Part shown: piece by piece, positions 1 to 64,000 of the stretch
How the letters are laid out: each line of letters opens with the position of its first letter
Numbering within the stretch: position 1 is the first letter of the stretch
DNA from: Steromphala cineraria
Lineage: Eukaryota; Mollusca; Gastropoda; Trochida; Trochidae
NCBI GenBank assembly: GCA_916613615.1
Contig: OU744725.1
Location: forward strand, 71,735,368-71,799,367
DNA length: 64,000 bases
Direction of reading: 5' to 3'
Made by a program: the position numbers and the translations under genes
Notes under the pieces: model-generated
Databases searched by the model: none
What the model was told of the DNA's origin: nothing
The model's input: only the letters and a program-made list of their open reading frames with translations

Positions 1-560
1 CAGATTGATAACGTTCGTAAATTCATGCTAATAGATTTTCGTGAGAACAGATTCCTAACCTACATGTAAATGTCTTTACAAGAACTAAGACAGTCAAAGA
101 GACAGAATGATAACCATTGAAATATTTCTTGAGAATGTCACTTTAAAAACTGGGAGTTTTCAACATGTGAGCTGTAAGTGAAAACTGTTGATATATTCAG
201 AACATCATCTTCCGGAGGATAAGATACAACAAGGAAACATTACGTGTCTTGTCAGTATAAGAATCAACATTTCGATCTGAATGTGGCAGTCGATTCTGGA
301 GTGTAGGAAACAAGGAGTCTCTTCCTGCTGACAGATGAACCAAGAGCAAGTTATACAAGTGAGTATACTTTAATACACATTCTCCTATTTATCTTCTACT
401 GATTATATCTTTAAAAACTGGGAGTTGTCAACAAGTGAGCTGTTTTCAACACGTGAGTATACTTAAGACAATGGTCTGCTATCTATGTTCTTCTGACTGT
501 CTCTTTAAAACTGGCAGCATAACCAAAGAGCACCAACTACGTGAGTATACTTTAATACAT
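1..560 (+). other. Repeated 5'-non-coding-exon-like units upstream of the family-C relic
   Basis: The motif GTGAGTATACTT, a good splice donor, occurs three times here (GT at 359, 453 and 541). A degenerate unit reading roughly AAAACTGGGAGTT-TCAACA-GTGAGCTG repeats at about 143-175 and 412-441, with a weaker copy near 503. The same donor follows the putative non-coding first exons of C1 and C2 (GT at 46723 and 52674), where a GTCTCTTGTCTGC stretch also resembles GTCTCTTCCTGC at about 318. I infer a multiplied 5' UTR exon for the family-C gene whose coding exon begins near 2998. No TATA box is convincing, and the true exon start may lie left of the window. Confidence 0.35.
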
Positions 561-638
561 ATTCTCCTATCTATCTTATATTTCTGCTGATAAAATATCA
601 ACATCCTTATTTCAATGTAAGGGACAGTAGCACATTAT

Positions 639-746
<108 letters not shown>

Positions 747-1343
747 CTTCTGATTCAATATAACCATACTTATTTCAATGTAAAAGGGACAGTTGAACAG
801 TTTTTGGAAATCATATTTTTGTCAAAATGTTCTTGTAAATAATAGATAATGCCCTATCATATCTTCATACGGTCAAACTACTCAGCCTGATAAGGCTAAG
901 TCCTTGAAGAAATTACCAAGTCTCAAATAAAAACACTGGCGGTATGTTTAGTGTGAATACCTTTTATTCATCTGGGGTGGGTGATGAGTTGGCTTAGGTT
1001 AACTGAACATGGTTCGTTCATTTAACAATGACATTCTTTATTAAAGAATTGCTTTTCAATAGCTAACATACATTTCCGTATTCGTTTTACCACTTATATG
1101 TATTACAGTGATTGTTTAATGGTATATATTTCATATTTGTCATGTACTTAAATATTACAATTTTTTCATATCAGTATATGTGGATGTGAGAGAGTCAATT
1201 GAAATACTTCGATTAACCCTCAAATAATTATCTAAACATTACATGGATCATTACATGACCTTCCACACTACTATCTCCACTAGTTCCACATCGTTGAGTA
1301 AATAGGGAAATTAACAAATATATGAAATAGATATATTTCATCT

Positions 1344-1628
1344 ATTGACGTATGTAAAGTAATTTTATGTTCGTAAACATTAAACCTTAAGACTTAATGT
1401 TTTATAACATTGATAATATTTTAAATATATTTACATCTTTCGAACTGCCACTAGGTCACCATTTACAAAGATACATGTAGTGAAACATGGCATTTTGCTT
1501 GATATATAAATATATTATATTGACGTATGTAAAGTAATTTTATAATTTTAAGATTTAATGTTTTATTACATTGATAATATTTTAAATATATTTACATCTT
1601 TCGAACTGTCACTTGATTCCATTTACAA
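1344..1628. repeat. Direct repeat, two ~110-125 bp units
   Basis: A block starting ATTGACGTATGTAAAGTAAT and ending near TTTCGAACTG-CACT is present at 1344-1470 and again at 1518-1628, with small indels. The spacer carries AACATGGCATTTTGCTTGAT, which recurs in similar form near 1759. No coding potential was seen. Confidence 0.8.
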
Positions 1629-1639
1629 CGAAACTGAGC

Positions 1640-1795
1640 GCTACTAAGCGCTCCGCGCGACCTCATAGGTCCGTACTTCCCGTATTCAGGTATCCAATTG
1701 TACAGCTGGGTAGACTGAGTGCAATGTGGATAAAGTGCCTTGCCCAAGGACACAACACAACATGGCATTTCGCTTGATACATCTACTGAAGGAGT
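1640..1795 (+). repeat. Dispersed-repeat-like core segment
   Basis: A GC-richer island containing CAGCTGGGTAGACTGAGTGC and AAAGTGCCTTGCCCAAGGAC. From memory it resembles a conserved core found in interspersed repeats of many aquatic animals, but this was not searched. The rest of 1-2997 shows only AT-rich DNA and chance ORFs. Confidence 0.4.
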
Positions 1796-3005
1796 TGCGA
1801 CGATACCAAGCGCTCCTGTATAGTGCTGTACTTGTGTATTATTGGGTACTAAAAGAACTTATCCTCAATCTCATTGAAACATTTTTATGCACTACGTTAC
1901 GCATAGTTTAATGTAGCTCTAGTTTAAGTGAGATTGACATTGTCAAGAATTGTACGTCTTCTCTACTTGAGATATGTAACATTGAAGGTGAACAATGCGA
2001 GGGATGTAGTCATAGAACTGCATGTTGTAAGTATAAAGTACATATGCTTTCGAATAAAGAACCAGACAATGTGTTCTAAGCTTATTTTCTACCAACGTCG
2101 TCGTCATGATTACGTCATGGATTTAGCGGTGAATATGCAACGATTTGGAACGTTTGAAATGAAACTAATATACTTTCTTATATACATCAATTAAACATAA
2201 TTAGTTACAGGATTTCAGGATACTATTATTTCACACATACATTTCAAAATGTTGTCTATACCGGACATGATGTCAGTTCTGGTTTAGTGTTAGTTCAACA
2301 TCGAAGAAATCATTTATATTTATGACCACGGAAACACTGCTCATGTGGGAATAAACTGAAGCGGTCCTAAAATCAACGGTATGTGGTCGATAATACGAAT
2401 GTCATTTCAGTATGTCACGATGATTCCTAGGTTTCACTGATAAAGCTTGCAGCGTATGTCAATAAACGATTAACAGATTCTGAACAAGACTTAGTTTATA
2501 TGAAATAGGTGTTCCCTTTTTTCGACTTTGTTTCGATACTTGAAGAAGACACCAAAAACATCTTCTTTGAGAGGCATTTTAGAAGTTGGAATGACAATAA
2601 TGCTGAGGAATATATGGATGACAACTTCTATGTTCATTGTATGCGACGTGTCGACACAGATTCTTGTGTCGTTCCACCAAAAACATCACTGCGAAAAAAA
2701 GGATGTAATTTTTTTTACAAATGGTCATTAGCTTAACCTATCTTTCTGTGGCTGATCAAGGGAAGAGGGAGTTCCACATAGAGTAAATAGTGAGAGTCGT
2801 TTCCATGATAAGAAATCATTATGTAATCACTTTTTACCTTTCAATCATATCTAATATAAGCAAATTGTCCTATCGACTCATATTCTATGGTCGAAAGAAT
2901 AATGCAATAGTTGCACTTGTGTCCCCCGTAGAGTGCACCCCTCCCTACAAAAAATATTTATCCGCCCCGTCATACGTTGCTTACTGGAATTTTTCAGAAT
3001 ACAGG

Positions 3006-3552
3006 ATGCTTCTCAAGTACACCATCATCCTCTTGGTGACCTTTGCATGTACGAGCCCGGAAGCTAGTGGAGATTCCGAGACAAGTAAAGAAGTCGTAGT
3101 CGAATCTGAAGAAGGGTTCGTCATGGAGGACGACAGTGTCGGACCGTTAGGACCGATCGTCCAAATTGACGGCATTGTCGGACGTGACGGAAAGACTGTC
3201 AAAAGTAACGCCATTGTCGGACCGATCGTCAGGGGGGTCAACATTGTCAGACCTGAGGGAAAGATCGTCAAAAGAGACGTTATTAACGATACCATAGGGA
3301 CGATAAAAAGAGTCGCCAGCAATAGTCCCGACTTGGACTCGGTGACGGTGACCATTGCTACTACGAGAGAATGCAGGTATACCTGTCCAATGTAAGTCTA
3401 GAGGTCCAGAGTCCTTATCGAGGATAAAAGATACATGGATATCGAGACGGAAGCAAACAAAATGTCACTTCATATGGCACAATTGATGAGAAAAACTGTT
3501 GCTGGTCTTGCCAAGGACCGTCTGGCAAAGAACTGTACATGCCCTGCTAATG
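3006..3552 (+). pseudogene. Broken paralogue (D) of the small secreted GPI-type precursor family
   Basis: An acceptor (TTTTTCAG, ends 2997) precedes ATG 3006. The product starts MLLKYTIILLVTFACTSP, a signal peptide like that of C3 (MVGKHSLLLLVSLACIALA), followed by GDSETSKE (C3: EDSETFEE) and later GKIVKRDVINDTI (C3: RRIVKRDILDDI). Between them is a low-complexity insert of imperfect GPIV/DGIVGRDGK repeats (about residues 43-90) absent from C3. TAA at 3393 and TAG at 3399 interrupt the frame. The same frame then continues to an Ala-Asn-Gly with a donor-like AATG|GTACCT at 3552, the position and phase (1) where C3 exon ends (GCAAATG|GTAGAT). I saw no matching GPI-tail exon downstream. It is most simply a pseudogene. 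A shortened secreted protein ending at 3393 is the alternative. Confidence 0.6.
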
Positions 3553-3559
3553 GTACCTT

Positions 3560-4507
3560 TTTCCTTTGATATAATATACACCTCTGTTCATATTTACCGA
3601 GGCGAAGCCTAGGATACGAAGCATTGAAATCAAATATATATACATGTAACTAATTGTGTTTTTAATTTACAAACAACGAAATGCCCTCAATATATCTATC
3701 TGCAAATGAAATAACTGCAGACATAATACACGTCCTTTTTGAACTCAAATCGTTCATTATTATCTGAAAGATAAAGAGAACGGATATCCGAATGCGCCGA
3801 TGTGCTGATACAATATTCGCCATTGAATAAAATAATAGTAGACTAAATCTAAAACTTTCCCTACGCCTTCTGTTGTCTTAAAGGGACACAATACCCTCCT
3901 ATGGCAAATCATAATATTTAGTAAATACCGGGACGGGCTCTTTGATTTTGTTATTGTTTTGCAGTTGCATGCTGGGAAATATTTCGACTGGTTATACGAC
4001 TACAATGCGCTAGAATTAAACGCTCTTCTGCTCAACTGATCATGGAATACTATAGAGAATAAAGGCATATTTACCACTATGGGTTTGAAACCACAAAGAA
4101 AGAAGCTTTACAAATTCACAGTGTAACAAATGATCTGGGTCAGACGAAATCTTATGGAATAGAAAAGGTGACGTAAAGCAGTGAAATTTACTGGCTGAAT
4201 TGCTCATTCCTAGCGTTTTTAGATACAGAAAACAGATGAAAAGGTGGAAATCTCATTAAGAAGACTGCCAGAAGTATCGGCGTCACAGTGGTCAGACTCT
4301 TAACCTATCCATAGACTCAGTCACATTTTATCGTCGCTTTTGTAACGTGTGCACTTGATTTGCTCTTTGGCCATTACGGGTAAGCGGCGTCCCCTAGCTA
4401 TTCAGTATGAACTGACAATGCAGTAAACGTCATGAGAAAGAAGGTTGATGAGCGTTGTAGAATATTAGCCTGACGTGCATAAATACTTGCTGAAGGTATG
4501 ACTTTAT
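3560..4507. other. Interval without recognised gene
   Basis: AT-rich sequence with only short chance reading frames. I recognise nothing in it. Confidence 0.6.
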
Positions 4508-4547
4508 ATAAGGATTGTTTTACATGTTTTGTGCCTCTATCGATGTA

Positions 4548-5996
4548 TAATTACAAAATGGATTTGTTACACTAATTTCCGGGATTCTGATTGGACGAGA
4601 GCGCTCAAAAACCTGCTGCCATTTCTCGATAAATGCAGAAAAATTTGCAACCATACCATGTGCATTCATTCCTTGTGACGTCACAATCACTTGACGCAAT
4701 AGTTCGGTTTTGACAGTTGCGAGTTACGTTCTGTTGCAAAGACAGATATAACATATCTTATCACTTCCCACCTGCGTTTGTAACAAGTAAATACATTCTT
4801 CTCCCTGACACAATCCATACATTCACCGGAAAAACTGCATTTAAATAACTACGAGTCCTCAATCTTGTTCGCTCGGCAAACAGCGGCATTTTGAACGTCG
4901 TGTGATATGCTAATTAGGGTTATTCCGAAAATGCGGATTCCGGTTAAAACGAATTGTGATTGCATGAGTGTCAATGGTTGCGAAAACGAAATTAAATCTT
5001 CGGCCGTTTTAGTTTATGGAGTTCTCAATTTTGATTCAACTTTGTATTGTTTCGTGTAACAAACCACAATTTCACGACATTGATGACAGATTTTTTGAAA
5101 ATAGTTAGGAAAAACTTTGTTAAAATGTTGATTTTGTAATTATAAGGATTGTTTTACATGTTTTGTGCCTCTTTCGATGTATAACAGCAACAAATTTTGT
5201 ATAAAATCGCGTAGCGTAGCGGAGCGATTTTATACAAAATTTGTTGCTGTTATACATCGAAAGAGGCACAAAACATGTAAAACAATCATTAAATAACAGC
5301 AACAAATTGTATAAAATCGCGTAGCGTAGCGTAGCGATTTTATACAAAATTTGTTGCTGTTATACATCGATAGAGGCACAAAACATGTAAAACAATCCTT
5401 ATAATTACAAAATCAACATTTTAACAAGGTTTTTTTAATTATTTTCAAACAATCTGTCATCAATGTCGTGTAATTGTGGTTTGTTACACGAAACAATACA
5501 AAGTTGAATCAAAATTGAGAACTCCATAAACTAAAACGGCCGAAGATTTAATTTCGTTTTCGCAACCATTGACACTCATGCAATCACAATTCGTTTTAAC
5601 CGGAATCCGCATTTTCGGAATAACCCTAATTAGCATATCACACGACGTTCAAAATGTCCGCCGTTTGCCGAGCGAACAAGCTTGAGGACTCGTAGTTATT
5701 TAAATGCAGTCTTCCCGGGGAATGTATGGATTGTGTCAGGGAGAAGAATGTATTTACTTGTTACAAACGCAGGTGGGAAGTGATAAGATATGTTATATCT
5801 GTCTTTGCAACAGAACGTAACTCGCAACTGTCAAAACCGAACTATTGCGTCAAGTGATTGTGACGTCACAAGGAATGAATGCACATGGTATGGTTGCAAA
5901 TTTTTCTGCATTTATCGAGAAATGGCAGCAGGTTTTTGAGCGCTCTCGTCCAATCAGAATCCCGGAAATTAGTGTAACAAAATCATTTTGTAATTA
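4548..5996. repeat. 1.45-kb near-perfect palindrome (giant foldback element)
   Basis: The left arm (about 4548-5141) reappears as its reverse complement at about 5399-5996. Ends read TAATTACAAAATGGATTTGT and, inverted, ACAAAATCATTTTGTAATTA. Matching landmarks include CCGGGATTCTGATTGGACGAG / CTCGTCCAATCAGAATCCCGG and GTGACGTCAC in both arms. The arms are about 590 bp with few mismatches. The 257-bp centre holds two smaller hairpins. A half-copy of the central unit also lies outside the left arm at 4509-4547, so elements are nested. There is no protein-coding content. I infer a non-autonomous foldback transposon. Confidence 0.85.
5142..5398. repeat. Two nested hairpins in the palindrome centre
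   Basis: The unit AGGATTGTTTTACATGTTTT...GCAACAAATTTTGTATAAAATCGC, loop CGTAGCGTAGCG, then its reverse complement. It is followed by a second, 5'-shortened copy. Both have the same GTAGC-rich loop. Confidence 0.85.
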
Positions 5997-6221
5997 TTTA
6001 ATTGTATATATTCAATAAATGAAATGCATATTGATTGATCAATTCATTGGATTTTGTTATTATTTGAGCGCCAATACCTTTACATAATGATGGTCTCGTC
6101 CGAAGCAACTGAATTTGTTCTGCGAAGTGAGGCATCATTATTTAAAAAATAATTGTTTTAACTAACCATAATTTTCAACTGATTTTATATAAAATGCGAG
6201 TAATTGTTAAGGATATCTCAT

Positions 6222-6371
6222 ATAAGAAATAGAAAACTCGTTGTTGTGCATCTATCGTTGAATAAAACATATCAGAGATCATAAAACACTCAGGGCGCCC
6301 TTCGTGTTTTATGCTCCCTGCTATGTTTTATTCAACGATAGATACACACCAACTCGTCTTCTATTTCTTAA
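6222..6371. repeat. 150-bp foldback element
   Basis: The left arm (AAGAAATAGAAAACTCG...CATCTATCGTTGAATAAAAC) is mirrored by the right arm (GTTTTATTCAACGATAGAT...CGTCTTCTATTTCTT), with the centre near GGGCGCCC. It is a short inverted-repeat element without coding capacity. Confidence 0.8.
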
Positions 6372-9300
6372 ATAATCATAATAAATGTGCATTAAATCTG
6401 TCCCCGCCACTGTCTAAGTGTTTGAACTGTGTTTCGCTCAAAATCCTTTAATCTCGTTTGTATCAAACTATAGTCTATGCATATAGGAGATAATTATCTA
6501 CCGGATGGTGAACGAATATCATATAACCTTTGACAAAATAGGTTTTATCGATTTCAAATGACCCAACCGGTATCTGCACGTGATCCTGATGACTCTTTTA
6601 TTCTATGCTCCCATTGGCTATAAAATATTGGTTTCTGTGGTTGAAATAAAAACTTCCTATGTTTATATTTTTTGCTCTGTTGTTTTCTGCTTAACGTGTG
6701 ATGCCAAAATTGTTTCGATGTAATGCCATAAAATGTTGACAAACAATTATTTTGTATGGTTTGTATTGTATTGCATTAAGCCAAATAGTTCGTATATTAA
6801 GCTTTCCCCAAAAGGACTGAACAACATATCTTTGCAAATAAGCTCTGTTTAATTCAGATTGAATGTTGAAAAAACAATGTGATTATATATATTCTTATGG
6901 TTAAATTATAAGGCAAAATGGGGAACTAATGTCCCATATATGACATTTTGAATTGATACGACCTGAGATATTTGGCAGTTATATCAACTAAGGTAATTTT
7001 TTTTATTCAATACGAAACAAGAACAAATCATATTTGAATCAAAAAGTGTGTAGACTTGTATATTTTAACCATTTTAGCGCTTAATGCGCTTTTAGCTATT
7101 TTATTGTGTTTTTAGTGTCTCATAGGCCATTGTTGGCCGGACGGCGTGCTATATTTGCCGTTTATAATATCTAGTCTGAAGAATATGTACGCTGTGTGAC
7201 ACTAAAAAAAAATATTTTTCTTCTTCTTCTTCTTCTTCTTGTCATGTAACCCGTCATGGAAATCACATCAATTGACTTCTGATTGGCAACCTTATGGACG
7301 CCTTATCTTAAAGAGCCACTGCGTCAGCTGCTTTTGGTCAAATATGGAAAACTTTATCAACAGTGTCATGAAGAAGTATCAACTGTTGCAGGAAATTATG
7401 TATTTACTTAATTATTTAAAGTTGTAAAGTGACAATTGGAAGGTTTGAAGTAGCGGTTATGATCGAAACCGGACATTGACGCGCGTCAATCACTTTCAAT
7501 TAATTTTGGGAACTTATATATAGAAAGAAGACATAATGACAATAACGACTTTATAATGAGTTATAGGTTATATCACTAGCAGCCATTGAATTTCGACGCT
7601 TTGGCTTCAAAGAATACTTTTAATTGTTTTAAGATTTTCAGTGAAAAAAAGTATTTATATATCATACGATTTCTATATTTGAGGATGAGTTATTTTTTAT
7701 AGATTTTATAATTTGTTATAATGATTTATGCCATTTACGTTTCTATCAAGGTAAAGCAATATATGATGAAAATCACGGAGTGGTTCTAAGTTTATTCTTC
7801 GTATCGACCGAAGGCCTACAACAGTCTATCCAATTGTGCGACTGTCAGAGTGGCCTCCCTTGGATTAAAAGATTTTAAAACCGTTACTCTTCCTTTTAAT
7901 ACTACTATTTTTATCATACAGTCAAATATTTTCCATTTTCATCATGACCTTAATTCGATTTTTATTTCATTTTCATCACAGTTTCATGAGAATATTTTGC
8001 CATCCAATTAAACATATTTTCATAATTTTATTTCAATAATTTTAGTTTGTTTAATAGCACGACCTAAACATTTTGAAATAATTTTTGTAGATAGTTTAAC
8101 TAAAGTGAGGACTTAAGTTGTTGATTTCAGAATGTATAATATCTTTAAAAGAGGTGAACATTATGAAACAAGTTTCCAAACTCGACTTCAGCAAAGAAAG
8201 GTAAACACCCAACACTAAAAATAACAAACTGATCACCATATAAGCACATACACAGGCATACAAGTCTCATTTATGAGAAATTTTATAAATGATAAATTAT
8301 TTCATTGATACATAGTGATTAAGTTCAAAGGATGATTAATTTTACATAATTGATGATTAATTTACATGAAGTACACACATTAAGATTATCGATAGAACGA
8401 GCTTATAGTTCCCTTAATTTATGATGGACCGAAGTACATTTCAATGCAGTATATCCTCAACTGTCAGTCGCAATATCAATATTTAGTTACAAATGCTTAT
8501 TGTATGTGACCTTTGTCTCCCTGGAATGAAGGTCAATTCATGTAACAGGGGTGGATGAATAAAATGTTGAAAATAAAAAAAAATATTTAGAGACTGTGTC
8601 ACTTTTCCCGTGAATCATTGAGCGCAGAGGCTGTTTCCGGTCTTCTGACAACACTGTGACGTCACACGAACCGAAGATTGTTGACACTGAAAAGGTCAGG
8701 TCATTTGAAGCACAGGGACAGGGTTCACGTATTGCCCCATTTTGTTAAAACTTCCACAGCAGAAATCTAACTGTGAGTATATCAGTCGAATTACGTGATC
8801 AATACTTATCAAAGAAAATGAATATTTATTTTATTCGAAGATATTTTATTATCGACTTAAGCAAACATTCTTCAAAGGTAGACTGACTCGCTGACCTGTT
8901 TATGTTGTGGAATTTCGAGATCAAGTCTATGTGTCGACAGTTCTAATGTTCTTCCATTCAATCGGACAGTTATGAAAAGGGATTGATACACAATTTCCGC
9001 ACGTTAATGCTTTCAAACCCTTTCAGTGTATAGGGCTCGCTTTAAACCAAGAGCTCCCATCATTAATTTCGCTGAATCGTGCATTTCTTAGCGCAGTTCA
9101 TTGATGCTACAGTCTATTGCTAGTCACAACCAGATTATATCATTCGTGCTTGGAGGGTTAACTTTATTTCCGTACTTTCTGACGATCGCATGAATTATGG
9201 TCAGATGTAACTCACGGTCTTGAAGGTATGTTGCTAAATACCTAGATCTTAACTTCTTATGAATGTCGTTATACGCTTGGAAATGTACTGTCATCCGAAC

Positions 9301-9877
9301 AATTTTGATATGTTAATTTCGAAATAATGAAACCGTCAACAAATGATTTGGAGACGAGCCCTTAGTCTAGAAGGAGCTATGTGAGTCACATTGTTAACCC
9401 CCTTGATAACTGCCTTCACTGTTTCAACACCATAAACATGTTAAAGTTGACTTTAGACACTTTTAATAGATCCGAAAATTTATTTCAAGGGCATGGACGG
9501 GCTCATAAATAGAAATAAGTAGGCTGGAGTATTTTAGGGTCGCATAATGTATAAATATATTCATGCATTTCTAAGAATTTGTCATTTTCATTTTTAAAAA
9601 AAATCGTTTTTGACCAACTCCTTTCATTCATGGTAGACACGTACATGTATACTTATTATTAACATATACATTATAAATAAATATTAAGTATTGTTTTGTA
9701 CACCTTTTGGTCCGGTAAACAGAAGATTTCTTTTGAGTTTCATATATTCAACCATTTTTTCTAAATATGATACAGATACAAAAGTGTTCTTCAATCAGTG
9801 TGTCTAAGTACATTGTTTTACGATGTGACGGTATCTAGACATCAGGATTGACTCGTTATGTCATAGAGGATGACCAT
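6372..9877. other. 3.5-kb interval without recognised gene
   Basis: AT-rich DNA with a (TTC)n run at 7218-7240 and poly-A/T tracts. The only gene-like signal is the CRE-plus-donor segment at 8590-8772. Confidence 0.55.
8590..8772 (+). promoter_or_regulatory. Possible orphan promoter and first exon with a CRE site
   Basis: The palindrome GTGACGTCAC (8656-8665) is a perfect CRE/ATF core. It lies in a locally GC-richer stretch that ends with a strong donor, ATCTAACT|GTGAGTAT (GT at 8773). No open frame is attached, so it could be a non-coding first exon for a downstream gene such as C3. This is speculative. Confidence 0.25.
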
Positions 9878-10321
9878 TAGGGGTGACTATTGACCCCCAA
9901 AAGAACTGTTGCAAAAGCGATACTCTATTGTGAGTAGATTTTGTAATAGCAATAGTCTATTGCGGGGTACTATTGCGATAGTTTATCAATGGAGGAAAGA
10001 CATAGTTTGCTGCTTTGTTTGTGATGATTTCAAACGAGGCCGCACCTGTGAAAGTCGTATTTTAAACTGACAAGAAGGTTATCAATTGTATATCCCGGTT
10101 GCTGCATTAGCTCTCAACTATCTGTTGTATGTGTTTTTAATTTTTTCAATTGTGAAAATACGTGTTTTTGTGGTAATTGTACTTGTATTTTGAACTTAAC
10201 AACTAAAATTTGATACTATCGATTGTTTGACGTGTTATCGATACTATTTATCGTTTCAAAAATGACTATGAATAAAGTACTATCGGCACAGCAACTCTCT
10301 CGATAGGTCGATACACCCCTA
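9878..10321. mobile_element. ~440-bp TIR element (TAGGGGTG ends)
   Basis: TAGGGGTG at 9878 and CACCCCTA ending 10321 form short terminal inverted repeats. The inverted match extends weakly inward (ACTATTGACC versus the complement of GGTCGATA). The interior is rich in CTATCGAT/CTATTG motifs. The 7-bp word TGACCAT flanks both ends, three bases away on the right. The shape suggests a hAT-like MITE. Confidence 0.45.
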
Positions 10322-11150
10322 ATTTGACCATATTTGCATACATAATTACAACAGACTTTCTTACAAGAGCGCATAATATGAATTTGAACAAGGTAAAATA
10401 TTGTTACATAGATTGCAAACTTGTTTATAATTGTACTATTATATTCTGATTCGATGATTAAACATATATATGAAAATAACTTCTGAAATAATCATATTTT
10501 GAGGAGATATCGTCGAAAGATCTAGTATGATATATAACTGGCTTTGTTATAATTGATTTAGATTGCTTTCTTGTATACAGTGGCTACATTTTATCTTCAA
10601 GGAATGAGAAACCGATAGCCCCTGTATATATCTATAATGTAACAATTACTTTGAAAAGGTCAGCGTTATCCAGTTGAGTATGAATTGTACATACAAATTA
10701 AGTGTTTCCTGTTATTCAGAGCATATTGCTGACCTCCGAGCATCGGGGTCATTGGTTTATCTTTACAACTAACGCGTAAAAACGGATACTGGAGTTTGCA
10801 TCGTGAATCGCCACTTCATGTCAGGAAAGTCATGTTAATGGTTAATGATTGAAGCAGGATTTACAACAAAAAGGCCAAGGTTCAGTTTTGAAAAAGAGTA
10901 CGATTACACATGTATAACAGATATTACATATAGACGATAGATTGCATTGAAGTTGCACAGAGAACATTTTGTTAGTTACCTTATTCAAAAATGAAAAACT
11001 AGAAAAATGTTATATTCATGAGAATAAATAATTTTAGAAAACTACTATTCTATGATAAAAAAAATCCGGGCAATTATAACATTATTTCTTAAATCACATT
11101 AAAAGCAAATTTGATTGGTTGTATTTTTTAGTGAACTCTATACGGTCCTG
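10322..11150. other. Interval without recognised gene
   Basis: AT-rich DNA with no ORF above chance and no repeat that I could define. Confidence 0.55.
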
Positions 11151-11500
11151 TTAAAGGGGCAGTGGCGCGTTTCTAGGAAGAATATAAGTTGTCAGGATAA
11201 TGAAAATAAATAGTTTTAAATTGAAAGATAATGTATTTTAACTAAATGAAGCAGTAATAAATGAAATATGTAATGTTAAGTTCAGCCATGCGCTTCCTCT
11301 TTCTTACACAATGAAATAAAGGTGTTCACTTATAAATGGCCGTCAATGGACTTAATGTAATTTTTATGATTTGTTCTCTGACTACAAATGATTGGTTTGA
11401 TAACGAGATTTTTGACACTTTCAAAATATTACATTTAGCATCATCATACGATCTTAGTGAAAATAACAAAATTTCAAAAACGTGCTAATGTCCCTTTCAG
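11151..11500. mobile_element. TTAA-MITE copy 1 (diverged)
   Basis: It begins TTAAAGGGGCAGTGGCGCG and ends CGTGCTAATGTCCCTTTC. The family consensus is TTAA-AGGGGCAGTAGCACGTTTTT...AAAAACGTGCTACTGCCCCT-TTAA, about 360 bp, with long subterminal inverted similarity and no ORF. The TTAA at both ends suggests piggyBac-type target duplication. Confidence 0.75.
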
Positions 11501-12233
11501 TATCGTTTCAGTTGGCATTAAATTAATGAACTTGCATTTTTAACGAGATAATCCTTAAGTCAAAGCACATGATAATGTTACTTACATCTTTGCCACATGA
11601 CATTAATATGAAATATATTTTACGTCGCTGAAAGCAAGGCATACATGTGCATGTATAAAGGACTGTAAAAAACCGTAGGAGTAGAAAATGAAATCTTAAC
11701 GTTTGCAATCACTGACTTAGTCATTGTTAAGGTAAACTTTACCAAATGTGTCGAAAATAGAAAAACGGCTAAAAAAACATTTATGATATTTACATAATTT
11801 TATTGATATTTGTCAGTGTATAAAGTTTCTTTCAAGGCCCATGTTTATTAGCAGATCGATATTTTTGCAGCATTTCCCTGTTGCCCGTTTTCAAAAAACG
11901 TCTTCGTAAGATCTGATCTGATCTTTTAACAGTTTTCCCAAGACAGAGTGTAATACAAGGAGGTTTCAGTTCAGTACTAAGTGAATTATCACAAATGCTG
12001 TAAGTAATTTAGAATATAAAGGCAACGTGATGATACACTTAACCTGTAGTTATTCATACATGTCATGTTTGCAAATGAAGGTTTGACATTTGTGACATTC
12101 CTGGCCGTATAGTGTATCGATAATCATGTATCTTGAACGGTCACGCCCTTACAGGTAAACACACAAGTTAATTACGTTTGACATAGAGGCTGTATAGTAA
12201 GCCTACACTGAACAAACGTTCTAACACATGTTT
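11501..12233. other. Interval without recognised gene
   Basis: Nothing beyond AT-rich sequence and short chance ORFs on both strands. Confidence 0.55.
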
Positions 12234-12842
12234 GCAATATTTCAATCTAAATAAATTTAGATCAACAGATTTTTTATTTTGTAATACTGTTGATCTAAGA
12301 TTGACCAGTGTGAGAGATCGCCCGGTGACCTTTCGTATGCAAATAAGGAATTCGCGATTTGATCAATCAAATTCGACGTCACAAACAGTTCCAAGTTTCT
12401 CATTCAAGAAGTGAACGAAAGAAACATATCATAGCTTATGGCTTGTTCTCAACAGTGTGCATTGTGAAACATAAATCTTGTTTTTGGTACCGATAAGAAC
12501 CATATTATTAGGTTGATTTTATTTTGGTTGTATAAAATAGTTTTAGTTTTATGATTCACAAAAAAAATCACTATTTTAAAATTATTTTGATGGAAATGAA
12601 AGAAATTAGTACAAATAGTTTTGATAAAAAATGAGTTACCTCCCCTTGCATGCGGATTTTCGTAAATATTGACATTTATCATGCTCTAACTTTGTGATTA
12701 TTATTCGCCACGTTAGTATCTGTGCGATGTGCATTCATCATTTGCCATTGACAACTAGCAAATACTAGCAAAAAATCTTAGATCAACAGTATGGCCAAAT
12801 ATAAAACCTGTTGATCTTAATTTATTTAGATTTGCAATATTT
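12234..12842. mobile_element. Inverted-repeat element with 9-bp target duplication (long form)
   Basis: The TIR CAATCTAAATAAATTTAGAT starts at 12243 and its inverted copy ends at about 12833. The 9-bp word GCAATATTT directly flanks both ends (12234-12242 and 12834-12842). A 9-bp duplication is typical of Mutator-like (MULE) transposition. The ~590-bp body has no transposase frame. A 92-bp relative with the same TIR lies at 26757-26848. Confidence 0.7.
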
Positions 12843-12985
12843 ACTCCTTTAGTTAAATGCATAGACTTATAATCCGTCTCTGAAAACCATATTATTATCA
12901 AATATTTTATTGAATACAAGAAAGTCCTCAGAGATATTGGCTTTTTCACTTGTACAGATAAATACTTGCTTCTCAAAAGATTTTG

Positions 12986-13297
12986 TCAAAGAGGCAGTAG
13001 CACGTTTTAGGGGAAACATAAGGTGATGTCAGGAAAATAAAAAGAAATGGTTCCAATTGAAAGACAATGTATGTGATCTTAATGAAGCAGTGATAAATCA
13101 AACATATAATGTAAAGTTCAACCAGGCGATTCCTTTTTCTTACACAGAATGAAATAAAGGCGTTAACACAAAAATGGCCGCCAAAACACTTTATGGGACT
13201 CTTTATGGTTTGTTCTCTGACTATGGATGATTGGTTGTGTAATGAGATTTTTGACATATTCAAACAATACACCAAGCATTAACGTAGAATTATCAGT
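12986..13297. mobile_element. TTAA-MITE copy 2 (right end lost)
   Basis: It begins TCAAAGAGGCAGTAGCACG and carries the family interior (GGTGATGTCAGGAAAATAAAA, AATGGCCGCCAA). It fades near 13297 without the terminal AACGTGCTACTGCCCC. Confidence 0.7.
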
Positions 13298-16200
13298 ATA
13301 TTTACTTTACGTTCCATTAGAATTTAAGGACCCTTAGGTATATCATGATTTGCTTACAGAAGGAAATAATTTTTTTCATAGAAAACTCAATCTGTGAAAT
13401 GCAAATCTTGAGGCAGAGAAGAATTTAACACAATTTTACCATAGCTTTTGTTTGGTCAATCAACTACTAGTGTAAAAGGGGTAAAAGCAGGTTTTCGGTT
13501 TTAAAAGAATGACACCAACATAAAAACACAAAATTTCCTTCATTAGGAAACATGCTCTCGACAAGTTAAAAAGAATAATCTTAAATGTAGGTTATTATTT
13601 GACGAAAACAAAATAGTAGTGTTTAGAAAATATATAAATGCAAGTCATTTACCTCAACCTAATCATTCAACTATGCTAATACTATAGAAATTGACAGTTT
13701 ACTCACAGGAGTAAAAGTAAATACTTTACCTCTAGGGGTGGAGTATTTAACTCCTAGGAGTAAATATACTCCTGTAAGTGTAATCTGTTTTTGGCTGTTT
13801 ACATGGCACGTTTACTCCCTGTAAGTATATTTACTACTAGGAGTAAACGTGCGCATGTAAAAAGGGCTTAAGACTAAGACATGTATATCAAATACTTAAT
13901 TAGTAGTTTCGACAATAGAAGTTCCTCGGGAAATATATACGGGGGTATGTATATTCCAGCATAGCCTTAAAAATGCTAAAGTTAAAAAAAAAAACTCAAG
14001 AAAACAAAAATTAAAATTTACCAATGACTAGTGAATGGTTTTTAATCAAGGAATGCAGAAATTCCTTACTTAAAAGATATAAACAATTTTAACAAAAAAG
14101 TGGACGCCTGTGATTTTAGCATGATATTTGATTACCTTTTCTAAAATTGGTAATGAGATGATTCACCCTCTGAATATAATTCATTTGGCATAAAGTAATA
14201 GTCATTCGGGACAATTCGACAATTGAAAATTGTCCCTTTTAATGGAACGTGTGTTCCTTGTTTTGTTTAAAAATAATTCGAACGGATACTCTTCTTCGTA
14301 ATTCTTAGACATATAATTTTAAAATTATTAATTCATGATATTTCTTAATTGATGTCAATCATATTCTTGAGTGCAGCAGTAGATTTTACAATTCACACAA
14401 AGAAATTCATTTAGAATTTAAGTTGTTCAACGACGCCTAACGTCACAGAAACATTTCCTGTCAAGTGATATATATGAAACTGATTTATGATTGACAGGTT
14501 CATGCAAGTGTCATACATGACACACGCGGCTTTTCTTGTTTAAAGATAATTTCTTCTGGTATCCAAATCCATATTTAATTTCTCTTGTTATTTTATATAG
14601 AATTTGTTTTCTGGTTTTAAATTTCTTTTTTACAGGTGTGTTGAATTTTGATGAAGATTACTATGCCAAAATAACAAAGTAATGTCTAGAATGCTTATAT
14701 ACATTATTTATGATTACATTCATAAAGTTGTTATCTATATATTTTTCTTTATCAGCATTAGAGCTTAATTCCGTAAAACGTTACAATGCAAGTAGGTTAA
14801 TTCAAAAGAGTTATTGTTATTTACAACATGTCAGGAACAATGCCAACAATCATATTTCATAATTATAAGAAAACTAAGGACAGCGTTCCTTTTATTTACT
14901 TTTGTGTCGCATGATATGTTTTGGTGGAAACGACATCTCAGCCATATGTATAAATATATAAAGCAAGTTTATTTACAAACAACAAATATATGTAAAATTC
15001 CAACGTTTCATAATTTTTCTATTCCGACTCAAAACGTTATGACCAAAAGCTCTTTGCAAAAGCTGTTTTATGACCCAAAGTGTATTAAAGGAACCATACA
15101 ATTACAAGTATCATACTTTGATGAATGAACTTTCTTCAGAACTTCTGTGCATATTTTAGTGTTAAATGTATCATGTTTAGTGCATGTATATATCACTTAT
15201 CTTCTATTTGGTTGTACTATAAATACTTATGATATACATAGTATACAAAAAACTACTTTAACCGAAATAAAATAGTAAATAGGATCGTTAGTTAATTCAA
15301 CCCTTTTCACTTTACAAATAATATATATATAAACATGCTATTACTTGCATAAGGTAACTGTGAGCCTGACCCTTGCACATCGATATGTTTACATATGATT
15401 AAGTGTTGAAAGTGATAATGAATTGCCTGTCCCTAATTAGTAATCAACTTGATTGATTGGATGAACGGGGCTGTATGACAGTGGTATGTCACGATGTAAG
15501 GTTGGTGTGTTCGGGCGACCCTTTTAATGTTTTACCTTGTTCAAAGCTCATTCTGATTCAACATCAGCGTGTTTATATCCGGGTAGTCCTACCATACCCT
15601 GATATTCTTCAGACCCAAAGTATCGTATCCGTTTTTATAAACAGTCAAAGAAAAGCCTCGCATCAAATAACAGAGGGTATTCAGATAAGCTACTGCTTGT
15701 TTACCAATCAAGTTCTTCAAAAGAAATAAATATGTTTAAACCAAATAATAGAGGGATATGAGGAAAAAACCTAATGGAACTTTATACGAGTTTCCTTTTA
15801 ATAAACTCCTGTGAACGCTTATTCGGTCCGGCAATTGCAGCTAAGCTTGCAGGAAACGTTTTGTAGATAATTTGTATCATTTCCATGAGATATAACAGCG
15901 CATGGACTTCGAAAGCAATTAGGAACACTAAGTTTTCATTAATCATATACATAATGCATATGTAAGTTAACATGTTTGTAGCTCGAAAGAAAGTTTGTTT
16001 TCTTTCCATTTGTAAACTTAACATGGGGCTTCTGATTTGTGAAAAAGTAAGATTTAAGGATAAATCATTAGAGCGCGTTGTAAGTAGATAATTATACATA
16101 AGTGTACACGTTACAATATATCGAAACTGAAAGTAGTTAATGTATATTCCTGTTTCAAGCACACAGCTTCAGTACGAAAGGGTCAAATTGTCAATATGTC

Positions 16201-16700
16201 CGCGAACTGAGCACATTCGCTAAAACGCAACCGGACCAAATCGGCGAATGTCTGAAAGGCGTGGTGTAGAACTCAAACATCGGATAAACGAAGAAGATCA
16301 ACATTCAGGAAGACGTGTCTTTAAATTGCGAGTAACACGTAAGGTAGGCTTTCACTTTGACGTCAAACCACACATATCTAATAATCTTTGATATTTTTGA
16401 ACTCTTTGTTACTATATCACTATTTCTGAAAAAAAATCAATAATCGCACGAATGACAAGAATCTGGCTGTAACCGCCATGTTTTGATCGTGCAAAACGGG
16501 ATCTTGGAAATTCTTGACATTTTCAGTTGTAAATTTTCGTTTTCACAGCTGAGTTGTATTTCCTATTGAATATTCAATATCAAAAAGTGTTATTTGTATT
16601 TTTCATATATTGCATCAAAATAGCTATTTTTTTATTTTATTCATAAATTTCTCGTTCTTGTTTGCTTTGTTAGTTTAAAGCTTTTGATTATGGTGCGTAC
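13298..16700. other. 3.4-kb interval without recognised gene
   Basis: AT-rich. The segment 13690-13860 contains several copies of the palindromic word ACTCCTAGGAGTAAA and its variants in both orientations. Open frames at 15457-15729 (+) and 15782-16162 (-) match nothing I know and lack splice or promoter context. A GC-richer patch at 16190-16340 ends with a donor-like CAC|GTAAGG but has no frame. Confidence 0.5.
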
Positions 16701-16703
16701 GGG

Positions 16704-17370
16704 TAATCAGGATCGCGGGTATTCCGGATCACTTGCACATATATTTAAAGTTGGATATGAATTTCCTTAATTAATGTATCGGTTTAACGCTGTATTTATC
16801 TATTTTTCATGTTCGGAAATGAACTTAAGGACCCCATAAAGAGGACACCTATCATTGTGATAAACTGTCAATGAAGTAAAATGCAACGTAATGATAATCC
16901 ACAACTTACACCCATACATGTTTTACTATAAATAACAGGTGAAATCCTTCTAAAATGAAGAACTTCCGGATCACCTGTATATGGGATTTTAAAACCTGTA
17001 TATGGGAATTTTAAAACGGTTTACTTAATTAGTGTCAATTGACTCAATTACTTAGGTAATCACATATATAAGAGGTTATGAGATTATTAAACTTTTTGCA
17101 TAAACAAAGAAAATAGGTAAGCCTTGTTTATACCTAGATTCGTGATGTATAAAAATGATATGCACAAGTGATAAAACGCCAATCTCAATCTTTGTTGTTA
17201 TACATTTAAGCTGGCGTGTTCATTATTTTGTAGCTAGGCATAATCAATAATATTTTTTGTCATCTGTCACATAAGATTTTTATTTGGAAATATACCTTGT
17301 CACTGAAAAGGTACATCGACAGCTTATCACGGTCCCGTTAGTCACGTGATCCGGAATACCCGGAACTGAT
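16704..17370. mobile_element. ~665-bp element with imperfect TIR (GGGTATTCCGGATCAC)
   Basis: GGGTATTCCGGATCAC at about 16718-16733 is matched by the inverted GTGATCCGGAATACCC at about 17345-17360. ATCAG words sit just outside on both sides. The interior has two copies of AAACCTGTATATGGGA-TTTTAAAAC near 16975-17015. There is no coding capacity. Confidence 0.5.
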
Positions 17371-17408
17371 TCGGAACTAATGACGGCTTGTTTCTTTCGT
17401 AATTTTTA

Positions 17409-18195
17409 GCTCATCTGGCCTGGCATCCGTCCGTCCGTCCGTAAACTTTGTTGAATTTCGACTTCTTCTCCAGAACTCCTTGGCTAGTGAGGATTATAAA
17501 TCGTAGCTTTGGGCGCCCTGTGACCCCTAATAAGGGCCACAGGGGCCAAGCCCTAAAAACCTATTTTCATCTTCTTCTCCAGAACCATGAGGCCTTGAAA
17601 GCTAAAAGTTTGTGTACAGACTCCCTGGCTATTGAGGATTATAAACTGTAGCTTTGGTGACCCTGTGACCCCTAATAAGGGCCACATATGCCACGCCCTA
17701 AAAACCTATTTTCATCTTCTTCTCCAGAACCATGAGGCCTAGAAAGCTGAAACTTTGTGTACAGACTCCTTGACTAGTGAGGATGATGAATAATAGCTTT
17801 ATAATAATAATAAAGGCAACAGGAACGTCTATTTCCTGAAGTATAAGGCCTAGAAAACTGAAACTTGTCGCCTATATACAGTGTTTAAATATTGCCCGTC
17901 AGCCAGTCCTTGAACTGGCTACTCTTTGCCAGGACTGGTTACTTTTTGGTCAGGACTGGTAACTTTGTGGTCAGGACTGGTAACTTTTCAATTTTTTTCT
18001 TAAATTTCCCAAAGGAATTGACCAATGAATTTTCAGGACAGGCTAGATTTCCAATCTATTTTATACACTGCTATATACTTAATTTTATGATTGGTGACCC
18101 TGTGGCCTCTACAAAGGGGGAATCACATTGGCCACACTCTACATCATAGTTGATGATGAAGCCTGATGAGCTACAGAGCCAATGGCTCTATTTTT
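17409..18195 (+). repeat. Interspersed repeat with internal ~170-bp tandem units
   Basis: It starts TTAGCTCATCTGGCC with GTCCGTCCGTCCGT and ends GATGAGCTACAGAGCCAATGGCTC. Inside, a block containing TCTTCTCCAGAAC, GCTAAAA-TTTGTGTACAGACTC and CCTGTGACCCCTAATAAGGG recurs about three times. Near 17930-17990 a ~22-bp unit (TCAGGACTGGTAACTTT) repeats three times. A diverged fragment lies at about 37670-37790. The open frames across it follow the repeat and are not genes. Confidence 0.7.
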
Positions 18196-18349
18196 AAAAG
18201 CTAATCAGGGTTGTATTCGATTCTTATTTAGCGTCGAGTGGCATGAAACATGGTTTAAAAGGGAAATGCTCTAAGACTATTAAAAATCTTTCTGGATAGG
18301 CGCATGAAGCAGATTATTTCTTAAGGATCCGAAACTGCTGCCTGACATA

Positions 18350-19281
18350 GGGGAGACCGGGGCAGGCACGTCCCCTTTTCACTAAAATGTAAATAATGAG
18401 TTGTTGCTTTCGCAATATACTAGTGTACGTTTGTACATATATTGAACCATATCTTAACTTTATTGCAATAATTGTCGAAAGTGCCTAACGTAACTAGTTT
18501 GCCAATAACTTTGCTCTGAAGACAACGAGTTGAAAAACCGAACATGCCCCGCATCGGGGTAAGTTCGGTTTCCCTCAGGGGCAGGTTCGGCCATCCTTGG
18601 GAACAATCAGAACATGTTCAGCCTACAACAATTAAAGAGAGATAAGATGCTACTCATAGTATTCAATATTTGGGACAGAAAAAATACTACATTACTTTAC
18701 AAAAACATATTTTATAACGATCTGGACTCTGAACTTTCTATTACGAAAAGAATTCGTAAGAGGAGGAGAAGAGGAGCCTACTATTCAAGAACTTTCAAGA
18801 GGGTCCTTTTGAGGAGGATGACCTTTAGAAAAATGGTTTCGAGGAGGACCTTAACATTTTTATGACCGTCCTCACGGCCGAATGTGCCCCGCCTGTAATG
18901 ACCGAACGTACCCCACAAACCACGGTTGCACTTTTTTCTTTACAGCGAAAATACACAGACCTCGAACCAAAATAACTTGTTGGTTACATATACGTCTCGG
19001 CATGTTGGTTTATGCTCAATTAAGAACATATTCCTAAACATAGTCAATATTTGTCAAAAACATAGTGAACTGAAGTCGAATATTTTACACAACTAGTCCA
19101 AAAACGGGTTTTCTTCCACAGTTTGTAAAGAACATGTTGGACTGTCACCATTTTAAAGTCAGTGTGGGAATAAGGTCATGTTGTCTTTTAGGAATTACCA
19201 ATTTAAGTTAAAATGGCCTCGAACAAAAATTACAGCGAAAAGACGAACATGCCCCCGGGATGTGCCTGCCCCGGTCTCCCC
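18350..19281. mobile_element. 932-bp TA-flanked inverted-repeat element
   Basis: The ends are GGGGAGACCGGGGCAGGCAC and, inverted, GTGCCTGCCCCGGTCTCCCC. TA flanks both sides (18348-18349 and 19282-19283), the Tc1/mariner-type target duplication. The interior has no transposase. An 83-codon basic frame (18614-18865) overlaps purine-rich DNA and looks incidental. Confidence 0.75.
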
Positions 19282-19283
19282 TA

Positions 19284-19925
19284 CTGTACGTTGTTGTGAA
19301 CAAATGTATATTTATTATTCAATGGTGGCACACGAATAATACTGAAACGAAAGTGGTTGAATTTTCTTTTGATATCATTGACTTATATGAGATTTATTTA
19401 AATCATTAAACAAAATGATAGGTATAATAATTATAGGCATAAAATGTTTTATCGTGTCATGTTTTGTAATGAGTAAACCCTTGTATGCAGTGCCAGTTTC
19501 ATGACATTGTACATCTATCGTGTCAGTGGGTTGATGAATGTCGAGCAAGCTGAACAACCGATCGTTAGATCTGGATTCAAACATGGTGTGGGTGTGGTAT
19601 TGTGCGAGCTTGCGATTGTTGCCTGATTGATTTCTTATTCTTAATAACTGATGTCTCAAACTCTTAATAAACTACTGTTAATTATTCAGATATAGTTCAG
19701 ATTCAGTTTAGTACTGGTACCATTGACATAAATCGCATAACACTTTTCATTCATAGAAGGGCTATCGAGATTTATATATTCACAACATTGTAACGCCACA
19801 TCATAAATGAAGTTATGACGTCACAGTTCTCCCCCGACGACTGGTACTTCACTTGCGTTTGGAAAGACATTTTGATAATGGACACTCAAACTACTCACAA
19901 GAAGTGATTGGTCAAACCTACATGT
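19284..19925. other. Interval without recognised gene
   Basis: AT-rich DNA with a CRE-like TGACGTCAC near 19815 and no exon that I could define. Confidence 0.5.
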
Positions 19926-20229
19926 ACCGTATTTCCTTAATTACACGCCTGCCTCGAATAGACGCCCTTGCATATGGCATTCTGAAAAAGCCGTATCTAA
20001 TACTATAATAGACTCCCTTGCATATAGCTTTCCAGAAAACACAAAATCTTGCCTTAAACGTAAACGGAATTTGAATTCTAAAATTTCTAGTACCGTATAG
20101 TGGTAGTCGCATGTCACTATTGCGTCACACAAGCCTTAATACGAAATATGCGCCTAGCTCAAAAAGACGCCTGTGGTGTAGACTGTTTGAAAATAATATA
20201 CGTCCGGCATGTTATTAAGGGAATACGGT
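19926..20229. mobile_element. 304-bp MITE (ACCGTATTTCCTTAA ends)
   Basis: Terminal inverted repeats ACCGTATTTCCTTAA and TTAAGGGAATACGGT bound a segment with further inverted words (AGACGCC near both ends). The two overlapping minus-strand frames inside are by-products of the element. Confidence 0.75.
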
Positions 20230-20669
20230 CTATTTTCCCATGTTATCTTTTCGTACATAGAAAAGTAGATTTCTTAGCAGTCATTGCGTTTTTTGAAGTG
20301 TTTAGGGTGAAAATTGTATCTTAATTACATATGTCATATTTAATCTCAATTGGTTCGTCAGACAACCAAATCAATAAAAAAAAAAACAAGGCTCCCCGAT
20401 GCTGGTTGAATCGCCCGAACTTAAACACTAAAATTATTATCATAATTATGCTGCTATCATTTTAAATTTTTCTTTTAGCAAACGTTAGCAGAACATCTTT
20501 ACAAAGGAATAGCTGTACATAGTTTACAAAGTAGAGCCACAGAGACGTGCGCACACTTTGGTCATAACAGTTGTCAATGCCACATTCGTCTGTGTGGAAG
20601 TACCCTGCAGACCCTCCATGGTTCATCATTTATCCCGATCTCATGCATCTTCCTACGCAAAGCCTAAAA

Positions 20670-20818
20670 CGCCAGGTTCCGAACTGACAATTTTACACTT
20701 TGCTGCCAACCCCTTAGTTTTCTCGGCTCGCTCTCTTGCCTGTATTAGGGCACTTTGGCAGCACAGAAATTTAAAGGGTCTGCAGGAAGGCCTTAAATGA
20801 CAGTTCGGAAACTGGTGG
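20670..20818. repeat. ~150-bp foldback upstream of C3
   Basis: CCAGGTTCCGAACTGACAATTT near the left end is mirrored by AAATGACAGTTCGGAAACTGG near the right. It lies about 220 bp before the C3 coding exon. Confidence 0.5.
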
Positions 20819-21044
20819 TTTAGGATTTGAGTATGAATATGTATATCGTAGAGAAATATATGTTTGACCTTTAACGTCTTTTCAGAAGGCAAAGTTTACT
20901 TTTCAACGTTCGCACCCTTATATCCGACTTAGTATTCCCCGAGCAAGAGCGAGGGATATACTATTTTTAGCACCCATGTCGTAACCACAGTAGGGCATGA
21001 CCGTACCCTTCCTATATCGCTGTATTTGTATTTCAGGATTCAAG

Positions 21045-21853
21045 ATGGTTGGCAAGCACTCCCTCCTCCTCCTGGTATCACTGGCTTGTATTGCCCTGGC
21101 AGCTTCAGAAGATTCCGAGACATTTGAAGAACTGGTGGCAAGATCGGAGAGACGGATAGTCAAGAGAGATATCCTCGATGATATCCGTAACGCCTTCAGC
21201 AGTATCGGGGACAGTTTCACCAGCGTGATTGAGCAGATCAAAAGCTTCACGGCGGACAACTATGAGAAGTTCAAGACTTCTCTGGCTAACCTTGGTAAAG
21301 ACGAACAGCAGAAGACGTTCGACAAGCTGAAGGAATACTACGACACTATGTCCGACAAGACGTCGGCCGAGGCTCAGCGAATCAAGGGAACAATGGATGA
21401 ACTTGCAGAAGATATTGCAAATGGTAGATATTGATTTCGTTTTCCGTTATTCATTCGCTTGTGGCTTATATTTTCAGTTGATTCTTAGTGTTTTTTATTT
21501 TTGTTAAGGAATTTTGAAATTGAAACATCCAATCTATTTTGGGAAAGTCTTCGAAAAGTCATCTTTGAAAATTTATATTACATTAAAAAATTAACTGGTA
21601 ATTGATGCAATCTCATTAAAATAAGGTAACTTTGTTGCTATACGAATATGCAGAATTTAGAGAAGAAAATTAACATTTTCATTTGAGATTGAATATTGAA
21701 TATATGAATTATTGAACACTGGAAAAAAATTACTGGCCTTAATTTTATGTTGTTAAGAATATTTCATATTTTGTTGCAGGCTCCGGGTCGCTGAGCTGTT
21801 CACTAGCTGTTGCAACTGTTGCAACCACTTTGACTCTAGCGATTCTGCACTAA
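21045..21853 (+). CDS. C3: small secreted precursor with dibasic sites and GPI-type tail, two coding exons
   Basis: Exons are 21045-21423 and 21780-21853 (phase 1; donor AAATG|GTAGAT, acceptor TTGTTGCAG). The predicted protein has 150 residues. An acceptor TTTCAG ending 21036 just before the ATG implies an upstream non-coding exon. Residues 1-19 are a hydrophobic signal peptide (LLLLVSLACIALA). After an acidic stretch come the paired basic sites ERR and VKR (about residues 33-40), likely convertase targets, then a ~85-residue polar helix-rich domain without cysteine. The second exon adds GSGSLSCS followed by a 16-residue hydrophobic end (LAVATVATTLTLAILH), the layout of a GPI-anchor signal. 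AATAAA lies at 22066. It is paralogous to C1, C2 and relic D. The family is not recognised and the function is unknown. A GPI-tethered or processed peptide is inference. Confidence 0.75.
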
Positions 21854-22065
21854 ATACTCGCCTTCATCATGCAGATTCGCTTCATCCCAAAGTGCTTTCC
21901 TGTTTCATCAAGATCTACATCGAGCATTTTATAACTTCAATGTGTATTTTAACGTCCCAATGTATTTTTGTATTTCAGTGTCCCCGACAATCTAAAGTAG
22001 AAAAGATATTTCATTTGTTTTATTGTGATTTGTAATCATTTAATGTCATTTTTGGATATCATTGT

Positions 22066-22071
22066 AATAAA
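22066..22071 (+). terminator. C3 polyadenylation signal
   Basis: AATAAA, 213 bp after the C3 stop codon, in a T-rich 3' region. Confidence 0.6.
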
Positions 22072-22950
22072 ATTTTATAATTTTTATCTTGTTATTATTT
22101 AACACAAGGATTATGGACACCAAGTATAAAAACATGTTTAAGAGCGATGTCGTTGCAATTCATTTAATCAAATAATAACGTGTTAATTATGTATATTTAT
22201 AAATCTGAAACTTATGATCATGGTCATCTTTCCTTTTACCGCCAGATGAAGCGTCAATTAAATTTATAATATCCCCAACGTATTTTGTCCAGTAAATGCA
22301 TGTATATGTATAAATGGCAGTATGTCTTGATTTTAGCCTATCTTTTCAAAATGTATGTAGTATAATAATATGTAATTATACATGTTAAGGATATTTTGTT
22401 TCGCATTCTGAAAGAATATAAGATTGTATAATACTATGTCAAAGGATGATAACTGTCAGTTCGAAAATCCCAAGAAAATCGCTTTGATTTCATCTTGCGA
22501 TCAAGCTTGATAACAGGTCACGTTAAAAAACTAAAATATAAATTCTTCGCCTAAAGAAAATAGAAATGGTATTGTACATTTTTATCAGCCTTTATTAGTA
22601 CGTCTAATCGTGTTAACTGTTCTAATGACACTGGACAAAAGGGACCCATATTATGAAACGTACATAAAAGCATTCTACTGATGGAAACCTACGTGATTGT
22701 TCTTTAAGTATATTTGTAATCTGTACTATATGCAGATCGCAGTTTATTCTATTCTGTCAAATATTAATTCTTAAGTACACATTTGTAAATAATACCGGAT
22801 TCAAATATTTACAACAATCCACCTTGCCTACAACGGGAAGAAATAGAAATAAGAGTGTCCTTATTTTCAACAGTTGGTTGTATTGGGACCTATCGGAGAC
22901 ACAAATTATTCAATTGAAGATGTCACTTTAAAATCTATCAAATCAGAACA
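22072..22950. other. Interval without recognised gene
   Basis: AT-rich spacer between the C3 poly(A) signal and the orphan signal-peptide exon. No repeat was defined. Confidence 0.55.
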
Positions 22951-22959
22951 AAAGATGAA

Positions 22960-23035
22960 ATGAAGAACCTCTTCTACACCTTGCTGTTCCAGGAACTATT
23001 ATTGGTGCCGTTTTGGTCTTTAGATTGTATGCAAG
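22960..23035 (+). CDS. Orphan signal-peptide exon, possible alternative first exon of gene A
   Basis: ATG 22960 opens 25 codons, MKNLFYTLLFQELLLVPFWS then LDCMQ, a plausible signal peptide. It ends at a strong donor CAAG|GTAAGA in phase 1. Gene A exon 2 (26409) takes phase 1, so a join would be in frame and would give the same Gly at the junction as the 25974 exon. Either gene A has two alternative starts, or this is the remnant of a lost receptor copy. An upstream ATG at 22955 opens a two-codon frame only. Confidence 0.4.
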
Positions 23036-23374
23036 GTAAGAATAATTATTTCTAATAATAAAGTTCATGCGAAGTGTATATAAGCAAGCTCTTGCGTGTG
23101 GCCACTGACGTTCAACTCTTCAGAAAATTAGCAAGCCGACACATTGGTTTAAACTTTTCTTTTTGATGGAAATTGAACCTATAAAATACATTTAAACCTT
23201 ATTCTAGAATAAATAACAGCATAATTGTCTTTAATACTAAATTTTGGGTTAAAACGTGCCCTTTTGAACTTATCACATTAGTTAGAAAGTGATTGCAAGT
23301 AACTAACGTGTCTTGAATCATCTAAATTACGATTTGAAACTGAGGCAGAATTATTTACATTTACTGATGTTTCC

Positions 23375-23738
23375 TTAAAGGGGCAGTAGCACGTTTTTTG
23401 AGAATTTTATTTTTTAAATTGTTCACTGATAATTGTAAGTAAATGATAAATGTATTACTTTAGTAGCGTCAAAAATCTCATAATACAAACCAATCATCCA
23501 TAGTCAGAGAACGAAATATAAAGATTGACATAAAGTCCATTGGCCGCCATTTTTGTGTGAACACCTTTTATTCGTTTTTATAAGAAAAAGGAATCGCATG
23601 GTTTAATTTTACACTTTATATTGGATATATTATTGCGTCGTTTAGTTTGATAACTTTACCTTTCAATTAGAATCATTTATTTTCAATTTCCTGACATCAA
23701 CTTATATTCCCCCTAAAAACGTGCTACTGCCCCTTTAA
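23375..23738. mobile_element. TTAA-MITE copy 3
   Basis: TTAA-AGGGGCAGTAGCACG to CGTGCTACTGCCCCT-TTAA, with both ends intact. It runs in the opposite internal orientation to copy 1 (AAAGTCCATTGGCCGCCAT reads forward). Confidence 0.9.
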
Positions 23739-24640
23739 TGTATAATACTTTAAATGCTTTAATTATGTACAAACATCTGACAATGCTACAGAATATTAAT
23801 TGAACAAAATCCTAGAAACCTTTAGACTTTCATCAGTGAACCTAATGACACATGCAGAGTATTGTATCAGCTGCTTTGTTTATACGTTGTGCTGAGGTCG
23901 CTATTTTACCCTTAATATGAAGGTCAACTTCCAACAACTTTTATAGTTGGAATTAGATAATTGTGGTAAAATAAGAAACGGTTTTCAAATGAGAGTCTAA
24001 CATAACAATTTCATGTGAACAAATTAATATTCGGGAACATCTTTTGACATTCTGATAAGTTTTCACGTATCGACAAAGATGGGAACTGAAAATGGAATTC
24101 AGCTGTGAAAGGTGTTCACCAACAAAAAGTGCAATCACATTTACCGTAACCGACTTTCAGCTTAACTAAATTTTCAATGATCCTTCATTTATCAAATCGA
24201 GTATTTGTCTTTTATATTTCATTTCACCTTTATCAAGTTATGATTTGTTGTTGTGTATCATTACATGACATATAAATAACGTTGCATAACAATGTAATTA
24301 AAAACTGTTCACATTGTCAATAATTCGTTATTTCATATATACATCTAAGATATTTTCTTACATCTTCAATATTTCAATAAAATTCCTTAAAGCTCTAAAA
24401 CGCATAAACATTATAAAGACAACAGTTGCGTAAACTATTCAAAATGAAAATAAGACATGATGTCATTTTAAACTTTTTCTAACAAGATTGTACATCTACA
24501 TTTAAGGCAACATCTTGTAAACAAATCGTGACATATATAAAGATTCTAAGAACTGAGTATGTCTGTAATGATGACAGCGACGGTTCAGTGGATATAGAGG
24601 ATTTCCTCCAACCGGATAGAGCGTGAGAAATGACCGATGG
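23739..24640. other. Interval before the gene A promoter
   Basis: AT-rich. No coding signal or defined repeat was seen. Confidence 0.5.
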
Positions 24641-24735
24641 TATATATACATCTATATATATCTACAAGAAGCCTGACAACTGCTTCATACTCATTTGTCA
24701 AATCGTGAATATCTTGCTGTGTCGTCCTTTAAAAG
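24641..24735 (+). promoter_or_regulatory. Gene A TATA region and non-coding first exon
   Basis: TATATATACA (24641) and TATATATA (24653) precede about 70 bp ending at the donor TTAAAAG|GTAAGTCT (GT at 24736). The matching acceptor is GACCTGCAG ending 25953, and the spliced leader then reaches ATG 25974. The transcription start is inferred to lie near 24670-24690. Confidence 0.5.
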
Positions 24736-24863
24736 GTAAGTCTAATTGTTTTCAAAGCATATTAGCTTCGATGCTTTCCGTTTGATTCATAAGGAGATGG
24801 TCACTTTTAAAGAGCTTTGTCATATTTCAACGTGTTACATCATGTAAAGTGTCGTGAATTTCA

Positions 24864-25217
24864 TTAAAAGGAGCAGTAGCACCTTTTTTAATTTCTACAT
24901 TTTAAAATTTCCACTGACAATTGTACGTTAATGCTAAATTTATTGTTTTGATAGTGTCAAAATTCTCATTACAGAAGCCAATCATCCTTAGTCAGGGAAA
25001 CATTAATAAAGATTCACATAAAGTCCATTGGCGGCCATTTATGTGTGAACACCTTTAATTCATTTTTTGTAAGAAAAAAGGAATTGCTTGGCTGAAACAA
25101 CATTATATATTTGATTTATTAATGCTCCATTTAGTATAAATTCATTGTTTTTCAGTTGAAACCATTTATTGTCATTTTCCTGATTTCCCCCTTTCCCCCA
25201 TAAAAACGTGCTTCTCA
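24864..25217. mobile_element. TTAA-MITE copy 4 (right tip degraded)
   Basis: TTAAAAGGAGCAGTAGCACC at the left and CCCCATAAAAACGTGCTTCTC at the right, with the family interior between. It sits inside the gene A 5' intron. Confidence 0.8.
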
Positions 25218-25973
25218 GTCACGCAAACAAGTCGAGTTGCCTGCAGTGGAGAACTGATCAACACGCAATAAGTGTGCAATGCTTCACTGAATTTCACCGC
25301 AGTACCATGGTTCTCTCGTTCCAGCCGACGCTCGCATGTGTTCACCGCAATCCATAGCCACAATGGTGTTGCGGGCTTTCTCCCTGAAATAATACTAGCA
25401 GCCGAGATATAATTGATATAATCGTGACAGCGGCGTCAAACCCCACATCACCTCACCTCGTTTTGTACCTATCATCGCGGTTTTTTATTGTCCAAAATTC
25501 CAGATACATGGTTAGAGAAAGTCTGAATTTAAGTTTCAAGCTTACTCTAGTGAATACTTTTACTTTACGGAAGTTTTCAATTGTTGTTTAATTGCTACTA
25601 TCATAACAAAACGTGGCTTCACACCAATGGACAATACCCATGTTTGCGTTAGTGCGATAATGACTTATTGTATGCTTGAAACCTGCGTTCATCCATCCTG
25701 TTTGTATGTATCTTCGTGAATCTGTCTTAAGCTGGTTTAGCTAAATTATTGAAATCTTCATGTTTTCAATTTGTTTTCAATTATATATTTGATAATTGAC
25801 GTGGTTTTATATCCTTGCAAACATCTATAATTTCTTATAATGTTATCGTATGTTCTGGAATTGTTAAATATCCATTGATATATGTAATTATTGACCAGGA
25901 ATCGGTATAAAGGATCCAATAAGGTGCAATTATTATCTTGTCTTGACCTGCAGGCGCTTGGATTCCCTTCACG

Positions 25974-28900
25974 ATGTTATTGGCGGCGTCTGTCACAGCG
26001 CTCATATGGCTGACGAGTGCTGGTGAGCTTTGCTTTCGTAAATACGAGTTTTCCTCATCTATCAACCGTTTGTCATTAGTCCATGCTAATTCCACTATTA
26101 CCTCGATCATTAAAGTGTGATTTAAAGACCAATCGTTTTCTTCTTAAAACATTGTATCTAATAAGTTACATATATACCCATTACTATGTTATCCAACATC
26201 GCTAAACAATCGTCAACAACACCTAGAATTTTTAATCGGACATCCTGATTAAAAATGTGAACATTCATTTTATACCCAAATCAAACTTGGCAACCTATAA
26301 CCAAACGTTGCTTTTATCTACGCATTCAAATCAATACATTACTTCATTACTTTCAATCACAATTTCATCTGAGTAATTCTACTTCTTCAATCTAATTTTG
26401 CTCTTCAGGTTTAGGCAGGACTGATGAAACAAAACAAGTGACTGCTACCTCATCCCCTGATGTAACGACGAGTGTTAACCTGACGTGTGGTCTGGGGGAA
26501 TGGATTCATGTCACGGAGTACAGACTGAATAATGACGCTTTACCAATTTCTAATATTCAACTAGAGAAGAAATGTGTCGGCCTACAGTCTTGTACTGTAG
26601 ATCTGGGTAGATCTACGCTTACCCACTCCATTACCTATGAATGTATCAACACTCGTAAGATTTTTCTGTTTTTCTTTTACGAAACAATGAGTAAGGTTGA
26701 AAGTGTTATCACAATTTGAGATGTTTAACGCCCGAATGTTGCAATCCATATAGAGTCAATCTAAATAAATTTAGATCAACAGATTTTTTATTTTGTCACA
26801 ACAGTATGACCTGATAAAAGACCCGTTGATCTAAATTTATTTAGATTGATATAGAATGGACGAGACATATGACGTTGGAGGGGGGAAGGAAGGATGGGGT
26901 GGGGAAGGGAATGTGAACGATAGAAAAAAGAACCTGTGAGATTGCGACAGCGAAATTTTGCAAGGTCGGTGTTTCGACTCTAACCTTTGATATTCCTTTC
27001 AAAAACTATATCTGGAAATGTTGGACAAACGGAACCACTTTCTTGTTGGCTTCTGGGTTTCCTTGATCACACAAAACCTTTAAAGGCTTACGTTTTTTTA
27101 ATTCAAAGGGATCTCCCGAGAGGTTATTTCAATTTAAAATATACCTCTTTTAGACAATCTGTTTCAATACACACGCAACACCTTATGCTACGACTAAAGA
27201 TTATCGAGACGTAACGAAAATAAATATAACATCCACTAATATAACATGTCATCAATTTGAATAAAACCTAAATAAACTTCCAAAATTGCTACAGGGTCTC
27301 TTATGCTCTTAAGCTTTACCCCTTCGACCCCGCTAACAAATAAATATCTGAAATATGGGCATGAGACGATTGAGTATATTGGTATCTCGATGTAAAAAGA
27401 CTCCTCAGCTAGCAGTGGGACGGTAAGTGTAGTTCATAATATAAGTAGTTTATAAGCTGAGAAAAACAAAGTCACCAGCTGCATAAGAATAACTGTGTCC
27501 GCGTTGCTTCTTCACTCCCTTATACCAATGATGGCAACATCCTCCTGCCCATACATGACATGTGACTGTTGAAAATAAAATGACGTTAACAGAGCAACCT
27601 TAGACAAAATTTGTTTTTAGTGTCTGGACCAATGCACATAGTTGCATTTGGCTTGATATATATCAGGGTATGGTAGGAGAAATGCAGAAAACTAATACGT
27701 CAGTCAACTGTGAATTACTGAAAAAGTTTGCCTTTATTGAAAATAATCGACTGTTAACAATTATCAATGAATGTCTTTTTTTTTTTACAAAACTATGTTT
27801 TTGCACACTACCTATTTATGTTACAGAAAGATTCGGCCTCTGCGACTCAACGGTGCAGAACGCCACGTTCTATGACCAGATCCATCTGCACTCACACAGC
27901 TACCCTGTGAGTCGGGCCATAGACCGGATGTGCAGCTGCACCATCAGGGGTTCAGATATGATAGCTACAGCGTATGAGTTGAAATTAACCTCACCCATTG
28001 CCACCTTTTCTTATCAAGATGACCGCGGTTACACGGACTATTTAAACCTAGTAGGCACACCTCTTTACGCCACTAGAATTGGTGATGAGACGAATGAAAT
28101 GACCTTGACCTTCTATGATGGCGGCTTGGATGACCAGCAGGTGTGGATTAACGTTAAAGGTTCGTATGCTTTAATGTATAGACCATCCTCGGTCACCCGG
28201 GGGTTCACTATCCAAAACAGGGAAAATGTCTACTAAAATAGTACAGGTATTCAGTCTTGAACCATGTTTTTAGGCAATTTCATCTCGATTTATAATGCTA
28301 TTGTTTTGTCATGTACGTCTATCCTTATCTATGTATCTACAGAATAAGAGAATTTATGAATCACTCATAACAGTGTAAATTCTCCTTCATGTAAGTTTTT
28401 ATTGAATTCAACAATATTGCTCGATGTCAACACAAGTCTCACAATTCAGAACATTATAAAGTAGGTTCCAGATGAGAGAGATGTTGATAGTTCTTGGTGG
28501 CATTTTAGTAAACTGTGCCACATAGATGGCTAGATATAGGTATAATAGAGCAAAACCTATAAGAAGCCGACCATTCAGTTTCAGTTTGACCTACATCAGT
28601 TTGACATATATCGATCAGACAATTTGTCGACATTATCATATCATATGCTTTGGTGACAAGACGCAAGAAAATAATCGGTATTTAAACATGTATATATTAG
28701 TTCAGTATCTAAACGTATGAGGATAATAACACCACGTCCCTCTACAATAGACATTTAAGCAACACATTATAGTTGTGTATAGGAGAGGAATATTGTTGTC
28801 CATGTTGTCTATGTTGTTTATTGCTTCTAAACATGATTATTTTCAATTTCCTTTGGATATGCTTTCCATTCTGGTGCACGTGTTTTCGCGAACTGGAATG

Positions 28901-31900
28901 TGTTTGACATTGTGGATGAACGTTGAACTGCCACATTAGATCATGATCTTATGATTTGAGTTACCCCTGTTATGTGAATTTTATGTCTGTTACTGAGTGC
29001 AAGGGTTTTCTATTTCGATTCCAGGTACGGAATCTACATCAAGATATATTATATCATCTGGTTAGATATGTTCATAACTAGTAATATTCATAATATTCAT
29101 ATTATCAATCCTAACGTGAACGATAAACTCAAAACGTACACACCTACATCTATTTACACGCAAAGTTTTTTGGAGAAAAATATCAATTATAACAGAGAAG
29201 AGTTACGATGGATGAATTTATAAGAAATCAACATCGGTAAAATATGTTCCAAAACTTCCAAACCTTATAATTAACTCTTTTTTGTAAGCCCGTAGCACCA
29301 ATTTAGGGAGTCAGGAGGCAGCCGCGATTATGATGACTGTAACTTCGTATTTAATGATCCAACCCCCCCCCCCCCACCCGCGCTTGCAATGTGTCTGTTA
29401 TGTATTAGTTGGCAGCGTTTGGTTGGCAAAATTGTAACATTAAGACAAATAATTTATATTTTCAAGCTCCAGGACGAATGGAAGTTTCATGTGTGAGATC
29501 ACCACCAAGTCCTGAAAGTAGTTCCCTGGTTCCGCCAGCAAGTACCCTAAGATCTACAGAGATCACCTCTTCCTCGGGACAGATAACAGCACCCACAACT
29601 ACACCACTGCCTCTATCGCTGACACCTCCAATACGGGCAACAACGTCAACAACCACGACAACATCCGTATCAGCAACATCATCACTAGCATCAGCAACAT
29701 CATCACTAGCATCAGCAACATCATCACTAGCATCAGCATCATCAACGATGTCCAGTTTACCCAGCATGACCTCGACATCCATAGTGCCACTGAATTCAAC
29801 AGGTTTGTTTAAGACTTACTATTATACTTACTTCGTCTTTAATGAAGCATAACCTGGCACCCAGAATTTTATAAGATGAACCAATAAGAATAAAAAAGAA
29901 CAAAAACTGAAAATTCCTTTGTTAATCCTTGCATCCCATATCTTTGTAAAAATCATCAATTTTCTCAAACAAATGTATTAGATTATGTGTTTGTTTACTT
30001 GCTTCTAAATAACTGAAATGGGCAAGTTTCACTAGTATATATATAAATGTCTGAACTTGTACACATAGAAATAACGCTATTGAAATTAAACCCAGTGACT
30101 GTGTGGTTGATTTCAGTTACCTTGCCAGTGATTCTAATCATCAGTGGACTGGCGTTATTAATCCTTGTGCTCGGATCAGTCGTAATTGGGTACGTACCAA
30201 GAGTCATTCATATATGTATTATTACATTTTTTTCTACACACATATTTAGTTTTTTTCATAAATTCCTGATCTATATAATCTATCTTAATGAATTATTTTA
30301 GGTTTCCGTCATTTTCACTTATCCGAAATATGCCCCAATTGTAACATGACCATGATTCAGTCTCACCCTAAAAGTGTACACATACAGATAAACGTTAACT
30401 TTTAAAATGATTAATTTTGAAAACGGCGTCACTGATTGTAACAAACAACGATAGCATCCAATCAGACTTCTCCCCATTCTATCCCCACAGAGGCAGACCA
30501 AGTCATGAAATGTTAAATTGATACAGCCTCTGTTCTATAATGTTGAAATCGATGGGTTCCGGCAGTTCCCCCTGGCGGAAAAAAATTGCATCGCAATCAA
30601 TTGATTTTTTTTATCAAATGACAACGCTTCTCGCAAGGAAAGAGTGGTTCATATCACAATGCCTTTGCCATGATATAGTAGCGAAAATGATGATTTTAGA
30701 ACAGCCTCGCTGATGAGGCATCCAATCAGGCATCTTCCATTCTATTCCACAAACTCGGCGTAATATAACAGAGGCTGTATCAACATTTCATGATTTGACC
30801 TGCCTCTGTGGGGAGAGCATAACTTCTCTCTTTCTTGCCTGGAGACTGCTGCTATCACAAAGGTCAGGAGGTCACTTGAGCTACCTCTGTGAAAAGAGAA
30901 CCACTCTATGACGGTTTTCCATTATACTGACGAATTATGGGTTCAATGAAACATGTCAGTGACTGAATAAACCTCAGTTACGGAATGTTGTTGTCATACA
31001 CATTTTCGCATCAAAGAGTGCTATATCCAACTCATGAACCGATCAAAACTAAAAATACGTACAGCTGCATATCTTAAGTTTGTTCACTTACCTGCGTATC
31101 CCAGTTCAAATATCATGTAATTTGTAATGTCTTTGATGCATCTAAGATTTATGAAAACGAAACGGATTTAAATTTGAGTACATAGTTACAAGATTCAGTT
31201 TGTGTTAACATATTCGTATGTCATGCCTAACAGAGAATCGTAACACATTTGACAGGGCATTACAATTATCATGCGTCAAGATTTTGAAAACACTATTTTA
31301 CTATTTTTCTCTTAGTCATATTTGTTCCGTTGTAACAAGGCAATGTAATCGTGCTGATAGTTTTCTTACAAATCTTATAGGGATCAATTTGAACGAATTT
31401 ACGAAAATCTGAATTTCACAAAAATGACCCCATCTGTCTATTTAACTATGCCAAATATGGAAATTCAGCACCAGTGACGAGACGATCCCGAAATATGGTT
31501 TTGGAATGGTTATTGTACACATGGACAGTCGGTGATTCTTTGTAAGTGCTCCTGGAGTAATTTTGTAGACGTCAAAACGTAACTCAAATTACATCATATT
31601 TGAACTACGATACACAAGCAAGTGAGCAGACTTAAGGTACGCAGCTATATATGTAGTTTTTATTGGATGTAGGGATAAAAAGGAAAATGAAAATGCTTAA
31701 TAAACTCCCTGTTACGTAGACGATAAAGACATCAATCAATGGTTGAAATGAATCATAACTTCAAGACGTCTGGTCTGCAATGTCAACATGCTTCATTAGC
31801 TGGAGTTTCTTTGTAATCCTATTGTTGATAATATCGAGACACTTTAAAACACCTATAGAAGTGGGTATCGATGAGGTTCACTCGTTGGGCAACCCTTTGG

Positions 31901-32288
31901 GGTTTTGACTTTTTAAAACATCCGAAAGGTGGTGACTAACTTTCCTTAAGCTGTGAACCCGTCAGTGCTAAGTGTTGCAAGTAACCCATTTACTAGTTAC
32001 ATTCACAATCATATCATTCATGCAGATATTGTCCTGATATAAGATATTGTCTTCCTTTCTAGTGTATGTCTGAAGTACAGACGGAATAAGAAGAGCGTGA
32101 AGATGAATGAGGGTCCAGTTCACTTCCAAGCCGCCACGCCCTCTCCAAGGGGAGTTAACTCTATACCAGAATACCTCCACCTCGTCAACACCAACCACGA
32201 GTATTCACAGCTGTACAACGACGGACGGAGACAGACTTCAGTACATGAATATTCCGAGTTTCATGCTTATGAAACCTTCCAGCCTTAA
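25974..32288 (+). CDS. Gene A: type I receptor, SUEL-like lectin + CUB-like domain, ITAM-type tail
   Basis: Six coding exons: 25974-26022, 26409-26654, 27827-28159, 29467-29802, 30117-30189, 32063-32288. Phases are 1,1,1,1,2; 420 residues. All junctions have GT-AG signals. Signal peptide MLLAASVTALIWLTSA. Residues 17-98 show the SUEL/rhamnose-lectin pattern (LTCGLGEWIHVTEY ... CVGLQSC ... SITYEC). Residues 99-209 look CUB-like (FGLC ... YP ... CSC ... DDQQVWINV) and the next exon supplies a final RMEVSC strand. Residues 215-321 are a Ser/Thr/Pro mucin-like stalk with SATSSLA repeated about three times. One hydrophobic membrane helix (about 322-346, LPVILIISGLALLILVLGSVV) is followed by KYRRNKK and a ~70-residue tail. 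That tail holds EYLHL-VNTNHE-YSQL, i.e. YxxL-x6-YxxL, matching the ITAM spacing, plus YSEF. A cell-surface recognition receptor signalling through SH2 kinases is inferred. Confidence 0.75.
26757..26848. mobile_element. 92-bp foldback MITE with 9-bp target duplication, in gene A intron 2
   Basis: It starts CAATCTAAATAAATTTAGAT and ends ATCTAAATTTATTTAGATTG. Flanks ATATAGAGT (26748-26756) and ATATAGAAT (26849-26857) form a 9-bp duplication with one mismatch. It is a short deletion form of the 12.2-kb element. Confidence 0.75.
26870..26915. repeat. Purine-rich G-tract
   Basis: GGAGGGGGGAAGGAAGG followed by GGGGTGGGGAAGGG in gene A intron 2. It is low-complexity and G-quadruplex-prone. No other function was seen. 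Confidence 0.5.
29363..29375. repeat. C13 homopolymer
   Basis: A run of 13 C about 90 bp upstream of the gene A stalk exon. Confidence 0.9.
30470..30815. mobile_element. ~345-bp inverted-repeat element in gene A last intron
   Basis: The left arm carries CCCCACAGAGGCAGACCAA and TGATACAGCCTCTGTT. The right arm carries AACAGAGGCTGTATCA and TTTGACCTGCCTCTGTGGGG, its reverse complement. The arms are about 65 bp. No ORF. Confidence 0.7.
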
Positions 32289-35200
32289 TTATAAAACTTA
32301 TTTTGTTGTTGCTGGGAAGCCTAAATGCAATACTCGCGCAAAACACGGGCCAGTGAGTGAGTGATATTAGAGAGAGTTATAGAACTGTCACAGACGAACA
32401 TCTAAATCTGATGTCTAAACCGCAAATTCATGCACCACTGAAGCGCCGTAAAATTTCTTGTATATGCAATGTTGGTGTGTCTCTGATAAAATCTTCCAAA
32501 AGGGCTTAACAGTCGAAAACGGGGTCTGGTGATTTCTTTTTTAATCGGCTCTAGATAACACCTTAACTAAAATTGTGTGGAAAGTGTGCTTTGGGAACAA
32601 ATGAATGGTGTTGATTGTGTTTGTCTTCGATTTTTCATCGATATTGAACGATTTGTAAATTTTCGACACATCTAAATAAGCCTCAAACCTTCGGTTTGTT
32701 TTCATTTCAAACAATAACATTGACACCCTCAGCTGTCGTCGCTTTCAATTTACCTACCTACCGTATGTCCCGAAAACAGTTGTGTGTGTTTCAGGATCGC
32801 TGTATTTACGGTCATCTGAAGCCCGGGTTCCCTTCAAGACCGGGCGATATCTTTTCCATCTTGACTTGACACTTAAAAAGCTTTCAGGAGTGACGACATG
32901 ACTAGTAATAATTGATCAATATATCTCGTTGCATTAAGTTGAATCTCATAGTGTATATAGCCTTTGAAGAAATAGCGAAATCCTCTTCATCGGAAATGGA
33001 CCGAATTACTAACCAATTGTGCTGATTTTACAGTTGATTTTTGAGGCGCATGTATACACTAACACATGGTCCTAAAAAGAGTTCATGACTAATATTATTA
33101 TTTTTGATAAAAAGGAATTTAAAAGGAGCCCTGAACAATACTTTATTTCCTAAAACTGAGGCATCTAGACTTTCCAAAATTTTCTAGACTGGAGAAGGCT
33201 CTTTTTCTTTTGCTTTAGGGCCTGGATAAAAGACTAAGCCGCTTGTATAATGAATGAATGAATGAATGAATGAATGAATGAATGAATAGTCTTTCTTTCC
33301 CCCAATAATGTCGGAGAGTACATTTCTCATGAATAAGGCGTTTCTTATTATTCATGTATTTTTGTTATTGCATTTTAATAATAAAACATATGTTATGTCT
33401 TGCATAAGTCTTCACGTATTTTGTCATACAGATGTTAAATATTACCAGCAATTATTATATTCATCCAAAATTCAAAATCATATTATTATAAATTCAATTA
33501 TTGAAATGTCATAACATCATAATGAGGTATGAATAATCAAGGTAAATAAAATAATGTCTTCATGAATTGAAATAAATTGACTCAATATACCTTTGATTAC
33601 CCCACGCCATAACGTCTTTGTTGTCACGATTGATTGGTTTATATGACCCTTTCCATGACAGGTACATCTCGATATGTCACATTTACTGCCCAAATGTCAT
33701 AATAAAGAACATAATGTACAGAAGAGAAAAAAAACCCATGTATACACCTGTTATAACGGTGTTAGTATTTCCACCGAAACGTCGAATTTTATGCAATAAA
33801 GAAGTTGATAATCCACACAACTTGTTCTTCTTCATCAAACCAGCTTTTAAAATGCCTCTCAAAGAAGAAGATTGAAGATGAATGGCAAGATGCTTAAGAA
33901 CTACAATTCCAGAGATGTTTCCAAATGTCTTACTTCAATGTAAGTGAGTGAATGAAAGAGCTACATGAGCTTGTATATAGATATCCTTCATCTCTGGCAG
34001 CTATAACAACCACTTACTTAAACGCCTTGGAAAAGCAGATAAAGGGACACTGTATCACATTATCAGCATAACGAAACTCTGCTGAAGATATGACAACATT
34101 AAGAATGACAACGTGTTCTACCGAAAGGATTTACTTCTACAACAAAATCCCCAAAAGGATTTTGCCAGTGAAAGATCAGTGGATTTCACGTTGACCGGGC
34201 ATGGTCCTTTGTCAGATAGATTTGTTGAGGACAGGGACAGACACAAATCACATGAGGACTTTAGGTGTACATCTTTGTATGGTAAACATCAAGCACATTG
34301 GTGTATGAAGGTGATGTACTAAAACACGGCAGGGAACCCCCTAACGGTAAGATCCATTTTTGTATAGTGGTCGACGATTTTGCTTATGTAAGCCGCTCCT
34401 TTATGTTCACATTCTATCTTACGTAGTTAAATAATTGAAGATTTTAATGAATTATTTACATCATATAACCTGTAACGGTGTATCTTTATAAGATCGATGA
34501 TATCGCGGTTATCTGCGCTCTATCTCGTATATTCAATTCGATTCAAAAATGAAACATATGTGCCCAAGCATTTCCACACAAAGTTACAATATGTTCCGAA
34601 AATTAAATCCTTTATGATGCTTGAAAACAATACATGAATCTGTATCTGTATGAATAAAGAAGTTTTTTTCATAGATATTGTCCTTAATTGACTTTCAACC
34701 TCAAAATGCCAATCAAAGAAGTAACCCTTTATAAAGGAATGAAATCTGTATGTATCTTTGTGGAAATAACTCAGTATTGTGTACATATGTTGTTTTAGCC
34801 AAACATAACACACATCTAAAAGGAATAATACATACAGTCTATGACAAAATTGATAAGTTTTGTTACGAATAGAAGAATATGAAGTTAACAATTCTATCAC
34901 TTTAAATACTTTATAAAGAATTATTACGGAATGAAGTGGCACGTTTCTTATGTGAAACACATAAACAGCAGATTGTAAGTAAATAAGTAACTGGCTTCAT
35001 ACCTACCATACCAATGAAACAATAAGGTCAAGCCCGAGGCTAAAGGGGAGACATTAAGATTAATTGTCCATCAGCTTATAGCGACCAAAGCTGTGAAAAC
35101 AGGAGGAAATCGTACTCTTTGTTTTCTAAACAAACACTACTAAATAATTAAAAGGTTGTTGTTTACACGAAATACAAGCTTTATATCATGATATTCTCAT

Positions 35201-35451
35201 ATGCCAAACTATTGTTCTTCATAGTAGGTATTTCCTTTTTTATCAATAATCCGACATAAACGAGTATCCGAATATCCGAAAATAAGTTACCCTTATCACA
35301 ATATTTCTACTTTTTCGAAAGGACCCGGATATTAAAATGATTTATATGTTGTCAAATAAGTATAATTATCTAATTAACACTTTCATAATATAATCTATAC
35401 CTAATAATCTGAAGCTCAAAAAGTCTGTCTTTCTTCCTGCCTGATAATATA
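32289..35451. other. 3.2-kb spacer between genes A and B
   Basis: It holds an (AATG)n microsatellite at 33250-33287 and AT-rich DNA. A 146-codon minus-strand frame at 34520-34960 matches no family I know and has no promoter or splice context. No poly(A) signal for gene A was convincing nearby. Confidence 0.5.
33250..33287. repeat. (AATG)n microsatellite
   Basis: About nine uninterrupted AATG units. Confidence 0.95.
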
Positions 35452-35576
35452 AGTTATACCATTCAGACGAGGGGGTATAGGGATGTATCAGTGGTGTTAT
35501 ACGACGAACCGAAAGTCCATTACACCAAGCGAGTGGCTGATATATCCCAAAACCCCATCGTCTGAATGGTAGAACT
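35452..35576. repeat. 125-bp foldback element
   Basis: AAGTTATACCATTCAGACGA at the left and TCGTCTGAATGGTAGAACT at the right. Inner arms GGGATGTATCAG and CTGATATATCCC also pair. Confidence 0.75.
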
Positions 35577-36649
35577 AATTTTCCTTACTGACTGTTTAAA
35601 CAAAACACATATTATCTGAACAAAAAAAGAGTTCGTAAAACTTCGTTAGTGGTCATGCCAAAAGTCAGCTATCAAAGGTCATGGGTTCAAGGTCACAAGA
35701 CGGAAGTGAAGGTTGCATCAACAGTCGTTTCAGTACCATTGCATTGTCTGATGAATTTCGCTCAATGAACAAAGTTCCAGATTTTTAAAGATCCATAATT
35801 TTAAACAAGCCCTGCAAGACACACCACTCTAACATTATATGTCAACATGTTGTCACATGTAATGTTCAATATTGAAATTTAATGGTTTTCCACAAAATCC
35901 TTTCAAAGACAACATATGAGAAAAATCACATTAAAACGATACATGTACGTCTGTGTGCATTGTGTAACTTGCAATTACTATAGTTTGTTCAAAGCTAAAT
36001 ATCGTTTGATCACAAAAACACTATGTGATCGAGGAAACATACATTTTACATTTCAAAACGCTCAAAATGCACGCTTTTCTCATGTTTTTTTAATGGAAGG
36101 GTATAAATGATTTTTTATAAAATTGCAAAGAAAAAAGATGTCTTTGTATATTATTTATGTACATCTTTACATATACTAGCTTGTAGTAATAACAACAGTA
36201 AATGTCAGAATATTGCAGTCATAATACTTAATACCAAACACAATTTTTAATAGCAAACCAAAATCTACATAGATAATATATATAGATCCACATCCCCAAC
36301 AATAGCATGTTGTAGTAAAGTTGTAAGGCCTAGGTGACACTGCAATATTGAGTATACATGTAAGGGGTTGGGGGTTGGAGAGGGGGGTTGAGGTCATTAG
36401 ACTGTCCACTACATAGATGAGAACACCGGACATGACATACATGGATGTGTCACAGGACATGATACACTGACCGTCACCGACTTAGCACTTCCCCACAAAC
36501 CATGACAACTGCTTATCTAGGTTAAGAAATAAAGTGAAAGTATTATGCTGGTATCACGAGATTTCATCTTGACCTTTGACACCTGCGATTTCTTAATGCA
36601 TATGGTAGTGATTATTAGACCGAGCATAATTAAAGCGATTATTATTTAA

Positions 36650-36925
36650 GACGATTTTAACCTGACAAGACATTACATATTTAAAGAGAGAATAGTATCA
36701 GGAAATTGTGTGGAGTTGTAGAGAACTTCTGTTTATACTTACATAAGATTAGTACATGATTATTTCACATTTTTCATATACTTTAGTGAGGGTAACATTT
36801 TAGTTCTTTGGATCTTTAACAATTTGACAAAGAAAATAATGCATTACTGCGTTCTCTTGATGTTCCTTTCCATGAAAAATACTGCGATAGGACTGTCCCT
36901 AATGTCTTGTCAGGTTAAAATTGTC
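36650..36925. mobile_element. 276-bp MITE with TAA target duplication (Harbinger-like)
   Basis: The TIR GACGATTTTAACCTGACAAG is mirrored by CTTGTCAGGTTAAAATTGTC. TAA flanks both ends (36647-36649 and 36926-36928). A three-base TWA duplication is typical of PIF/Harbinger elements. No ORF. Confidence 0.75.
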
Positions 36926-36928
36926 TAA

Positions 36929-37977
36929 ATTGCTAAAAAACATTAACCGTAACGTCTATAGCCAATTAATTTTAACTGATATACTTGAATTTACAACATG
37001 TTCGTAAGAAGAATAAATAAGATGACATTAACTACATGTACAATTTACGTCAACCCTTCTAAATCTGTATCTAAAATGAAACGCCTCCTACCTTGTTCTG
37101 TAAAGGACTTAGAGTTGTGGATACGTGGATTTCTTGAAACACACTACCCTAATTCAATTCGGCACGTACATATATGTCAAGCTCAAAAGACAACGTATTA
37201 TCGTGAAAAAAATCAGAGAAATTTCATGTAGTATTTTTTTTTTAATGGACAATAATTTTTTTTTAAATTTCATCTTATACACGTTGTTCAACAACATTTT
37301 TCTTATATTCCAAAACCATAATGATTACGTTAGGGTTATCAAGTTAAAACATATTCATCGTTAAAACATTTTGTTTATGATATATGCATGTATTCTGCTG
37401 AGCAAAAGAAAGTACGCACCACAATTAGTTTGAATGTATTTAATATCTAAGAGACATGTGATGTATTAAGTAATGTCACATAGTACTAACATATATTTGC
37501 AGTTGTTTGAATAAAATAAGTGGTGTCTGGTTCAAGGTCTGTTACAATATATTTGTTTAAACTAGGCAGGGGTAAGAAATAGAATATACAATATCATGAA
37601 CCCTACTATATTTAAAATTTTGTCAATATGTGAATAAATATTAGGCATGTTTCTGGATATTAGATTTGTTGGTCCCCTGTCCCTTACTAAGGTCCACATG
37701 GGCCACGCTTTATAAACCTTTTTCTTATTCTCCGGGAGCAAAAGGTCTAGAAAACTGAAACCTCGTGTACAGACTCCTTGACTTGTGACTATATTTTAAT
37801 GTAAATGTAATCTTATTTGAATATTTGAGCAGTTTCCATTTTTTGATTGATTACTTGTATCTGAAATCGCATCGCCTATTTACTGAATTTTAGGAAAGGG
37901 GAACCACATTGGTCAAACCCGACAGCAAAATTAAATATCATGACCTGATCTGCCCCGTGGGGAGAAATTAGAGGATA
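36929..37977. other. Spacer without recognised gene
   Basis: AT-rich. A degraded fragment of the 17.4-kb interspersed repeat lies at about 37670-37790. GCAAAAGAAAGTA near 37402 resembles a single end of the 45-kb MITE, but no partner end was found. Confidence 0.5.
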
Positions 37978-38126
37978 TTTGTCTTTTCTTGACAAATACC
38001 ATGTTTATCTCATCGAGTGAGGAAGAAAGTTTATATTTTCACGAGTGGCGCAGCCACGAGTGAAAATATGTAACTTTTTTGCCTCACGAGATGAGATAAA
38101 CATGGTATTTGTCAAGAAAACACAAA
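37978..38126. repeat. ~150-bp palindrome upstream of gene B
   Basis: TTTTCTTGACAAATACCATG ... mirrored by CATGGTATTTGTCAAGAAAA, with its centre at CACGAGTGGCGCAGCCACGAG. An open frame across it is incidental. Confidence 0.85.
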
Positions 38127-38228
38127 TTTTCTATTTATTTTATGATTTAATCGTTGTATTTCTAACAAAATTGAAGTGCATTTACGTTGAGTCGGCTTCA
38201 AAGAGAGCCCGTCGCCTAAGCAACAACA

Positions 38229-38348
38229 TGACGTCATGAGCGTGTCATTGCGTCAGAGCATTGTTCGATGACGTCAGGTCATTGTTGTTATCAGTCACTA
38301 GTGACTGATAACACGTTCCATTGTTATTGTCACTAGTGACTGATAACA
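38229..38348 (+). promoter_or_regulatory. CRE sites and ACTAGTGACTGATAA repeats upstream of gene B
   Basis: TGACGTCA occurs at 38229 and 38269. TCACTAGTGACTGATAACACG occurs at about 38294 and again at 38329. They lie 120-240 bp before the gene B start codon. A promoter role is inferred from position. An acceptor-like ATCGTGTAG ending 38464 leaves open an upstream non-coding exon. Confidence 0.4.
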
Positions 38349-38470
38349 CGGTTTACTGTCATTGATAGATCTCGGTATTTCACCGCCAATCATATAATAA
38401 TCGAAAATATTACTGACAGTCAATTTAACCCTATTCACTCCTTTCTGTTTTACACATCGTGTAGGTAAAT

Positions 38471-41400
38471 ATGGACAAGCATCTCCTAACATGGTGTTTA
38501 CTAGTGTTGCTTGGGCAAGCCTTTCCAGCACTATCCGGTAAGTAATACACCATCGTGTTTCATCAGTGTTTTTGTATCTGCAGAGCCTACTACACGGAGT
38601 CGAAATCAAATATACTGATGTACAAAAGACAGTACACACCTCATATGCATGATTTTCAATTACAAAATCACGTTTTTGACGTCGTGCCAAAGAAATAACA
38701 AGTGCAGGAAATTAATCATCGATCAGTTGCAAGAAGACATTTCAAAGTGGTTTTTGACTTTTTATTTTTGAATAATTTTTATGAAACAAATCATAAACGA
38801 GCCTCATTCTTCACACATTTTCAACATTTCAAACATGGTGGGGGTAATTTTGATGTAATTGTGATCACCCCTAACTACATTTAAGATATTTTGATAAACC
38901 ATGCTGCAAATATGGGCTATGTTGATCATGTGAAAATCTAATGCATCACATGCCTCTTTCATATTAAATAAATCGAAAATAACTGGATTGTGTTCTTTCT
39001 TTTGTACTCAAGTTAGTCGTTTCATTGATCGCTAATGAATAGATCAACGTCGAATTTGGTCTTGATAGACCAGATACAGGCTCCGATATAGCCTATAAAG
39101 CTTCTATGGAACAATGAATACATCATATATTCTTCAAGTGTAAAAGATGTGAGGTATAACTTAAGTCTAGATGTAAGATTATGTCAATTATGAAAACAAA
39201 CATAATCTAGTTCTCATTATCTTCTTGGGTCTATTAGACTGCTACACATTTTGGAACCACATGTCAATTTACGCCGTGTTACTGGAATTCAGTGTATAGC
39301 ATGTATCCAGAATCATCATCCCTATATGTTAATGTATTACTCATAAGATACCGTATTAAAAATGCTGAAAATTACTGACAGAGTTATGGAGGGTTTTGTT
39401 AATTCCAAACTATTGATAAGGCTCTAATAACAAAGAGACAAGCATCGATTTCAGTACAAATTTACTTACTTGTCAAGATTCTCCGTTTTTCAGAAGGAAA
39501 AGTTTACGTGAATGACCATGTGAACACTGGGAAACACAGAGGAGAGGGTATGGTTGAGCTGACATGTTATGACGGAGAATGGATTAACATCATTAACGCA
39601 CACACATCTAGCTGTTCAGGGGCCTACTGTACTGATAAAGCTTCCCCTCTTGATATGACCCTGCTCGCTGACCTGTGTACAGGGGTACAAACTTGTACAG
39701 AGGACGTCTCCATACCAGCAGATGCTGTCAAGATAGAGGTCAGATACCAGTGCTTGAAAGGTCAGAAGAAGCTTAGGTTTTTTATATTTACAGCAGTGAA
39801 TAAAGTAAATTTTATGATTTTCCATGAAATAGTATTGTTTGACAGGAGTGTTTTGGTATAAGATGTCTCTGAGCGTGATCGAGAAATACGCCATTATTTG
39901 GATAGAGTCTCGTTAGTGTGAGAGAAACGAAAGGTTGACACGATATTGTAGCAGGAAATAAATGGTCATCATTTTATGTGACGTGACGTCACTATAAAAA
40001 CGCGTCAAATGCGTGAGCGATGTATTTTTTGGTGCCAGGTATGTGTGGTAAAAAAATATTGTAAGTTTGGATCTAACTACAATAAAATTATATTTCAAAA
40101 TTATCAATTCTTCAAAGATTGAGGAAAACGCAACAATTGATGTCTATCAAAATGTTACCCGCCAAGCGTTGTTTTATTTGCACTAACATTATGCAGATAT
40201 TTCTTGGGTGTAGAAATAATAAATCAAAATGTTTATATCATCACATTTTCACAACTCTTCATGTTATTCTTTCAGTGAATCCTCATAACCTGTGTGAGGC
40301 TACTGTATCCCCAGTGTTCTACCAGAACCATGTAGATATCCATACTCCCAGGTACCCAGCCAGACAGCGAGACCAGTGTGACGTCCAATGTACGGTCACT
40401 GGTAGTCTGATGTACCTCACCGTTTACAAAAGCGGCGGAATTCACGTACGGGGATTGGTTGACGGTGTTTCAACGTCCCTAAGGTCGCCACAAAATTACA
40501 CCGACGTGAGCATGTTCGAGTTTTCCTATGAAAACACCGGAGTAGACGACCAAGGCACATGGGTGCGAGTATCTGGTAGGTTATCCTTGTGCAGCTCAAA
40601 CTATTCAATGCAGATGATGCTAGAGGAAAAATATAACTTTATCTTTTGATTAAACACTTAATTTTTTCAGGCTAAATGTCCCAGAATGCGATGCGGAACA
40701 GAGGACGTTGTGTATAGCGACGTCAATAAGGTTTCTCATTCTGGTGTAACAATTTTAAGTACTGCCATTTCTGATCTTATATACATTTCTGATCTTGTAT
40801 ACATTTCTGGTTATATATACATTTCTGATCTTATATACATTTCTGATCTTATATACATTTCTGTTCTTATATACATTTCTGATCTTATATACATTTCTGA
40901 TCTTATATACATTTCTGATCTAATATACATTTCTGATCTTATATACATTTCTGACCTTATATACATTTCTGACCTTATATACATTTCTGATCTAATATAC
41001 ATTGCTGTTCTTATATACATTTCTGATCTTATATACATTTCTGATCTTATATACATTTCTAATCTTATATACATTTCTGATCTAATATACATTTCTGATC
41101 TTATATACATTTCTGATCGTATATACATTTCTGATCTTATATTACATTTCTGATTTTATATACATTTCCGATCTAATTTACATTTCTGATCTTATATACA
41201 TTTCTAACCTTATATACATTTCTGATCTAATATACATTTCTGACCTTATATACATTTCTGATCTTATATACATTTCTGATCTAATTTACATGTCTGATTT
41301 TATATACATTTCTGATCTTATATACATTTCTGATCTAATATCTATTACGTCACATGCGTTTCAGGTAATGGGGCAAGATTGCAAGTTGACTGTAAGAGTT

Positions 41401-44400
41401 CTCACTCAACTACTGCTGCCCCTGGTAGAAGCTCACCTGTTACGAGACCAACTCAAGGTGTTGTTGGATGGGGGGTAGAGGACACTCCAACAGTTGACGA
41501 TGACACATTCAAACAAGACAAGAATGAAAGTAGGATTCCTCATGAAGGGATTTTCAACTCTGCTAGGCTAATGCGAAATTTTAGATATAGATGAAAAGGT
41601 TTACTGAAATAGTTCAAAAACGTTTAGAAAAACGGAATGAAATTTATCCTACCTCATGTAAGAATCTCGATCTCTGATTGGTCCACGTGACCCTGAATAA
41701 ATACTGATATCCCTCTCTTGAGCGGGGAATAAATCATTATACCCCGGCACATAAAAAGCATGAAAAAAGCGTGCAGACGGAGCGTCTTGAAATGTACAAT
41801 GTATGTTACCTCGAACACATGATTAAACTGGTTACTTTTGATCAACCGATATGTAGCTTTGAACAAACTATAGTAAAATGACTTACGAATTTCTTACCCT
41901 TTATCTTCATATTATATGCGTTTTGTTTAAACATTCGGTAAGATAAATTCGTTATAACATTCAAAGGCGGGGTACACGGGGAGATATCCGCCTCTCGCTT
42001 GGTGTTATGCAACTCGCCTTCGGCTCGTCGCATAACACCAAGTTTGAGGCGGATGTCTCCCCGCGTACCCCGCCTTTGAATGGTATAACTTATAATGTCC
42101 GCGACTGTTAATTATAATGACGATGTGGAGGATTTATTTTGCGAAACGACATATAGGGCTATTACACATGGTAGGGTTTGATAATCGATATTGAGGTTTA
42201 TAATGTACCTTGAGATATGGAAATGTTGGAAAATAATGGGCGTCGATTTAATGATGAACTATTTGCATATGGTGCATTAATATTTTCCTTGCAAACTGAC
42301 CAAGCTTAAATGACCAAGAACGAAATTACTCGTAGATATTAATCCCTTTCATCCTCTAAGAGGAATTCAGCTGACCTAAAGGTTTTCGTTTCAACAGAAT
42401 ATGGATTCTTTCTTTTATCGTTCAGATTTCAAGACACTTTTTTGAACGTTTTAATGACAGTAGCATCTAATAAGACCTAACATATGAATTGCAAATCAAA
42501 AACATTTATTCAATAGAAGTGTGTTGAGGTATTACTCCTAGTTGATTCTGATGCCGATGAGCCCGAGTCTACTCTGGTTGGTGATTCTAAGTAATATGAA
42601 TTAAGACAATAGCACATGTATTTATTCAATATGAGTGTGTTGAATTCCATTATCAAGATGTATATTTCTATTGGAGACATTATAGACTGGTCATGAGGTC
42701 AATACCTGCTTTTATAGACCCGAGGAAAACAATATTGACAGAGAACGAAGTCTCAATATTGTTTTCCTCGGGTCTATAAAAACAGGTATTGACCGAATTC
42801 ACCAGTCCATAATTGTTTTATTATGTCGCGGTTAAAACACGAAAAGGAAATAGAAAACTACAAGAATGAGCGGCATTTCGGCTCGATTGTTGGCGAGGAA
42901 GGATCAATGACGTCATAACAATAGCATGACGTCATGAAACAACTGTTTGACGTCATCGGTTCAACTGAAGTCAATATCACTTTTGGTCGGACTCGGGGTC
43001 ACGGGGGTCAAGTTAATATCACTTTCTGTCGACTGTCACGTGACCGGTTCTCGACCAATCGGATTGCCGGAAAATAACGCTTGCATAATAAAAGTTAATA
43101 TCACCGATCAATATATTTACTTCTAGCTGATTCTGACGCCGATGAGCCCGAGTCTACTCTTGTTGGTGATCTTCTGGGTGGTTTGCTGGCCCTCATTGTT
43201 GTTCTCATCATTGGTCTAGCAGTTACAGTGTGAGTAGAATCCATTATTTATCAGTGTTACATAATTTCTATCTGTGTGTTTTCATGCCATTTGGAAAAGT
43301 AGAAACCTCATCAGTATATTCGAACATTACAGCATTTCTTACTGTGTTAGTCCTAGAAATAAAACTAAGTTTTTTTCTGGTATCGACCCGCGTCAGTTTC
43401 AAAAACCTTCATCAAGCCTTTTAACCCGAGATGTTGACAACGGAAAAATGTAGTTCAGTGGCCTGGGAACATACTGAACGAAAACTTGTAAAATGTTATT
43501 TTGTTTTGTTTGTGTAAGCCTCCACAGCTGCAGTGATAAAGTGATCCGAGGTGATATTCGTTTATTTCTTTCATTTTTATCAAATTCAATAATCAAAACA
43601 AAGTTTGAATTTTAAAAATCCGGATTATCGCATCATTTTTGCCTGTATGCAAAGACCAGAAACATTTTGTCTTTTGGTCTTATCCTTCCGTTTCGAATTG
43701 CAGACTCTTTTGCAAGAGAAAGAAGTCAACAGGATCCTCTAACAACGAAGATTCACTCACACAGGTGAATAAACTACCAGATGTCCCTCCAAGACCATCA
43801 GTCAGGCCTCAGCGTCCAGTCCCTCCCCAGGGAAACGATGATGGCTATCTCACCCTAGTTGAGTCGACCACACAGGTCAATAAACCGGCGGTCAGTTCAC
43901 GACCATGTCCAGTCCCTGACGAGGGAAAAGAAGATGGCTACCTCACTCCCGTGGAGACAACCACACAGGTCATTAAACAATCAAATGTTCCTTCACAACA
44001 GCGTCCATTCCATACCCAGGGAAAAGAAGATAACTACCTAACACCGGTTGAGTCAACCACACAGAACAATGAACCACCAAATGTTCCCTCACCACAGCGT
44101 CCAGTCCATACCCAGGGAAAGGAGGATAACTACCTTACACCGGTTGAGACAACCACACAGGTCAATGAATCAAATGGCCCTCCTAGACCAGCGGTAAGGA
44201 CACTAAAGGGTCCAGGCTCTGACCAGGGTCCGGAGGATGAATACCTCACCCCAGGAGAAAGGTCATCGCCTAACGCTCTACTAGGTTACGATAAGATAGA
44301 ACAACCTGTGTACTTGGAGCTTGAAAATCCTGCTGAATACACAGACCTTGATGTGTACGATACCATCGGAGAGGCAAAGACTGAAGAGTACACAACACCT

Positions 44401-44415
44401 TACTCGACCAGTTGA
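38471..44415 (+). CDS. Gene B: type I receptor, SUEL-like + CUB-like ectodomain, long YLTP-repeat tail
   Basis: Six coding exons: 38471-38537, 39494-39760, 40276-40575, 41365-41529, 43127-43229, 43704-44415. Phases are 1,1,1,1,2; 537 residues. The exon plan matches gene A. Signal peptide MDKHLLTWCLLVLLGQAFPA. Residues 23-111 are SUEL-like (ELTCYDGEWINIINA ... LCTGVQTC ... IEVRYQC). Residues 112-211 are CUB-like (LC ... TPRYP ... CDVQC ... DDQGTWVRV), closed by RLQVDC in exon 4. A short acidic stalk precedes the membrane helix (about 278-301, LLGGLLALIVVLIIGLAV), then KRKK. The tail has proline motifs (PPRPSVRPQRPVPP, SH3-type) and five ~32-residue repeats centred on YLTL or YLTP. YxxP suits Crk-class SH2 domains. 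The C-terminus has YLEL-x5-YTDL-x2-YDTI, one residue short of ITAM spacing. A phosphotyrosine scaffold receptor is inferred; the ligand is unknown. Confidence 0.75.
38612..39012. mobile_element. Diverged relative of the 45-kb TA-MITE, in gene B intron 1
   Basis: Its ends, GTACAAAAGACAGTACACACC and TTGTGTTCTTTCTTTTGTAC, echo the TIR of the 44977-45507 element. Interior words match too: ACGTTTTTGACGTCGT versus GAGTTTTTGACGTCGT, and AACATGGTGGGGGT versus AACATGGTAGGGGT. Confidence 0.6.
40765..41341. repeat. 18-bp minisatellite, about 32 copies, in gene B intron 3
   Basis: The unit TTCTGATCTTATATACAT repeats in near-perfect tandem. Because 18 is divisible by three, it leaves long open frames on both strands (YISDLI and MYIRSE repeats), which are not genes. 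The array ends only 20 bp before the acceptor of the stalk exon at 41365. Confidence 0.95.
41950..42092. repeat. ~140-bp palindrome in gene B intron 4
   Basis: The left arm has CATTCAAAGGCGGGGTAC and GGTGTTATGC. The right arm has GCATAACACC and GTACCCCGCCTTTGAATG. The loop contains TCGCCTTCGGCTCG. It is markedly GC-richer than its surroundings. Confidence 0.85.
42542..42594 (+). CDS. Partial copy of the gene B membrane exon ending in a stop: possible soluble-isoform exon
   Basis: Acceptor TTACTCCTAG then 53 bp that duplicate the start of the 43127 exon (TTGATTCTGATGCCGATGAG). After exon 4 (phase 1) it would encode IDSDADEPESTLVGDSK and stop at 42592, before any membrane residues. That would give a secreted ectodomain. 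A donor-like AA|GTAATA in phase 2 would instead join to the tail exon and drop the membrane helix. The counterpart in unit 2 is 49018-49070. It could also be a dead exon. Confidence 0.35.
42680..42813. repeat. 134-bp palindrome in unit 1
   Basis: ATTATAGACTGGT ... GAGGAAAACAATATTGA mirrored by TCAATATTGTTTTCCTC ... ACCAGTCCATAAT. Its duplicate lies at 49162-49299. Confidence 0.9.
42908..42955. promoter_or_regulatory. Triple CRE cluster in gene B intron 4
   Basis: TGACGTCA at 42908, 42927 and 42948, about two helical turns apart, and about 170 bp before the membrane exon. The copy in unit 2 has sites at 49392, 49411 and 49432. Binding by CREB/ATF-type factors is inferred from the motif only. 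Confidence 0.45.
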
Positions 44416-44688
44416 AATCGCATTAAAAACAGATCACATTTTTATAATGGCTCAACTCAAATTGTATGATAATCCTATATATGCTTTGGCCGCTGTTGAA
44501 GTAGTAGAACTACATAAGAAAAAATATCATCGTTCAACATGTGGTAGGAATATGTTTACGTAATGTATATGTAACCTTTGTTGGAATATTGTTGGAGTAG
44601 CACGTGAACTTAAGCATATTGTATGAAATTTATTCTCAATGCTAAAGCTCTGACACTTCTGTTCGACAGTTTCATGTTAACATTTATC

Positions 44689-44694
44689 AATAAA
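44689..44694 (+). terminator. Gene B polyadenylation signal
   Basis: AATAAA, 274 bp after the gene B stop. The unit 2 copy is at 51172. Confidence 0.5.
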
Positions 44695-44976
44695 TGAAAA
44701 TTTGTAAATCCAAAAATGAATATTTTTATCGTGAAAAATAGAAAATAACTACAATGTAACTCCATAGCTAGTTGCTGAAACAATAGCTTCCTCGACAGTG
44801 GGCGATACAACCCCTTTCTTAGTCCTTGCAAACAGAATTGCAATCGATGTAAACGTTTGTATAATAGTCTGTTCTGAATTGACTTGGGCTGTAAACGATG
44901 CAAATTTTCATCTTTTAAACTCCTTAAAATCAACAAAATCTTACTGCGCTACGGTAAAACAACTTATTTTCAAATA

Positions 44977-45507
44977 AACTCACGAGCAAAAGAAAGTATA
45001 ACACTCAGTTGTATTTATCATATGTAAAATTTTCAAAGTCAGATATCTCGAGTTTTTGACGTCGTTTTCCAAAAATGACTTGTTTGGAAAATTAGTCCAA
45101 AACATTAAATAAATAAAAGAATACCTCTACGCGGTTTTTTAAATTTAAAAAAAAAAATTAAAAATTCAATATTAAAATTTCCCTAAATTTATTTTGACAA
45201 TACACAACTTTTCATCGACATATAACACATACTCTGTGTGAAAATCAATAAATGTTCATCGTCATGCACACATTTACAACATTTTGAACATGGTAGGGGT
45301 CATGTTGGTGTAAATTTCATTTCTTACCCTAGTCTACTTTAAATGATGACATTTAAGTGAAAATATAAAACAGTCACCAATAAAGCCATTCAAACTACAG
45401 CCGAAAGGTGTTATTGTCTGCTTCCATAATCAAATGCATCTTATTTCTTTAAAATATTGAATTAATGGAAAACAAGTGAGTGTTATACTTTCTTTTGCTC
45501 GTTAGTT
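44977..45507. mobile_element. 531-bp TA-flanked MITE present only in duplication unit 1
   Basis: Its 29-bp ends match with one mismatch and read ACGAGCAAAAGAAAGTATAA at the left, inverted as TTATACTTTCTTTTGCTCGT at the right. TA is duplicated at each side. Unit 2 shows the empty site (CAAATATATGAATT at about 51460) with a single TA, so the borders are exact and the insertion postdates the duplication. No transposase. Tc1/mariner-type non-autonomous element. Confidence 0.92.
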
Positions 45508-46612
45508 TATATGAATTAAAACAGTTCGACAGGTTCATACGAAGTTTGAAGCAAGGCTATGAACAAAATGTCCCTAACAGCACATCTCTTAGTCTAATAT
45601 TTGTATTCTGTTTTTATTAAAATTGTATTATTCCTAGAAATTAATTTATAGAACAAAAAGGAAGTAAGCATGGTCTGCTATAAGCAAAATAACATTATTT
45701 CGTTCGATCACGTGGTGACTGATGAGTATATAATAAATATTCGTATATATCAATAAATGGTAATATTGATAAGCTGGCATAGTTGATCTGGACACAAAAC
45801 ATTTTTTGCTAAACCAAACAAAATACAATAGACACATGTTAATTTCTTATTAACGTGAAGGGCATAAGTCTTATTTTCTTTTGATGTTTTTAAAGTAAGC
45901 AAATCGTTGGTTAGCACCTTAGCAAGATGTTTGTAATGTATATGCTCTGTAACTAGTTCATACTTCAATTCCTCAGACAACAATTGAACGTGTTTTGCCA
46001 AAAAGCAAGCCACTCTGTATCATCTACGAAACTTATAAACGTATGAATGTGAAGCAATCCGTGTGAATTCTGCCTACTTTTGCATTTACATCCAGGCATC
46101 ATTTACATTAAAACTTCAACATTTTCCAAAATCATTCACTCCGGAAACATGAAGGCAACTTCACGCAACATGTTCATACACAATTCATGCATACACAACT
46201 CGGGCAACATTTGCATTTCAACCAGGGTTCTGATGGGTTTAAAACCAACAGACACATATATGATTTTCCGTGGTTGAAACTTTGAGTTATTTAGTTCATT
46301 CAAGCATTTATTCCCCTAATCATTTCATAATGTTTTTCATTTATAACGTGGGATTTAAAGCGAATATAAATGAGGTTGTAGAATAATACATCAAGGACAA
46401 AAGACGAGGTTTAGCAAGTCATCACAACACTCATTTACCTTGCAATAACATCCCCCTCTGTCTATAAATATGAACGTGGGTTGAGGAGAGTATAGTATAG
46501 TACTAGTGAATATGGTCATATCGCATGTCACACTGTGACGAAATATAAAGTTAATTCTGAACCTCCCAGTTCCGATAATCAAAGCTGTGTATAATGTCAT
46601 ATTTCCGCTATG

Positions 46613-46722
46613 TAAGTGACACATCCGATATCTTCAGTATAAGTACTCGTACTCCCGAGTGACTTATAATCAGTGTGTCAGAGGGATCATCATCGAAGTC
46701 TCTTGTCTGCAGTCTGGTACAT
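46613..46722 (+). other. Putative non-coding first exon and promoter of C1
   Basis: The donor GGTACAT|GTGAGTATACTT (GT 46723) pairs with the acceptor CTTCTCCAG ending 48179, 17 bp before the C1 ATG. CTATAAATA at about 46461 and TATAAGTA at about 46638 are candidate TATA boxes. The unit 2 copy has its donor at 52674 and acceptor at 54130. Confidence 0.4.
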
Positions 46723-48196
46723 GTGAGTATACTTAACTTATCTACGACTACTAGAGTATGCAGATGCATATCAAAAGTTTGGGCACCTACAGCTGTTTAC
46801 TTCCAAACCATCTGGGAAACAATGTATATCAACATATGCAGTTTGGTTGAAAATTTTTGGATTTTGATTTTGCTTTGCCTATATGATTCTGTACGTCATT
46901 TATCTACATATATCATCTTTATTTGATAATGTGATCATCTATATGAGATTTAAAAGAGAAAAGTTTTAATATTTTTAAAATAAATTTCATTGAGCTGACA
47001 AAGCTGGACAAAGGATAGATATGGCAATTAGACTATGCTAAGGTACATTGAATCGCTTCTGTGATTAACACACAACATCATAAATGTTCCATCTGCCATG
47101 TCATAATAATCTAAAGACCTCAGAATCATATCTGCACTAGAAATACCAAATGCATGTCACCAAACTTTTGGGATGCAGCTGAAAACTCCATTGGACGGGA
47201 AGTCACTCAGCAGTTTTGTGATGTATTCTAGTTATCATGTACAAGTAGTTATGGAAATAGATTTCTTTCAAATCTTAAATCATGAATACTATTTATTATT
47301 TAATTTAAACTTTGATGGGACATAAACTGAGATACTTCATCAAAACCTCATTTTGTCCAGTATTTTCAAATCATATTTGAAAGTTGGTTAAACTTTTAAA
47401 AGTTTGTTTTTCTTCTGATCGTGTTGTTATTTTGTATCTGAAAGACTGAAGATGCTACAGTGATACTCAACACAGAACGTTTTTCAATACTTACTTATTT
47501 ATTACTTTAGTATGTCATAAGCCATTTGCATATATGGATTTTTTTATACCTTTATATTGAACATTGTGGGTTTTTTTAAACATACGGACAAATTTAAATA
47601 TATTTGAAACGGTCAGTGATAAAATGGTCAAAGCTATAAAATATCATTATTAAAAATAGGATTTAGGACTTTCTGATTGAATTTATACATTGTGATAGTT
47701 GTTATTGGTGCAATTATTCTAGCGCTGTTAACTAGCATAACGTGCGTGTGTTTGTAACATAAAGACATATTTATTATGGTCATTATAGTGTTTGTATATT
47801 ATTGAACTTAACAATTCTGTGGATATCCCTGACTAAGTGTTCATTTGCTGTATTTTGATTTCATTTGTCGAAGTAATTATATTGATTAAAATTAGCATAA
47901 GAAAACAAACAGCACATCAACCATCATACTTGAAATAATTAGTTAAGTTTTACATCGGCTACAAAGTTAAATAAATAACAGTGATATTAGTGTTTCCACA
48001 ATATTGATTATGTCATGAAATAAAGACAATCCTTCCATCTTCCAAAATAAGAAAGTGTCATATCATTGGCTGATTATCTTGATTAAACTTGTTTGAAATA
48101 AATAAGACGACGAGAGATTCCTTGATGCAAATAAGTTGATGTAGCAATTAGATTGTAGCAAGTTCCTACTCTTCTCCAGCTCTTCAACCCACGACC

Positions 48197-50901
48197 ATGA
48201 AGCTGACCATCGGGTGCTCCCTGCTGTGTGTGACTCTCCTAGTTCTGGTTCAGATGTCAGGTTCAGACGGAAGTTCAGACGCCAGTTCAGACCTCTACCT
48301 AAGCAGACAAAAGAGAGGCTTTTATGATGATCTCATCGATGCGCTAGTGACCAAGTTCAGCAAAACGGTCTCCAAAATCTTCGAGCTGGACCCTAAAGAC
48401 TTCGAGACCTTCATCAGATCCCTGGGAAGAATCTCCAAGACTCTGGCCAAGAACATCCTGAAGAAGTTTCTCGAGTTCAAAGATAAGAATTTCGATTTTG
48501 GTAACAAAGAAAACTTTGAAAGGGTCAGCGCAATGATGGACACACTGGACGAAGTTGATCAACGTCAGGAAACAAGTGGTACGTCAGAAACAGGAGTGCT
48601 TAATATTAGTATTTACCGAGCGAGAGCGAGGGATGTACTGATATCTATGCACGAATGTCGTAAACAAAGTATGTCATGGGCACGAATTTAATATTCTGTT
48701 TATTCTCGTTATCTACTCTATGGATTAGCCGTGGTCAGCCCAAATAGGACTCTGACGTCAAAGCATTGTGCATAATATGACGTCCCAATTAAAAGGTGAT
48801 TTTTAATGTGATTATAGTTATAATATGCCTTTTTGCGAGGAATTCAACTGACCTAAAGTTTTTCGTTTCAACAGAATATGGATTCTTTCTTTTATCGTTC
48901 AGATGAAAGACACTTTTTTTGACGTTTTAATGAAAGTAGCATCTAATAAGACCTAACGTATGAATTGCAGATCAAAAACATTTATTCAATATAAGTGTGT
49001 TGAGGTATTACTTCTAGTTGATTCTGATGCTGATGAGCCCAAGACTTCTCTGGTTGGTGATTCAAAGTAATATGAATTAAGACAATAGTACAGGTATTTA
49101 TTCAATATGAGTGTGTTGAATTCCATTATCAAGATGTATATTTCTATTGGAGACATTATACAATTATAGACTGGTCATGAGGTCAATACCTGCTTTTATA
49201 GACCCGAGGAAAACAATATTGACAGAGAACGAAGTCTCAATATTGTTTTCCTCGGGTCTATAAAAACAGGTATTGACCGAATTCACCAGTCTATAATTGT
49301 TTTATTATGTCGCGGTTAAAAAACGAAAAGGAAATAGAAAACTACAAGAATGAGCGGCATTTCGGCTCGATTGTTGGCGAGGACGGGTAAATGACGTCAT
49401 AACAATAGCATGACGTCATGAAACAACGTTTTGACGTCATCGGTTCAACTCAAGTCAATATCACTTTTGGTCGGACTCGGGGTCACGGGGGTCAAGTTAA
49501 TATCACTTTCTGTCGACTGTCACGTGACCGGTTCTCGACCAATCGGATTGCCGGAAAATTACGCTTGCATAATAAAAGTTAATATCACCGATCAATATAT
49601 TTACTTCTAGCTGATTCTGACGCCGATGAGCCCGATTCTACCCTGGTTGGTGATCTTCTGGGTGGTTTGCTGGCCCTCATCGTTGTTCTCATCATTGGTC
49701 TGGCAGTTACAGTGTGAGTAGAATCCATTATTTATCAGTGTTACATAATTTCTATCGGTTTGTTTTCATGCCATTTGGAAAAGTAGAAACCTCATCAGTA
49801 TATTCGAACATTACAGCATTTCTTACTGTGTTAGTCCTAGAAAAAAAACTAAGTTTTTTTATGGTGTCGGCCCAGCGTCAGTTTCAAAAACCTTCATCAA
49901 GCCTTTTTACCCAAGATGTTGACAACGGAAAAATGTAGTTCGGTGGACTGGGAACATACTGAAACGAAAACTTGTAAAATGTTATTTTGTTTTGTTTGTG
50001 TAAGACTTAACAGCTGCAGTGATAAAGTGATCCGAGGTGATATTCGTTTATTTCTTTCATTTTTATCAAATTCAATAATCAAAACAAAGTTTGAATTTTA
50101 AAAATCCGGATTATCGCATCATTTTTGCCTGTATGCAAAGACCAGAAACATTTTGTCTTTTGGCCTTATCCTTCCGTTTCGAATTGCAGGCTCTTTTGCA
50201 AGAGGAAGAAGTCAACAGGATCCCCTAACAACGAAGATTCACTCACACAGGTGAATAAACTACCAGATGTCCCTCCAAGACCATCAGTCAGGCCTCAGCG
50301 TCCAGTCCCTCCCCAGGGAAACGATGATGACTATCTCACCCTAGTTGAGTCGACCACACAGGTCAATAAACCGGCGGTCAGTTCACGACCATGTCCAGTC
50401 CCTGACGAGGGAAAAGAAGATGGCTACCTCACTCCCATGGAGACAACCACACAGGTCATTAAACAATCAAATGTTCCTTCACAACAGCGTCCATTCCATA
50501 CCCAGGGAAAAGAAGATAACTACCTAACACCGGTTGAGTCAACCACACAGAACAATGAACCACCAAATGTTCCCTCACCACAGCGTCCAGTCCATACCCA
50601 GGGAAAGGAGGATAACTACCTTACACCGGTTGAGACAACCACACAGGTCAATGAATCAAATGGCCCTCCTAGACCAGCGGTAAGGACACGAAAGGGTCCA
50701 GTCTCTGACCAAGATCCGGAGGATGCATACCTCACCCCAGGAGAAAGGTCATCGCCTAACGCTCCTCTAGTTTACGATAAGATAGAACAACAAGTGTACT
50801 TGGAGATTGAAAATCCTGCTGAATACACAGATCTTGATGTGTACGATACCATCGAAGAGGCAAAGACTGAAGAATACACAACACCTTACTCGACCAGTTG
50901 A
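48197..50901 (+). CDS. Predicted chimeric gene C1-B': secreted C domain joined to B' membrane helix and YLTP tail
   Basis: Exons are C1 48197-48578 (donor AAACAAGTG|GTACGT, phase 1), B' membrane exon 49611-49713 (acceptor TTACTTCTAG, phase 1 in, phase 2 out) and B' tail exon 50190-50901. Together they make 1197 nt, 398 residues, open throughout. Residues 1-127 are the C-family signal peptide, the RQKRG convertase site and the helical domain. About 139-162 is the membrane helix. The rest is a B-type tail with YLTL, four YLTP, YLEI, YTDL and YDTI all kept. C1 has no copy of its own GPI exon before the duplication junction, and B' has no ectodomain exons, so each fragment is the other's only local partner. 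If unspliced, C1 instead reads through to a stop at 48691 (164 residues). Splicing is predicted, not observed. Confidence 0.5.
49018..49070 (+). CDS. Unit 2 copy of the stop-containing partial membrane exon
   Basis: It follows acceptor TATTACTTCTAG and encodes IDSDADEPKTSLVGDSK then TAA at 49068. In the chimera it would end C1 as a soluble product. The frame and stop are kept in both units despite substitutions. Confidence 0.3.
49162..49299. repeat. Unit 2 copy of the intron palindrome
   Basis: CAATTATAGACTGGT at one end and ACCAGTCTATAATTG at the other, slightly longer than the unit 1 copy. The CRE triplet follows at 49392-49439. Confidence 0.9.
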
Positions 50902-53900
50902 AATGGCATTAAAAACAGATCACATTTTTATAATGGCTCAACTCAAATTGTATGATAATTCTATATATGCTTTGGCCGCTGTTGAAGTAGTAGAACTACA
51001 TAAGAAAAAATATCATCGTTCACCATGTGGTAGGAATATGTTTACGTAATGTATATGTAACCTTTGTTGGAATATTGTTGGAGTACGTGAACTTAAGCAT
51101 ATTATATGAAATTTATTCTCAATGCTAAAGCTCTGACACTTCTGTTGGACAGTTTCATGTTAACATTTATCAATAAATGAAAATTTGTAAATCCAAAAAT
51201 GAAATTTTTTATCGTGAAAAATAGAAAATAACTACAATGTAGCTCCATAGCTAGTTGCTGAAACAATAGCTTCCTCGACAGTGGGCGATATATATACAAC
51301 CCCTTTCTTAGTCCTTGTAAACAGAATTGCAATCGATGTAAACGTTTGTATAATAGTCTGTTCTGAATTGACTTGGGCTGTACACGATGCAAATTTTCAT
51401 CTTTTAAACTCCTTAAAATCAACAAAATCTTACTGCGCTACGGTAAAACAACTTATCTTCAAATATATGAATTAAAACAGTTCGACAGGTTCATACGAAG
51501 TTTGAAGCAAGGCTATGAACAAAATGTCCCTAACAGCACATCTCTTAGTCTAATATTTTGTATTCTGTTTTTATTAAAATTGTATTATTCCTAGAAATTA
51601 ATATATAGAACAAAAAGGAAGTAAGCAAGGTCTGCTATAAGCAAAATGACATTATTTCGTACGATCACTTTATGACTGATGAGTAGATAATAAATATTCG
51701 TATATATCAATAAATGGGAATATTGATAAGCTGGCATAGTTGATCTGGACACAAAACATTTTTTGCTAAACCAAACAAAATGCCATAGACACATTATTTC
51801 TTATAAACGTGAAAGGTTTTAAGTCTTATTTTCTTGTGATGTATTTAAAGTAAGTAAATCGTTAGTTAGCACATTAGCAAGATGTTTGTAATGAATATGC
51901 TCTGTAACTAGTTCATACTTCAATTCCTCAGACAACAATTGAACGTGTTTTGCCAAAAAGCAAGCCACTCTGTATCATCTACGAAACTTATAAACGTATG
52001 AATGTGAAGCAATCCGTGTGAATTCTGCCTACTTTTGCATTTACATCCAGGCATCATTTACATTAAAACTTCAACATTTTCCAAAATCATTCACTCCGGA
52101 AACATGAAGGCAACTTCACGCAACATGTTCATACACAATTCATGCATACACAACTCGGGCAACATTTGCATTTCAACCAGGGTTCTGATGGGTTTAAAAC
52201 CAACTGACACATATATGATTTTCCGTGGTTGAAACTTTGAGTTATTTAGTTCATTCAAGCATTTATTCCCCTAATCATCTATCTATTTCATTTATAACGT
52301 GGGATTTAAAGCGAATATAAATGAGGTTGTAGAATAATACATCAAGGAGAAAAGACGAGGTTTAGCAAGTCATCACAACACTCATTTACCTTGCAATAAC
52401 ATCCCCCTCTGTCTATAAATATGAACGTGGGTTGAGGAGAGTATAGTATAGTACTAGTGAATATGGTCATATCGCATGTCACACTGTGACGAAATATTAA
52501 TTTTATTCTGAACCTCCCAGTTCCGATAATCAAAGCTGTGTATAATGTCATATTTCCGCTCTGTAAGTGACACATCCGATATCTTCAGTATAAGTACTCG
52601 TACTCCCGAGTGACTTATAATCAGTGTGTCAGAGGGATCATCATCGAAGTCTCTTGTCTGCAGTCTGGTACATGTGAGTATACTTAACTTATCTACGACT
52701 ACTAGAGTATGCAGATGCATATCAAAAGTTTGGGCACCTACAGCTGTTTACTTCCAAACCATCTGGGAAACAATGTATATCAACATATGCAGTTTGGTTG
52801 AAAATTTTTGGATTTTGATTTTGCTTTGCCTATATGATTCTGTACGTCATTTATCTACATATATCATCTTTATTTGATAATGTGATCATCTATATGAGAT
52901 TTAAAAGAGAAAAGTTTTAATATTTTTAAAATAAATTTCATTGAGCTGACAAAGCTGGACAAAGGATAGATATGGCAATTAGACTATGCTAAGGTACATT
53001 GAATCGCTTCTGTGATTAACACACAACATCATAAATGTTCCATCTGCCATGTCATAATAATCTAAAGACCTCAGAATCATATCTGCACTAGAAATACCAA
53101 ATGCATGTCACCAAACTTTTGGGATGCAGCTGAAAACTCCATTGGACGGGAAGTCACTCAGCAGTTTTGTGATGTATTCTAGTTATCATGTACAAGTAGT
53201 TATGGAAATAGATTTCTTTCAAATCTTAAATCATGAATACTATTTATTATTTAATTTAAACTTTGATGGGACATAAACTGAGATACTTCATCAAAACCTC
53301 ATTTTGTCCAGTATTTTCAAATCATATTTGAAAGTTGGTTAAACTTTTAAAAGTTTGTTTTTCTTCTGATCGTGTTGTTATTTTGTATCTGAAAGACTGA
53401 AGATGCTACAGTGATACTCAACACAGAACGTTTTTCAATACTTACTTATTTATTACTTTAGTATGTCATAAGCCATTTGCATATATGGATTTTTTTATAC
53501 CTTTATATTGAACATTGTGGGTTTTTTTAAACATACGGACAAATTTAAATATATTTGAAACGGTCAGTGATAAAATGGTCAAAGCTATAAAATATCATTA
53601 TTAAAAATAGGATTTAGGACTTTCTGATTGAATTTATACATTGTGATAGTTGTTATTTGTGCAATTATTCTAGCGCTGTTAACTAGCATAACGTGCGTGT
53701 GTTTGTAACATAAAGACATATTTATTATGGTCATTATAGTGTTTGTATATTATTGAACTTAACAATTCTGTGGATATCCCTGACTAAGTGTACTTTTGCT
53801 GTATTTTGATTTCATTTGTCGAAGTAATTATATTGATTAAAATTAGCATAAGAAAACAAACAGCACATCAACCATCATACTTGAAATAATTAGTTAAGTT

Positions 53901-54147
53901 TTACATCGGCTACAAAGTTAAATAAATAACAGTGATATTAGTGTTTCCACAATATTGATTATGTCATGAAATAAAGACAATCCTTCCATCTTCCAAAATA
54001 AGAAAGTGTCATATCATTGGCTGATTATCTTGATTAAACTTGTTTGAAATAAATAAGACGACGAGAGATTCCTTGATGCAAATAAGTTGATGTAGCAATT
54101 AGATTGTAGCAAGTTCCTACTCTTCTCCAGCTCTTCAACCCACGACC

Positions 54148-54981
54148 ATGAAGCTGACCATCGGGTGCTCCCTGCTGTGTGTGACTCTCCTAGTTCTGGT
54201 TCAGATGTCAGGTTCAGACGGAAGTTCAGACGCCAGTTCAGACCTCTACCTAAGCAGACAAAAGAGAGGCTTTTATGATGATCTCATCGATGCGCTAGTG
54301 ACCAAGTTCAGCAAAACGGTCTCCAAAATCTTCGAGCTGGACCCTAAAGACTTCGAGACCTTCATCAGATCCCTGGGAAGAATCTCCAAGACTCTGGCCA
54401 AGAACATCCTGAAGAAGTTTCTCGAGTTCAAAGATAAGAATTTCGATTTTGGTAACAAAGAAAACTTTGAAAGGGTCAGCGCAATGATGGACACACTGGA
54501 CGAAGTTGATCAACGTCAGGAAACAAGTGGTACGTCAGAAACAGGAGTGCTTAATATTAGTATTTACCGAGCGAGAGCGAGGGATGTACTGATATCTATG
54601 CACGAATGTCGTAAACAAAGTATGTCATGGGCACGAATTTAATATTCTGTTTATTCTCGTTATCTACTCTATGGATTAGCCGTGGTCAGCCCAAATAGGA
54701 CTCTGACGTCAAAGCATTGTGCATAATATGACGTCCCAATTAAAAGGTGATTTTTAATGTGATTATAGTTATAATATGCCTTTTTGCGACAGATACCATT
54801 CATGATCGTCAATGTGTGTCATTACCATTTTGTAAAACCACTGCTCCATAAAATAACAGAAAGATGATATTTTTCAAATACTGCTATTATATTGTTCTAT
54901 CATGTTGCAGGAGCTTCCAGTCTGAGTTGGTCGACTGCTCTGTGTCTACCCTTGTTTGGAAAGATTGTTCATCTTTTGTGA
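54148..54981 (+). CDS. C2: complete small secreted precursor with GPI-type tail
   Basis: Exons are 54148-54529 and 54911-54981 (phase 1; donor CAAGTG|GTACGT, acceptor CATGTTGCAG); 150 residues, the same length as C3. Signal peptide at about 1-20 (LTIGCSLLCVTLLVLVQMSG), a Ser/Asp linker, RQKRG (about 37-41), then a cysteine-free domain rich in amphipathic helix (FYDDLIDALVTKFSKTVSKI and later LAKNILKKFLEF). The last exon gives GASSLSW and a hydrophobic end, aligning with GSGSLSC of C3. AATAAA lies at 55049. The first exon is identical at protein level to C1. Function unknown. The processing site and GPI-like end suggest a cell-surface or released peptide, which is inference. Confidence 0.75.
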
Positions 54982-55048
54982 GCTCGAGGCTTTCTGAGAA
55001 ACAAGCAACTTTATACGAACTGTTTATCATCTAATTATACATTTGTAC

Positions 55049-55054
55049 AATAAA
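55049..55054 (+). terminator. C2 polyadenylation signal
   Basis: AATAAA, 68 bp after the C2 stop. Confidence 0.65.
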
Positions 55055-55202
55055 ATGTCTGAAAACTTATACTTGGTCTGTGAAATCTTTCTTAAAACTA
55101 AAACGTACATCACATGATTCAGTTTTGTACCGAACTTAGCTCAATTGTGTGAGTTATCACTGAATTATCTTGTATTTTATATTTTGTTTAGACGTTACTT
55201 TT

Positions 55203-58200
55203 TTTTTTTTTTTTTTTTATTCCAGCAAGAGTATAGTACAGTTACATGAGCATGACAAAGTAAAAGTGGTTATTGCCACGACAGTCAGGTTATCAAAGGT
55301 TACATGGCTCTGGTGTACATTAAGAAGGCAAAGTAAATATACCTAGTTGCATTTAAAGGTATTTGAAAGTGGAGACCATTTATTTTCAAAGGCATTTAAA
55401 CGTTGGTTTTTACATACAATAAATTTGTCAATGGCATAGACTTGTTTGTAAGTTTTAATAGCTTTATCAAATGATAAGGCTTCACCTTTGAGGCTACTTA
55501 AGAAAATATACCTTTTGCTCAATAAAATAAGGTGATTGAGCAACTTATGTTGCGCATTAAAGCCAAAGAGAATAGTATTTGTATCCAGAGAAATGCCCCT
55601 TTTTATATGGGCATTAATGAACAGTTCCACTTTCAACCAAAAGTCTTTTACAAATTCACAATCTATAAAGACATGAAACAGGTTTTCTTTCTCAGAATTG
55701 CAAAAGGAACAAATATCATCATTAACAAGTTTCATGACTTTCAATTCTTTCTTGGTGTAAATAATACAATGCAGAAATTTAAATTGGAATTCTAACAGTT
55801 TGACATCCCTTGTTGAGCTTCTGTACTGGACAAAAATATCTTTCCAGTTATAAGATGACATATCAGTCTTTTAAGCCCATTTTTCACAAATTTTCGGATA
55901 GGAATGACATGTAATCAAGCGATCATAAAAGTATCTTTATCCCTTTTCTGACATAAGCAAGACTAAGACATTTTTATTGATAATCAAATTTGATTTAATA
56001 ATACAAGTTTGCTGATTGATATATTTCTTCCATAAAGCTGGAATAGAACAAAGCAACTTGTTGTTCTCAAGAAAAGTTCCTCGAATATTATATACCTTTT
56101 TTACTTCTTCAAAAGCCATTAACCCAGTTGAATTACAGATATCCTTGATACAGTGCAATCCTCTATCATACCAATTGTGGATGAAAAATGTTTTGTCTTT
56201 AAAGAAATGGTTAAACCATAAAGGTTGGGATAAAATATGATCAATATCATCATGAGAATAGTAATCAGATCTTAGATATTTAGACCATGCGTTCAAAACG
56301 CTTCTCCAATAGGGATTCGTACACACTTTTAATAAATCAATGTTAGCCCCAAATGTAAAAATTTTGTCTAAAGGGAAGTGGCTTGGATTCTTAAAGTTGA
56401 GGTTTTGTGCACACTTTCTTAAGTTGGATAGTTTCAAAGCCTGAATAAAAAAGTTAATATCTATCATTCTAAGACCCCCTTCCTCATATTTCCTAACCAT
56501 ATTGATTCGTTTAATCTTATCCCTTTTCCCATTCCATAAGAAGTTATAAAGTATCTTATTCAGGTCCTTAACAACATCTACAGGTGGGGTAGGTAGTGCA
56601 GAAAATATATGTACCAGAGTGGATAGAGCTAGGGATTTAATGACAGTTATTTTACCAATCAGCGTAAGTGGTCTGTGCTTCCAAGAAGCAAGAATTCTTT
56701 TTACGTTTTCAATTCTTTTTCTTTTATTGATTACCCAAAGGTCTTGAAGTTCTGCATTGAGGGTAATTCCAAGAATTTCAAAATTACCAGAGTGCCAGTC
56801 TAGGTATAGATCTTCACAAAGTTTAATCTTTTTACCAGCCATTGAGCCTATCCAGATAGCCTGAGTTTTTTCAATATTCATTTTGAGGCCTGACATTTTA
56901 TAAAAAGTATTTAAGGTTTCAATAGCCGCTTTTAGACTTGATTCAGATCCATCTAAAAAAAGTTGAGTGTCATCAGCGTACTGACCTAAGTCATGTACCT
57001 GTCCATTTAAAGTAATACCTTTAATTTCTTTGTTTTGTCTGATCATACTCCCAAGAATCTCAGCTACAAATAAGAAAAGGTAGGGGGATATAGGGTCTCC
57101 TTGTCGACAACCTCGTTCATTCATAAAAGAAGAAGACAGATGGCCATTCTGAATAACATATGAGGTAGCATTATTAGACAAAATTGAGATCCATTTTCGA
57201 AAATTAATTCCGAAACCAAATTTTTTAAGTACTAACATGATGAAATCTTTACAGTGTCAAAAGCCTTTTCGAAGTCTACAAGCAGTAACATCCCCAGTCT
57301 TTTTTGTTCCTTCAGTTTAAACATTATATCATACAGTAATCGGGTGTTATCACTGATGCATCTTCCTGGTATAAAGCCAGTTTGATTTTCATGAATAAGA
57401 GATGATACGGTTTTTTTAATCCTTATAGTAAGGACTGAGCTTATAATTTTATAAACTGAATTCAAGAGTGAAATAGGCCTCCAATTTTTTTAAAGTTTCC
57501 TATTCTTATTGGATTTAGGAATACAAGTAATCACACCTCTGTTCATTGTTATAGGCAACATGTTTTTTTCAAATACTGCCGTAATATACCTGAAAATCCA
57601 TTTCCTAAGTCCTTTCCAAAAAAATTTGAAAAAGTCAATTGGAAATCCATCCAAACCGGGGGATTTGTTATTTTTCATTGATTTAACTGCAGAGGCTATT
57701 TCTCTAAGATCTAATGGTTTTTCTAATTCCTCTATCATTTTTGTATCAAGAGATGGCACTGCAACATTATTCAAAATAGCTTGGGTATCTACCGATGTAA
57801 CATCACTAGATCTAAATAAGTTTTCATAAAATGTCTTTTGTTCTCTAATGATCTCCTTACCATCAAAAATTTCCTCTCCATTCTCTTTAATTAAAGAATT
57901 CATTAATTTATTGGTATAATGGCGATTTTCCAAATGACAAAAATAGTTGGTTGGCTTCTCACCTTCTTCATACCAAAGAGCTCTATTTCTAAAGTCACGA
58001 TCCCTGATTTGTTGTTGTTTAATTTCTCAGAAGATAAATCTGCAAGGAGATCCTCACTTACAGCTTGGAAATTATCTCTTATTTCATCTTCCCTTTCTTT
58101 GATTTTATTTTCTAGTTCAGCCGTATCAAGGTTCTTTTGCTTCTTATAATAGGTTGCATAAGAAATACTTTTGCCTCTGACATTCATGAGAAAGGTCTCT

Positions 58201-59220
58201 GAAAATAGTTGGTCACTTATAGTTAGTTCCAAATTTTGGTCTTCAATCTTTGACAGGTCTTCTGAACTTGAGACATTTTTAGCATATTCAAGCTTTGTTT
58301 CCGAAAGTGTTTTCTTAACAAGATCACTATATTCACTTGATCTCAGAAGAGATGTATTGAATTTCCAGTAACCTTTTCCCCTATTCCTACTTAAAGAGTT
58401 AGAAAGGGTAAGTGTAACAACTGAATGGTCCGACTTATAACCTGGAAGAATATCTGCTGAAAGTGTAAGATTTTCTATATCCTGGGAAATTAAGAAAAAG
58501 TCAAGACGTGCTTATTGTCTTGGGTTTTTTTTCCACCAAGTATATTTTCTATTTGTTGGATTAAGATCTCTCCAGATATCAACTAAGTCGTTATTTTCTA
58601 TTTCGTTGATAAGTTCTAGTCGTGCTTTCGGGTTATTTATATTTTTGTAGTTTTCAAGGTCAACTGCTGGGTTTAAGACCAGGTTCCAGTTCCCACAAAT
58701 TACTTAAGAGTTATTTTCAAAGTCATCTATGTCAGCAAATAAAGTTTTGTAAAAAGTGGGGTTGTCAGAATCGGGTCCATATAAATTTGCAAGAGTCAGT
58801 CTTATACCATCAATTGTTGCGTCAGCTATGATAAAATTTCCATTATTTTCTTTCTTAAATCTATTAATCTTAATTTCAATGTTATTATTAAAGAGAATGG
58901 CTACACCTCTAGCATTTGATTTAAAAGGAGCGATAATACTTGAGAGACCCCATTCATTTCTCATAGTAGATTCTAATTCTTGGGATATATGAATATCTTG
59001 AAGGCAAATCACTGAAAACTTTTTTTTCCTCCATATATTCATAATTTCTTTTCTTTCTGTTTTTCTGCTAGGCCTCTACAGTTAAGGGAGACTATCTTGA
59101 TATTATTATCATTATTTTTCTTACTCATGATCAACATATTTGAACCTAGTGAAATACATGTAACTACAGGTAAACAATGGTAAAAATTGTATGCTGGGTT
59201 TTAAGATATTATTATTATTA
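55203..59220 (-). mobile_element. L1/Tx1-like LINE, 5'-truncated, inactive
   Basis: The minus-strand element is bounded by the direct repeat AGACGTTACTTT (55190-55201 and 59221-59232), a target-site duplication. Its 3' poly(A) shows as about 20 T after 55200. The single ORF2-like region starts near 59128 (MSKKNN...VSLNCRGL). It runs through an AP-type endonuclease (58704-59042; VICLQDIH, ANLYGPDSD), reverse transcriptase (57933-55937; KNNKSPGLDG, GFIPGRCISDN, DFEKAFD, QGDPISPYLF, YADDTQLFLD) and a C-terminal part with a Cys/His-containing segment (55861-55343). At least five frame breaks or stops make it non-functional. No ORF1 was found, so it is probably 5'-truncated. Clade assignment rests on remembered motif style. 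Confidence 0.9.
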
Positions 59221-59232
59221 AGACGTTACTTT

Positions 59233-60224
59233 CTGTTGTTCATCATAAGTCGGAACAATCTCAATGTAATCAGACAGAGCCAAGCACTCGTGCCTAGATG
59301 CGTTTCTCATTTGAGTACTTCTCTAAAGGGCCGTATAAGTGCCTCGTCTATGACAATCCATCTTCTTTTATTTTTATTAATTGATATAAATATTCATCGG
59401 CCCGATATAACATCAAATCGTACCGATGGCTCTACAGCTTTGTCGCTGATTGAATTCAAAGGTCATCGGCCGTTATTGAGCAGATTTCAGATCGTAACCG
59501 AGATGATTTCATGAGACTGATATTTAAAAAACAATCATTATCACGTAATTGTATCTTAAACTTTCTCTTCCGAGATGAAAACTAATATTAGTAATGTTCC
59601 CGCTTTACTGCCATTTTAGAGACATTTAAAAGTACATAATATGCCCAATATACACAAATAAAGGATATTCCGACAGTTTATTACGAACATAATACATGTA
59701 TACAATGTGATATTGAAACGTAAGAATAGTAATTTGAAAATGATGGAAAATTTGGATTTGCCGATTTTATTTCGAAATATATAAAATATTACTATTACAG
59801 GACATCAAAGCAGATTGTAACATATAAAATATGTATAAAAACATCAAAATGCAGAGATTTCATTGCTTTTCAGCAGAATAACATAAAGTTTTCTCGGTAT
59901 TCCATAAGTCATGTCACAGTACGTCAAGGCTGTGTTCAGCGTAAGAATACATTTACACGTTCTACATGGACATTTCCCTCAAGTCAAAACTTTCATTATA
60001 TATTGTTTTACTTTAGTAAGAACGTAAATGACATGATATGTTATATACATCCAAAATTTATCTCACATTAATCTCAAAATGGCAAATATACCTTCCTGTT
60101 GTGACTATACAACCGTTACATCAATTAGCTTTTAAATTGTAATTTCTTGCAACAGTCGATATATCGTGATAAAATAACAAAAAACAATAAGTTTTTTCAA
60201 CGAACGAAATGGGTCTTTAGGGTT
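59233..60224. other. Interval without recognised gene
   Basis: AT-rich, with no coding signal or defined repeat. Confidence 0.55.
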
Positions 60225-60587
60225 TTAAAAGGGCAGTAGCACGTTTTTTGATAATTTTATATTTATATTTTTCTCTGATGAATTTACGTCAATGCTAAAT
60301 GTATTATTTTGACAGTGTCAAAAATCTCATAACACACACCAATTACTCATAGTCAGAGGACAAAGTATGAAGATTCACCTAAAATCCATTGGCGGCCATT
60401 TTATGTGAACACCTTAAATTCATTTTGAGGAAGAAAAAGGAATCGCATGGCTAAACTTTACGTTGTATATTTGAAATATTACTGCTCCATTTAGTTTAAA
60501 TACATTGTGTTTCAATTTGAACCATTGATTTTCATTTTCCTGACATCACCCTATATTCCCCCTAAAAACGTGGTACTGCCCCTTTAA
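60225..60587. mobile_element. TTAA-MITE copy 5
   Basis: TTAAAAGGGCAGTAGCACG to TACTGCCCCT-TTAA. Its right 50 bp plus flank are repeated at about 60620-60698, a ~78-bp local tandem duplication. Confidence 0.9.
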
Positions 60588-60699
60588 AGCATACGTGACC
60601 TAAAGTTCTATTTTAAGCATGACATCACCTTATATTCCCCCTAAAAACGTGCTACTGCCCCTTTAAAGCATACGTGACTTAATTTCTATTTTAAGCATT

Positions 60700-61314
60700 A
60701 CATCCCCTTCTGTAGAAATTCTGAGTTTTAGGAAAGCAGTCATGTGCGACGAAGGGTAATGTTCCCTTACGATACAGTCACACACGGAAGTTTCATACCG
60801 CTGTTTGACAAAAATCAACTACAAATAGTAAAACTACAAATAGTAACTCATAGTTGATGACACAGAGCCATTGATGTTTACTTCCTTAATAGTCGTTTGA
60901 AAATAGCGTTCTCAGGAAAAGATAACTCTGACACTCAACAGGCTTAGTATATGTTCTATAGTGTACCTTTTGATTTCGTAGATGATTTATGTATATATAC
61001 ATGACTTTTTTCCGTCATTACCTCAAAAACTCATACATTTCAACAAAATACATTTCCTGATATTGTTATCTTTAACCCGACATTTTGCGAGCCATTATCT
61101 GATTTTTATCAAATCACCGACATTAGCTTGTTCATTGTCATTTTATTTAACTAAAAGACAATAAAATTATGTTAAAAAAAACCCAGAAAACACCTTTGAT
61201 AATACGACACCATTTGTAGAGTTTTTGAAATTGACTCAAATAATCATTCCCTGTGTCACGCGAATGTCAAAATGTTTTGCCTGATATTTGGTTACATCCT
61301 AAAAGATACTAAGC
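60700..61314. other. Interval without recognised gene
   Basis: AT-rich spacer between MITE copies. Nothing identified. Confidence 0.55.
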
Positions 61315-61676
61315 TTAAAGGGGCAGAAGCACTTTTTAGGGGGGATCTAATGTGATGTCAGGAAAATGAAAATAAATGGTTCCAATTGAAAGACAATGTA
61401 TTAAAACTAAATGAAGCAGTAATAAATCAAATATGTATTGTGAAGTTAACCGAAGCGATTCCTTTTCTTACAAAAAATGAATTAAGGTGTTCACACAAAA
61501 ATGGCTGCCAATGGATTTTATGTGAATCTTTATAATTTGTTCTCTGATTATGGATGATTGGTTTGTGTAATGAGATTTTTGACACTATCAAAGTAATACA
61601 TTTAGCATTAACTCACAATGATCAGTGAAAAATTGAAAATATAAAATTGTCAAAAAACGTACTACTGTCCCTTTAA
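61315..61676. mobile_element. TTAA-MITE copy 6
   Basis: TTAA-AGGGGCAGAAGCAC to GTACTACTGTCCCT-TTAA. Its right TTAA is also the left TTAA of copy 7. Confidence 0.9.
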
Positions 61677-62029
61677 AGGGACAGTAGCACGTTTTTAGGG
61701 GGAATATAAGATGATGTCATAAAAAAAAATGGTTTCAATTTAAAGACAATGTATTTAAAGTAAATGAAGCAGTGATAAATCAAATTCATAATGTAAAGTT
61801 TAGCCATGCGATTTCTTTTTCTTGATGAATTAATCGAATTAAAGGCGTTCACACAAACATGGCCACCAATGGACTTTATGTTACTCTTTATAATTCCTTA
61901 TCTGCCTATGAATAATATTGGTTTGTGGAATGAGATTTTTGACACTATCAAAAAATACATTAACGTACAATTATCCGTAAAAGAAATAAAAAATGAAATT
62001 TAAAAAAAAACTTGCTACTGCCAAATTAA
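61673..62029. mobile_element. TTAA-MITE copy 7
   Basis: TTAA-AGGGACAGTAGCACG to CTTGCTACTGCCAAATTAA. It is more diverged and abuts copy 6 head to tail. The + strand open frame inside is a by-product. Confidence 0.85.
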
Positions 62030-62213
62030 AGTCACGTTTTTGCTGCTGCTGCTACTGCTATAGTTTTTATCCAAATTTTTCGTTAACGACTAAAATATTA
62101 AATGTGTTGCCCTTGCTAATTATTTCATTGTTATAATCATTTTTAGTCATTATTATAGAATATTCAAAAATTAAAAATAAAAAAAAAAAAATGTTATTAT
62201 AGAATGCCTGATT

Positions 62214-62577
62214 TTAAAGGGGCAGTAGCACGTTTTTAGGGGGAATATAAGGTGATGTCAGGAAAATGAAAATAAATGGTTCCAATCTTAAGACAATGTA
62301 TCTAAACTCAATAAAGCAGTAATAAATCAAAATTATTATGAAAAGTTAAGTCATGCGATTCCTTTTATTACCCAAAATGAATTAAAGGTGTTCACACAAA
62401 AATGGCTGCCAATGCATTTTATGTGAATCTTCATACTTTGTCCTCTCACTATGGATGATTGGCTTGTGTAATGAGATTTTTGACACTATCAAAGTAATAC
62501 ATTTAGCATTAAGGTCCAATTAGCAGTGAAAAATTGAAAATATAAAATTGTCAAAAAACGTGCTACTGCCCCTTTAA
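62214..62577. mobile_element. TTAA-MITE copy 8
   Basis: TTAA-AGGGGCAGTAGCACG to CGTGCTACTGCCCCT-TTAA, intact at both ends. Confidence 0.92.
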
Positions 62578-62635
62578 GGACAAGCTTCCTATGTTCCTCT
62601 TTCATGTGTGACAGGGTGAGGTCTACTACTTCCTA

Positions 62636-62931
62636 CTGGCTTCGGCTGGAGGGATATCTCTTTGGCCGAACAGGTAGAGTGTAGGACTCTCAACCCGGAG
62701 GTCCCGGGTTCGAATCCCGCATGGACATGAAAATATTCAACTGTCTTTCTATGTAAAACATGCATTATCAAAACGAGAACTTTTACTAAAAGAAATTGTA
62801 TATTCTTAAATATGTATGTAATTATCAATAATGTCACTGTACTATATATTTAATATACCATGCTGTAACTTCTCTGTATATAGGCCGGAGGCCTTCCATA
62901 CAATAAACATCTTTTGACTTTGACTTGATAA
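62636..62931 (+). mobile_element. tRNA-derived SINE, copy 1
   Basis: The tRNA-like head has an A-box-like TTTGGCCGAACAGGTAGAG and a B box GGTTCGAATCC (about 62700-62716). A body and a tail ending TTTTGACTTTGACTTG follow. The loop reads CTCTCAA, but the anticodon stem (TAGGA / CCCGG) does not pair well, so it is not a working tRNA gene. The minus-strand frames here are shadows. Confidence 0.75.
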
Positions 62932-62954
62932 CAAAAGTTAAGGCAAACAAATTT

Positions 62955-63138
62955 ACTGGCTTCGGCTGCAGCGATATCTCTTTGGTTGAACAGGTAGAGC
63001 GTAGGACTCTCAACCCGAAGGTCCCGGGTTCGAATCCCGCGTGGACATGAAAATATTGGATTTTCTTTCCTGCTACACATGCATGAAAAATATACAAGAA
63101 TCTGCATCGATATGTCATATCTCAGAATAAAGAAGTTG
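62955..63138 (+). mobile_element. tRNA-derived SINE, copy 2
   Basis: Same head (CTGGCTTCGGCTGCAGCGAT, then GGTAGAGCGTAGGACTC and GGTTCGAATCCCGC). The body is shorter and ends near AGAATAAAGAAG. It lies 24 bp after copy 1 in the same orientation. Confidence 0.75.
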
Positions 63139-63226
63139 TAATTCATAGAATTTGAAGTTAAGCATGTGTTGATATTGAGCAATGACGGTATGATTTAGCA
63201 GCCTCTCATACCGTCAAGATCTTCCT

Positions 63227-63590
63227 TTAAAGGGGCAGTAGCACGTTTTTATGGGGAATATAAGGTGATGTCAGGAAAATGAAAATTAATGGTTCCAATT
63301 GATAGACAATATATTTAAACTAAATGGAGCAGTAATATTTCAAATATATAATGTAAAGGTTAGCCATGCGATTCCTTTTTCTAACACAAAATGAATTAAA
63401 GTTGTTGACAAAAAAATGGCCGCCAACGGATTTTGTGTAAATCTTCATACTTTGTCCTCTGACTATGCATGATTGGCTTGTGTAATGAAACTTTTGACAC
63501 TGTCAAAATGATACATTTAACTTTAACTTACAATTATCAGTTAAAATTTAAAATATAAAATTATCAAAAAACGTGCTGCTGCCCCTTTAA
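63227..63590. mobile_element. TTAA-MITE copy 9
   Basis: TTAA-AGGGGCAGTAGCACG to CGTGCTGCTGCCCCT-TTAA, both ends intact. The remaining ~400 bp to the window end show nothing recognisable. Confidence 0.92.
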
Positions 63591-64000
63591 ATAGCTACAT
63601 GTCAACAAGAAAGTGATGCGACGTAATGAAATAAAAATAGATATAAACCTGTTGACCAGCAGGAAGGAGATAGGTAGTGATATAGCTACATACTAAACTG
63701 AGTCGCACATACAGAGAACATGGTTTTCATAGAAATCCTCAACACCTCGTGTATGAGTCATGACTAAACCTGGTTCAATCAGCTGTAGTATATGTAATAT
63801 CATGTTTTATGAATGTTATGTGAAATGTACAGATGTGTGACACATGAATAAATTATTTTTCTCTCTCTGTAATACGGGAAGGTAGAAACTAGTAATAGCA
63901 TGACTGAATCACACTGTAGTCGCAACAAATTCATTCTACAATTCTACGAAGACTTATTCGTTCTCGCTTTAAATAGCTCCTCAGTGACTTTCACCATAGC

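What the first reader, a model, noticed from the sequence alone, without database searches (positions are those of the whole stretch)
48197..50901. Tandem duplication appears to have built a chimeric receptor gene
The 6-kb duplication cut gene C after exon 1 and gene B before its membrane exon. C1 exon 1 ends in phase 1 with a good donor, and the next usable acceptor, 1 kb downstream, is the B' membrane exon, which needs phase 1. The join is open for 398 codons: signal peptide, RQKRG site, helical C domain, membrane helix and a tail with all tyrosine motifs preserved. A GPI-type or secreted peptide would become a signalling membrane protein. This looks like a new gene formed by exon shuffling between two gene families in one step.
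Basis: partly seen in the sequence, partly recalled or inferred. Interest (0 to 1): 0.88.

Follow-up and report, generated by a model that had tools for sequence, protein, structure and literature searches.

The report
Newborn chimeric receptor from tandem duplication
In a likely animal genome, a tandem duplication of about 6 kb set the first exon of a predicted small peptide gene, cut off from its own predicted membrane-anchor exon, before copied predicted membrane and tail exons of a neighbouring receptor-like gene; the parts are in matching frame and would likely be spliced into a new signalling receptor, but no RNA has yet been checked.

Summary
Window 42360-48838 is repeated in tandem at 48837-54789. 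The breakpoints lie in an intron of receptor-like gene B and in intron 1 of gene C. C1 keeps exon 1 (48197-48578, phase-1 donor) but lacks exon 2, predicted here at 54911-54981 in C2 only: 23 codons, GPI-signal-like, AATAAA downstream. Relatives E (window 21045) and F (5 Mb away) have the same plan: phase-1 intron, then a 23-24-codon hydrophobic exon. C1 is thus an orphan exon whose next in-phase hydrophobic exon in the scan is B' 49611; the 398-codon join is open. C's upstream region and B's 3' end were copied too. Splicing, expression and function are inferred. Chimeras from tandem duplication are a known kind; exchanging a GPI-type exon for a tyrosine-tail module is the unusual part.

The parts
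42360..48838 (+). first copy of the tandem duplication: end part of gene B, intergenic stretch, C1 exon 1
   Evidence: blastn of the window against itself
48837..54789 (+). second copy: B' (membrane and tail exons), intergenic stretch, C2 exon 1
   Evidence: lacks the 44977-45507 insert
48830..48845 (+). duplication junction, 2-bp overlap GA
   Evidence: by eye from 42300-42420, 48560-48860 and 54511-54900 printed
48197..48578 (+). C1 exon 1: hydrophobic start, RQKR site, helical domain (predicted); phase-1 donor gtacgt
   Evidence: no difference to 54148-54529
48579..49610 (+). hybrid intron (predicted): repeat sequence from C intron 1, then the B' copy of a B intron
49018..49070 (+). decayed copy of the membrane exon with acceptor-like start; would give VDSDADEPKTSLVGDSK then stop
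   Evidence: present in B at 42542
49611..49713 (+). B' membrane exon (phase 1 in), donor gtgagt
50190..50901 (+). B' tail exon with 11 tyrosines, 5 YxxP, 5 Yxx[LI]; stop
51172..51177 (+). poly(A)-type signal after the B' tail (AATAAA by eye)
   Evidence: also one at 50908
54148..54529 (+). C2 exon 1
54911..54981 (+). predicted C2 exon 2, GPI-signal-like (GASSLSWSTALCLPLFGKIVHLL), absent from C1
   Evidence: one match for 54800-55000 in the genome
38471..38537 (+). predicted signal-peptide exon of gene B
39494..39760 (+). gene B first ectodomain exon (bounds approximate)
   Evidence: resembles window 26474-26710 of gene A
40276..40575 (+). gene B second ectodomain exon
   Evidence: resembles window 27715-28173 of gene A
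43127..43229 (+). gene B membrane exon
43704..44415 (+). gene B tail exon
21045..21423 (+). gene E exon 1, relative of C, phase-1 donor gtagat
21780..21853 (+). gene E exon 2, GPI-signal-like (predicted)

Best explanation
A tandem duplication of about 6 kb placed a copy of predicted gene C's first exon, cut off from its own predicted GPI-type exon 2, 1.0 kb upstream of copied predicted membrane and tail exons of gene B, and the transcript from C's presumed, copied promoter region is predicted to splice these in phase 1 into a 398-residue membrane protein. Shown by sequence: the two copies, the junction, the absence in C1 of the 54911 stretch, the matching phases and the open joined frame. Inferred: that C2 54911 is the true exon 2; that the C1 donor is joined to 49611, as B's own transcript would have to do across the same upstream decoys; that the protein keeps the C helical domain outside the cell and gains B's tyrosine-rich tail inside. 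It would then share its outer domain with the C2 product, predicted to be GPI-anchored, and differ in anchor, a short stalk and the tail. The enabling feature is that the border before the anchor exon in the C family and before the membrane exon in the gene B model is phase 1 in both, so breakpoints inside these introns give an in-frame join.
For: Duplication and breakpoints. Phases and 398-codon frame. In 48579-50300 the scan for a hydrophobic phase-1 exon (crude acceptor score above 0) returned 49611 alone. The C family plan, exon 1 + phase-1 intron + 23-24-codon hydrophobic exon, is seen in E, F and C2, and in D, which resembles C in plan. A scan of 144 kb (at least 7,500 of them N) on both strands for such exons gave 6 hits, among them the E, C2 and D exons; 54911 is the only one with AATAAA within 200 bp (its thresholds were set after C2 and D were known, just low enough to keep them, so E is the one independent success). 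C resembles E and F in the mature domain (2 and 1 of 5000 shuffles reach the C-E score, 0 of 5000 the C-F score). No indel in 815 bp of B' exons against 11 in 2942 bp of non-coding sequence (chance 0.047); dN/dS 0.41 between B and B' exons (p 0.046).
Against: No RNA evidence. Three acceptor-like sites before 49611 score higher, and 49018 would give a short secreted form. dN/dS and the lack of indels may reflect constraint on B alone if the copies come from two haplotypes. Tyrosine preservation is expected by chance. An assembly error cannot be excluded without reads. The 54911 exon was missed by the first scan and found with looser thresholds.
Confidence: 0.55

Rival explanations
1. Non-functional by-product: C1 and B' are fragments left by the duplication, either silent or spliced to decoy acceptors, and they will decay.
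For: [quoted passage not shown] Higher-scoring decoy acceptors lie upstream of 49611. Tyrosine preservation is uninformative.
Against: Frame, splice borders, 3' end and upstream region are intact at 2-3% divergence; no indel in the exons.
Confidence: 0.3
2. C1 makes an ordinary C protein: its exon 1 is spliced past B' to the C2 exon 2 at 54911, so the duplication only adds a promoter and an exon 1.
For: 54911 is in phase and has a better crude acceptor score (3.3) than 49611 (0.25).
Against: The intron would be 6.3 kb and would skip the B' exons, C2 exon 1 and the poly(A)-type signal at 51172.
Confidence: 0.08
3. Assembly artefact: two haplotypes of one locus were laid end to end.
For: Divergence of 2.8% in one part, 0.14% in another, and a 531-bp stretch present in one copy only look like allelic differences.
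Against: No N in the window; the junction is a sharp join with a 2-bp overlap between two sites inside introns. Two matches to C exon 1 were found in the assembly, both here, and no separate haplotig (40 of 539 candidates scored, 4 of 4 scored).
Confidence: 0.07

Closest known systems
Chimeric genes from tandem duplications in Drosophila yakuba (Rogers, Shao and Thornton 2017, PMC5460883; abstract and passages read)
   Same: [quoted passage not shown] 76 chimeric genes are given there among 1116 duplications.
   Different: Those were studied with RNA-seq. The word 'membrane' does not occur in its main text, so no exchange of an anchor exon for a membrane plus signalling-tail module is described in those words.
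Dog CEACAM1-related receptors (PMC2110893; passages read)
   Same: Membrane and cytoplasmic exons are said to be exchanged together during evolution; CEACAM28 and CEACAM1 have a nearly identical ligand-binding domain with different signalling motifs; relatives carry GPI signal exons.
   Different: Exchange there is within one immunoglobulin gene family; here two families without detected similarity are joined and the C outer domains of the two copies are identical.
Sdic of Drosophila melanogaster (PMC7475035; start of abstract in search listings only; origin as a tandem-duplication chimera recalled)
   Same: New tandem gene family that began as a chimera of neighbours (recalled).
   Different: Cytoplasmic dynein chain, not a receptor; expression and function established (recalled).

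Membership tests
Chimeric gene formed by tandem duplication | tandem copies with breakpoints inside two neighbouring genes on one strand | tested here: met
   (genes as modelled here)
Chimeric gene formed by tandem duplication | 5' part of one gene (with its upstream region) directly before the 3' part of the other (with its 3' end) | tested here: met
   C1 exon 1 with 1546 bp upstream differing at 3 places from C2; B' exons followed by a poly(A)-type signal
Chimeric gene formed by tandem duplication | open reading frame across the join | tested here: met
   398 codons, provided 48578 is spliced to 49611
Chimeric gene formed by tandem duplication | chimeric transcript | not testable with these tools
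   no RNA data held
C peptide family (named here) | exon 1 with hydrophobic start, dibasic site and helical domain, then phase-1 intron | tested here: met
   C1, C2, E, F; D in plan only (its mature domain: 289 of 5000 shuffles reach the C-D score)
C peptide family (named here) | short GPI-signal-like exon 2 | tested here: not met
   not met for C1, which ends before it; met by prediction for C2, E, F, D
SUEL lectin or CUB receptor (resemblance of the gene B ectodomain, recalled) | Pfam match to the ectodomain exons | tested here: not met
   no Pfam family up to E 1 for the two B exons and one A exon tested; longer ORFs around the B exons gave only weak unrelated matches below cut-off

The most novel reading that the evidence does not exclude
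A paired-receptor system caught at birth: in one duplication a GPI-anchored helical peptide gained a twin with the identical outer domain but a five-YxxP signalling tail, so that one locus now makes a silent and a signalling form of the same recognition domain, kept identical by gene conversion.
Probability: 0.25. Interest if true: 0.75.

Novelty: new member of a known kind. Interest (0 to 1): 0.52.

Why it matters
Receptor chimeras are mostly inferred long after the event. Here both parents, the junction, the lost exon and the copied flanks can be read side by side, so the question whether exon shuffling can turn an anchored peptide into a signalling receptor in one duplication can be tested with ordinary RNA reads and population samples. 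It also brings out a peptide family (C, E, F, perhaps D) lying among receptor-like genes with which it shares intron phase, and for which no database match was found (C and D searched; E and F not).

Tried and rejected

Rejected: that the frame after the donor is the real C-terminus (stop at 48691): that stretch is a repeat family with dozens of matches in the genome. The first scan for a C2 exon 2 returned one hit, inside the antisense of the retrotransposon; 54911 appeared after I loosened the hydropathy window and thresholds (19 candidates, 54911 with the best acceptor score). It became convincing through relatives E and F found later. The control scan used thresholds set after C2 and D were known. 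Donor and acceptor scores use weights recalled from memory and are crude; no GPI or signal-peptide predictor was run.

D was first taken as a C relative (2 of 2000 shuffles for the whole exon), but its mature domain alone is not significant (96 of 2000; 284 and 289 of 5000).

Papers: searches (10 of 10 listed; 15 of 50; 2 of 2; 10 of 16; 10 of 54; 1 of 1). No title listed names this locus or a GPI-to-signalling swap by tandem duplication; I read passages of two papers only.

Full report
What is there. Self-comparison shows one tandem duplication around the finding: 42360-48838 repeated at 48837-54789, with a 531-bp stretch (44977-45507) only in the first copy. At the junction the sequence leaves C intron 1 (TTTTGCGA) and enters a B intron (GAGGAATTC), with two shared bases (by eye). 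There is no N in the window. Two matches to C exon 1 were found in the assembly, both here, and two to the B tail.

Gene models (predicted from sequence). Gene B: signal exon 38471-38537, two ectodomain exons, a stalk exon from 41365 (its donor uncertain; the three candidates listed all leave phase 1), membrane exon 43127-43229, tail exon 43704-44415. Its ectodomain resembles gene A of the same window (26.4-28.2 kb) but matched no Pfam family. C exon 1: 382 nt, phase 1, with a hydrophobic start, RQKR, and a domain modelled as helical.

The missing exon. C1 stops at the breakpoint, 259 bp into its intron. In C2 the sequence goes on and, 122 bp beyond the breakpoint, has an acceptor followed in phase 1 by GASSLSWSTALCLPLFGKIVHLL and a stop, with AATAAA at 55049. 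The same plan is found in gene E (21045-21423 and 21780-21853: GSGSLSCSLAVATVATTLTLAILH) and gene F (L024:1486-1843 and 2514-2584: GASYLKSSILGVTVLVLLCKILF). D (L011:3776-4271 and 4789-4862) shares the plan but not significant similarity in the mature domain. A scan of 144 kb, both strands, for a good acceptor with a short hydrophobic phase-1 exon gave 6 hits, among them those of E, C2 and D; its thresholds were set with C2 and D in view. The hydrophobic ends fit a GPI signal by the usual rule (recalled); no GPI predictor was run.

The join. From the C1 donor to 49611 is 1032 bp. The joined reading frame has 398 codons. There are 54 AGs in 48590-49620: 49611 scores 0.25; three of the other 53 score higher (48903: 5.55; 48875: 2.7; 49202: 2.0) and each is followed by at most 20 codons before a stop. 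A decayed copy of the membrane exon at 49018 would stop after 17. B's native intron holds the same sites (for the three, for the decayed exon), so if B is made as a membrane protein its transcript must pass over them; the hybrid intron is expected to behave alike. This is inference.

Selection and age. B and B' exons differ at 13.5 non-synonymous of 613 sites and 10.5 synonymous of 200 (dN/dS 0.41, p 0.046). No indel in 815 coding bp against 11 in 2942 non-coding bp (0.047). Both are weak, and without an outgroup cannot be assigned to B'. The copies differ at 107 of 3759 bases over 42361-46650 (the one-copy stretch left out) but at 3 of 2186 over 46651-48836 (p 6e-18). Either the C part was converted later, or the duplication joined two haplotypes that already differed.

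Tail. The B' tail keeps 11 of 11 tyrosines: 5 YxxP, 5 Yxx[LI], one long-spaced Yxx[LI] pair. YxxP is a binding motif of Crk-type SH2 domains (recalled). Preservation of all tyrosines among 13 changes has probability 0.58 without constraint.

Comparison. Chimeric genes from tandem duplications that cross gene borders are known; 76 are given among 1116 duplications in D. yakuba (PMC5460883, passages). Joint exchange of membrane and cytoplasmic exons, and receptor pairs with near-identical outer domains, are known from CEACAMs (PMC2110893, passages). This case belongs to the first kind by anatomy; the anchor exchange between two families without detected similarity is its distinguishing feature. 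Transcription is the untested defining step.

Verdict. Observation confirmed; interpretation partly supported; interest moderate, rising sharply if spliced RNA is found.

Noticed in passing
window 21045-21853, L024:1486-2584, L011:3776-4862: Peptide genes with hydrophobic start, dibasic site, helical domain and GPI-type exon 2 (E, F; D in plan only); no relative in the protein database for C or D (E and F not searched).
   Followed up: partly
window 25974-32288: Gene A (exons partly read by eye): receptor-like relative of gene B with signal, ectodomain, Ser/Thr-rich stalk, membrane exon and a short tyrosine tail; the B tail found no match there.
   Followed up: partly
window 44977-45507: 531-bp stretch with inverted ends (by eye) present in the first duplication copy only.
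   Followed up: no
window 48590-48804 and 54541-54755: Interspersed repeat family with dozens of genome matches beginning 11 bp after the C donor in both copies.
   Followed up: partly
window 55343-59075 (-): Non-LTR-type retrotransposon remnant with a reverse transcriptase match (PF00078) downstream of C2, spread over several frames.
   Followed up: no
window 40766-41341: Array with 18-bp period directly before the gene B stalk exon.
   Followed up: no
L011 about 6692 (minus strand) and 7195-7401 (minus strand): Further GPI-signal-like exon AGTAVSVSVLPLLLFAALAALFN not far from a cysteine-bearing ORF; another family perhaps.
   Followed up: no
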